Of a DNA stretch of 64,000 nucleotides, positions 1 to 64,000 are shown one piece after another. Position numbers and translations under genes: made by a program. The notes under the pieces were generated by a model that was given only the letters and a program-made list of their open reading frames with translations, did no database searches and was not told where the DNA came from. The stretch lies in NCBI RefSeq assembly GCF_949628265.1, contig NC_088790.1, positions 14,822,545 to 14,886,544 of the forward strand, read 5' to 3'. This stretch comes from Cloeon dipterum (taxonomy: Eukaryota > Arthropoda > Insecta > Ephemeroptera > Baetidae). Numbering within the stretch: position 1 is the stretch's first letter; the number at the start of each line of letters is the position of its first letter.

Positions 1-3000
1 TTCAGCGTGCACCAGGCTTGGCTTGAACTCAAAAGAGCCAACTTCTACTGAGTCACCATCGACATTCAACGCCCGAACCTGGATTGTCAGAGGCTCACGC
101 AGATCTGGACAAATTTACATAGTTACAAAAGTAAGAGGGTACTAACAGAAAGACATTGGGTAATTATAATTACAAGGGATCTGTGGCATAAATATTTGAA
201 AGAAATATTTGATAAGAAAGGGTGATCAGTGGGCCATTTAATGATATATTAAACTTAAATTTTTTGAGAGTTATGTTCTGGGTTTGAAAATTATTAATGG
301 TTAACCATAGAACAAAACACCTAAATATTAACTGAAAGGTGAAATTTACTTTTTAAAATGTCATTTTTATAACTGTAAAAATTGAAACTTATATTAAGTC
401 TTCATTAATTATCAACATATCTCTTAGTGGGTAAAATATTAATTTTCAGCTCAAACGTACCTATGTCTTTTATGCTGTAGTTTGTCACAAGAGGCCCAAC
501 ATTGTGAGGTCCAAAAATAACTGTCCCGTTCCTCCATGCAGAAATATTGTAGGAACGTGGCTCAATCCTGTTTTTCTTAGATCTGGCCCAGCGAAATTTG
601 ATGGCAGATTTGAGGACTTGCACAATTTTGATTTCCAGGGTTGCTTGGGTTGTGTTGATGACTTCTGGCATCATGACTGATTGACAGTTAAAAGTGCCGC
701 CGTCCCCAAGGGGCCATCCATGTTTGGTGCCGCTAATGACGCACACCTTGTATAAAACACCTGAGGTTAGCCCTGAGAAAAAATTGTCTTGAGAATATTC
801 AATTCAGCTATTTCAGAACTAACCTGTGATTGTGGCGTTGTTAACGTCAGTTGGGGTGTCCTTTTCTTTGAACTCATGGGAACCAGCTACCCTGTAGAGA
901 ACCTTTTGGCCGATGACTTTGTTCAGCGTCTCTTGGGACTTGGGTTTTTTCCAGAACACCGTGACTGAGGTTGGACTGTTTGCCTGTACCAAAGTTACCT
1001 GAGGCAAAATCGAGGATCGGCCGCCAGCCGTCCTGCAGGTAACTATTTCGCTGATGTTGGATGCTCCCCCAATGGTGAATCCGATCAAGAAAAATGAGTA
1101 GTTTGTCAACGGCTTCAGCTCCTCCACAATGTGGCTCTTAGCGGTGACAGTAACCTCATTGATTGAAAATAACCGGGCTGAAAAATGACAAATAAATAAA
1201 TATAGGCAATTGAATTCAATGTGCATGATTCTTATATATAAAAATTACTATTATTTAAATTTGGAAAATCAATCTTTTCCTGTTTTATATGCAAGTCAAA
1301 AATCAAAATTGCAACTAAAATATTTGAATGAATATCCAGGTCAAAAAATGTAACTTAAAACTTATCAAAAATAAAAATATATATTTTTTGTATAAAAATT
1401 GTAACATTTTTAAGCAAACGATTTTAAGCGAATTTTAGGTTTTGAGTTGAGTTCAAGGACAGTTTGGTGATTTTAGTTTGGCTAAATTACCGCTAAATTC
1501 TTCTTTCGAATTAAAAAAAGTCAATATTCTTGTCATAAAATATAAAATTGATCAAGAATTAAAACTAAAGAGTAAAAATGAGCATGGTTTTACAGTGTCT
1601 TATCAATTATTGCGCACATACCTGTTTCATAATAATAAAGAGAATATGCTAAAATATTTATAGCTGATGCGTTCCATGAAAAATCAATAGAAGAGGTAGT
1701 AACGTAGCCACATTTTAAATCTGTCGGCGGATCAATGGCAACATCCTTAACGCCCGGCTCTTCAACGAGCCTGAAAGCGGCCCACGCCTCGCCAGCATCG
1801 TTCCATCCGCGGCACTGCCAAGGCAATTCGCCAACGATTAACTAAAAAGATTTCCAAACAGCGTTCTTACCTGATAAATGCCAGCATCGCCAATGAGCGA
1901 GTTTCTTATGATTAGGTGCCAGCCATCCTGCACAACGCGCTCGTTGGTATCCACAAGAGTTCCATTCTTGTACCAGCTGATTTTTGGCGTAGGAACTCCC
2001 GCCATGTCGCATTTGAAGATGATTGGAGTTCCGACGATGCGATTTACACTCTTAGATGTTCTCTTGATTATCGGTGGAACCTGCACCGACACATTGTATC
2101 TCTGCAATGATTGGAAAAAATTATTATATTTCCATTTCTAAACACATTGTGAAAAGCTAAGAGAATCAATGCTAGCCACTACAAACTGAAATATATAAAT
2201 ATATTTATATTGAAACGACTTGAAAAAATTTCCAAATTTTTCCCAATTGAGGTAAACTGGGATTCCGGTTTCAAATCGTTTCAAAAATTACTGTGAAACA
2301 ATCCCATCATATAAAAAGAGATTATTACTGTCTATTGTCCACCCTTTTGCGAAACCCTACAATCACATTCATCACTTACAATCAAGGCATGGTGCTCCTT
2401 GTTCTCAGAGTCAACGTTTGTCGCTTCGCATGTGTAAACATCTGAGTCCCGCTCCATGCTGTTGGGAATCGCGAGAACATTGCTGCCCAAGCGACTTTGC
2501 CTCTCAAAAGATTTCTTCTTGCTTCCAGATAGCGAGCTCCACCGCAACAAGGGCACCGGGTATCCTGAAGCCTCGCACTCAAGGGACAGAGTTTCGTTTG
2601 CCTGCACCTTGATGTCCACTGTCTCAGGCTCCGACAGCATTCGCGCCGGTCGGAAGCGTTGTGACGCTGGCACCACCTCCAGGTAGGCGCCCTCACTGGC
2701 GATCCTGACTTTCTTGTTGCTGGCGATGCAATGGTAAACGCCGGCATCGCTCTCTTGAACCTCATCAATCAGCAGAACTCCCGAGCGTAACACAGAGTAT
2801 CTTCTGAATAAAAGTTCATTTGAAAAATTGTATGTTAGAAATAAGTTTGTTGCATTACCTTTCATGGTTAGGTAGGGTTTTATTGTCCCTCCTCCAAAAA
2901 ATGTTAGGGGTTGGCACCGCTTCAATGTGGCAGCTCAGTCTTGCGGTATCCCCGATTTCCACACTTAAATTCTTTGGAGATTGTGTGAAGCTAGCAGCAA

Positions 3001-6000
3001 AAACTAAAAACAAATTTTAAGGTAGGATTCTTCGACTTCAACTAAACAATTGGTTTTTGAATTGCACAAAAGAAAGCTAATTACCTGCTACTCTGACGGA
3101 AGAGGCCTTGGAAAGGAGAGACAGACCATCGCTGCTTGTCAGCTTGCATTGGTAATTTCCTTCATCTGAATGCCGGGGTGGGTCATGCTCGATCTATCAA
3201 ATTCCAAGAAAATTCGTTAACACGAACACAAACAACAGAAACTTTTTAAATTTTCCCCTGACTTATGATCAAGAAAAACACACTAAGACAAGAGTAATTT
3301 GAAATTTTAGTGGTTTAAAGTAGTTTGAGTTCAATTATGTTATTTCATGATTAAGTAAAATGGAAGATAACATGATCCAGATTTTCCAACCATGTAAATC
3401 TGGGAATTTCATTTTTAAATGTTTCAAAATGAAAAAAGCACTGGACAATATTTTTGTCCTTTTTTAATCCTTTTGCTTTCAAAACAAAATAAGTATTTGA
3501 TTTAGAGCAATTCAAACTTTCAACTAATTTTAACTAAACACATTTCAATCAAGTAATCCCAAATCAATCCAATTTTATATTTATTGCCTACCTCTCTAAA
3601 GGAAAGATATCCGGTGGGATGGATGGAGACCCTGTCACTAAGCACCACAGGTTCTCCATTGACAAGCCAGCTGACCGAGACTGACCCTTCAGAATGGCTG
3701 CCTCCAGGGGCACATGCCAACGCCAGTGGCTTGCCCTTGTAACCGATGACCAACTTAGGAGGTTCCCGAGCGAAACTTAGACCAATGTCATTCTCATCCG
3801 CTGTAAGATTGAGAAATTAGGGATCATTTAAATAAACTACTTTATTAAGCATTCTTTTATAAAGTTCCCAAAGATAGATCTTTTAGATTAAACGAATAAA
3901 TAAAACCACATATAAAAAATATTTATTTATTTTTATTGAGTGTTGTTGGGTTTGAGTTTGACAGTGGTGTTTTAATCAGAACAGTTTTCCCAGAAAGTGA
4001 GAGAAACCAGGACAACCGAAGATAAGCGCAGAATGTGCTAATTATCAGCTTTTTACAGTACCCTGATGGCGTGCAGTGTGTCTTGCACATTTTCTGGGTG
4101 GCATTTAACTTGGGAAATACAACGATGAGCATATATGTTACATCTAACGGATAGACAATCTGCTACTAAGCCTCTAGGGCCAACTTTAACGCCAAAGTTC
4201 GATTTCTAACGTTTTCTAATGACATTATTTTCTGACTGGTTTGATAGGCACAAAAATCAAGTTGGGAATTTAAGACGATCCACCAAGTTTTTCTATATGC
4301 GTCTTATTTACTTAGAAACACCAAATTAATAAACATATTTTTTTGTAATTTTGAGCCATAATTTATATCATCTAGATTCAAAGTGATTTTTTATTGCGGA
4401 TCAGCAGAGCAACTAATCATCTAACTCATTTTTTTGAGCAAAAAACCATCGGGATAACTTCAAAACACCAGAAAACACATAACAGTGCAACAAAGGTTAT
4501 TTTTGAAGGATTTTATTTCGTAGTTTGTCCTTAACTTAATTTTTTACCAGTCCATTCGAAAAACATGTATCAATGTATCGTCAGGATTGATCTAATTGTT
4601 AAAATCAATTTAAATTCACAAGCGAAAATATAACTAACAGCTCTTTTATATGAAGATTAAATAATTGCTACTACCTAAAGCACTGTTGGCTCGCATTGTT
4701 AAGGCATTCTCAGGAGTGTCAAAGCAATGGGAGGTATTTGAGCAGTTCGGAGATCTAATACTGGCTACCCAATGTCAGAGATGGCAAAAAGTGGTTAGTT
4801 TAGTGACTCGATGAAATGCTCAAATTGCTCAACGGGCTGGGAGGCGCACCGCGGCGCCGACTCACTACTTGCTGGTTTGCACCTTTCCAGCATGCGTGAT
4901 TCGGCTTCACGGGACGAATGTCTAGCGTTTCAATACAGTCCTCGGTGCGGAGGCAAGTGGCCCTTGAGTGGGCTGGGTCCCTGTGCGGCCTGGTGCGCCC
5001 ATGTTATCCGTTCGCGGTGTTATTGGGACCCGGGTTTCAGCATTCGTGCTAGTGCGGTGCGCGCCCTTTCCGGTCCTCGCACAAGGATAAAAAGAGCAAA
5101 AAAATAAAAAAAAAATAAAGGAGAGAGAATGGTCTGGAAGCGTCTTAATCGGTTCCCATCAGAAAACGTTCAAATAAACGTTTGTTTAAATTTTCTTTTG
5201 AGCAAAACGCAATGAAATTTAAAAAAATCCATTTCTCATTTTCCAAAACTTTGTTTTCAATCCGACCTGAAAAAATTCAACCGTAGGGGCCGGAAGTATG
5301 AATCACAATTCATACTAAATAGCAGAACAATTCAATTTGAAATCGAGAACAGGCGAAAAGAGCAGTCCCCCCTAAAACGAAAAGTTTCTGCTACACAGCA
5401 CTCGGTTTTGCGCTGTTCGCCGCGATAGTGAGCCACGTGCGTCAATCAAAACAAGCCAGGGCGTAGTAGGGACGAACGCGCAGGCCCTACTACCCCGTGT
5501 GGCGATCGATGAACCGCAAATCGTTACTCGCTACTAAACAAAACCGCCCCCCGCACGCCCCCGGCCCCAAAATGGTCGGCCCGCCAAGAAAATGATATCC
5601 CAAAACACGTCCTGCCGACTGACACAACCCAATCCTCGACTCGGCGCCGAAAATTCCCTGAACGCAACGGGGGCGTGGCCGCCATTCAGCTTATGCAACC
5701 CACCAAACCAGCCCCCGCTCGCCTAACGCCGGATAAACGCGTGCTCCGCCAAATTGCGCAGCCACGAAAACGTCCGCCGCGGGCAGCAAAGGCCGCACAA
5801 AAAGCTCTTTCCTCATTGCACTGCTTTCCGCTTTCCTCATTCGGCCGGCATTTTTCTGCGCAAAACGAGGCCCGAAAAAGCGTATAAAAGATCCAATCCC
5901 TGAGCCGGATAGGAAAAAGTGCAACCAAAACGGACGCCACGCGAATTATTTTGCTTTTCGACTTTGCTCCGAGGACGAGGACGCGCCAAGCAATGTCACG

Positions 6001-9000
6001 TTGCTTCTCGCGCTCACCAAAAATCGATGCAAAAGCCGGATTCTTCGTTCTACAGGCAAAACATGCTGTGCACACGACAATGAGGCCGGAATGAAACAAA
6101 TTAAATTGAATACAGAGTAGCATAAAAAATTAGACTAGATTCGATCGAAGGCAGGCCTCACAACTCAAAAAGAAAGTGCCTACGTGCGAAATCAGAAAAT
6201 AAACTTTAGCCATTTCTTAAAAATAATGGCAGCAGAGAGAGCAGTTAAAAGTCATGATCCGAAGAGCCGACTCTAGCATTGATTCGAAATGCAGACCTGC
6301 TCTTGTCCGCGAGCAATTTCAGCCTGATGACAAAACGCCGTTGAGCGTGTGCAAAAAATCGAGTGCGGTTTATTCAATCCGAGCCTGGAGTCGCGTGAAA
6401 AATCGGAAACAAGAGCACGGGGAGCGTGCTGTCGTCGAGTCGTCGAGACTTTGTTTCCTCCTCTCCTTTGTTTTCCTCCTGTTGCCCGCGACCGGAATTT
6501 ATCTCACCTTTCACGCAACTACTGCTCTTGCATTCAGTTTGAGCGCGCGGGCTTGGATCCGATATTCTATTTCTTTTACTAGTTTCGCTAATGCTAATAC
6601 AACCCTATCTCTTGCAATCGTATTTTAATATTTTGTATGCTGCATGTGAAAATTTTGATGACTTTTGAAAAACTCTAGCTTCATAATCCTGCACTGATAA
6701 TGACACGCGATATCAAGCATTAAATGTTGTCATTAACCACATTACAAATTGGTCTCATTAATTGAAGGTGGTTATTATTATTATATGGATTGAAAAAATT
6801 GAATTGAATTATTGAAAATCCCCTCACATTGTTTCATTTAATTGTGAAAAGATCGAAACCGAGCGCAACCACCACCGTTTGCAACTTTGCATCATCAAGC
6901 TACTCGACTACGTTGCTTTAGCTGATATATAGAAGTGCGTCTTCGGTACGACTGCACCAAAAGTGCGCATCACTTGAATTTTATTTGCATTTTGCCGCAG
7001 TGGTTGCTAAGCATCTGAACCAACAGTTTCAACACTTAAATTCTTTGGAGATTGTGTGAAGCTAGCAGCAAAAACTACACACAAATTTTAAGGTAGGATT
7101 CTTCGACTTCAACTAAACAATTGGTTTTTGAATTGCACAAAAGAAAGCTAATTACCTGCTACTCTGACGGAAGAGGCCTTGGAAAGGAGAGACAGACCAT
7201 CGCTGCTTGTCAGCTTGCATTGGTAATTTCCCTCATCTGAATGTTGGGGTAGGTCATGCTTGATCTATCATATTCCAAGAGAATTCATTAACACCAAAAA
7301 GAAATTTTTAAATTTTACCTTAATTTATGATCAAGAAAATACCCTGAGCCAAGAGTAAATTGAAAGTTTTTAGCGGTTCAAAGTTTTCTGAGATTGGTTT
7401 CAATTGTGTTCTTTCATGAATAAGTAAAATGAAACGAAATTTTATTAAAACTTTTCAATCATTTATTTGTGGGAATTTTGTTTTTAAATATTTCAAAATG
7501 TAATGTGCAAATAATACGATTCCAGTAAAAATAGCACAGGACAATATTTTCGTCTTTTTTCACCTTTTTTTAGTCCATGCTTTCTAAACAAAATAAATAT
7601 TCGATTTAGAGCACTTTAAAATTAAATTTTTTACTTCAAATACATTTCAATCAAGCAATCACAAATCAATCCAATTTTGTATTTATTGCAACCTACCTCT
7701 TTGAAGGAAAGAGATCCGGTGGGCTGGACCGAGACCCTGTCACTGAGCACCACGGGTTCTCCATTGACCAGCCAGCTGACCGAGACTGACCCTTCAGAAT
7801 GGCTGCCTCCAGGGGCACATGCCAACACCAGTGGCTTGCCCTTGTAGCCGATGACAAACTTGGGAGGCTCCCGAGCGAAACTTAAACCGATGTCATTCTC
7901 ATTCGCTGTAAGAAGATTGAAAATTTTGGGATTTTTGTCACAGCTCACAGCATCATATTTTCGATTAAACGAATAAAATAAATCAAAGCATCTGATCCAA
8001 TTGTAAAGCCAGTACGACGGCCCAATTTCCAAACATTCAAGCTACACACTTTAATTTTTCCGTGCGGTCGCCGCGCTATTTTGCGCATAGACGACTTTCC
8101 GCGGCAGGCAGCACAATATTCACGTGCTCTCGATCAAGGTCACGGCCGGTGCGACCGAAAAAGAGAGTTGTCAAAAATCATTTGCCGCTGCTCTGCGACC
8201 AACCAGCCGAGCGGCAGCGCCAAGGGATTGTCCGTCCGCGAAACCGGTCACTTTGCCAACAGCTCTGCTCCTCTGCTCCACGCCGAGATGCACATCCGAT
8301 TCGAAAACTTGCACGCCTTCCCTGCCCGTTTGCCGCACACACGCGCGCGCTCTGGCCCGGCCAGGCAGATTCGCCGCGTCTAATATTATTTTTGCGGCAG
8401 TTAGAAACGCTCTCAAGGTCGTCGGATAAAAGAAGCTCATTGCGGGCCGGATTCGAGACTCGCACATCTCGCAAGATTCAACCAATACAATTACAGCCTT
8501 TGACAAGAACAGAAAATTTAAATTATCTCAAAAAAGTCTCACTGCAAAATTCAATCATCACGCACGCATTTTCCAACGTCCGAAGATATTATTTAATCCC
8601 TGGGAAAAACCGAACGGGTAATACATTCATGTTAATTGATTCGTCCATTCATTCGTGTGCGGGGTGCCACGAGCAGAGCCACGACAAGACAAGAAACCCA
8701 TTCCGATCGGGCCACGGGCAGCAGAATTTCCGTCAGCCCGTCAAAATCTGGTTTCGCGTGCAAAAATAAAAGACGGACGGCCGCATGAATAGGCCGCCGA
8801 GCAGGAGAAGAATCGCAGCCCGTGCGGTGTGCGTTCGCGGGACAAACAATGCGCGAGGGAGCGCATTACGCTCGCTCCATTATCCCATCTTCTGCCAAAT
8901 ATTTTGCACGTGTTTTGCTCCTCGGCTGCTGGCTCTTTTGGTGGTTTGCTTTTATTTCGGGCGAGGGGAGGCGGGAGTGGGGGCCAAGGCCTAGAAAAGG

Positions 9001-9773
9001 TTCGCTTCTAGCCTCCCTCCGCGGGCCTCCCGCCAGCCTGCCTGCCAGCCGTAGGTCCAACCTGACAAACTGGTGGCCAAGGGCCGGGCCGCCGCCGCCC
9101 GCCCCTCAAAGGGCAGCCCGCGGACTCGGCAAAAGGCCGCCGCGCATTCCTCGCTCGCGCCCCGAGTCCTTGACCTTGCGCGGCCGCTCCTAGATTCGCG
9201 TGCCACCGGCCGCCCGCGGAGGCTCCGCAGGACGAGATGAGCCAGCCGGCGAACACCCCGAGAACGGGCGGGCGCGCCGCCCCCGCACGCGCAATATCAC
9301 AAGGGGGTCGACGCCCTCCACGCCCCTGACCGACTTGCGCCCGGCCGAACCCGCCCGGCCGACGCCTTCGGCCACCTCCGACCCGAGGGGCGGCTCTCTC
9401 GCCAAAATATCGCGCACACACAAACACACACCAAATTGCGGCGCAAATTCCGCGCTCGCGCGCCGCTACCGGCCGCCGACGCGCGCCCACGGCCCCTCGC
9501 GCAAAGGTCCCGACCCTGGACCTCCTGACTCCGGCACCACCATACTCTTGACCCCGAACATGCCACCCTGTCCCTGCCCTGACCGAAACACCACGCACTC
9601 GCTCCTCCGACAGCCGACCCACCGCCCGTCAGGCAGTCCCTCCGTCGCCCTTCCGACAAACACGCCCGTCGCGCCCGGACCCACAAGGCCCAGCAAGGCC
9701 CACACTTACCTCGGGCGAAGCCTAGTGTTGCTATTGTACACAAAAGGCAGTGGAGTAGCGTTCGAGAAGCCAT
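1..9773 (-). CDS. Protogenin/DCC-type Ig-FN3 receptor, copy A (partial, 3' part beyond window)
   Basis: Exons seen (high to low): 9710-9773 (ATG at 9773, signal peptide MASRTLLHCLLCTIATLGFA), 3592-3800 and 3085-3193 (Ig1), 2859-3003, 2380-2803 (Ig2-Ig3), 1871-2101 and 1622-1814 (Ig4 and start of FN3-1), 824-1177, 461-772, and 1-104, which runs off the edge. All junctions are GT/AG and phases agree. Each Ig domain keeps its Cys pair (for example LACAPGG and YQCKL in Ig1). By comparison with copy B the full protein should have four Ig domains, five FN3 domains, one membrane span and a cytoplasmic tail, as in protogenin/IGDCC4. Those relatives are neural or developmental adhesion receptors, so this role is inferred from family. 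Oddities are an extra Ig1 cassette in intron 1 (7007-7905) and an extra 56-nt intron in Ig4. No frameshift or stop is seen, so it looks functional. The family call is firm to Ig/FN3 and less so to the protogenin subgroup. Confidence 0.82.
1815..1870 (-). other. 56-nt intron unique to copy A, inside the Ig4 exon
   Basis: Copy B encodes Ig4 and the first half of FN3-1 in one 424-nt exon (20932-21355). Copy A splits the same 424 nt as 231 + 193. On the minus strand the break reads TATCAG, then GTAAGA to TTGGCAG, then TGCCGCGG, in phase 0, directly before the second Ig4 cysteine codon. Reading through the segment would meet a TAG, so splicing is required for an intact protein. Every other exon boundary compared between the paralogs is shared, so this is a lineage-specific intron gain in A or loss in B. 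Confidence 0.85.
3801..5269. other. Intron 1 of copy A outside the palindrome
   Basis: AT-rich intron sequence between the resident Ig1 exon and the outer edge of the left arm. Apart from the candidate retroposon at 4680-5122 I see no exon, RNA gene or clear regulatory site. The stretch 3801-3905 resembles the distal edge of the inserted cassette (7906-7986), which marks the end of the duplicated unit. Confidence 0.5.
4680..5122 (+). mobile_element. Candidate retroposed insertion with A-rich tail
   Basis: A GC-rich block lies in the otherwise AT-rich intron 1 of copy A and ends in an A-rich tail of about 25 bases at 5096-5122. No counterpart is seen in intron 1 of copy B. A 98-codon open frame (4811-5104) runs through it but matches nothing I recognise. 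Composition plus the oligo-A end suggests a LINE or SINE 3' fragment inserted in the plus orientation. No target-site duplication or internal Pol III boxes could be defined. Confidence 0.3.
7007..7905 (-). other. Duplicated Ig1 exon cassette of copy A, ending in a possible alternative terminal exon
   Basis: Three exon-like blocks sit in intron 1 of copy A. 7697-7905 (209 nt) and 7156-7264 (109 nt) encode a complete Ig1 with intact splice sites, a phase 1-0-1 frame and both Cys. It differs from the resident Ig1 (3592-3800, 3085-3193) at about 7 of 70 and 3 of 36 residues. The third block, starting at 7074, copies only the start of the next exon (FAASFTQSPKNLSV). It then runs into arm sequence, reaches an in-frame TAG at 7009-7007, and has AATAAA on the minus strand at 6985-6980. 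The phase-symmetric Ig1 unit could be used in tandem with the resident Ig1, as an alternative to it, or with the truncated exon to make a 149-residue secreted protein. Which is used cannot be told from sequence. Confidence 0.7.
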
Positions 9774-9783
9774 AAATACGAAG

Positions 9784-9834
9784 TCATAGGGACGCACTGT
9801 AAACAGTGTAAACACTTGCCACTCTCGCCGCCAT
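9784..9834 (-). promoter_or_regulatory. Upstream ORF in copy A leader (16 codons)
   Basis: Minus-strand ATG at 9834 opens a 16-codon frame that stops at TGA (9786-9784), 10 nt before the signal-peptide ATG at 9773. The same uORF is in copy B because the arms are identical here. It would be expected to dampen or gate translation if the transcript starts upstream. Confidence 0.5.
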
Positions 9835-9963
9835 ACGGCTTTGTGATTAGTTCGCGCACACGCCCACCTCAAGGCGCTGCGCTCGATCAACCCCTCCCCG
9901 TCGATTATTGCCTCAGCGCGCAAACCCCCCGCGAGTCGCGAAATTTGTGAAAGCTTCGCTTCT

Positions 9964-10652
9964 GGCCCAGTAGAGTTGTTGAATGCTTTTTTATTTTGAT
10001 ATTGCTTGTTTGTTGTTTTAAATGATATGATATTATTCCTTTTGGCCGCTAGGTGATGTTATGCTGGATACGCCAAACTAGCTGAATTCTGATCAAATTA
10101 CACTACATTCCGTATAATGAAATAGTAGATAATAATTTTATAATTTTTGTTCATTTTAAACATAATTCAAATATAATTTATCTATGCCAGTGGGTGATGT
10201 CACAACATGAATCCTCCGTAGTCAATAATTATACAAATTCACACCTACAGCATGAAAATTAATTGAAAAACTAAATTAAAACCCATACAATCGCAGAAGC
10301 CAGAGAAAATACGTAAATTTTCCTATTATTTTAATCATTTACCGCTATAACTAGATGCATAATTTGATTTCAAATCAAATACTTCGTTCAAGTTCATTAA
10401 ACAACACCTTGATCATGATCTATTGAATTAAAATATTGAGCATCGTTTCACCTTGAAATATTTTGAATATTTCATATTTATTTGTAGCGGTTGCAGCAGT
10501 AACAAAATCTGTGATAATATTTTATTGAAAATAGTAGATTTTCATGGAATATATGAAGAAAGGTTATCAGCATGAAAAAAATGACTGAAAATGGGATGGA
10601 TATTTGATGCAATAAATATAAACAGACTTTGGAGAAGTTAGACAAAAACTTA
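9964..10652. other. Gap between copy A leader and the 3' end of eIF3L
   Basis: Unique AT-rich sequence just outside the left arm. It must hold the upstream promoter of copy A. An A/T-rich stretch readable on the minus strand as AAATAAAAAA lies near 9990 and could serve as a weak TATA-like element. No gene is seen. Confidence 0.4.
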
Positions 10653-10658
10653 ATTTAT
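10653..10658 (-). terminator. eIF3L poly(A) signal
   Basis: AATAAA on the minus strand 36 nt after the eIF3L stop codon. Confidence 0.6.
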
Positions 10659-10693
10659 TAACACTGACACCTAGATTTAAACCAATTGCACAT

Positions 10694-13414
10694 TCAGATC
10701 TTAACCTGCTTGATTTTCCTGTGCAGCTCTTCAAACTTCATGATTTTTCTGATGAAAAACTCGCCATATCTGTGTGCAACCTTAGTGTCAGCAATGTGGA
10801 TCATGTCATGGTCGATGTAAAAGTCGAGCTCTGAGCCGGACTGGAACTGGCCCTCAAGTCCAGAGGCTCCCTTGCTCCACACCAGATTCTTCATCTTGTG
10901 CTTGAAGCAGAGCAGGTGGATGATCAGGTCCTCGGTCTCTTTGGCAATGTCGACCTTGGCGACGGTGCCTTCATTTGATCCCTCAGATCGAGCCTGCTGC
11001 GCCATGAAGGACGCCAGTTTCGACACAGGCAGTGTGGTGTATAGCTTCAGGTATGAGCGGATGGTCGGTAACATTTTCTGCTGCCGCACCTCGTCCATGA
11101 ACACGTTGGTTTGGTGCTTCATGGCCTCCTTGACCGAGTCTTCCGATTCGACGTTGGTCGAACAAGGCGAGAGGAACTTAGGGCAGCCAAAGTTGAAGCA
11201 CTGCTCGAACTCGTTCAGGTCTCCGTACTGCATCTTGTACATCTTCTCATGGAAGTTGCGTTCTCGCAGCGACTGCTGGATTGACTCATCCACGCACATT
11301 GGGTGCAGCACCAGGCAGATGGCCAGCAGAGTGTACATCTGATCAGTTTGCTTGTTAATCTAGAACAATTGTTTCGAAATTTAGAAACTGGAAGATGAAA
11401 CATTTTTAAACATTAAACATGGCCGAGGATTTTGGTGAGTCATGGCTTTGCATCTACTTTTCACAAATTTAAAGGTTTGTCTAGCATTTAATTCAATTTT
11501 ATGAATTATTATTTATTGTAGTTAATGAGTTTAGTTTCAAAAATTTAAGTTTATTGTGGGCTGACAGGGCAACTCTGCCCCAAATCAGCACACATCCATA
11601 AAGTAATGATACAATTATGTAGGAACAACATTTGGAAGGAAGTAATAATTAATGGTAGCTTGAGAATATTGTTTGTTGAGTTTAGATACCAAATAAGTAT
11701 TGATTAGAATAACCCGGATTAAACATATATAATAAAAATGATGAGGCAAAGTATTATACAAATTGTTGCTGTCACTTCATTATATTTTTAAGATGTTGAT
11801 TTGATGTAAATACTCCAATTAATTATTATTTTGTTTATGCAGGAATATTAATGATATTGCCTTGAAAGATAAATAATGAAAATAATAACTTTTCAATTTG
11901 CACAAGTTTTCATTTGCATGCAGGTTCAATGGCAGGGATACAAGAGATAACATTATTTTGAATAGATATGAAAAAACTTAAATGCACTTCCTCAGATTGA
12001 TTTTCAAACTAACAACTAATTATGAAAGTCAAATTATTTTTCAATTAATTTAATATTTTACGGAATTGATTTAGTTCAATGCCTCTGCATCAATACGGCA
12101 GGAAGAAAAATCATGAAATTACAAGCCAATATTTTTTTACTGTAGTTTTGGTAAAATTTAAAAAAAAAATCAATGTAACATACCTGATCATTTTGGTACG
12201 AACGAGTTTGGAACAGCTGCTTTGTGCGCTGAATGTACAGCAAAATTGAGCTGAATGTCTGGATAGCGTCAGCATATCGCCTCATCATCATGTAGGCAAA
12301 TCCAACGTAGTAAGAAGTTGTTATCTGGCACGCGGGCACATGCGAATACTGCAATAAAACTCATTTGTCAACAAAAGACTTCAACCTCAATAAAGTCAAT
12401 CATCACCTTCTTGTGAATTTCCATGTTTTCCAGAACTTTGATGGCTTGGTAGTAATCACCAAGCAGAGAATGCAACCTCAGAAGGCCAACCAGGCTGAAG
12501 TAGCCCAGCATTTTGTAGAGCGAATGGCGCCCAAAGTCGCCAGCCACTGTGTCAGGGTCGCCACCGCTGGCGTACACTTCCAGCTGTTTCTTAATGTTGG
12601 ACTTGTCGACCAACGAGTGGAGCACGTTCAGTACGCACAGCACGTTCCACATTTTGTTCTGGTTCAAGGTCTCGATCTCTTCGGGAGTCCTCTTTCCACC
12701 TCTTGCCCTGTTGAAACAAAAAATATGATAGCAACATATATAGTTTCCATAAGAAATTCAGAAAGTACCTGTACTGAGCAAAGGTTTGGAATTGGTAGAC
12801 AAATTCATCAACCAATTCCCAAAGCCAAAGGTCTGGCAGTTCTAGAGACACTGGCGTCTCTCCATTGAGAATATAGTTAAAGAACTCGCAGTAGTTGTAG
12901 AAGGACTGGACTCTCTGTTCGAAAGAAGGTCCACCAGGGATGCGGGCGTAAATGTGCCGGTAGTACAACTCCTTATACAGAATAAGGAAAACAGGGTCGT
13001 TGTCCACAAGTGGAGCAATATCAGCCTCATCTGGCCATGACTTCTTGTCGAAGAATTGCTCAGTGAGCTTGGGGAATCTGGCGAATATTTTCAAAATAGG
13101 ATTTTGGAAAATGAATTATAACAACATCAGACTCACGAGTTCTCGTAGTAATTTTGAATTTCAAAAATCATGCCCTCAGAGATAGCGTTCTTAAAGTATG
13201 TGATGAACTTGTTGACCACATCAGGCACCTTGTAGGCATATTGTCGGTCATATTCCATATCCAGGTGAGGGTCTCCCGTGTGGCCATCATAGTCCCCGCC
13301 ATAATTGTACTCATACCCAGTCTACAATAACAAAGATATGAGATTGAAGAGATTTTCAGGGATTAAAATTTTATTAGAATCACTTACACTCTCTCCATAT
13401 TCCTCTGAATACAT
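10694..13414 (-). CDS. eIF3L: Eukaryotic translation initiation factor 3 subunit L
   Basis: Six coding exons: 13388-13414, 13137-13321, 12769-13077, 12407-12707, 12184-12348, 10694-11359. They total 1653 nt, 550 residues, close to insect eIF3L. The product is a core eIF3 subunit that helps load mRNA onto the 40S ribosome in the cytoplasm. Recognisable blocks are [17 protein letters not shown] near the N terminus, [37 protein letters not shown], the TPR/PCI-type region [23 protein letters not shown], and the C-terminal [20 protein letters not shown]. The start MYSEEYGES is the only ATG giving the family N terminus. The gene fills the spacer of the inverted repeat, and its 5' end faces copy B about 200 bp away. 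Its largest intron (11360-12183) shows nothing else. Confidence 0.96.
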
Positions 13415-13620
13415 TTTGAAAGCGATTTTCTAGTCCAAAGTGGTCCAATTTGTAAGAATGTGGATGGAAAAACAAAACACGTGAAATCTGCCGGCCACGA
13501 TACAACACAACCGGAAGTGATGGCAATGGCAGTGGCTAATGATGCTGACTAGAGAGCCAGCAAGCGGATTATATAAAAACTACAATTAAGTGAGCAACAT
13601 AACCAGCGCCACCACAGTTC
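13415..13620. promoter_or_regulatory. Divergent promoter region, eIF3L (-) and receptor copy B (+)
   Basis: About 400 bp separate the eIF3L ATG (13414) from the copy B ATG (13812). TATATAAAAA at 13570-13579 on the plus strand would place the copy B start near 13600, just before the right palindrome arm begins. Copy A has no counterpart to this unique stretch, so the two receptors have different core promoters. Confidence 0.55.
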
Positions 13621-16600
13621 TCAGAAGGAAGCTTTCACAAATTTCGTGACTCGCGGGGGGTTTGCGCGCTGAGGCAATAATCGACGGGGAGGGGTTGATC
13701 GAGCGCAGCGCCTTGAGGTGGGCGTGTGCGCGAACTAATCACAAAGCCGTATGGCGGCGAGAGTGGCAAGTGTTTACACTGTTTACAGTGCGTCCCTATG
13801 ACTTCGTATTTATGGCTTCTCGAACGCTACTCCACTGCCTTTTGTGTACAATAGCAACACTAGGCTTCGCCCGAGGTAAGTGTGGGCCTTGCTGGGCCTT
13901 GTGGGTCCGGGCGCGACGGGCGTGTTTGTCGGAAGGGCGACGGAGGGACTGCCTGACGGGCGGTGGGTCGGCTGTCGGAGGAGCGAGTGCGTGGTGTTTC
14001 GGTCAGGGCAGGGACAGGGTGGCATGTTCGGGGTCAAGAGTATGGTGGTGCCGGAGTCAGGAGGTCCAGGGTCGGGACCTTTGCGCGAGGGGCCGTGGGC
14101 GCGCGTCGGCGGCCGGTAGCGGCGCGCGAGCGCGGAATTTGCGCCGCAATTTGGTGTGTGTTTGTGTGTGCGCGATATTTTGGCGAGAGAGCCGCCCCTC
14201 GGGTCGGAGGTGGCCGAAGGCGTCGGCCGGGCGGGTTCGGCCGGGCGCAAGTCGGTCAGGGGCGTGGAGGGCGTCGACCCCCTTGTGATATTGCGCGTGC
14301 GGGGGCGGCGCGCCCGCCCGTTCTCGGGGTGTTCGCCGGCTGGCTCATCTCGTCCTGCGGAGCCTCCGCGGGCGGCCGGTGGCACGCGAATCTAGGAGCG
14401 GCCGCGCAAGGTCAAGGACTCGGGGCGCGAGCGAGGAATGCGCGGCGGCCTTTTGCCGAGTCCGCGGGCTGCCCTTTGAGGGGCGGGCGGCGGCGGCCCG
14501 GCCCTTGGCCACCAGTTTGTCAGGTTGGACCTACGGCTGGCAGGCAGGCTGGCGGGAGGCCCGCGGAGGGAGGCTAGAAGCGAACCTTTTCTAGGCCTTG
14601 GCCCCCACTCCCGCCTCCCCTCGCCCGAAATAAAAGCAAACCACCAAAAGAGCCAGCAGCCGAGGAGCAAAACACGTGCAAAATATTTGGCAGAAGATGG
14701 GATAATGGAGCGAGCGTAATGCGCTCCCTCGCGCATTGTTTGTCCCGCGAACGCACACCGCACGGGCTGCGATTCTTCTCCTGCTCGGCGGCCTATTCAT
14801 GCGGCCGTCCGTCTTTTATTTTTGCACGCGAAACCAGATTTTGACGGGCTGACGGAAATTCTGCTGCCCGTGGCCCGATCGGAATGGGTTTCTTGTCTTG
14901 TCGTGGCTCTGCTCGTGGCACCCCGCACACGAATGAATGGACGAATCAATTAACATGAATGTATTACCCGTTCGGTTTTTCCCAGGGATTAAATAATATC
15001 TTCGGACGTTGGAAAATGCGTGCGTGATGATTGAATTTTGCAGTGAGACTTTTTTGAGATAATTTAAATTTTCTGTTCTTGTCAAAGGCTGTAATTGTAT
15101 TGGTTGAATCTTGCGAGATGTGCGAGTCTCGAATCCGGCCCGCAATGAGCTTCTTTTATCCGACGACCTTGAGAGCGTTTCTAACTGCCGCAAAAATAAT
15201 ATTAGACGCGGCGAATCTGCCTGGCCGGGCCAGAGCGCGCGCGTGTGTGCGGCAAACGGGCAGGGAAGGCGTGCAAGTTTTCGAATCGGATGTGCATCTC
15301 GGCGTGGAGCAGAGGAGCAGAGCTGTTGGCAAAGTGACCGGTTTCGCGGACGGACAATCCCTTGGCGCTGCCGCTCGGCTGGTTGGTCGCAGAGCAGCGG
15401 CAAATGATTTTTGACAACTCTCCTTTTCGGTCGCACCGGCCGTGACCTTGATCGAGAGCACGTGAATATTGTGCTGCCTGCCGCGGAAAGTCGTCTATGC
15501 GCAAAATAGCGCGGCGACCGCACGGAAAAATTAAAGTATGTAGCTTGAATGTTTGGAAATTGGGCCGTCGTACTGGCTTGACAGTTGGATCAGATGCTGT
15601 GCAACCACTGCGGCAAAATGCAAATAAAATTAAAGTGATGCGCACTTTGGTTCAGTCGTATATATATACCGAAGACGCACTTTTATTTCTCGGCAAAAAT
15701 AACCTTAGTTCAGGAGCTTGACGATGTAAACGCTCGTGGTTGCTCCAATTTCGATCTTCTCACAATTAAATGAAATAACGCGAGGGGATTTTCTATAACA
15801 ACCACCTCCGATTATTGAGACCGATGCTGAGTGCGGTAAATGACAACATTTTAATGTTTGATATCACGTGTCGTCATCAGTGCAGGATTATAAAGCTTTA
15901 GTTTTTCATTTTATTTCTGTTTTTAAACAAGTCATCAAATTGTTCACACGCAGCATACAAAAGTGAAAAGTTTATTTAAATGCATTTGCGAGAAATAGGG
16001 ATGAAATACCACTGTCGAAGCTAGAAAAAAATGTGCACAAATCGGATCCAGGTAAACATCCAAGCACTCTCTCGAACTGAATGCAAGAGCATTGCGTGAA
16101 AGGTGAGATGAATTCCGGTCGCGGGCAACAGGAGGAAAACAAAGGAGAGGAGGAAACAAAGTCTCGACGACTCGACGACAGCACGCTCCCCGTGCTCTTG
16201 TTTCCGATTTTTCACACGACTCCGCAGGCTCCGATTGAATAAACCGCACTCGATTTTTTGCACACGCTCAACGGTGTTTTGTCATCAGGCTGAAATTGCT
16301 CGCGGACAAGAGCAGGGCTGCATTCGAACGTGAAAAAGGTACAAGAGCAATAAATAATGGCAAAAGATGAACAAATATATCCGCTGTTGTGATTTTCTCC
16401 TTTGGCTCGAAAAGTATCGTCGTTATGCCAATGGCGAGGTGTTGAATTTGTCTCGCGCGGCAGACAATGCGTACTGAGCGCTCACTCACTCGTGGTCGCC
16501 ATTCAGCTTTTCAGCTGGGTGCAGTACAGGTTGGAAGCGTAGTTTCCCAAACCGAACGAGAATGGGTGGCATTTAGGCTCTTCTGTTTTGCGGGAGCGAA

Positions 16601-17642
16601 TTCTGATTTATATTCACCTATTCCGGATCAATGTTAGAGTTAACGGCTCTCTCTGCTACCATTATTTTTAAGAAATGGCTCAAGTTTGTTTTCTGATTTC
16701 GCACGTAGTCACCTTCTTTTTGAGTTATGAGGCACGCATTCAATCGAATAAAACAAAACCAAGCCTAATAATTATTTTTTATGCTACTCCGCATTCAAGT
16801 TAATTTTTTTCATTCCGGCCTCATTGTCGTGTGCACAGCATGTTTTGCCTGTAGAACGAAGAATCCGGCTTTTGCATCGATTTTTGGTGAGCGCGAGAAG
16901 CGACGTGACATTGCTTGGCGCGTCCTCGTCTTCGGAGCAAAGTCGAAAAGCAAAATAATTCGCGTGGCGTCCGTTTTGGTTGCACTTTTTCCTATCCGGC
17001 TCAGGGATTGGATCTTTTATACGCATTTTCGGGCCTCGTTTTGCGCAGAAAAATGCCGGCCGAATGAGGAAAGCGGAAAGCAGTGCAATGAGGAAAGAGC
17101 TTTTTGTGCGGCCTTTGCTGCCCGCGGCGGACGTTTTCGTGGCTGCGCAATTTGGCGGGGCACGCGTTTATCCGGCGTTAGGCGAGCGGGGGCTGGTTTG
17201 GTGGGTTGCATAAGCTGAATGGCGGCCACGCCCCCGTTGCGTTCAGGGAATTTTCGGCGCCGAGCCGAGGATTGGGTTATATCAGTCGGCAGGACGTGTT
17301 TCGGGGAATAAATTTCTTGGCGGGCCGACCCTTTTAGGGCCGGGGGCGTGCGGGGGGCGGTTTTGTTTTGCTGCGAGTATCGATTGGCGGTGCATCGATC
17401 CGCGCATGGGGTAGTAGGGCCTGCGCGTTCGTCCCTACTACGCCCTGGCTTGTTTTGATTGACGCACGTGGCTCACTATCGCGGCGAACAGCGCAAAACC
17501 GAGTGCTGTGTAGCAGCAACTTTTCGTTTTAGGGGGAACTGCTTTTTACGCCTATCCTTTATTTCAAAATGAAACGCAATAGCCACTGACGCTTCTAAAA
17601 ATTGTGATTCATTTCCGTCCAACGTTAAAATTTGAATTTTCA
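13620..17642. repeat. Right arm of large inverted repeat
   Basis: Reverse-complement partner of 5270-9963, holding the leader, signal-peptide exon and about 3.8 kb of intron 1 of copy B. It lacks the Ig1 cassette, so it shows the uninterrupted insertion site near 15590. It carries a TATATATA run near 15660 that is shorter in the left arm. The long open frames readable in both arms follow from high GC content and are not supported as genes. Confidence 0.95.
13751..13801 (+). promoter_or_regulatory. Upstream ORF in copy B leader (16 codons)
   Basis: ATG at 13751 opens MAARVASVYTVYSASL and stops at TGA 13799-13801, 10 nt before the signal-peptide ATG. It is identical in the copy A leader. It lies downstream of the predicted start site, so ribosomes scanning the leader would meet it first. 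Confidence 0.5.
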
Positions 17643-20600
17643 GTGATATTCCTGGGTCGTCATTGAGTTTTGTAGGCTTCAATTAATATTACTTGTAAAT
17701 GATTAGTTACAAAAATGCTAATAATATTCTCTGCACTGTTTTTAATTAATAAGGGTCGTGGCTCTTTTGAAAATAAATCTAACTTTTCCTTGCTGTACAG
17801 CTCGTCTCGGTATTGTGATTTGTTTTCTTCTCATAAATTATATCAAGAGTCCTCATAGTTAAGATAACCTGAATATAGTCAGTTTGTTATATTTTTCATT
17901 TTTCGTAAATTTTCCTGCACTTTACTTTTACTGTGGAACGATTTTGTTTAAAAAAAAAATCCGAAAATGAGTTAGCCCCAATTAATCAATTCATTTTCAC
18001 GCACCACATTTAAATTCATAATTTAATTGTTGATCCGACGATACCACCGTTTGCAGATCAAATGCATTGCATAAAATCATATTCTCGTGATTTACGATAA
18101 GTTGAAAGCACTTCCCGGACCATTTTAGTCGAGGGATTTATTACAACTCTGGTTTACAAATAAAGAATGAGCTATCAAACAACAAACTAATTAAAATTCC
18201 CCAGTCTCTTCGGGGAATAAATTTGGCCTACGTGACCGCACTCGTTCGTTTGCGTTAAAAATTCAGCACGCTACCTGAATGATATACCCTGAATTTTTAA
18301 CTGTGTTTGTTATTATCACGTGCAGCAGGTTCACTTTTCCAACAAACGACTCATTTCGTGCGTCCAGAATGACGACGAACCCCTCCTTGACAACCTCTCT
18401 TATTCTGAACTTATTCTACGCAGTTTGGAGCTTGCCGCGCTGCGCGTTTCCCTTTTATACCTATGTATAGTGGCAGGATTTAATTATGGTTCGTTGGGTT
18501 CTTTCATTATCTGCACAATAAGTTCATTTAAATGCCAGTTAGTCTACGCACGCAGTGATCATAGAGAAATATTAAAAATAATGGAGCCTTGAGCTCCTTG
18601 AGCTATAAAATCCTTTGGCATATCTCTCTATGTTCTACACACGTGCTGTGAAACTGACATGAATGAGGAGAAGAAATTCAATCCCGTCGATTCACAATGA
18701 TGCGATTGTTCATTCCATTTTGCTTTTCAACGGCCAACGTGCGAGCAAAAATTTGAACTATGGTTATTTTGATTTTTCTTATTATACAGAACTCGTTTTT
18801 TTTAACATTTTGCATTTTTCTTTTTTGTTTCAGTGGATGAGACTGAAATCGGTCTAAGTTTCGCTCGGGAGCCTCCCAAGTTAGTCATCGGTTACAAGGG
18901 CAAGCCACTGGTATTGGCATGTGCCCCTGGGGGCAGCCATTCGGAAGGGTCAGTCTTGGTCAGCTGGCTGGTCAATGGAGAACCCGTGGTGCTTAGCGAC
19001 AGGGTCTCCATCCAGTCCAACGGATCTCTTGCCTTCAAAGAGGTAGATTGCATTGAGATAAACTGATTTTCGTAACGAAGAATTAAATTCTAGAAATATG
19101 GTTGATCTCAAACAATAAAGAAATTCAACTATTTTTTTTCAATTTTATGCATCTCATTTGTTAGAAAATAAATTAAAAATTGTTTAGAAAATAAATTATA
19201 ATTTTTTTGGCGTTATTTAATAGATCGAGCATGACCTACCGCAGAAATCAGATGAAGGAAATTACCAATGCAAGTTGACAAGCAGCGATGGCCTGTCTCT
19301 CCTCTCCAAGACCTCCTCCGTCAGAGTAGCAGGTAATTAATTGTTTGAAAATCTTATAAAACTATCATCACGCGTAAAGAGAAAATCTGCAATGTAAACT
19401 GATTTTTTTTTATTTATATATTAAACAATCTACAAAAATTAGGATTTTTGTCTGGAGTTTTTCATGCAAAAGACTAGTTTTGACAAAATGGGGACGGTCT
19501 AAATTTTAAATTGATTTACAGTGTAAAGTCCGTCATTATCATCATTTTTCCTACTAATTAAGTTAAATTTCTTGAGTTAACGAGATATCAATAAAAATTC
19601 AGATGGTGTGATATGGAAAAATTTTGCTTGTTTTTCGGAGATGAAGCTCTTGAGGAATAAAAAAAAATTATTTTTTCAATATTGGTTTTTTTAAACGTAC
19701 TTCAGTTTTAGATTAAGAAACTTTTTTTCCTTGAGCTATCAACAGGTCTAAAACACTTATGTTATAAATATTTGAGCTCTCGTCATGTTGAAAATACTCT
19801 ATATATAGTTTAACTTTTTTTAAGGATTTTTTACCACGCTCCAAATCTAGTCAAAATCAATTTTATGGTTGATTTTGTGATGATTAAATTTGAAGAAAAT
19901 AATTAGGCATGATGAAAACCCTGCCTGTGTATTCGTACTAGTTTAGATTCATTTTTCATTTACACCAGAAAAATAATAAAAATTGTAAAAATTGAACGCA
20001 GTGCCCTAATCATAAACATTTGTGTTTGTTACAAGTGATGGCTGCTAGCTTCACACAATCTCCAAAGAATTTAAGTGTGGAAATCGGGGATACCGCAAGA
20101 CTGAGTTGCCACATTGAAGCGGTGCCAACCCCTTACATTTTTTGGAGGAGGGACAATAAAACCCTACCTAGCCACGAAAGGGAAAAGTAATGCAACAAAC
20201 TCAATTCTAACATACAATTTTTCACATTAACTTTAATTCAGAAGATACTCCGTGTTACGCTCGGGAGTCCTGCTGATTGATGCGGTTCAAGAGAGCGATG
20301 CCGGCGTTTACCATTGCATCGTCAACAGCAAGAAGGTCAGGATCGCCAGCGAGGGCGCCTACCTGGAAGTGGTGCCAGCGTCACAACGCTTCCGACCGGC
20401 GCGAATGCTGTCGGAGCCTGAGACAGTGGACATCAAGGTGCAGGCAAACGAAACTCTGTCCCTTGAGTGCGAGGCATCAGGATACCCGGTGCCCTTTTTG
20501 CGGTGGAGCTATCTTACAGATAACCAGGAAATTGACCTGCAACTACATGATCGCTTGGGCAGCAATGTTCTCGCGATACCCAACATCACGGAGCAACACT

Positions 20601-23600
20601 CTCGCGTGTACGTATGCCGAGCGACGAATGAAGACTCTCAAAACGTGAAGCACCAAGCTGTAGTGGTAAGTTCTGCATTGGTGATTTCATGATATTTTGG
20701 TGGTCTGCAATTTTTAAATATATATTTATATTGCGTGTATTGCCTGACCACTCACTTCATATCGTTAAATGGGACAACCCAATATCACTCTAACAACATA
20801 CCAAAAACCTTGACGATATTGCTCAAAATAAACATCAAAATTCTAAACCATATCAAACTGTCGTGAAAATACCCAGACATAAAATAAAACTGAGTTATTA
20901 CATATTTCCTAAATCGGTCTAATCATTACAGAAATACAATGTGTCGGTGCTGGTGCCACCAGTAATCAGGAATCCCCCCAAGAGTCTGAATCGTCTCATC
21001 GGCATTTCCATGATCTTCAAGTGTGAAATGACGGGTATTCCCACACCCAACATCAGCTGGTACAAGAATGGAGTACCCCTGTATGCCAACGATCGCGTCA
21101 AGCTATACGGCTGGCAACTTGAGCTGAGAAACTCGCTCGCTGACGATGCCGGCTTGTACCAATGTCGCGGTCAGAATGAAGCTGGTGAAGTGTGGGCCGC
21201 TGCCAGGCTCATCGAGAGGCCAGGAGTGAAGGATGCTCACATCAGCACACCAACAGGGTTGAAATGCGGCACTGTCAACTCCTCAAGCATCGAGATCACC
21301 TGGAATGCGTTAGCAAAAAAATCGGTGGCGTATGCTGTTCACTACTCTGAATCAGGTAAATTTTTCTTTATATACAGTTACTTTTAAGTGTTTGTAATTT
21401 TATTACCAATTTTTTCCCGCCACCTTTATTTATTTACAACTCTTGGCCGTTTAAAGCTTTGATGTTGTCTTTTCTATACTTAAAATTTAAAATTCATCAA
21501 GACAAATTAATTCTAAATAGTTTTGATCCTCTGATCAGTATTTTAATTTAATTAAGTTTTGTTGAAATTTATTAAAAAAATGTTTTGGGAGGAAAACGAA
21601 CTCTTACTGACTTTTCTTTCGGGCTGTAAAACCTCTGCAATCCCCTAGGCTTGAAGTTTGGACCTTTTACAAAAATGTTCTTTGCAATCAGAAAATAAAA
21701 CTAGAATTTTCCTTGTAGAGTAATGATTTTGTACAATTTTCTCTTTGCACTTTTTAGATGGAAGAAGAAAAAGCGAAGAAGCAACTCAAAGCACAGCACT
21801 CGTCATCAAAGACCTAAAGCCTTCAACCAGCTACTTATTTAATGTGATTGGATATGCTAATGAGGGGGCATCTAATGTCAGCGAAACGATCACATGCAGG
21901 ACCACTGGCAAACAAAACGTGGTTTTGGCGCCAGTTACTGCACTGCAGGCGATCAGCCCGACAGCGTTCAGGGTCATCTGGAAAAAATTGAAGCCGCAGG
22001 AGATGCCTGGCCAAATAATTGCCCACAAAGTGATATACAGATTGGTCGGCTCACCTGGCTCTAACGAGTCTTATGAGATCGAGTTGCCCGCAAATTTGTA
22101 CAACTACACAGCTAGAGGTTGGTGTCACAACAGCTTCAGTCAATTGTATTTATGACGCGTTTTTGTGCAGGACTGAAGCCAGCTGCATCATACGAAGTTT
22201 GTGTATTGAGCAGCTCCAAAAGTAGATGGCATTCTGCTGATGAGCCCCTTCTGATTTGGAAATCTATTATGATGCCAGAGCCTGGTGACACGTTACCTTC
22301 TGCTCCTGAGATAAAAATTAAAGAAGTCAACTCAACTATCATCAAAATTCGTTGGACCATGCCTGAGGAAAACAAGATTCAGCCGAGTTCCTACAGGGTT
22401 TCTGTTTGGAAGAACAAAACCAAATTATTTGGACCTTTAAACGTTGATGGCTTATCTGGCACCATCAAAATTAAAGGTTAGTTGATTAGTACTTGCAAAA
22501 TATTGACCAAATACAAGTTCAAAGATTCGCATAGTTGTTTAGTTTTTACCATGGGTTTTTCTGTTAAAATTTTATCGTTGTTATGATTATGGGGAATGGT
22601 CGAGATAAGTCAAACCCCACAAATTGTTGCAATGCCTTTATTGTATTTGCCGTAATTTAGTCTGAAATAATATAATAAATTCCATAAATGCATAGAAAAG
22701 AATGTTAAAACTAAACACATTAAAAAGGCAAAAGGCCATTGTCAATTATTAAAATATAATATATAAAAATGACAAGAATAAAATAATAACTCAATTAATA
22801 TAACACAACACAATATATATATAATAACATAAGCTTACCCCTAAAAGGGAGTTGTCAGAGATTGGCAATATACAAACAGGGTAGTTCAATTATTCGTCAA
22901 TTATAGGGTTCGTACTGTAATACATACACGTCATTATAACTAACTAAATTCACAAACCACAAATAGTAATATTGTTCAGAGAGATAATCACTTACAAAGG
23001 GAGCTATGTGCCGAAAGGTGGCGCTCTCTCCTACCCTGGCTGCCTGAGTATATCCGTGTTAACCTGATAAGGTATCCCACATGATATATTAGCTAAAATC
23101 CATGAGCTACACTAATAAAAAAATATAGTTGCTCTGTATATTCAGTTTCGGTTTATTGATCAAGGACTGCAGTATTTCATTGGTCCTATGTTATCATCCA
23201 GCAATACTAATACTTCATTATAACTCTCAAAAAAGCTGATTGGTTACAGGAGAAAGTTTATTTTTTAATTAATTTTCCAGATCCGATAGATCTTCAGCAA
23301 ACGCTCACAATTAAAGTGCAGGCGTTGAATGAAGAGGGCGAGTCCGGACCTTTTGGTTCTATCGACTTTAAGCCCAGCCTAGAGCACGCTGAATCCGTTT
23401 CAGCTCTGCAAGCTATTGCCATGAGCTCAGATACGGTGAAACTCACCTGGGAAGGTCGCTATGGGGGATTGTTCAGGGTCTCCAGCAAGCTTATAGACTT
23501 GGACGCTGCTACTTATATCAACAGGTTAGTAGTTCAACAGGTTTTGACAATATTAAATTTGCAAACTAGATTCGGCAAAAGAACTAACATCACACTGCAT

Positions 23601-25373
23601 TTTTTATATTTTATTTGGATTTTAACATACCCTGCTGGATTGACTTTTCATTTATTTCCAGTACTGAACATTATGTGCTCATCACTGGCCTCAAGCCATA
23701 TTCAACGTACGAATTCTCCGTTCAAAGTTACGACAAAAACCTCAATATCGGTACCTCCAACCAAACAGTGCAGTGCCAAACCCTGGAGGCAGGTGAGTTT
23801 CAAATGCGATTGCCTTACTTCAGAAAATCATGGAAATTTCGCAGTTCCTGAACCGCCAAGCGAGCTGAACTTCACCCAAAGCGACTCGTCAAGCGGCAAG
23901 TTTACTTGGAGCGCGCCGAGCGAGTCGAACGGCCAGATCCGCGCCTACCTCGTCTACTACACACCTGCAGAAAGCGCCGACCAGCCTCTTGAGCAATGGC
24001 TGCAGGCGCCGACCAACCAGACCTGGTTGCAGGTGTCCGGCCTGCTCCCCATAAGCTACGTGGCCACAGTTAACGCGTCGACCTCGGTGCGAATTATAGA
24101 TTGTTTAAAGTTTTGTAGGGTTGAATTAAACATATTCTGCGCAGGCTGGATACGGGATAGCCGCTGACTTCTTCAAGTTCCAAATGTTGAGTATTGACAG
24201 CTCACTTGCAGACGAACCTACCTCACTTTACTCGTTGGTAAGTGTTTTTTTTTTAATTAAAGAGTAGAATGGTTTGTAGGGTGTGACATGAGGGTGTACA
24301 ATTGATAATAGTCTTTCCAGTTATTTTTCCATAAATACCCGCCCCTTTTCTACATTTTCTTGAGATAAAAAGAAATATTATAAGCTTTCTTTAATTTTTG
24401 ACTAAAAATTAATTTGTTTAAGGTATATTTACAGAAATCACTTTTGGGTCTAAACAATATGATCTTACTGCCTTTTTAGAGACCACAACCAGACAATATA
24501 ATTACCATCCCCTAGATATGTGATTTGATTGACAAGAAACAATAAAAAAACAGGAAATAATTACTGGGAAAAATCTGACCAAATCCAATCCAATCTAAGA
24601 AAAATTAAAAGCGTTAAATTCTCAACCATAGTAAATTTAATTTCAAATTTTTGTCTTTGTGTTGCAGCGACACGACCACATTCTTCTTGCCATTTTGTGC
24701 AGCGCAGTTTTCGTTTTCCTTATATTAGGTGAGCAGACAGACAAGGTGTAAATAGAATAGTTTTCACGAGTTATTTGTTTTCAGGTGTCGTGATCGCGTA
24801 TCGGCTGGCCAAAGCGTCGCGGCTGCGCAACCACAACATACCTCACACCAACGGCAACGGTTTGCACCACCACTCTGAGGGCATCGACATGATGGTCCTC
24901 AGTTCCAGCTCCAACATACCTCCTGCTCAAACCGACCACCTGGACACCAAGGTTGGTGTTCGCATTCATTATCTGACCCATTTGGTCTCATTCTCCGCGT
25001 TCAATTTTGTTTCAGGGCTGGTACCCCACTCCCCAAGCGACCGGTGTCCACAGCAACGGGCGGATTCCAAACGGCACCTCGACGCCCATGCTTAAGCACG
25101 TGCACATCACCGAGAACCCTCGCGTAAGTTCCTCATTAATTCTAAATTAATTTCTATTAAATGTGTGTTAGTTAATCATAGATTTTTGAATTGTCGCAGA
25201 CAAAACTGATTGTTGTCGATGTTGTGTTTCAGTTTCTTCCGCGAGGGGATGGGAAGAGCGCGTGTCCATCATGTCCTGGGCCCGGCTGCAACTCGCGGGG
25301 CTGTCCGTCGTGTCAAGTGGAACCTCTGCTAGCGGCCGACGTGACTCAAGTGACGGTGCTAGCAGAAGATTAA
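13812..25373 (+). CDS. Protogenin/DCC-type Ig-FN3 receptor, copy B (complete)
   Basis: Sixteen coding exons: 13812-13875, 18834-19042, 19224-19332, 20036-20186, 20242-20665, 20932-21355, 21758-22117, 22171-22476, 23281-23524, 23662-23792, 23845-24086, 24145-24237, 24668-24728, 24785-24951, 25016-25123, 25233-25373. They total 3234 nt, 1077 residues. Order: signal peptide 1-20, Ig1 22-127, Ig2 about 128-220, Ig3 about 225-318, Ig4 about 327-415, five FN3 domains about 424-905, membrane span about 921-945, cytoplasmic tail of about 130 residues. Four Ig plus five FN3 matches protogenin/IGDCC4 rather than DCC (six FN3). Those relatives are adhesion or guidance receptors, so function is by family. 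The tail ends in a Cys-rich cluster CPSCPGPGCNSRGCPSC. Intron 1 spans 13876-18833 and is mostly palindrome arm. Exons 6 and 7 are separated by only 53 nt. Confidence 0.9.
17643..18833. other. Rest of intron 1 of copy B
   Basis: AT-rich intron between the palindrome arm and the Ig1 exon. A 16-nt string (TTCGGGGAATAAATTT) occurs both in the arm near 17299 and near 18208. No exon, RNA gene or mobile element is recognisable. Confidence 0.4.
22590..23095 (-). mobile_element. Possible non-LTR retrotransposon 3' fragment in intron 7 of copy B
   Basis: The 804-nt intron between FN3 exons (22477-23280) is much longer than the copy A equivalent (105-460). It holds a block that on the minus strand reads from a GC-richer start (GGGAGAGAGCGCCACC near 23030) into an A/T-rich tail ending with AATAAAGGCATTGCAAC near 22625. 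That layout resembles the 3' UTR of a LINE. No reverse-transcriptase frame is present, and boundaries and family are uncertain. Confidence 0.3.
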
Positions 25374-26600
25374 CGTTTAATTTCACTGTGCATAGTTTTC
25401 AAGAGAAGTTTAACACAAGAAGTTTTTCAGAAGAAGTGAACACGGGTAAACTACCTCACAGTCGGTACCTGATTCTGTAAATAATATTTGATCGACGAAT
25501 CTCGTTTATTTTCTCTCTTTCGCTCTCAAAAAGATTTCTGTGCATTTAGCTGAGTTGAGCTTTTGTTTATGCTCACAGTGCATGCAGTTTTGTTCACGCT
25601 CGATGCGACGGCGGTAACATCTCAAAAGAATCGTGCAGCAATAATGTCGTAAATTTTTGTCGTGTAAATACGTAGAGGAGAATCGGAAATTTAGGACGCG
25701 AAACGAGGAAATAGTGGCAAATTAATGGAACTCTTATCTACCTCAAGTGCTTCACTCAGGAACACTTCTCTCCCAGTCGTGTCAAGTATTTCTTTTTTAA
25801 TAATAATAATATTTATACATTGAATTTGTAAGTGCGAGACTTGCCTTTTGATTGCTTGCTAATTTTCTACAACTTTTTACGTCTGGTCCCAAGCAAAGTT
25901 TCCAAAGGTTGTCTCGAAAGTTTATCCTTTATTGTTGCTTGCTCTCCTTTGAGTCACACATTCCACTAAGCTCTTAAGATGTTTTAGCGTTATCCGTTCA
26001 CAGATCGTCCCTTAAAATCGAAATTATATGTTTTGTTACGCGAATCAAAATGTTTTGGTCCCGGTGACTGTTTACAAAATTTTCTCATTTGTAAATTGTG
26101 TGTGTAACGAGCTTAGTGATTGATAATTGAAAGAATGATTGGTGATAATGGCATGCTTGAATATCAAGTTAGTTCACTTTCAGAAAGAAAAACAAGATTT
26201 GGCAAGTTGGCCTCTCTCATTTTATTCAGCCGCTACTTATGAGTTTACCGTTCCGTCTCAGTATAGCCAGATATTTTTTATTTTGATTTATCAGTAAAAT
26301 TCAAATCACACAGGTATATCTGAAAAAAGTAAGATTGAGTCTTGTGCAGATATCTGATTGAAATAGTAGAGTCCGGACTCTAGATTGAAATTTTGAGATC
26401 ATCGTGTTTACTTCTACTTAAGCGAGCAGATTTCTTCCTCTTCCTTTATGTTTGTTTGAATATCCCGTGAAAGTTTTGAATTTATTATTGTTAACAATGC
26501 ACATTTACTAGCATTATCATTTAACGTCTGAGCAAGCCAAGCTATGATGCGGAGTTTTTCCCAATTTTAAATCAAGCAAAACAAGACAACATCTTACAAA

Positions 26601-26606
26601 AATAAA
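26601..26606 (+). terminator. Candidate poly(A) signal of copy B
   Basis: AATAAA about 1.2 kb after the stop, followed by a second overlapping A/T run. The 3' UTR (25374 to about 26630) shows no other gene. Confidence 0.35.
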
Positions 26607-26629
26607 GAATAATAAATAATAACTTTTAC

Positions 26630-28174
26630 AAACTACCATAAGGGTAAAATAGGTCGCAAACTGACGTTTATTTTTGTATTTTTAAATAACATTGAATACA
26701 CATTAGATAACATAGCAGAAATTACGCATTGTTTGATCGCAAAACGAGCAAGAACTTTCTATTTGTCTTTGCCGCTCACTGGATTTTTGTATTTTGAGCC
26801 GTTTAGAGTCAGAATTAAGCAAAGCACACACTGAAAAATGTTGCTGACTAGGGAAATGCTGGCATTTTCCCCCTTGCAAAACAAACTAGAGACGAAGAAG
26901 GGGTGTCATTTTGCTAAAACAAACAAAGGTCCCTCCGGCCTAAGACAACGAACAAATTTTTTACTCAGCAGCTCACAAAACCCACCCACCGCATTCCGAT
27001 ACACTTTGCAAAAGAACACGTGCTTGGAAAAGCCAAAACTCGTTTCTTTCTTAATCTCTATGCGTGTTTCATCATTTCTTGCTGGTCGAGTTTTTATTGT
27101 TTTGCTCGGCGGCAATTGAATGAACCTGAAATCGATCACTGTAATTCACTCGCGAATAATAATAGTTACGATGAAATACTTGTCACAGTTAATGCCGACG
27201 CAGTATCGTACCCACTCTGGCCAGATTTTTTCCTGATATTTTTGCTGTCCAGAGAGAAGCTTACCAGCCTCCTGAATATTTTATAATAATTGTTTTAACT
27301 GCACTTTGTCACAAGAGAAAAGCTAGATTGCTTGAAAAACAATTGCGTGCCACGTGCGCGTTGATTCCTCCAAACCGCTCCGCAGAAGTGTACAATCTTT
27401 TTTCCCTGAACGCGCGGCAACTTTACCCTTTTTATTGATTACCTGCATACACCTAGATATACTTGCATTTGACTGATTCACGTTTGTAAATTATACATAA
27501 AAATAATATGTAATAAAAACACTATTGTCACATAATGTGGTTTCATTCCTCAATTGATTCAGGATAGGGTGTTTACACAACTGAGTAAATTTCATCTTGG
27601 CTGCATTTCCTTTCCTGACTAGTAATAATTAAGTAATTTAGTTATAAATGGTGTGATTTTTACTTTAACATTATAACCCTTAAGATGCTTCTTTGATGAG
27701 AAATTAAATTTGAACCATTTACCTCAATTTTTTTATATGTATCTTTAAAAATTTGAAAACATCAGATAAAATGTTGCCCATTAAATGTGCAGCAAGCGTA
27801 AATTTTTGTTATTGACTATTCTTATTGTTTTAAGAGAATAAAGAAAAATCTGGTTCATATCTATATGTATTATGTATTTATTTCTCTAGTTAGTACGTCC
27901 TATGAAAGTTCTCAAAGTAATTATTGGTAGGTATTCAATTTTATTTCAGCTGTTTCATTCATTTCAAATGAAATTATTGTGTATGTATCGGTAAGACTTA
28001 ATTAAAAGGAAACATTCAATTTGAAAATGTGTCCACTTTGCTCAAACAAAATTTATGATTCGACAGTTATGAAAACACTATCAATGAAGCAAAATCTAAA
28101 ACATCATCGCTGATAGTTTACATCTAAAATAATATATGATAAAACTAATCCTATTTGTCTCACACAAAAGCCAA
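26630..28174. other. Gap between convergent copy B and HINT3-like gene
   Basis: A 93-codon frame at 26838-27119 has no recognisable domain or splice support. I see no gene, RNA or clear repeat here. Confidence 0.4.
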
Positions 28175-29138
28175 TCAGTCTAGATTCTCAAGGAATTTGA
28201 GTACTTTCTCCACAGAGACAAAGTACCAGGTGTCAAGTCCGAACCGCTTCTTTTCTCCACGGCTTAGAGTGCTGGCGGGAGAGATGACATGCAAGTGAAG
28301 ATGGTTCACAGAGTTCCGCGGCGGCGTGTGGAAACCGTAGCGGGCATCCACCAGGTTGGCACCGCGCTTTTCCAACTCGCGCTGTCCGATACTCCGCAGC
28401 AGTTGGATGATCGGTATGTCGCTCTTGTTCAGTGACAGCACGTTGGGGATGTGGTGTCTGGTCACCACCAAGAAATGGTTCGGCGCCACTGGTCTGTGGT
28501 CATTAAACATCACGCAGTCTTGATCCTTAAACATATGCAAATTCACCAAATTCACCTTAGTATCATACCAATGTTTAATAAAACATTTCAAATGAGCAGA
28601 AAGCAGTATCAATACCGAAGAAAAAAGTTGTTTGAAACCCTATGCAGGATGGGTTTGAGATAGGCCAAGGCTAGTCACCTCCATGTCCCCTCAACTCGCA
28701 TTTTATATATATTACATATACATATAAATATTACTATAGTACATATCATAATATATAATGTTCCAGCTTAAAATTGAGGTGACACATGATAGGACACTTT
28801 TAAAGTAACAAGCCTATCTCAGACCTACGTAATCTAAAAATATAATAAAAATTATTTAATGGCATTACTTGGTGCAGTATGACGTTGGGCTCTTTTAGGT
28901 CACAAATTCGGCAGAAAATGCACCAGTCTCTTGGGTCAGGAGAAAAACTCGGCCTGCGATGGCTGTGATCCGGCAATTTGTGGTCGAACTCGTCAAATTC
29001 ATCTTTGAAGAAGAAAATCGCGCGGCCATTTCCGTACCTATAATTATTTGCGATCGGCGGGCGAAAGGGCCGAGGCGCGGGTGGGAAAAACGGCCTCCTG
29101 CTCTGGAATATTCCGCTGCAATTGTTGTAATAACTCAT
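28175..29138 (-). CDS. HINT3: HIT-family nucleotide-binding protein, HINT3-like
   Basis: Two coding exons, 28869-29138 and 28175-28525 (621 nt, 206 residues), joined in phase 0 (HQ then DQDC). The first carries CIFCRI, the start of the HIT fold in HINT3-type proteins. The second carries the catalytic histidine triad NHLHLHVISP at about residues 160-169. HINT proteins hydrolyse adenosine phosphoramidates such as AMP-lysine. The N-terminal 70 residues are basic, Pro/Arg-rich and probably unstructured. The start MSYYNNCS is the first ATG in the exon. An acceptor at 29171 and a donor near 29236 on the minus strand suggest an untranslated 5' exon. HIT family is certain; the HINT3 assignment rests on CIFC and length. 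Confidence 0.85.
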
Positions 29139-29239
29139 ATTGTTTACTTCGCCGAGACTAGGCCCGGCCTGTGAAACGAGCGCTGCATAATTAGATATAT
29201 TGACATTTCAAATTATCAAAGCTGGATGACTTACATAAG

Positions 29240-30560
29240 GTGCGGGAGTCGAGTTCCCAACAGTGTACAACTCTGCTTCAATAATTTACAGGGTACATAT
29301 GTACAGACAGCAACATGATTTTACAGGATACCACAATTCAAGAATGTGAAGAATGAAGGCAGAAAAGAGAGGGGGAATTAGATCGTGGATTCTGGATTTG
29401 TGAATCGAGAAAAGGGAAAGGAAAAAAATATTTCAAAAGAATTACATATTATGAGAAATCCATTTTGTGTGTTCTGTGTTGTGATATTTTGCTGAAACTG
29501 ATCACATCACATTGCATGCATGATTTTTTTCGCTTCTGACGTTCTGACAAAGTTCACTAACCTTCTCGCTGGCTTCATTATTTTATTATTCTAGTTAAGA
29601 TTTTCCACATTTTCTAAACCTTATATAACAATTTTGTTTTCGTTTGTTTTTGCGGGTTTTAGTCAGAAATTCGATTTGCAGCAATCCTAATTATTCGTTA
29701 AAAATAAAGGAAAGTTTTTTAGTCAATTAATTCCTTGGTGCAATAATATCTTTATGGTAGAATCTAATACATTGGAAACGTCTTAAAGACCTTAACCTTT
29801 ATGTATGATCTTAAAAACCTTAATGAAACGACACTCTTTTACTTAGCTTTCTTAAAATTTTGAAATTTTCAATTTACAAAAAATTCTGCTTGTTTCTGTA
29901 TTATGTTTTATTATACCTACAGAATTAAATGAATTGGAAAAACATGTGACAATCAGAATATTCATTGATTTTTAAGTTCGTCAAAATGAAATATTTTCAT
30001 TCAAATAATTTTTAAAACTATTTTCCTGTTCCAAGTGCGGCTCCTATTGGTACCATCTCACAATCAGTAATTTGATGTATCCATTTTTTAAGCGTTCTAA
30101 ATTCGGCTTGTATACCAACTTATTTGGTTCAAAATACAAATTTAAAATTTGCTCTAGACTCACTGAAAATTCAGCAGCCTGACACGGTCAAAATTAGTGT
30201 GAATTTTCAATTAAACTCGTATACTTTCTCCACAATGATATAATTTAATTGATAATTAAAAAGTTTACAATTCAGGAGGTCAATTTTATTTCCCTCCACA
30301 ATCTAAATATGTTCTTACTTTTATGAACTCGATCAATTTATCACAAAAAAATAAAACAGAAATTAATGTTCAGTTTCAACCAGTTAAGTTAATGATAGAA
30401 TTTACAAAAATACCTTTGAGTTTAACTGAAATCAGGTTTCAGTAAAAAAATTAATAATCCTTCCAGTCCTATGAACTATATTAAGGAAATATTTACAAAA
30501 AACGTAAAGAATGAACAAACGCAGAAGATATTTCGCTGTAATTGATGAATATTTATCATC
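29240..30560. other. Gap between HINT3-like gene and Cdk1
   Basis: AT-rich, with no gene recognised. It should contain the HINT3 promoter near 29240-29330 and the Cdk1 3' UTR near 30560. Confidence 0.4.
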
Positions 30561-32802
30561 TTATTCATCTTCAGAAGGGTATTTGCTCTTGTCCAAGTCA
30601 TCAAAGTAAGGATGTTTGACTGCAACTTTGGCTGAGACTCTGCCCATGGGGTTGAAGGCGAGCATTTTCTAAATCAAAATAAAGAAATTAATTACCAAAT
30701 AATCATTTTTTACTTTTGACAGGAGGTATTGCGCACCTGCATCAAGTCAATGCCCTTAGCGTCCATGGTTGGAACGTAAGAGGCCAGGGTGTTTTGGCTC
30801 CACTGTGGAAAGGTGGCCTTGTAGTCTGGCAGTTGGGAAACGCCAGGCCAAATGTCTTCATTGGGCGTTCTCAGAATCCTGCGTTAAAATCACCATCTTA
30901 GTTGTTAAATTTTTCAGCAATATAGCAATTTAGTCCCAAAACAGGTTTGTTTATCCAAAAACTTTAATATTGTTGTAGTATGTATAATGTAAGCTTGGAG
31001 GCTGAAATAGTTGATTTAAAAACAGCGATGTAGGTTTCAATGAATTTTTATTCGTAAAAAAGAATTAAGTATAATTAATTTGTAAATGAAGTTCAGGTGA
31101 CGGTAAAAGTGTTATTAATATTTATAATATACTTGTCGATATTGTAGAATATTTTAAAAACACGGGTTTGGTGTTAATTTGAAAGCAATCCAATAGAATT
31201 CAACAATTAAAAGCAAAATTCAAATGAAAGCGTATTCCAAATTTTCCACTTGTGTTGGTGAGATTCCTATTATAAAGTATTCCAAAAACTGCTGCAAAAA
31301 GTCACTAAAAAAGCTGGACTATCTTTATACCAACTGTTGTCCACTTTTGGCACTTTTTCAAACTCTAGTTGCCAAGCACGGATGCAACTCACCTGAAAAT
31401 GCGGAAGAGCTGGTCGATCTCTGAGTCTCCCTGGAATAGGGGCTTCCTATTTGCCATTTCGCCAAAGATGCATGCAATCGACCAAATATCCACAGGGCAA
31501 GAGTATCTAGTTGAACCAAGCAGAATTTCGGGAGCTCGATACCACAAAGTGACCACCTAGTGTAAGAATTAAATATTTTTAATCATTGGAATTGTAAGAA
31601 CTGGCACGAATTTCATATTTTTAATATATTTCTGCATTATGTGTATGTCTCTTCAAATGGGTATTGTTTTGCTTTTTTTAAATAAAGTTTTACTTGGGTT
31701 TATCACCATATAGAAAAATTCAGCAGATTAAAAAACCGGACAACCGGAGAGGGCGGATATTAAGTATAAAAGTTAGGCTTTTACTAGAGGGCGGAAAAGT
31801 TTCAAAAATACAGACTGTCCATTTTAACCTCACAAATAACCATCCTAATCATTACAGAGCTTGATCTCAAGGTCTGGTGGATTTAAATAGTAATACCTCA
31901 TGTGTGTATGTACGAACAGGAATTCCAAACGCCCGGCCTAGACCAAAATCAGCAATTTTGATGATTCGACCGGCCGCATCAACAAGCAGGTTTTGGGGCT
32001 TCAGGTCACGGTGCAGAATTCGTCTTTTGTGGCAGAACAGAATGGCTAGAGTGATCTAAAATTTAAAACAATAATTCAGTGTCTCAAATTAAAAACCTTT
32101 AGCACTAAACCTGATAGACAAACGACTTGATCAATTCAGGGGGCAGGCTGCCCTTTCCCTTCGAGTCCATGAATTTGCGCAGGTCCATGCTCATGTGTTC
32201 GAAAACCAAATAGAGTTTTGATTCTTCGACTAAGACATCTAGGAGGCTGAGAGCAATCGAATTTATTAACATTTTCAGTTTATAACTGCTTTTCTAATGG
32301 GAGCTCACCTAACAATGTTTGCGTGAGTCAGTTCCCTCAGAATGGAGACCTCACGAATCGCTGTTGCTGGCATGCCTTCATCTTCTTCAGCACGGATTTT
32401 CTTCATTGCTACTATTTGGTTCGTCCGGATATCCCGTGCTTTGTACACCACTCCATAGGTGCCTGGCATGATAATGTAAAAATAATTAAGTTTTTACATT
32501 TTAAGTTAACAAAACTCATTTTAATTTATGAAATCATGTGAATAAATTAAGCATATGTCCATACCTTCACCCAGTTTCTCCATCCGCACGTAGTTTTCCA
32601 TTTCGATTTCAGACTGAAATACAAACAATAAAGCGCGTTAATTTTTTACAGCATATTATATTATTATGACATAATAAGTCCCCCATAACCGCCTATCTAA
32701 GAGAAAAATCGTAATTTGAGGGCAATATTGAATTTAAACCGTACATCTAGCCCCTGTAAAATAATAACTGAGCTGAAATGAACATACTTGGTTGATTGAC
32801 AT
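30561..32802 (-). CDS. Cdk1: Cyclin-dependent kinase 1 (cdc2)
   Basis: Eight coding exons: 32788-32802, 32565-32613, 32309-32462, 32111-32246, 31897-32055, 31393-31556, 30737-30878, 30561-30668 (927 nt, 308 residues). This Ser/Thr kinase drives entry into mitosis with cyclins A and B. Visible are the glycine loop GEGTYGVVY with inhibitory T/Y sites, catalytic [14 protein letters not shown], activation-loop site in [14 protein letters not shown], and the Cdk1-diagnostic [20 protein letters not shown]. The cyclin-binding helix reads PATAIRE instead of PSTAIRE. The first exon adds MSINQSEIE before the usual MENYVRMEK; translation could instead start at that internal Met. Divergent from Orc6. Confidence 0.95.
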
Positions 32803-33120
32803 CGTCAACAAGACACAACTTAAGTTGTAAGACACACTTTAGGAGCTATTTCCAAATTCTGTTCAACCATCAGCTTGAACAGCTTTTAACCGCGAAGTCC
32901 GCGTAAACTGTTAGAGGCGTGGCATTCGTTGAACAAGGGAGTGACGTTCTTGGTACTCATTGGTTGATTACTTAAAAATTTCCCGCTAACCCTACAGCGA
33001 TTAAAATCTCTTCTAAACCTGCCTCTGCCGCATCTGGCTGCAACTCTAAATCAGCTGTGTAGTGTGTAGTTGAACGACTTGAAGACTCTTGTGACTCTTA
33101 TTGTTTCTTTTACACTGATT
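32803..33120. promoter_or_regulatory. Bidirectional promoter, Cdk1 (-) / Orc6 (+)
   Basis: The region holds a canonical E2F-type site TTTCCCGC (32979-32986), an inverted CCAAT box ATTGG (32959-32963), a CRE-like TGACGT (32942-32947) and a GC-rich AGGCGTGGC near 32914. No TATA box is evident. These are typical of G1/S and G2/M genes and fit both neighbours. A donor GTGAGT at 33121, paired with the acceptor ending at 33832, suggests an untranslated first exon of Orc6 ending at 33120. Confidence 0.6.
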
Positions 33121-33844
33121 GTGAGTGAGTGCAGAGTGTATATCAGTTTTGGTAATTTTAATCAATTTGAGTCGACAGTCACTCCGGTGTGTATCTAGAT
33201 ATGATAATTATGCATATTATTTTACGTCACTTATAAGTATATATCTATGTATCCAATTTTGTTTAAGGCCAAATTTTTTTCCTTTTTTTGCAATAACAGA
33301 TTGGTCTTTCTGCTTTACGTACATATGTACGTGGTAGGTATAAATAATATTGCATAAATTAATATTTAAAAGTATTTTTTATGTATCAGTGATTTTCATC
33401 AAGTGCGAGGAAGGTTGAAAATTTAAATTGATTTCTGCGGGTTTTATGAATTCCATTACATCATAGATATAATTGGATATTATTAAGCACAGTTTTGATT
33501 TTTAAGTTCCCTCGTTTTTTCTGTCATTGATTTTTATATTAGTTACTAAATCATAACGCTGCATTACGAATTCCATAAATTTCTAATATTACTTTCTGCT
33601 GTGTCAGATTTGCAAAAGTCCCCCTTATGCTCCTTTCCAAACTGATCATAATTTATTATGGATCATAATGAGCACACAACATCCAAATTTTGTAAATGCA
33701 TTTATTTCATAAATATTTTTCATATAGTGTGTACTTTAACAAATAACATAAAATATCCGTGACTTGAAATACTCGAGGAAGGCATTTCTTCGTCGTCATA
33801 TTGTCATACAAAATCCGTATTAATTTATTTCAGGAGAGTATAAT

Positions 33845-34761
33845 ATGGAAAGTTTTGCGAAAAAGCTCGGCATCAACGAGAAGCCTGTTCTAAACAAAGC
33901 AAAGGAAATCGAAAGATTGATCGAAACGAAAAAGTCTTTCTCTGTCGATGCTTCTCTGCAGAGCATTTTGTGTCTTCATGTTGCTGCCAGCATGAAAGGC
34001 ACAGATTTTGACAAAGTAAAAATAATTCAAATTTACTTTGCTATTCACTCACTTTTTCTTACAGAATCTAGCAATCAAACTCTCTGCTAGCAGTAAGAAA
34101 ACGTACAACGCCAAGCTTTACATGCTAGAAAAACTCCTTGATGTCCAGCCGTTGACCTCAGTGAAGGAAATGTGTCTCAAATTCGGCGCCATGGAGGCGT
34201 ATGCTGAGGCCGACAAGTTAAAGAAACGATTTGATGAACTCTGCCAGGACGACCACGAAGACCACCCCATGTACTCTGCAGGGGCGGTTTTTGTTGTTGC
34301 AAAGTAATTATTTATTTTAGCTTCTGCTTAAACATTTTTTACCATCTTTCTTGTGTAGATCTCAGAAAATCTCAGTTGAAAAAGCGAAGATAGTCGAGTT
34401 GGCAAGAACTACGTGGACCCAACTGGAGTCAGTTATTGAAAAAATGAAAAAATTGTTTCAATCTGGACAAACCAGCAGCTCTAAAAAGACCAAACCCAAA
34501 AAACACGCTTTGCAGGAAATTTTGGACAACATTGCTGATAACAGCATTGACGGTAATTTGATTTAAACAGGTAATTTGAAACCAACAATTAATTTTCCAA
34601 TTTTAACACCAGATGATAGTAAAACTAGAAAAGAGGAGGAGGTCAAATCTGATGATGAGGAAGACTATGAGGTGTGGAGGAAAAGGATGATAAAGGAGGC
34701 TCACGAGGAGTTGGAGCAGGATGCGAAAAGGCCAAAGAAGGAAACAAGTAGGAATAATTAG
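33845..34761 (+). CDS. Orc6: Origin recognition complex subunit 6
   Basis: Four coding exons: 33845-34015, 34065-34303, 34359-34552, 34613-34761 (753 nt, 250 residues, the usual animal length). Orc6 is the smallest ORC subunit, with TFIIB-like folds for DNA binding and a C-terminal tail contacting Orc3. Its role is licensing replication origins in the nucleus, with a later role at septins in cytokinesis. Residues about 1-180 carry the helical repeats (for example KLSASSKKTYNAKLYMLEKL). The C terminus has an acidic linker then DYEVWRKRMI, matching the conserved Orc6 tail DYEIWKxRM. All three coding introns are only 49-60 nt. Divergent from Cdk1. Confidence 0.9.
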
Positions 34762-36905
34762 GTTATTGATTGTTTTGATCTCAAGCATCTTGGAGCAGTA
34801 TCCCGTGCCAATTTTTCCTGAAAAGTCCCTGAATTTGCGACTAACAATAAGACAAATAGCTGGTTAGCGGTGATGTTTTCTAAATTTATGGGCTGTCTAT
34901 TATTTGGTCATGTCGCTTTAATTTGGTCTTTTTCTGCAGTCATGAATTACTTAAAATTTAATATGAAATATTTTTCACCTAACTCAATGTTCAATGGTGT
35001 CAAAAAAAATTAAACCAACAACCTTCCTTGATTGATTTGAAGCCGCAGCTTGTCAGAATAAGTTCAAAGAGGAACAAAATTTGTTGCTTAAAAACCCTTA
35101 AACTAGGCACATTTGAAATTGAGGTCAAAAAATTCCATTTATACGTGTTAAAAATTTATTGCTTAAATGAATAAAATTCACATGATTATTTTTTCTAATT
35201 TATTTTATTTTATTGGTATATTTGGACATTAATAACGTCGTTATGTACCATCTAAGCCAAAATTACTTATTCAGTCAATTAATGGAGTCTTATAATTTAA
35301 ATGACGTAGGGAACTGATACAAAACACTTAGTTTATCATCCAGTCCGATCAGCCTGACCCCCCTGGTAATGGTAATGTGAACGAAATTACTCGTCTGGAT
35401 TGTAATTGCAGCCCGTAATAAATATATAATACACGTCAGATTAGAGATTATTCGCGTTTGCTTGGCTAATGAAGTGCGCGAGGAGTGTTTTATTTGATTG
35501 CCGGCGCACCTGTGGAATTTCACATGCGATTCTCGGCTCGATAAAACTCACCCCCGCCATCTCGGACTCGCTGCTTTTGTTCGGAGCCAATTTCACGTCC
35601 ACTTTATTATTCCCTTTCAGGAAAAACCACGCGCAAGATGAAAAAGAGCGAGTGAAACTTTGATGCAGTCCAATCACATTGCGAGGGAATTCATTTTTCG
35701 AATTCAATACTTTTTTTGCCTTTTGAAATTCAATTTGCGGCAGTCGTCGGGTCAGAGATGAGATAGTATCGCGCCGGTTTAATCTGCTGGCTGCGTTCAA
35801 AGGGCCGCGAGGGGGAGGGATGCCGGCGCTTGCTTACATGCGAATTAATATCAAAAACCACCCCCTCTGTGCGCAGATGCTCCACTTCCCATCAGCGGCG
35901 GCTAGAGTGCAGGCAAACGCTAGCCAAGAAATCATTTCTTAATGTCGACAGGCTTGGCTGAACAAGCCGATATTAAAAACGGTCCATCCCTGGCTGGCCA
36001 CGCTCATTTCAATTTACATCTCTTACAAATAAATGCTGACGATTCTCATCACGTTCCTCCAATAAATATATGAACGAACACAAACGTCTTGATTGGGGCA
36101 GTGAGAAGAAGCGGATATTTTATATTACAATTTTGTCCTTCGTGCTAACACTGCTGGATGAGTACATTGTAAATATTAGATAGATATAAATTCGTAAAAT
36201 AAATTAAACATTTTTAAATATCAGGGTTTGCAGTTTTGTCCGTTGGTTTTTTAAGAAATTAAAAAAAAGGAAAGTCAATTTTTTCTGAACAGACGTAATA
36301 TTTCATTTTGCCCACTTTTTCCGACAGCGTAAGATATATAAGATACCGCCTTGAAGGTTAAATATTAAAAAAATATTCAGAAATTGCAGTTTGAATTAAA
36401 TTTATAAATTTAACACAGGTCAAAATAAATGCTTAAAAGTACTAAAACTTCTAAACTATTAAATGTAAGACGGTAAAATTGTCTGTTTTTTAATTGAAAT
36501 GTGGAATATTTATTCATTTTTAAAAATAGATTTTGCTAATAAAAACGTCATTGACTCAAATCGTGCGTTAATCCAAAAGTTTTTAGGGAGAAAACAACAG
36601 TTAAGAGTGACCACGTACTAAATCGGCGAATTTTAATTTGGTATAATCGTCTCTGTAAGGATAAAAATATATAGAGCAAAATAATGACGTTTTCCAGATT
36701 TTCAATCGTATAAAATCGTTAAAATTATTTTAAATCCTGCTAAAAAAAAAGTTTGGTTTCTTTCCAAAAAATAGCCTTCAGACATAGTCTTTTGCAACAC
36801 CCTGTTGAATATGAACATCTGGTTAAAGTTTTACAAAAGCAAATTCATGCCAGTTTTTTTCGCTGCCCCGCGATTCTCAAGACTCGCAATCAGAAGACTG
36901 CCTTT
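34762..36905. other. Gap between Orc6 and rough
   Basis: Contains AATAAA near 35169 as a possible Orc6 3' end and a locally GC-richer patch at 35450-35950. A 119-codon minus-strand frame at 35441-35800 has no recognisable domain. Nothing else is supported. Confidence 0.4.
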
Positions 36906-39900
36906 TCATAACGAGCTCGAGGCAGCCGGGCAGTTATTATTATCGTGATGATCATGGGGCGAACCCGAAGTGGGAGGGTGAAGACAAAGGGTGCAGTACG
37001 GTGGGCAGAATACCAGTCCACTGGCCATCGCTAGATTCCTGCATACAAATAAAATTTCAAATAATTATAAAAACGTAGTTTGGATTTAGAAATTTAAATT
37101 TTTTTCGGTTCTGACATTAAGAGTTAAAAGGTTAAACCAGGAGGTTCTCTTGTACCTTTCTAACAGCTGTAACTTCTGTCCTAGTTAAAAAGGATTTTGG
37201 CAAAAGTGGCTTTGGGGTATCTTCCCATTCAAGAAAAAATATATTTTTAAGAAAAAAGTAAGAAATCACTCGCAGTTTGACTTTAAATTGAAAAATTAAT
37301 CAAATAATTGATTTTGTTCTATACATCTAAAGATGGAAAATAATCTTTCATTTCACGCGATCATTTTTTATTATATTTTATACCGGTTTTAATTTCAAAT
37401 TTATTGATTTTCAAAGCTCACCGGTAATGTTGGTCGAGCTGCGCCTTTTCGATTCTCTTGTCCTTTGCCCTGCGGTTTTGGAACCAAATTTTGACCTGCG
37501 TCTCGGTTAGGGACAGTCTTTCCGCCAGTTCAAATCTCCGTGACCGAGAGATGTACTCAGATCTGCTAAATTCCAATTCCAAACGCAAGGTTTGCTCAGA
37601 GCTGAATGTGGTTCTCTGCCGACGAGGACCACGTCCTTCTTTACGCCTTCGCCGAGCCACTGAAAATATAATTAAAAATGGAAATTTACTTCTAGCAAAA
37701 TTATAGCACCCTTTTTCATCTGTTCCAAAATGAAATTTGAAATGTTTAACTTTAAATAACAATTTAACTTTTTTAACTATAATATATGAAATTTTCTTCT
37801 GTAAGCAATGTTTAAAATGTTATCCTTTTTGTTCAGCAATGATAGTTTTGCCCGCGTTTTACATAAAATATATAATATCTCACGAGGTTTTTCTGCAGAA
37901 ATATTAGCCTCTTTAGCTCCACCGCGCTTAAATTACTAAACACAACATTACCATATTCAAAATTTGGCAGAATTATTTTTAGCTCGTTTGATTAGAAATT
38001 TTTCAAGGATGACATTTCTGAATTTTTATAAATTTTTAAGCCGCGCAGGGCCACGTGCCACTCACCTCCAATAGAATAGCGTTTCGTCGCAAACGTTCTA
38101 GTGCTGCGTATGAAAAAAATCCGAAAACTAAACCCAAAACACATTAGGTTTATTCCATTTTCTTTAAAATGATTTTTTTATTCAGTCATACCTTTCCGCA
38201 GTTGAAATGATTTATGCGGCTCGGACACGCAAAGTGTTAATAAGCGATCATTTCCTGAGCGGAAATGCTCCTAGATATTGGGGATGAAATGCAATCGTGC
38301 GCGTGCTTCGAGATTCATCACTGTCATCGTTAGAGGTATATAATGCGATCGCGCGCGGCACAGGAAAAAATAAGAGCTCAACACCCCTAGTGGACCAGAA
38401 CATTTATTGTGGAAACCCAGGAAACAAGGGTGTGCTTGCAAATATTCAACCTCTGTCGACCGTGCTAGTTTCGACCGATTTTTTTCCGGTACATCACCCC
38501 AATTATCTGGCGTGTATAGATTGATTTTTTGTAAAACGCAACTGGATGACTGGGAAGAATAATAATAATTGTTAGCTGTTTCGACAAAACTTCTTAGATA
38601 GAAAAGCAAAATGATATGTAATGAGATATTTTTCCAAGGTTGCACGGGCAGGAAATTATAATATTATAATTTAAAAAATTTATTTGAAATGAGAGACACC
38701 AACAAAACAGCATTTTTTACTGTGCTTTAACAATTTTATATGCAGTTAGTAAGAATTTACAATAATATTGAAATGGTCAGAAAGTAATTTTTAATTTCTC
38801 ATGAGAATAATTTACTAAATTTTCACATTTAAATCAATTATCTGTCACCTTGAATAATATACGGCCGTGCAGATGCAGAAGGCTTTATTCGCAATAGCGA
38901 CGAGGCTCTAATAATTGTTAATGCAAACAATGCTGAATGGCGAGAAAATCATGCGTGCGTCGTAACAATGTAGGAGCAAGTGAATGCGGTTATAACAATA
39001 TGGTAAATTAATGATGATTTAATCGGGCCCACTCGAGCAAGAAACACGCCGCGTATTCAGCCAGTATGGTAAGTCTCTGTGCGTTAGGCGCGCACGCGAA
39101 ACCACTCCCACGCTCACGAGCGTCGCGGCGACTTACACAATTAGCAGCGGACAAAACGTGAATCGGGCCGTGCAAAATAATCAAATCAAGTCGTCGGCGT
39201 GCGCGGAAATCATAATTCCCTCGGTTAAATTTATTGGCGCGGACAAAACACACTGCAGCCGCAGCTCGGCTCACTTGTGACAACTGTTTGTATCACATAA
39301 TAATTAAGCTGCGCACAAAGGCGCCGACGCGCTCGCGCGGACAATCCGCTTTTCTTCTTTCGCCACCGTTTTCCACCCCCTGCGCCCCGTAGAAAGACTC
39401 CCGAAAAATGTGAAGAATAAAAATGCGAGGAAACCGGGCACGTCAAGGAACCCAGCACTCTTCACTCACTTCAAAAAATAGCCTACAAATTGTGTGCCTT
39501 TTTAATGATTAGATGCATTTATTGACGATCTGCAGCAGAGATTATATCAGTAATTATCAAATTTCTAATTAGGATTATAAAATTTTGAAACAAAGGGAAA
39601 AGTGCAGGATTTTGGGTTTTTGAATCCGTTTTTCAACACCGCTTGTTTGTCCCTTGATTCCCATTAATTTATATGGTTCAGTGGTTATAAAATAATCAAT
39701 TAAAATGGATATATATTGAAAAATTCGAAAAATTCTGAAAATTAACATTTACCTAAAAGATGTATGCTCTGAAAATTAAGAAAAAGGAAAAAGGCATCGT
39801 TTCTCAGGTTGCCGTTTAGGATTCCTAGAAAATCGGCTGTAAAGTTTGCATACTAATCAAGCGGTGAGCACTCACTCCTTATTAGAAATCATGATTTATT

Positions 39901-41125
39901 TCACCAGAAGAGAAAATTTACCTTTTAATTCGCACACCCTTGGATAGATCGCGACGAGAGAAATAGAATTCAAGCGAAAAAAATCATTGACAAACCTGGT
40001 AATTTTATCAAATATTCCGCAAAATCTGACATTCAATAGTTAACCAGGTCTTAATATATGATTATATTTCACATTGTCGAGATCATTATCAACATATTTC
40101 AAATATTTAAGTTTGTAGAGTTCGCAATAAATAGCATTTTACGGATAAATCTAAACCCATTGCATCGCAAAAAATTATTTGCTTTTTTCACCAATTTTAG
40201 GCATATTTGCGAAACAAATGCATTTTTAGATACAAAATATTTCACATTCAATGACCAAAATAAAAATGTTAAGGAATCAATCCTTTTATGCTATTGATAT
40301 CACAAAATATTGGCATATATATTTAATTTTTTAGACGCGTTTATCATACTCTTGTCTTTTTCGGTGCCTTTTCAGGGTTCTCGATTTTGGATAACGTGGA
40401 AAAATTGCACTGAAACCCAGTGGTGAATTTTGCGCAAAATTGACCAATCCTGTCTGTTTGTGCCTTTTACCCCTCAACCAATATTGCTGTGACACATTTT
40501 CACAGCAAATAAAAAGTATCCAAAACGCCTTAAACAGTTTCTTTTAATGAAATCATTGTTTTCAAATCGTAATTTGTGCTGAATTTTCCGGTTTAAACAA
40601 AATTCCAGAGTTCAGTAACAGTGAGTAAAACTTCAACGTGAACACAATCAGATAATTTAACTTATTTACTTACATTGAAAATAAATAATTTTATTTAAGA
40701 TAGTCCTAGGCATTAAATTCGAGGTCTGCAAGTTTCTCACTAGACTTGATTGTAGTATTAAGATAATTCATCAACTTATTTCTATTAAAAATTTTCCTTG
40801 CTTTCTCAAAAATATAATTCACGCTGAGACAAATTAATAAAATTCTAAAAGAGTCAATTTTCTCTCGCCATAAATCTATCTCAATCAAAAAATTAAACTC
40901 ACGGAAGGCGGAAAACCCAGCGGCGAAGGCGTTGGTGTCGGCGCCGGCGGCCAACGCACGGTGCAGGTACGGCGCCACCATCAGCGTGACAGGCGGCACG
41001 GGGGCGGTCGGCTGCGGCGCCGGGGGTGGTGAGTCGGCGCCGTAGATGCGGGCGAAGAAGCGGCGCGGCGACGACGGCCGCTTGGTCGGCGCCACCGGCT
41101 CGGCAACCTTGCTCTCGGAGGCCAT
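36906..41125 (-). CDS. ro: Homeodomain transcription factor rough
   Basis: Three coding exons, 40903-41125, 37422-37659 and 36906-37038 (594 nt, 197 residues). The 60-residue homeodomain (about 83-142) starts [19 protein letters not shown] and ends [16 protein letters not shown], with Q50 and N51. It is flanked by [11 protein letters not shown] and by AQLDQHYRN, which is the pattern of Drosophila rough, a nuclear factor patterning photoreceptors. Exon 1 starts at ATG 41125 and holds [12 protein letters not shown], like the conserved N-terminal motif, then a Pro/Ala-rich stretch. The 3.2-kb intron 1 (37660-40902) has no other supported exon. The protein is much shorter than my recollection of the fly one, mainly after the homeodomain. 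Confidence 0.88.
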
Positions 41126-44100
41126 GTGCGAGGGTGTTCGCGCGCCTACACCACGGCAAAGCAGAGTGCACGTCTCCGATTTTCACCTTCCGCACGCACG
41201 CTGCCACCGCAAGAGGAAGACCCTCTCGGGCCCACCCGCGGGGGAGGAGCCACGCCGGGGGTGGCGTGCGCACCCACGGGGTGGTGCCTATTGTGTGCCG
41301 AGCCGCCAACGAAGCCAAGAAGATCGCTAAATTTGCTGCATGTTTGCCCGAATTGGTCAATAATTCAATTTTAGATTTAAATATTTACACTACACCTTAA
41401 CTAAAATTTGGTAAAAGGGTGGATATTTGATTAAAAACACTTTCTGCGATAGTATTTAAGACAAATTTGGAAGCACAACATTATTTTTCCAAATCCTGTC
41501 TTGAAAATTTGTGAAAAGCCTGAAAATTTAACTAAGCGACAAAATTGCCAAAATCTACTCAATAATAATTTTAAAACTGATATATTTGTTTTAGTTTTAC
41601 AGAGAAGGTTTCAATTTTTTGTAATTTATCAACGTTGAGACCTTAACAGCAGTCTCACGCAGCAGATGTCAAAATTTTCTGTGGTAAATTTTAAGTACCT
41701 TTAACAGGACATTTAAATTGCTTTCAAAGAGGTATCTATTTAAAAATTTGATTCCTTTAACATTTTACAATGGCCTATAAACGAGAAATTTCAGGATCAG
41801 AAACGGAATAAAATTTAATTTCGTATGAGATTCTTTTTTCACAAATAAATTGCGTATAAATATTACTCAAATTATATTTTAAATATAAAAATAAAAAACC
41901 TGTTAGGAAAATTGCTGGCCATAATATATGCAGCTTTAATTTTCTTGGTATATCTAAAGCTCTTGCTTTTCTTTAATGCCGCTTAATGCATTTTTTCTAA
42001 GTTAATTACAATTCTGCATACAATTTATTTTGCTAGTTTTAAACGTAAGTCAAATTAAGAAATCAAACATTCGGTTTCCAGACTGATTTGGAAAAAGATA
42101 AAGCTGAAAAATTGGACTAGATCCGATCCGACAGCCCAATTTCACGGTTTTTGTGTTTCTTTCAGTGAAATTCACCACTGAACTAGCTTCATCAATCCCA
42201 CTTTTTTAATTACATAATAATTCACTTTTTTTGTAAAATGAAAAATTTAGTTTAAAAAAAGTCAAGAGTAAACATTGTTTCAGGCAAGGCATCGATGATA
42301 AGTCAATTACCATATCACCGGATAAGAAGCCTTTTAAATCTTTGATTCACTTGTGTCGGAAAGAGAGTGTGAATGTTGAACAGGCACGCATGCGAGAAGG
42401 ATAAGGCAGCGGAAAATTCTTTTGCTAACGAACCACGACGCCGCTATTTGATATGACTGGGAGTTGAGAAGCATGCGGAAATCATCGCAAATCAAAGGCT
42501 TTAAAAAGCGAAACCTTTCGACGCACATAATGTTTTCATGTGAACAAATTGTGACGGAAGTTTATTTTTTAATGCTTCATCAAAATCTTAAAATTGATAA
42601 AATTCATGAATTTTTTTTAATTAGGTTCGAAAAAAATACAGTGAGATAGAAAAGTGAGAAATTTAACCATTTGTTAAAATATTTTTAATAATAAAGATTG
42701 ACTTTTGCGAATTCTAATAAAATTTTATATTTGTGTCCCAGCAGATTTTTTTTTAGATTTTAAAAACCACCAAACGTGACCGAAGTTGACTCCGCGAAGT
42801 CCTTTTAAGCCGTGGCAAGGGTTAGAAAAAGATTTGGTGTCTGATTTTATGAGCTGCGTAATCTGATCCAGTGTAAAGCGGTGAAGCCCCTTTGGCCGCT
42901 GCTGCTGCTGAGAGGTGATTTGTAATGTAATCACCTCTTTCCTCAGCGGGCGCAGACTTTAAAATCCTCTCGCGACATACGCCCACACTCTGCTGTAGGT
43001 AAAGCTGCTGCTGCTGAGCTTACATACTTCCAATTTGAGCCTCGAGCGACCAACTTGAGGTGCTTCAAATCAAATTACTTATTTTGATTAATATTTCAAG
43101 CAAAGGCGACAGGAAGTCCCGCCGACTCTAATTGGTTGTCAAATTTTTTCCTGCTTCCCTCAAGGCTGTCGCAAAACTGCAGAGGTGTTTTTATTCAAAC
43201 CTCGGATTACAGTTAATAAGAAAGCATTGTGATTAGATAACACTCTCGTTCCTTCTCGCGAAGGTTTTTCCCTGGGAAATAGTGTTGCAGCATTCTGGAA
43301 TTCCTTCGCGCGGCGAGTGCCTCTCATTGTCACATTATGATGTGAGCTTATTTTTGCTCCAGTTTAGTTGGAATTAATTTTCATTGTTGCTTCTTGTTTA
43401 GCAAGGGCAATGCATAAGCAACTCGTCATATTATGCACTAGTTTTTACACATAAAACCTTCTTTTGATTGCACTTGCATGATCAGACCAAACCATTAAAC
43501 AAGTTTAAAATAAAATACGTCTTTGTTACTTTTGAAGTTAGCCACCAAGAGTTTTTAAAAATTGAATTCACGCAAATTTTTGTCTCTTATTAGCAGAAAA
43601 ATTATTTATGTTCTTAAATTCTATATTTAATTAAGATTTTCGAACTTCTCGGATTTCGTATTCAATTTATGGTTAGTTAAAAATAAATACTGACAACGTT
43701 TCCTTGCAAGTTTTTATTTCTTTAATTGGGGTTGAAAAATAAAATTATATACTAATATACACATTAAATGTGCTGTTATAGTTTATCATAATTAATATTA
43801 TTCTGTTATGTATTTTTGCATTTTAAGCAAAATAATTTAGAATATAATTATAAAGCTATATTAACATTTAAAATTTTATTTATGGGTACCGCCTTATTGA
43901 TGACAATTGTCTACAAAAATCAATTTAATTTACTCAATTCCATTATTATTTTTATTTAAATATAATTAACGATTATAAGACAGAAAAATTAAAAAAAAAT
44001 TGTATGGGATATTATGAGTTTCGTTCTGCACATTCTCAGCAAGTCATAGTTAACTAAATACGCAAAAATTCGCCAGCTCTCACACTTCCTACACTCACAT

Positions 44101-46372
44101 TTTTCTAAGAAACAATGCTCTAGACTCTTCTGTGTCTCTAAACAGTCTATATCCTGAGGAAGGAAAGGGAAAAGTCGGCGTTTCGACCATTAGCACGCAC
44201 AGCTCACCCAGGAAAAATTATAAAAGTAGTTCAGCCTTACTCATAATTGACCGAATTTTTCAGTATTCACACACAAGACACACGAGAGCAGGGAAAGTAA
44301 AATGTGAGAAATTGAGCCAGTGTTACATGAACGCGGGGCATTGTTCTCTTCTGCCTTATTTGTTTCTGGAGCTCCGCACGTGTGTCACCGGCCTCTGCAT
44401 CAATGTCGTCATTTTTTACCTTTTATTTTCACATATATACTAAATATCACTGATGGAAATAATGATTGACGTTTCTATTCAACATTTTCTTTGTCACTTT
44501 CTTTTTAAATGAACTGAAAGTAATTAGAAAAAATATATCATTTATTTGTTAGCTATCCCATAGGAAAAAGTTTGAGGATTTGTACAAAATCGACACTCTG
44601 TAGTACAGTGAAAAGCTAAATTCTAGCAGCTCAACAAATATTTTTATTTTACTTTTAGTGATTGATTTATATTTTTCTTTAGCCGAGTGAAAAAGCGGGC
44701 ATGTTTTGCGTCGCATACACGCGTTTTTGCGCTGTTGGCAGAGCAAATCCCTTTTTCGATGTGATAACAATACAGCCTCGGCGGAACTTTTTACTCAGCA
44801 GCTTGGCGTTGAATGCCGCAGTTAGTTTTATGAAGTGTGAAGGATTATTTGAGTCAGAGAGAGCGAGATGAAAATCAATAAAACAGCGCCGAGTGGTGCG
44901 CCACACGACTGCTGTCATCCGCAACAATGGCGAGTTGAACGCCTGGAGATAAAATAATATTAAATATGATGTTTAGTCGTATATCTTCGCTATGGTAAAA
45001 CACAGTAGAATTTTTTACTAATAAATTAAGTACCAGTAAAATTGCAAATTGTGCCAAACTTATCGAAAATATATACGGTTTGTCAGTGATTTTTCGCTTG
45101 ATTTTCGTTACGATCTATCCATCAGTTTGCAAAATATGAGGTGAATTTCCTTTTTGACGAAATAAATCATGACTTTCAATAGGGAGAGAGTGCTCGCCTT
45201 TTGATTAGCATGAAAACTTAGGAGCCAATTTTCTCATAAATTTCAACGGCAACCTGGGCAAATTAAGGCCCTTTCATAATTTATAGAGAGGTATTTCAAC
45301 TTAACGGTAAAATTATTTTTACCCATTTTTTCTGTACAGCTTCCCTTATAATCATTGAAATTATGGTTGTTTTTCCGAAAAATTACGTTTGAGATAATTT
45401 TTGTAACAAAAATTTTCATTCGCTAATGCAACAAATAATATATCCCACTTAAAATGAGTTATATTTCAACTTTTCTACATTTTCAATGTAAATGGTTGAG
45501 TATTAAAACATGAAAGGGACTTACCGTTAGAACAATTTTCTTTATAGAAGTGTCACTTTTAGGTTTAGGTCTACTTGTTGTCTTAAAACTCAAGTTAAAT
45601 AATTGGCTGTAAATTTTAGTCAATTATTTTTTTCTAAGCATCTGAATTATTTTTGGATACCAAATGAACACGAATCAGGCAATTTGAAGACTTTAAATCC
45701 AATCTAAAACCTCCAAAAACAGTGAGAAATCCTTGAAACCTCTTAAAATCACCATGAAAATGGCAGATAGTGGTCTAAATATTTAGTGCATCAAAATATT
45801 TTAAACAAATTTTATTTTCTCGCGTAACCTTTTCAATACAGTCTGAATTTTCCTCTTCATACCATCTGACTGCATCCCAAAACTGTATAAAAATAATAAT
45901 CTTCTCTGTCCAGAAACTGTTTTAAGTTACCAAAACCCTATACGTGTGTGAGAAATATCAAATTTATAAATGTAAACGTTTCAAGAATTTCTAATCACGA
46001 GAAAGTTATATTTTTCCTATTTTTGGTTAATCAAAAGACTGTTGAACAAAATTGCAGAAAAATATACTCAATTATCCACCCGTTTTGTTAAACACCCTGA
46101 TGAAAAAGACTTTTCAAACAAATGTCATACAAACAGATTAAAGATGATGCAAGAGTACAACAATCATTAAACAATAAAAGCACGTCCTTGAATCATAAAC
46201 AATTTCACACCGGTGTGTCGTTGTGCGAAATTGCAAAGAGCCGTGAATAAAACATACAGTAAGTAAATTTGCCGTCATAATGCATGAAAAAGAGGCAATG
46301 GCGAGCGTGTGACTTATCGCAGCTCGCCTCCTGAGGTGGCGTTGCTCAGGTTGGCCAGGCCAGTCACGCACG
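41126..46372. other. Long gene-free region between rough and the ACE gene
   Basis: About 5.2 kb. The first 250 bp is GC-rich and is likely the rough promoter/leader. The rest is AT-rich with only short frames lacking domains. An imperfect hairpin at 42896-42949 is listed separately. Likely regulatory sequence of the two divergent genes, by position only. Confidence 0.4.
42896..42949. repeat. Imperfect hairpin next to CTG repeats
   Basis: AGAGGTGATT (42911-42920) and AATCACCTCT (42929-42938) form a perfect 10-bp stem around an 8-nt loop. The outer CCGCTG/CAGCGG pair extends it across a bulge. A short CTG run lies in the bulge, and another at about 43010. There is no evidence of transcription. 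Confidence 0.4.
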
Positions 46373-49300
46373 ATGCCTCGTCCTGAGCACTTGGCGGTGC
46401 TCCTCTTGTCGGTGCTCGCGAGCGTCGCGGCCCAGCTCGATCTGCCGCCCCTCTACGAGACCGAGGAACGAGGACCGCGGCCGCGAGTCGAGCTGAGCAG
46501 CAGGGAACAGGAAAACCAGGACGTGCGGAAACCACCCCATTTCAGCAACGTCGACGTGCCCGCGCTGCTGCAGGAAATCGACGAACTTGGCACGCAGCAG
46601 TGCACCAGCAACGTCCTCGCCCAGTGGAATTACGAGACCAATGTCAACGAGGTCTCTCAATTGTCCGCTGTGAGTTGCAATTTTTAATTTAAATCAGCGT
46701 ACAAAAATTAAATGTGAGAAGGAGACCAGCTTATTTTATAGCTAGGAAATAATTTAGAACAATTTTCTTTTATTTATTTGGCTAGGAAAATTGCAAATAG
46801 CTAAAAATAATGTTTTCAAACGTTTTAAGCTGACACCCAGGCCATGTAGCTCCATATTATGGTTGTGGGTAAAAATAATAAAACGTAGTTACGGGCATAT
46901 CAGGGCGTTTTTTAGCACCCTGATGACACCAAAAATCAAATTGGTGCTCAAACAAAAATTCAAAAATTGCAAACTATCAATCATCTCTCATGGATATACA
47001 CGATTTAATTTTTAAATTAGTAAAAAATAAATTCTTTTCATTTTTAACAAATTTAAATAAGTAAAATAGCTCAGCAAGTGGAAATTACATTTCCTCTATA
47101 ATCAGTGACAACAACTAATTAACCACATTAATCCAACAAGTTAAGCTATTCGTGCGGTCTTTCATGCTTACTGTCAATACCGGAAGCGAAGAAAGTGGAA
47201 CTCCCCTTGTCCTGATAACACTGGAAAATTATCAATACAAACTGTTCTTTCTGCATATGCACGCTCGCTTGCCGGCGGTGCGACAAGAGGAAAGGCCTAA
47301 AACAATCAGCATAAAAACAACGGCTGGCTAGCAAACGGCCAGTTAAAAATCCTCTATTTCCAGTCTATATCCCTAAACAAATCTTTCTTTGGCTTTTAAA
47401 ACTAGAAAAAAATGGAACACCGAAAACACGGAAATTTGTACTGAGACAATTTGTAGAATCTGGAAATGGCAAGTGTCTAACACACAAACTGGAGCATAAT
47501 TTAAATGCGAGTATTACAAAACTAGGAAAACGAAATGAAAATTGTGTGAAGGAGGTCGCGCGCGCGTCTGCGGTGATAACAAAAGTGCTGCTTATGCTTA
47601 AGGGCCATAAGTGCACGCACGGAGTCGCGATTGCTCAGGGTCGTGAGAATTTCATTCTTCGGGCCAGAGAAAGCCTGCGCTTTTGAAAATAAAACTCACT
47701 CAAAACACTTTGTTAACACACACAAGAACAATGCGAGCTCTGAGCATTTGCATTGATGACAAAAACGAGCCTGTTTGGAAATGTGGAGCAGCGATTATCC
47801 GCCGTGTTAACCACGACACCATTGATTTATATTTATTTCGGAAATTTTTACGTCAGCCAGGGCTAATTTGTTTAGCCCTGAGTCAACCATTACTGGTGCC
47901 TGACAGCACAACTAAAACGTTACAAGTGAGCAAATTTCAAAGAAAAAAAGGATAATAAAATTGATTTTACAATGGCTACTCCCATCGGTTCAAAACAATT
48001 GAAGGAAGGCTAATAATTGTGAATAAAAATTATATCACGCGGTGGTTTCGGCCCCGCAGGCCTCATGAGCAGAACATTACATCCAAAACAAAATTCCTAC
48101 CCACAGAAGAAAACATGGCTGTAGAAAATTTTTAATCAGCGATCGTTGAAAACGTCTACCTGCACTCTTCACTGAATTCAAACACAAAGAGAAAACGAGT
48201 AATGAGAGAGACATCCACAGCTCGTATCTCCCTCTGACGAAAGTTCCCTCTTATCATGATTCGCTTTGCCGAAAATTCTAACATATCTTTTATGAGCTAT
48301 TTTCAAAGAGTGAAAAATTGTTCTTAACATTCTGAAAAAAGTTCAGAGGGGGAAAATATAAATTTCGTTTAACGAAGCTCCTAACCGCCGCCCAATCAAG
48401 AGGATTGTATAATATACATATGTTAAAGTGCCGTGAAATTTATTTCTCCCATCGTTTTTAATTTTAATATATTTTAAATTCTAATTTTGGGTGTTATTCT
48501 AAACACAAAACTGAATTTTAAGTTTTAAATATTTTATAAGTTTATTAGAGCAAACAGATGGAAAATAAAAATAGGGTTGATATTTAACACACATTTGATG
48601 CAACTGATTTATTTTCAGACGTCAAATGTGCACTAATCACGCAATATTTAGACTTTTCAGACACACTTCAAGCCTTTTATTGCTAAGAGCTCAAAACCAT
48701 TCCAAGCTAAATGCACTGAAAGAAAAAACGGGTGTTCCTTGTTGAAATTAAATCGTTTTTTTATTTGCCCACTAATTTCGGCTCTCAACTACAGCACTAA
48801 TTCACACTCACGCACCAACAAAGCGAGTTTATGCCATAATTTAGGGCACGCAGTTAACAGCTGAAATTAGTAGGCAAATAAAAAAGTTGATTATCAACGA
48901 GGAATGTCCGGGGTTTTCTTGTTCTATGAACGAGTCCTCGCGCGCCTCCCTCATTGACATTAAATAAAAATTGACATCGTATTATATACTGCCTGTGAAG
49001 CCTTCAACTATTTTCACATAATTTCACAAAATAAAGAGATCTCCAATTAAAAAATGCTTGAATTTTTATCCGTTCATAAGAATCATGAGCTGGAAAACTT
49101 GGCAGTTTTATAGTTTCCATCATTTTTATTTTCATTCTACCTGTTTTGCTTTGTTACTCGCTTGTTAATAGTAGTTTTGAGATCCATTTGCTTGATTTCT
49201 CTTTTAAAATATAATGCTTTAAATCATTTTCCTGTAAATACAATTCCAACAACCATTTTAAATCTTCTACAAGACGATATGTAACACACAGTCATAAAAA

Positions 49301-52300
49301 TTGGGTTTACCCAGACAATTTCATAGTGAGAAACAAATTTAAAAAGTTGCACAACAACAATTGTATGTACTTAAAAGTCCGCATTGTGAATGTTGATAAT
49401 GAAAGGTGACCGAGCGTGTGATCATTATTGTAAGAATTATCATTTTTCCTCATCCCATACAGCCCCCTCAAGGACGTGCATTGTGACGCAAAAATAATTT
49501 TTAAGCGTAATTTTATGTTTCCAGTTGCAAGAGCAGTTGGAGTACGCGCGATTCCAACACGCGGTGTGGGAGGTGATCAATAAGATCCCTCTCGAGCACG
49601 TCAAAGACAGGAAATTCAGACGCGAACTGCAGCACTTGGCGACAGTCGGACCCGCCGCTCTTCCCCCAGAGCTTCTTGACAGGGTGAGTTTTTATTTCTC
49701 GTTCACACTATATATGCAGTTAATAAGAATTAAAACTCCTATTGAATTAAATTGAAAAAAATTGACAGTAATTAATTAAAAGAATTTTTATACAACTACC
49801 CTTTGAAAATAAAGTAACCATTTTGATACAACAGTAGCTCTTTTGGATTGCAATTAGCTTTCCCTCATACCGAATCACTTGAGCAACTTATTTTTCTCCG
49901 GAAACAATTACCCACAAATCCACAAAAGTAAATATTGTCTTTTTGCTGAATAAAAAATTGCTTTAAACGCGTGGAAGTAAAAATATAGAGTATTAAATTT
50001 TAGGCAGAGAAAACAAGAGCGACAATTTTTTGGATTGCCTCAACCATAAATTAATGTAATTTCCATCTAGGTTTTTTACAATTTTTACAATTTTTTACAA
50101 TACACTTGAAAACTTCTAAACAATGCTATTTTTATTTTTATGAAAATACAAAAATGCATTACAAATTAATTCCCAGAGCACAAAATTGTAGATCTCTAAT
50201 CATTTGCATCTATTTAAAACAAAATAATAATGTTTAAAGCTCACAGAAATGGTGTAAATCGCATCTCTGGCGTCAGGAGATGATCATTTCCTGCGGCTCT
50301 GGAGTAAAATTGTATTTCCTTTTGTTTTCGGGTGCAGTACCACCACCTGATCAACGACATGCTCGCCGTCTACAACACGGCCACCATCTGTGCCCACCAC
50401 GACCCCTTCAAGTGCGGTTTACGCCTAGAGCCAGGTAAAAATATGATTTATTTCGCGCCCCGTGGGCGGGTTTCTCACCCCTAATGAGCAGGAAGCCTCG
50501 AAAGCGCAATAATGATCCTCTTAATGAAATTTATTACAGCCGATATTTCACTGATGATGCGCGTTTTCCCTACCCGACCCGACAACACGCGACCAAACAA
50601 ATTGTTAACGCATTTTAATTTAATTCGGCTCTTATTTATGGCAGAGTTGACTCTAATTATGGCGCGGAGCAGAGACTGGGACGAGTTACAGTACGTGTGG
50701 TTCGAGTGGCGCAGACGGACCGGACAGAAAATTAGAGATCTCTTCGAACAAATGGCCCACGTCAGCAACCAGGCGGCGCACTACAACAGTAGGCACCAAT
50801 TTATCTTCTCACTCGTTTGAATCCACACCCCTGAACTGTTTTAATTAAAATTTGATCTTTCTTTTATGATGGGCATAGTCCAAAGAAAAGGGTAATTAAT
50901 ATTATTCATTTTAAATATATTAAAAGTAGGCATTTTGATATTATCTGGTTCGTGTAGTAGTAGACTTAAAATGAGTGGTATGAATTATATAATTTAAGCC
51001 TTTTCCTAATTTTCAATTCAATTACTAATTATTTTGGCCCTTTTAGAGAAATATTTTCATTACTTTTATTAGAAATTGTGGTACAAATTCATCAAATATA
51101 TTTTTAACTTTTAACCAAGCATCTTCAAATGAATTTTCCTTTGAATAGAATTTCCTCTAAGATAATTTTAGCTTAAAATTAAAAAAAGCAGCAAATAATG
51201 TTTTTTATGGAGAACTACACTTGGTTTTGTTCAACCTGTAGATTCGAAATGAACACTCATGACTGAGAAAAAATGTGAAGCCTTTTAGTGAAGATATCAC
51301 AATAAATTGCAGATTTCACGGACACCGGGGAGTACTGGATATTCCCTTACGAATCGCCGACTTTCCGGTTCGACGTCGAGGACGCCTGGGACGCAATCAA
51401 GCCCCTGTACGTGCAGCTGCACACGTATGTGCGGCGAAAACTGCGCGATCACTATGGACCAGAGAAAATTCACCGCAGGGCTCCCATCCCAGCTCATATT
51501 TTAGGTCTCGATTCAATTTTAAATGCATTTATTTGTCGATGCTAACAACTCAATTTTGTTTCGGCATAGGAAACATGTGGGGCCAATCTTGGGGAAATAT
51601 TTTGGACGTCACTATTCCGTATCCAGGCAAACATTTCATCGACGTAACTCCAGAGATGCAGGCGCAGGTAAAGGGATTTTTGCAAATTGTTCGTTATTAA
51701 GATAGAAAGTTGATAGTAATTTGATTATTTTTAATTTGCAAAGTGTATTTTTGACCAACATCTATTTTTGTTAGAATTGAAAAGCCCCAGAGCTAAAAGC
51801 AAATTAAAGATGGAACGAAATTTTGACCAACCTTTTTTAATAGAAAATAGAACAATTGGAAAAGCTTTATTTTTAAAAGTTTGTGGACAAAAATTGATAT
51901 GAGAGCCACTTGGACAAACATGACCCAGATAAACACCTGTGTGTATATTGAAGAAAAAAATCTTCCTCCAACCAACATCATTTTTAAATGAACCGCCTTT
52001 CATAAAATATTATACTAAATTTTTGGAAAAAAACGACTAATATTCACAGCCCTAAATTTATGCATTTTTCAGGGCTACACGCCAATAACCATGTTCAAGA
52101 TAGCAGAGCAGTTCTATCTATCCCTGAACATGACTCCTATGCCGCCCGAGTTTTGGGAAAAGTCGATTTTTGAGGAGCTGCCCGATCGGCATGTCATTTG
52201 CCAGCCCAGCGCCTGGGACTTTTGCAACGGAAAGGATTTTAGGTAAACTTTTTAAAATCTTATATATGCAAAAACTTACAACTGCTTATGTGCCGTTAGG

Positions 52301-54298
52301 ATAAAAATGTGCGCTCACGTGAACATGAAAGACCTGATAACAGCCCACCACGAAATGGCCCATATCCAATATTTCATGCACTACGCCCACTTGCCAAAAG
52401 TTTTCAGGGACGGTGCAAATCCAGGTAAAGAATGAATTAATTTCCCTCTTTAAAAGCAGATTTTGCAGTTGTTTTTTGTTATACGAAATAGGCAAACAAC
52501 AAGCAATGGAAGGCTAAACATAGAAAAAAATACTAATGTTTTTATCAGCATTTTTCCTACAAAAAAGAAAAATACAACATACAGTTTAGGTTTGTAGCTT
52601 TGAGGCAAAAATAGCAAATAATTTATCATTTTAAAGGTGAAAAGGAAATGTTTCCAGATTTTCCATAGAAATAATTGATATTTTTTATAATTTCAAAAAC
52701 TGTTTCGAAAAATTCAGTTTACTTAAAAAAACTGGAATGTCTCTTTGTTAATTCCTCTGTATGAAAGAAGGCCTATTTCTAAGTATCTTGATTCATTCAA
52801 CAAGTAAATCTTACAATTGGCATGTTTTGAATTTTATTTAAGGTTTTCATGAGGCTGTCGGCGATGCGATCGGACTTTCTATTTCGACGCCAGAGCATTT
52901 GCAGTCGCTGGGCCTGCTCACCCGTTCCGTGGACCATCTGGCGCACGACATCAATTTCTTATTCTCGCAAGCGCTGGATAAACTGCCATTCATGGCGTTT
53001 GCCCTGACCATGGACACCTGGAGGTGGGACGTTTTCGGCCAGGGAGCCATCGGAAAAGATAGATACAATTGCCATTGGTGGCGGCTAAGGTGTGATAATC
53101 TTTGTTAAAATGGAGAGCTAATTTTAATTTATATTCAAATAATTATAATTCATTTGATTGGGAGAATTGATTTTTTTTAAACATAGTCGGCTTTACGATC
53201 TTTGATAAAAGATGGCTTTTTATTGAATAGAAATATAATTTATTTACAGTGAGAAATATACAGGAATAAAACCACCGCTACTCCGCTCCGAAATCGACTT
53301 TGATCCTGGCTCAAAATACCATGTTCCTGCTAACATTCCATACATCAGGTAAAGATTAAATTTTGGCATATTTAATTGAACTTTTGGTCTCAGCATGATT
53401 ATTATTATTTCAGGTACTTTGTTGGAAGCGTGCTGCAGTACCAGATTCACAGGGCTCTTTGCATAAAGGCGGGCCGGTATGACCCGAACGACCCTCACCA
53501 TAAGCCATTGCATAAATGCGACATTAGCAGAAGTCACGCTGCGGGGGAACTGCTCAAGTAATGACATATTCTATTTTTTATTGAACTGACAACGAGCTGA
53601 AAACCTCATTGTATTAACTGTAATAATTTTGGCACATTAATTACAGTTTGATCCCTGTGATAGTTTTCAAGAAAATGTAATCAAAATATTTTTCAATTTA
53701 ATTAATTTGTTTATTTTAAGATCACTTTTTTGTTTGGTGATTTCTTATAATTTTTTTCATTTTGCTTTCCATTAGGGTCTTAAACTCCCCTATGAAACTG
53801 TAAATTTTGAATACATATAATAAAATGAAAACAAATACGGTTCATCCAATCATCTTGAAGCAAAATTGATCATTTTAATTTGTTTGACTTTCTAATATTT
53901 CCATAGTTTTATTGTGATTAATTGTGGATTTTAGAAAAATGATGTCCATGGGCTCGAGTCGTCCGTGGCAAGACGCACTCTACGAAATAACGGGCGAGCG
54001 GAAATTGAACCCTTCAGCGTTGCTCGAGTACTTCCACCCATTGCAAGAGTGGCTGCGAAAAGAAAATTTGCGAACGCAGGAATTTATTGGATGGCTTTAC
54101 GGTGCGTTTTTTTTCATTCAATATTGTGCCAGGTGTTAACTTGATTTTATTTCAGACGGTGACTACTGCAAACATAGCATTGAGACTGCTGGACTGCAAG
54201 TGTACGGCGGGTTCTACAACGCGGCCAAATCTCTTCAGCCTTCGTTACTTTCCTTACTGTTAGCGACACTGACGTGCTATATTTATTTATTAATTTAA
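46373..54298 (+). CDS. Angiotensin-converting-enzyme family M2 peptidase, Ance-3-like, with hydrophobic C terminus
   Basis: Thirteen coding exons: 46373-46669, 49525-49683, 50338-50434, 50645-50788, 51313-51504, 51570-51667, 52073-52242, 52300-52424, 52843-53089, 53250-53348, 53414-53557, 53935-54101, 54156-54298 (2082 nt, 693 residues, one ACE domain). Signal peptide ends near VAA-QLDLPP. The zinc site is complete: HEMAH at residues 403-407 with the third ligand in FHEAVGD (E431). [15 protein letters not shown] keeps the Lys, His and Tyr residues that bind substrate. But the motif that reads CHASAWDF in active ACE is CQPSAWDF here, and HEMGH has become HEMAH. So dipeptidyl-carboxypeptidase activity may be altered or lost. 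The protein ends in [18 protein letters not shown], a membrane or GPI-signal tail unlike secreted Ance. Confidence 0.92.
47985..48090. repeat. Dispersed repeat, copy 1
   Basis: In ACE intron 1. Shares GAAGGCTAA, then GGCCCCGCAGGCCTC, then CCAAAACAAA with 60740-60900 in the same order. It is diverged, with no open frame and no clear ends. Probably an old short interspersed element. Confidence 0.4.
52490..52530. repeat. Dispersed repeat, fragment
   Basis: In an ACE intron. AACAAGCAATGGAAGGCTAA nearly matches the start of the copy at 60740; the remainder of the element is not seen. Confidence 0.35.
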
Positions 54299-54320
54299 TG
54301 TTAATATTGTATATTATCTG

Positions 54321-54326
54321 AATAAA
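54321..54326 (+). terminator. Poly(A) signal of ACE gene
   Basis: AATAAA 23 nt after the ACE stop codon, followed by a T-rich stretch. Confidence 0.6.
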
Positions 54327-57300
54327 TTTTGTTCTTTTTACGTTAGAACTGCTATTAACTTGCAATTTATCCAAACACGGAAGTCATATGATGAGAAAAG
54401 TGTCCCCTCTCAGTGGATTACAGCGACGCGGAGCTGCAAATTTAATCTTTTGCTCAGCGAGTCTGCGTCGAGCTGCTGCTGAAACTATGCATATATATTT
54501 TCACGCTGCGTTTATGCTGACTTAACACGTGTTGCTCAAGCTTTTTTATGGGAAGATGAGGCTCCAGTTAGTATCTCCGCTACGCAGACGCGAAGGAATT
54601 GGAGTCGGCGTGACACCACAGCAGAATAAAGTTATAATTTCAGCCTTATCTCATAACATGTGTCTCCTATACATTCCGCAAAAAGCTATTTTAAGAACTT
54701 TGTAGGAAATTGTTCAATTCATATAAAATAAATAAGTTGGAAAATTGATATTCCTTATTTTCAATCAGAATAAATCATGCAATTCTTTTAAATCACACTT
54801 ACTAGTCACCTATAACCGTTTTGTGATCCTATTACCATCTATTAAAGCACTCTTGCACCTCAAACGCTAAAATTCGCTTAAAATCGTTAATATTTTTCGC
54901 CGTAATATTCACAGCTTTTTACGATCAATAAACTTACTATGATTCGCAAAAAAATCTGTGGAGCTTAAAAATCCACTTAAATTAATGATATAAAAAAATG
55001 CATTTTATATCACCAAAATAATAATTTTGTACACTCGTCTATAAATAGTTTTTGCAATAAAAAGAGCGGGGAATGCTACAAATTGGCCAAAAGCACACTG
55101 CGCGGTGGCCCTAATCGTCACGGGTTAAACTTCACGCTGACTGCGCACTGCTGGGCGGGAGTTTATTCAAGTGGCAGTTTCACAGTCGTTGCCGCGGTGA
55201 TCCTGCAGTCCGCAGCTTCTGTGTCTAAGCTAGTGCCATTAGGAGCGCAGCAAGGGCAGGATGGACTCGAGACGCTGAGACAACGTAAGTCCTTAAACGC
55301 TTGCCAAGGGCCAGTTTGAGACACAATAATCAGCATGATTGTTTGTATTTTTTTTTTTAATAATTTTCTCAATTAATAAAAATGTCTGGTAAATTATCGT
55401 TGAATTCGTTGAAATTTCGTCTAAATGAGTTCCTGGGTCCTCTTTACTTTAATTTCTACGGCTCATTACATATTTATATAAATCGTGATTATTGCAGTTC
55501 CTGCTTTTTTCGGTCCACTTCCAATTTAAATTTAGCATCTTGTGTCCGTCATGGAAAGATCTGGAGCCACTTAAAACCTAACCAGAATATTTTGAGTTAC
55601 TGATTTTTCTCATAGTTTCAAGCTCAAGATTTTTATCTCTGTTGCACATATGAATGTGATTTACTTTAAGAAAGGTCTCTTTTATAAATTCAACCATCGC
55701 ACTTTTTAAATGACGAATTATTTTCACGCCTCGAACTGGTATAAAAATATATTTAGAAAAAATATGCTTACCCCTCACTGTTAAATCTGCACTTTTTAGT
55801 GATTCGCCACAAATATTTGGCAAAAATTACATTAAAGGCTGGTAAAACCGGACGTTTTTATGCATAAACGGCCGGGGAAACAACCTGATGGACAAGAGTG
55901 CGAACCCTGATAAAATTTGGATCACATTTTTTAATTATTTTTATTTTGAAAAATTCCTGATAAGAATAAAATAATTTCAAGACCTGTATATTCTGCTGTA
56001 CAAAGTTTTGAATTGGAGCTTTTCGCATCGTAATTTGAAATTTTCCCTTTAACTTTTTGTTCTTCAAAATTACAAAATACAGGTTTATCCTATGTGATAA
56101 CTTGGCATAGTATATTGAATTATAATTTTTCCAAGAAAAAATATATCCTTGCGAATTCAAGTGAGTTTCAATGAAAATCCCAATATAGTCATTAAAAAAC
56201 TTCTCTATTGCAAAAAGCATCGGTCTGATATATCGCACAAGTAAAAAGTTATTTTCAAGGCAGAGCGCATCAGCAAAAATTACAGATTGTGCTCACTCAC
56301 GCGTAAGAAATTTCCCATTTATTAAAGCTGGTCCAACTGTAAGGACGGTATAGAAAGAAGCTGGTCCAGAGTGTATATTATATATGAAATGATTACAATC
56401 CCCCTCGTGACTGCGCGCTGCAGCGTTTACAGGCCGCGGCAACAAGTAGTCTCGAGTCGTCGGACTAATTCAGCCCGCGCCTTTGTATCGCCTGCACTAC
56501 AATTGTTAAATATATACGACTCATTTCGAGATGTTGGTTCCGAACAAGAGCATAGCGGCTAGCTGCAGAGAGGGGCCCTCTCGTTTTTAATAATTCATTC
56601 CAACCTCTGACCTCTAATTGACAGGCAGCATGACTAACTGAAAGCGCAATGAATGACAAGGCTCCCCTTTTGCTTTTGCTTGAGATCGATGCGGCCACAA
56701 AACGCAAAATGCAATACACACTTTTCTTATTTCTCTGTCGGTTAGGGATTTTAACACGAAGAATTATTTTTTCTGCGCGTCTGATTTTTTATTTAAGCAT
56801 CAAATGTGCATGAATTATATCCAATTTTAAGACTTGAAGCACACTTTACAACATTGATTTTAAAAATTTGAATACAATTTTTTACTATCTGGTGCTGGCA
56901 TATTTTTTCTTTCTAAACCCCACTTTTTAACTTATTAATTTTAGAAATTTTCAATTCATTTTGGCACCTGTAAATTGATTCTAAAGCACTTCTTTTATAT
57001 TGAATGCAAAATTTACCAAATTTTTATAGAAAATTCACGACATATTTTAACATAATTCATCCATTTCCACGATCGCATTGGTAATTTTACAGGAAAAATG
57101 ATAATTTCGTCAAGTTTAATGAAGTAACTTGGCAAAGTCGAAGTTTTCTTTTTCGTTAAAAACAGAAATAGAATCTCTAAAAATCCTAGCCCGACTTATT
57201 TAAATGTTTTGTGAATTTTATCCCTGCTGCGCGAGTGCATCCAAATGATAACATACTACATATTGTGTATCCCATTGCAGCCAGAAACGAATTGAAAGGC

Positions 57301-58813
57301 CCGAACAGGAAACAATGCTGCGTCACTCTGGCGATAATTTCACAGATTGACCTGGTGATAAATTCAGGACGGATGTGCGTGCGTGATTATTTGGACCACT
57401 CGAAGCGGCACTCACGTAAAATAAAAAGCACACACAGGCAAATTATTTCAATTGTCCAACGGTCGTTGTTTTAACCGTACTCAACATGGTCCAGTTTAAA
57501 ATTTAGCATATACAATTTAAGTTTCACTATTGAATTTTATTCCCAGCTTTCTTGTTTTTTAATTTTTTGTTAGGAAATGGGACAACATCAACACGTCAAA
57601 TTCCCCCCCCCCCAAATAAAATGAAAAATGTGTTGAAAAGATGGGTTTTGCTTGGAATAAATGCAAAAAAAAAGACAAAAAACATATTAATCCATGGAAA
57701 CTCTTTGTTCTCCTTTATTTTTGTTTCGATGCTCTTTTAAATTATGACGAGATAGCTTACATAACATAATTAGATATTTTAGGAATTAATACTTTTGTAA
57801 TTGTTTTTTTACGGAATCAAGTTAAAATCATTAACCTCTTATTTTTTTTTGGAAAAATGCTTGTGAAAGATTAAATAGTCTAAAAATTCATTATTTCTTT
57901 ATGAAGCTGCTCATGTTGTTACTGTCTGCTTTAAATCATTTGTATATAGGGTTTGAAGGATAATTACAAGCAGCAGAGCAAAAGAAAATATAGCGACATA
58001 CTTTATGATACCACAACATTATTTGTGTGCTAAAAAAATGCACATTTTTCGTCGCAAAAAGCTTTATTAAGCGCGCTGTGATTGTTACGCCAGACGCTCT
58101 GCAAAGGAGAATATAATCGTTAATGTCTTGGCGCTGCTTGACTCATCATTTTCTTATGCAGCTCATCAGCATGTGCAGCTGTCCTCTATATTCCTGCTGT
58201 GATCGCTCCCACACTCGCCTGTTTCCTTTTTTCCTTGATAGCACAAGAGATTTCACGAGGATTTATTTTACATTGCGAAAATTTTCTTTTATCACTATTC
58301 GCTCGACGCGCGTCTAAAATTAGACCAAATATTTGTACCTGACGTCATTCCAAAAACGATTTCATTGACCATGAGACGGCGTCTGTTTATTTATCCATCA
58401 CCAAATGAACCGATGCCTCCAAGAAGCTAATAAAAATTAAAATAAGGGTTCACACAGTTTTCCGTCTGATTCGTCTAGAGTTTTTTTTACCGAAAAAAAA
58501 ACCGAGAAAATTCCGGTTATTTCCTAGACGCAATTATGTCTTTTTTCTAAAACCCACGAGAAATTACCGATAAAATCCAGGTCCAAATTTCAGAAGGGAA
58601 TAAAGTTTTTAAATTGATTGTTCAATTTCTGGGCGTAAAAAATGGCACGTTTAGATCATTTAAAAAATTATGATGATTTAGATTTTGTAGTAAATTAAAC
58701 TTCCCTTTCTAATTAATTAAGATTCTCTAAAAGAAAAAATCTTGAGCTGTAAAAAGCTTTAGAGAGAAATGACATGCAATTCATGTTATAATTTTGGAAA
58801 TTTTCAGGACAAT
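54327..58813. other. Gap between ACE and the NimA-like gene, with a possible upstream exon
   Basis: CTATAAATAG near 55039 is followed by a GC-richer stretch (55080-55320) that ends in a good donor (GACAAC then GTAAGT, near 55285). This could be a promoter and untranslated first exon spliced to the acceptor just before the NimA-like ATG (TTTTCAG at 58801-58807). That linkage is an inference. The rest is AT-rich with no supported gene. A C tract lies near 57603. Confidence 0.35.
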
Positions 58814-61800
58814 ATGCTGCTTCCTGTCTCTCTTCTGCTTCTTTTTTCCTATTCCAACGCCGAGCCACTATGGGGAGATCACGTCTGCGCGAAAAAAGAG
58901 ACGTATACGTTGGTGATTTTTTTTTAACTAAAAATGACATACAATTTATTTGCAGATACTTCGTTCCTGTGACTGTGTCATACACGAAACCTTACAAGGT
59001 CAGGGAGAATTACTGGTGTGCAAAAATACCACCGCGATGCACCAGAGAGAAAGTGGAGATGAAAACAGAGTATCAAGTTGAAGTAATTAAGTGTTTATTG
59101 ATATTCTTTTGTTGATATTTAAGTTTTTTTGTGTAGAATGTTCCAAAAGTCCGCGTAGTCAATGAATGCTGCAAAGGTTACGTTCAAGAGCAAAACACCT
59201 GTGTCGCTTTCTGCTCGAAAGGCTGCCAGGAGGGCACCTGTATTGCACCTGATGTGTGCCAATGCCATCCCGAATTCTACGGCCCCACCTGTGAGAAAGG
59301 TGGGAGAAATTTTAATTTTGAATACGATATACCAAACATTGGTTTTCATGGCTGAAATGTAAAAAATGTAAAAAAAATTAATTAATTACAGAAAAAAATT
59401 AAAAAGATCAATTCATTAATATAGTGTTAAGGTGTTTAACTATATAATTTATCAAATAAATACTGTTCTCATCTTTCTAAGTATAAGTATGAAAACTATA
59501 GTAAATTTTCTCGGCGGAATCTTTAAGAAATGTTTCAGCGTTTGATATATAATTTTAAAACATTTTACGGAACAAACCTCAAGATCGTCCATTGACCAGC
59601 TCCTCTCTTAAATTTAAATGCAAAAAAATATATTTACAGCTAGCATCATAATTTAATTTAAAAAAATGAATAACAATAAATTTATGATTTACATAAATAT
59701 GTGATTTTAGAAAAAAAATAATGTATTCTTAATTTTTAGTTTACAAGTTGGTTCCAATTAGCTCATCTACGACTCTATCAGTGGAGCAAGAGACGACGCC
59801 AACACCGTCTACACCATCCTCCACTACAACAACTGCAATTCCTCAAACTACTGAATCTGTAGCAACTGCTTGGACAGTAAGCACAACTAGCACTTCTACT
59901 ACCACCACAGAAGCGATCGTTTTTTTGAGCACGACAACATCTACACCTGAAATAGCGTCGACTTCTCCAAAATCCTACACGCCTCTTTCCACAAAGCCGA
60001 CCCTAGTCGAAACTTCGTCTAAAACTAAGGATTTTGTGGATTTCTCGGACACATCGTTTGAATTCGATGGCCAGTCGTCCAACACCAATGAAAGAACTGA
60101 AAACTCTTCTGATTTTCCTGCTCCATCTCCTTCACTGTCTACTTTGGAACCTTCTTCAACGGAATCAACCCCTTTCTACCACGGATTCGACCCCCGGCAC
60201 CCTTTCTACACGCCCAACAATGGCGAGGCGCCGGCAAATTCGTCCACTCCTGCTTTGGGAGCGAAAGGGTTCACTTCGGTGATTGTGGTGAACAACCACT
60301 CGATCCACACGATCGCAACGCACAGCCCAGAATTACACTCAAGTGCCGTTCACAAATTTTACGACGATCACTTGATTCTCGTCGTGGTGATCGGGGCCGC
60401 GCTTTCTCTCATTCTGGGCACCGTCCTCGTCGTCCTCGTCTGCCAGCAAGTTGCGAAAAACGGCAAGAATAAAGAGCAGATGAATAGTCAGGCGGACAGA
60501 GGCACACTCAGGCATCTGCCGCCACTTCCTACAGGTGTGTCTATCTCTGTTATATTTTGATTTAATTTACTTCTTTATAAAAAGTTGAGCAAAACGTCAT
60601 GCTGGAAAAGGGAAAAATATATTATTGACAAAAATATTTATTGCTTGTGACGAAATCGTTTTTCAAGCTTTAAAAATATTTTCTGTGAAATGAAAAAATA
60701 TAATAATATAAATTGATTTTACAGTGGTTTGTTTCACATGTAAAACAACAAGGAATGGAAGGCTAAAAGTTGATAAAAAATTAAAAAGAAAAATAGCGTC
60801 CCCGCGATCTCGTTCTGCACAGCAGCTGTTTTGACTTTGGCCCCGTAGGCCTCGGATCAGCAGTAATTCACCTCCAAAACAAATTTCTTAAAAATAGTGA
60901 AAAACTGCGCATAATATCTCAGAAGAAATCAAGAATAAAATTAGAATTCAGTGTTATGTTTGTCCATTGTAAAATCTTTAATACTGTTATTTTTTTAATT
61001 AAATTCGCCCCATTTAGTTTTTCTTTTTATCAAATTTCATATCGTAAAAATATATGTTGTGCTAAATTATCAAACTCTGAATTTTAATTTAATAAGTAAT
61101 TAATGTAATAAAGCTTTTTATTAATATCAAAAATATGATAAATGATAATTAAAAATAAATATATTTTGTTTTCTGAGCTTCCAATTGGCATGGTATACCA
61201 TCAAGCGAGCGTGAAAATCAAGAATGCAATAAACTTCGAACAAATAATTAATTCTTAATTATACATCAGCGCTTAAGCAGGAACTCTATAAGATAAATCG
61301 TACTCAATTGAAGGATTTAATTTTGTTCTTTGTTTAACTAGATGTAAATAATCTCACTATCTTTCAATTTAAAGATAAAAATAATATTCTTCTAGGAGAC
61401 CAATGACCTATTACAGAAAAAATGCTGAAATAGATTCAAGATTTTCAAATGAAAAGAAAAAAATGCCATTGGAATACCTTTCTTGATCAGCTATAGTCAA
61501 TTATGGAATTAAGGCACTCTGCTACAAAATGTTTGTGCACAAAAACCGACAATTTTACCAAAGAAATTAAAATTTTAAAATATTAAAAGACGCGCAATCA
61601 GTTAAAAAATTATGATATTGTAACTTACTCAAAACTTACATCATCTATAAATTTTCTTCCTTTTTTTATTTGCAGCAATATCATTGGAAATGCCAACAGG
61701 CCCAGCAATACATTTCTCAGCCTGCTGCGAGACGATCGATCTCCAGCCTGCTGCCATTTATTCGATGGGAACATTTAAGCCTGCTGCCCGTCAACCAACA

Positions 61801-62405
61801 ATTTCGCAAGAATTACGAGGTAAAGACGATAATTATGATGTCACAGTGATATTTTTTTCTTGCAGGGGATTTTTCTATACAGAAAAAGTATCTATAATAG
61901 CTATCCTTTTCGTATAAATTAAACCTTGTGCTATTTCGGATATTAAACAAAATCAAAACGTGTGAAATCAAACATCTCCTTCTTTTGAATATAATTAAAA
62001 CCAGGCTTCATCCTCGTTGTCAATAAATGAGAAATTCGTCTTTATTGACAACGAGGATGAAGCCTGGTTTTAATTATATATTATATTCAACGTGAAAACA
62101 ACCTCGAGTGATCACATTTTTCAAATATCTCCTTCTTTATTAAAATAAATTATATTGTTTTAAGTGAAATTTTACTTTACACAGAGGCACTAGAAGCTAC
62201 CTACGACCACCCACCCTCTCAGAGTAGGTCGTGTCGCAGCTCAGAGGGTCAGAGATCGTTGGCTGAAATGTGGGAGGCAGTAATGAGTGCCAGCAAAGAG
62301 AAAGAAGTAGTGCAACAACCTGCTCAAGTGGAGGAAGAGCACCTCTACCAGGAAATTCCTTGCTATCACCCACAACGACTCACGCCCCATGACTCAAGGT
62401 GCTGA
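58814..62405 (+). CDS. NimA-like EMI/NIM transmembrane receptor with mucin-like stalk
   Basis: Six coding exons: 58814-58908, 58956-59082, 59137-59299, 59740-60534, 61676-61819, 62185-62405 (1545 nt, 514 residues). Signal peptide MLLPVSLLLLFSYSNA is followed by an EMI-type domain (about 17-80, with VTVSYTKPYKVRENYWC and PPRC). Then comes one NIM/EGF repeat (about 84-128) starting ECCKGY, with the Nimrod spacing CxxxC..CQEGTC..CQCHP. Next are about 180 Ser/Thr-rich residues likely O-glycosylated, one membrane span about 339-361 (LILVVVIGAALSLILGTVLV) and a tail of about 150 residues with YDHP and LYQEIP. Nimrod-family proteins act in phagocytic recognition by insect haemocytes, so this is the likely role. 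Fly NimA has further EGF repeats and, as far as I recall, no such long stalk. Confidence 0.8.
60740..60900. repeat. Dispersed repeat, copy 2
   Basis: In an intron of the NimA-like gene. AACAAGGAATGGAAGGCTAA opens it and GGCCCCGTAGGCCTC lies near 60840. It is related to 47985-48090 and 52490-52530. Confidence 0.4.
61989..62079. repeat. Perfect 39-bp inverted repeat (hairpin) in last intron of NimA-like gene
   Basis: 61989-62027 is the exact reverse complement of 62041-62079, with a 13-nt spacer. The intron is 61820-62184. The stem has mixed composition (its core reads CCAGGCTTCATCCTCG), so it is not simple AT repeat. It could be a terminal-repeat-only mobile element, a young hairpin RNA, or a local fold-back duplication. 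Confidence 0.85.
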
Positions 62406-63260
62406 CGAGACAGAGTTTGATTTTTTTTAAATACCTCTCTTGATCTTAGAAAAACATGTGTATATAAATATGTTATTACTAATGTAAGACTGCTCATTTA
62501 AATATTAAAATAAGATAGTGTAAAAATTTATCATTAAAAGGTCATGCTAGCTTTCATTTTAATTGCGCAATAATTTCAATGTTTCACGTTTACAAAAATT
62601 ACAAATTTATGAAATTTATCAATTAATTAGTGGTATATTATGGTTCCTATTCGGATAAAATATATCCTTCTGACCGCCAATTATTGCTAATTCAATAAAT
62701 TACGAGAATAGAAGCGAAATCTCAATCTCATTGATGTTCTTTTTCCCTTAAAAAATTCACATCACTCAGGAATTTAACAAACAATAAAAAAATGCTATGA
62801 TTTAAATAAAAAGAAACAGTTGCGTCAGTAATAATTATTATTCCAGCTCAATATTTTGAATTTTTCGAAATAAATTATTGACATTAATGTCGCAATATTT
62901 TTCCTACTTTCCAAGGATATGTTTGAGTAAATACGGTAAAACTTATATTTAAGGAATGCTGCAATACTTGACACTGATTGCTTCCCGCCTTTTTTTGCCG
63001 CGTTTAGTAATCTGCAATGGAATCTCCTGCATCATGGACAACAAGCCAATCCAGGCACATAATCAACTTGCCAACATAACAAAGTGATACTTACTAATGT
63101 CATCTTTAAAAAATTCTTAATTTTATAATTTTATTCTACAGGAATACAACATTTTGATTCAATTTACTATTTTACAGTAATTTATTTTAAAATAGTTTTG
63201 ATAGCGGTAATAAAAACTTCAGCCATGATAAAAACCTGTTGGCAACGAAATGCAGTCTAT
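62406..63260. other. Gap between NimA-like gene and Hsc70
   Basis: AT-rich. AATAAA at 62694-62699 may end the NimA-like transcript. No other feature is seen. Confidence 0.4.
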
Positions 63261-63266
63261 TACGTG

Positions 63267-63352
63267 ATTGGTAGTTGCAGGGCAGGACGCTTCTAGATTC
63301 TTCCATGCTGGAAAGGCATATATAGGGGTGTGAGTCACTTTTCCCTTTCTCA
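63267..63352 (+). promoter_or_regulatory. Hsc70 promoter with heat-shock-element-like array
   Basis: Inverted CCAAT (ATTGG, 63267-63271) is followed by a heat-shock-type array at 63291-63313. TTC, GAT, TTC and GAA units fall in 5-bp register at offsets 0, 5, 10 and 20, with one degenerate and one missing unit. TATATA lies at 63319-63324, and a pyrimidine-rich start TCTCACT is about 30 bp further on. Confidence 0.65.
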
Positions 63353-63726
63353 CTAAGTTACCAACTACGAGCAAGAGCGGCAGACAGTCCCTCTAGAGCA
63401 TATTCCTCAGAATCATCTGCAATCATCCGCTAAAGGTTAGGGTTTTTCTTTATTCTCAGTTCACATTTAAGTTCATCGGATCACGGAATATCGTTATTGA
63501 ATCGTAGTTTTGAGCTGAAAGTCACATTTAATCGAAATTTTAACGTCCCGGCGAATTCGGCGTTATCACGCCATGACCGCGTTGGTACTTTTGGAATTTC
63601 AATCCGGGTTTCAGAAATATCCTTTTAAGCTATAAATACGCTAGTGATTTCACATTTCAAAATTGCTCGATCGTAATTCTATATCATATTCAAACGGTAA
63701 TCTAATCAAACGAATTTGTTGCAGCA

Positions 63727-63934
63727 ATGGCAAAGACCGGACCCGCAGTCGGTATCGATCTTGGTACCACCTACTCCTGTGTCGGAGTTTTCCAGCACGG
63801 AAAGGTGGAAATTATTGCCAATGACCAGGGAAACAGAACTACTCCTAGCTACGTGGCCTTTACAGACACCGAGCGTCTCATTGGAGATGCCGCCAAGAAC
63901 CAAGTGGCCATGAATCCTAGCAATACCATCTTTG
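63727..63934 (+). CDS. Hsc70-4: Constitutive cytosolic Hsp70 (Hsc70), 5' coding exon only
   Basis: The first coding exon encodes 69 residues plus one base. It starts [20 protein letters not shown] and contains the ATP phosphate-binding loop and [20 protein letters not shown], typical of the Hsc70/HSPA8 nucleotide-binding domain. These ATP-driven chaperones fold and remodel proteins in the cytosol. An untranslated exon (about 63350-63435) is spliced by a 289-nt intron (63436-63724) to TTGCAG-CA-ATG. The exon ends TTTG before GTAAGT, and the gene continues past the window. Having introns and an AK start favours a cognate over an intronless inducible Hsp70. Exact paralog not certain. Confidence 0.93.
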
Positions 63935-64000
63935 GTAAGTTGGAAACTTCTAGACCTCGATCGTTATGCTGATGAGTCATTGCTCGTGTCAATGCTTTCA

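What the first reader, a model, noticed from the sequence alone, without database searches (positions are those of the whole stretch)
5270..17642. Large near-palindrome: two divergent receptor paralogs flanking eIF3L
Arms of about 4 kb in reverse complement enclose a 3.66-kb spacer that contains the whole eIF3L gene. Each arm carries the leader, signal-peptide exon and much of intron 1 of one receptor. Such arms allow recombination that would flip eIF3L, and they can form cruciforms. An inverted duplication of the 5' half of a receptor across a housekeeping gene is unusual.
Basis: seen in the sequence. Interest (0 to 1): 0.8.

Follow-up and report, generated by a model that had tools for sequence, protein, structure and literature searches.

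The report
Inverted receptor twins around eIF3L
Two mirror-image copies of a cell-surface receptor gene flank the housekeeping gene eIF3L; they look old in the middle, but both of their ends appear to have been rewritten to match by gene conversion, a known kind of process seen here in an unusually clear form.

Summary
The near-palindrome is real but is only the inner part of a larger structure. Two complete, intact genes of one Ig/FN3 receptor (4 Ig, 5 FN3, TM, tail; DCC-like) lie head-to-head around single-copy eIF3L. The arms are about 13.6 and 13.9 kb (window -3598..9964 and 13622..27528). Divergence is strongly mosaic. A 1,775-bp tract with leader, exon 1 and part of intron 1 has no differences. 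dS is 0.24 in exons 2-3, 0.11 in exons 4-5a, 1.12 in exons 5b-9, 0.24 in exons 10-12 and 0.05 in exons 13-16. Introns 5-9 cannot be aligned; introns 10, 11 and 13-15 and the 3' UTR are 87.5-100% identical. The step lies inside exon 5. Best reading: an old inverted duplication whose two ends were overwritten by ectopic gene conversion while the middle of the ectodomain diverged. The identical tract fades out at a 956-bp insert in the left gene: a second, in-frame copy of the Ig1 exons, between imperfect 18-bp direct repeats. Inversion of eIF3L is possible but untested. Hsp70 and Amy pairs of Drosophila, Caenorhabditis inverted pairs and TLR1/TLR6 are analogues. Verdict: new member of a known kind, with an unusually clear two-ended pattern.

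The parts
1..9964 (-). Left receptor gene and left arm inside the window (E1 to part of E9; the rest of E9 to E16 lie outside, at window -1571..0 in locus L003)
   Evidence: Hand-made exon models join to one open frame of 1,072 aa (1,178 with both Ig1 copies); homology to the right arm
13622..27528 (+). Right arm, with the right receptor gene (start codon 13812, stop codon ends 25373; 16 exons, 1,077 aa)
   Evidence: Hand-made exon models, one open frame; homology to the left arm
8163..9937 (-). Left copy of the perfectly identical tract (1,775 bp: leader, exon 1, part of intron 1)
   Evidence: No differences to 13648-15422
13648..15422 (+). Right copy of the perfectly identical tract
9710..9773 (-). 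Exon 1 of the left receptor (signal peptide by eye)
   Evidence: no difference to the right copy
13812..13875 (+). Exon 1 of the right receptor (signal peptide by eye)
7028..7983 (-). Inserted cassette in left intron 1: second copy of exons 2 and 3 (7697-7905, 7156-7264) and the first part of exon 4
   Evidence: 83% to 2956-3824; open, phase 1-1; genome search finds only the source copy and the right-gene exons besides itself; imperfect direct repeats at both edges
2956..3824 (-). Source copy of exons 2 and 3 (3592-3800, 3085-3193) of the left receptor
   Evidence: intron 2 of the two left copies 86% over 377 aligned bases
5331..6248 (-). Outer arm block (intron 1), left copy, 93%
16640..17573 (+). 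Outer arm block (intron 1), right copy, 93%
6283..7027 (-). Less similar arm block (77%) beside the insert, left copy
15581..16328 (+). Less similar arm block (77%), right copy
10694..13414 (-). eIF3L, the gene in the spacer
   Evidence: Pfam PF10255 (Paf67) on three exon pieces; single genome match of one exon; start codon read by eye, not every exon tested
20242..23524 (+). Right exons 5-9; from about aa 263 (inside exon 5) they form the diverged middle (rest of Ig3, Ig4, FN3 1-3)
   Evidence: dS 1.12 for exons 5b-9; introns 5-9 unalignable
24668..25798 (+). Right 3' end (TM, tail, 3' UTR), nearly identical to the left 3' end
   Evidence: 94.8% over the block 24629-25798, introns and UTR included; dS 0.05 in exons 13-16

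Best explanation
A receptor gene of about 14 kb was duplicated in inverted orientation, leaving eIF3L between the copies. The duplication is old: exons 5b-9 show its age (dS about 1.1, introns unalignable). Since then ectopic gene conversion between the facing arms has repeatedly overwritten the 5' end (leader, signal peptide, much of intron 1, and in older rounds the exons of Ig1 to early Ig3) and the 3' end (FN3-5, TM, tail, 3' UTR). The latest 5' event is recent and left 1,775 bp without a difference. It runs to within 26 bp of the spacer on one side and fades over about 180 bp before the inserted Ig1 cassette on the other, as expected if conversion is blocked by non-homology. The outcome is two intact receptors with the same leader and nearly the same tail but different middle ectodomains. 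Shown: structure, mosaic, open frames, boundaries. Inferred: conversion as the cause, its recency, shared regulation, different ligands.
For: dS along one gene pair: exon 1 0; exons 2-3 0.24, 4-5a 0.11, 5b-9 1.12, 10-12 0.24, 13-16 0.05. Permutation of 754 same-amino-acid codons: CUSUM range 57.3, largest of 10,000 shuffles 28.3. Noncoding agrees: of 14 introns tested (2-15), introns 4, 10, 11, 13, 14, 15 align end to end at 87.5-100%, intron 12 weakly (z 5.7), introns 2, 3, 5-9 no better than shuffled (z below 2); 3' UTR block 96% over 423 bases. The step lies inside exon 5 (dS 0.03 for aa 223-262, 0.98 for aa 263-302), so it does not follow an exon border. No third gene that could have supplied the middle was found: besides the pair, no listed match exceeds 42% identity, and the best-scoring is 36-37%. 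GC3 is higher in homogenised than in diverged codons (right 367/573 against 263/498, p=0.0002; left 353/573 against 269/498, p=0.013), as described for conversion tracts in PMC1852091 and, for GC in general, in PMC3924832 (passages).
Against: Exons 2 and 3 (dS 0.24) lie between introns that do not align at all; conversion confined to exons, or constraint on synonymous sites, must be assumed. The block beside the insert is less similar (77%) than the block farther out (93%), so similarity does not simply fall with distance. The 3' UTR block is homogenised but its GC (38-39%) is ordinary, so GC enrichment is not a general mark of conversion here. The exon 5 border (aa 263) was set by eye from the difference map; a three-segment fit on same-amino-acid codons put it at aa 298, still in exon 5. 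No reads, second individual or related species was available, so conversion is inferred from one assembly.
Confidence: 0.87

Rival explanations
1. Assembly effect: the two arms are real but differ slightly, and the assembler gave both the same consensus over about 2 kb.
For: No reads were available; identity is perfect over 1,775 bp.
Against: The arms keep single differences at both ends of the tract, lie in a 33.2-Mb contig, and the rest of the mosaic (3' end, step in exon 5) does not depend on this tract.
Confidence: 0.07
2. Recent inverted duplication, after which the middle of one copy was replaced from a third, older paralog.
For: Would give young ends and an old middle.
Against: No third gene close to either middle among the matches listed (only best candidates are scored, and the donor could have been lost). 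The ends are not of one age (dS 0, 0.24, 0.11, 0.24, 0.05). The middle grades into the right end across exon 9 (40-codon windows 1.16, 0.61, 0.29, 0.13).
Confidence: 0.05
3. Selection alone: the ends are under strong constraint and the middle is relaxed, without conversion.
For: Amino-acid identity is also higher at the ends (525/573 against 255/498), and exons 2-3 are alike while their introns are not.
Against: 1,775 bp of mostly noncoding DNA without a difference, introns 14 and 15 at 100% and 95%, and a roughly twentyfold difference in dS between exons 5b-9 and 13-16 are hard to get from protein constraint.
Confidence: 0.01
4. A large fold-back transposon whose terminal inverted repeats are the arms.
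For: Long inverted repeats with identical inner ends.
Against: Two arm probes find only the two arms in the genome; the arms carry receptor exons in place.
Confidence: 0.005

Closest known systems
Palindromic Hsp70 pairs and Amy-p/Amy-d of Drosophila (PMC3924832; passages and section 10 seen)
   Same: Linked paralogs in mirror-image orientation kept alike by ectopic gene conversion
   Different: For Amy of the melanogaster group the paper says concerted evolution is confined to coding sequence; here noncoding 5' and 3' ends are alike and the coding middle has escaped. Here an unrelated gene fills the spacer
TLR1/TLR6 of mammals (PMC2077338; abstract and outline seen)
   Same: TM and signalling end homogenised by conversion, N-terminal ectodomain diverged
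   Different: Tandem, not inverted; one C-terminal region homogenised, not both ends; shown across nine species, which could not be done here
Inverted homologous gene pairs of Caenorhabditis (PMC1803023; part 1 of 4 seen)
   Same: Divergent or convergent paralogs with arms up to 100% identical although the duplication is old
   Different: Spacers of the two examples seen are 126 and 414 bp; here 3.66 kb with eIF3L.
Human Y palindrome P6 (PMC3723533; abstract and passages seen)
   Same: Arms kept alike by GC-biased conversion; inversions occur but are rare
   Different: A sex-chromosome palindrome followed in 378 chromosomes; here one assembly, sex linkage unknown
Regional conversion in fugu protocadherins (PMC1852091; passages seen)
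   Same: Part of the coding sequence homogenised among paralogs, with raised GC3
   Different: Paralogs of a large gene cluster, not an inverted gene pair

Membership tests
Inverted paralog pair under ectopic gene conversion | Linked paralogs in inverted orientation | tested here: met
Inverted paralog pair under ectopic gene conversion | Mosaic divergence with tracts far younger than the rest, coding and noncoding alike | tested here: met
   exception: exons 2-3 are alike but introns 2 and 3 are not
Inverted paralog pair under ectopic gene conversion | Paralogs more alike within a species than orthologs between species | not testable with these tools
   The own genome has no relatives in the collection
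Inverted paralog pair under ectopic gene conversion | Shared polymorphism between copies | not testable with these tools
   One assembly only
GC-biased gene conversion | Higher GC in converted stretches | tested here: inconclusive
   Inner arms 59% GC against 100 background 2-kb windows from 20 stretches, mean 40.1%, max 49.6%; identity-GC Spearman 0.56 in 36 windows of the 5' arm, 0.52 in 47 with the 3' block; GC3 raised; but the 3' UTR block is 38-39% GC and no outgroup polarises the changes
DCC/neogenin/protogenin-like receptors | 4 Ig domains, then several FN3 domains, one TM, tail | tested here: met
   Pfam: 4 I-set and 5 fn3 stretches; TM read by eye. This architecture is not unique to the family
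DCC/neogenin/protogenin-like receptors | Closest by sequence to DCC rather than to other Ig/FN3 families | tested here: inconclusive
   Best solved-structure match DCC, E 3.5e-48, but Robo2 at 2.6e-47 and Dscam at 2.6e-45 are close behind; no tree made
DCC proper (Frazzled) | 6 FN3 domains (recalled) | tested here: not met
   5 fn3 stretches in the right protein at E up to 1
DCC proper (Frazzled) | Conserved P1-P3 tail motifs (recalled) | not tested
   Tail of about 130 aa not searched for them
Recurrent inversion between inverted repeats | Both orientations of the spacer occur | not testable with these tools
   One assembly only

The most novel reading that the evidence does not exclude
The diverged middle is kept apart by selection while conversion keeps promoter side, leader and signalling tail the same. 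This makes two receptors with one output and two specificities, the left one with a choice of two Ig1 domains. The same recombination keeps flipping eIF3L, so both orientations segregate in the population.
Probability: 0.15. Interest if true: 0.65.

Novelty: new member of a known kind. Interest (0 to 1): 0.42.

Why it matters
It is a compact natural record of how conversion and divergence share one gene pair: an old middle between two rejuvenated ends, with the latest conversion stopping at an insertion whose own divergence can be measured. It warns that a tree or date taken from whole genes of such a pair would mislead, and it offers a locus where inversion of a housekeeping gene could be tested by PCR.

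Tried and rejected
Fold-back transposon: not supported, two arm probes are two-copy. Third-gene donor for the middle: none among the listed matches. Known noncoding RNA in the arms: no Rfam match at gathering scores in the whole window. GC-biased conversion as the sole cause of the GC-rich arms: not accepted, because the homogenised 3' UTR is not GC-rich. Positive selection on the middle: not supported as a whole (exons 6-9 dN/dS 0.31 with dS near saturation); exon 13 (TM) has dN/dS 2.8 but on one synonymous difference only, and exon 14 has 1.2 on one. Splicing of the cassette to its exon 4 fragment: would give a stop after 22 codons; no expression data, so left open. The first exon 11 border, had no splice donor and was replaced. 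The grouping of exons 2-5 as one block (dS 0.26) mixed two parts and was replaced by the split. Species: I guessed a mayfly from memory and genome size; the listings (listings and abstract starts only) did not settle it, and nothing here rests on it. That the organism is an arthropod is also my recall of the gene set, not a result.

Full report
What was checked. Self-comparison of the window shows inverted arms at 7984-9964 / 13622-15601 (99.6%), 5331-6248 / 16640-17573 (93%) and 6283-7027 / 15581-16328 (77%). An exact map of the inner block has no differences from left 8163-9937 to right 13648-15422 (1,775 bp), five substitutions in the last 180 bp towards the insert, and one substitution and one indel at the spacer end. 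The upper 95% bound on divergence in the perfect tract is 3/1775 = 0.17%. At a mutation rate near 3e-9 per site per generation (recalled for Drosophila) that is below about 0.3 million generations; this is an inference.

The structure is larger than reported. The assembly (190 Mb, 10 contigs; window = C5:14822545-14886544) was used to read 20 kb to the left. With it, homologous blocks run from -3598 to 9964 and from 13622 to 27528. So the whole receptor gene is duplicated in inverted orientation, with a 3.66-kb spacer. Exon models of the right gene (16 exons, 1,077 aa) and the left gene (1,072 aa, or 1,178 aa with both Ig1 copies) are open throughout. They were made by hand from homology and splice sites, without RNA. 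The spacer gene is eIF3L (three exon pieces match PF10255); its 221-aa exon has one match in the genome.

What the receptor is. Pfam gives 4 Ig and 5 fn3 stretches. The best solved structure is DCC (E 3.5e-48), but Robo2 (2.6e-47) and Dscam (2.6e-45) follow closely (237 distinct sequences matched, 60 shown). I call it DCC-like as a working name. Four probes (part of exon 5, tail, right middle, left middle) listed no further close copy in the genome; other matches were at 42% identity or less.

The mosaic. Nei-Gojobori dS over 1,071 aligned codons, gapped codons left out: exon 1 0; exons 2-3 0.24, exons 4-5a 0.11, exons 5b-9 1.12, exons 10-12 0.24, exons 13-16 0.05. Exon 7 alone is 2.3, that is saturated. 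In 40-codon windows dS goes from 0.03 (aa 223-262) to 0.98 (aa 263-302) inside exon 5, and falls more gradually across exon 9. The 5a/5b border at aa 263 was set by eye from the difference map. Among 754 codons with the same amino acid (Met and Trp left out) 152 differ; the CUSUM range is 57.3 against at most 28.3 in 10,000 shuffles, and a three-segment fit breaks at aa 298 and 732 with rates 0.11, 0.48 and 0.09. Of the 14 introns tested (2-15), 4, 10, 11, 13, 14 and 15 align end to end at 87.5-100%, 12 weakly, and 2, 3, 5, 6, 7, 8, 9 not above shuffled. Much of intron 1 is covered by the arm blocks. Protein identity is 525/573 in homogenised and 255/498 in diverged codons.

Why gene conversion. 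One gene pair has one duplication date; dS from zero to saturation within it points to overwriting. Noncoding tracts largely share the pattern, and the step falls inside an exon. Raised GC3 in homogenised codons and GC-rich arms (59%, against 100 background windows with maximum 49.6%) fit GC-biased conversion, but the homogenised 3' UTR (38-39%) does not, so that part is inconclusive. What does not fit well: exons 2 and 3 (dS 0.24) stand between unalignable introns, and the 77% arm block lies between two more similar ones.

The insert. Left intron 1 holds 956 bp (7028-7983) that repeat the gene's own exons 2, 3 and the start of exon 4 (83%; intron 2 of the two copies 86% over 377 bases). Its edges carry an imperfect 18-bp direct repeat (15 of 18 by eye) that is present once at the matching place in the right arm (sequences), as after insertion at a staggered break. 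Exons 2+3 start and end in phase 1, so the cassette could be added, skipped or used in place of the other copy without a frame change (three combinations open). dN/dS between the two left copies is about 0.25 (0.043/0.173), in keeping with constraint on both. The left copies share an alignable intron 2, while neither shares it with the right gene, and their dS (0.17) is a little lower than to the right gene (0.23 and 0.24; 12 against 15 and 16 synonymous differences). So the cassette is probably younger than the last exchange of exons 2-3 between the genes. The perfect tract ends beside the insert, so the latest conversion is probably younger still. The order duplication, older conversions, insert, latest conversion is an inference.

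The flip of eIF3L. A crossover in the inner arms would invert the spacer and leave both receptors with the same 5' ends, so it could be nearly neutral. In human P6 conversion far outnumbers inversion (56 conversions against 3 inversions in 83 phased chromosomes; PMC3723533, passages). No data here bear on whether it happens.

Known or new. Mirror-image paralogs homogenised by conversion are established (PMC3924832, passages and one section; PMC1803023, part 1 of 4). Domain-limited homogenisation of receptors is reported for TLR1/TLR6 (PMC2077338, abstract) and protocadherins (PMC1852091, passages). Five literature searches were run for related cases (20 listed of 109; 10 of 14; none found; 15 of 33; 10 of 64). 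Apart from the papers named above I saw listings only, and among the listed titles and abstract starts I saw no case that joins inverted receptors, two homogenised ends, a diverged middle and an unrelated spacer gene. The library is partial, so this is no claim of absence. I file it as a new member of a known kind.

Noticed in passing
window 1815-1870: The left receptor model has an extra 56-bp intron inside exon 6 that the right copy lacks: an intron gain or loss between paralogs.
   Followed up: partly
window 4780-5100: A dispersed repeat in left intron 1: 40 candidates of 2,529 were scored; apart from itself the full-length matches are 94-97% identical. Kind of element not determined.
   Followed up: partly
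window 7027-7085: The insert ends in a fragment of exon 4 with its splice acceptor; reading on from it gives a stop after 22 codons.
   Followed up: partly
window 61989-62079: A 91-bp self-complementary stretch (92%), a hairpin or small element.
   Followed up: no
window 39805-39996 and 45077-45256: An inverted pair of about 190 bp at 74%.
   Followed up: no
window 37418-37819 and 28175-28639: A homeodomain exon (resembles rough, by recall) and a HIT-domain gene (DcpS_C and HIT) to the right of the palindrome.
   Followed up: partly
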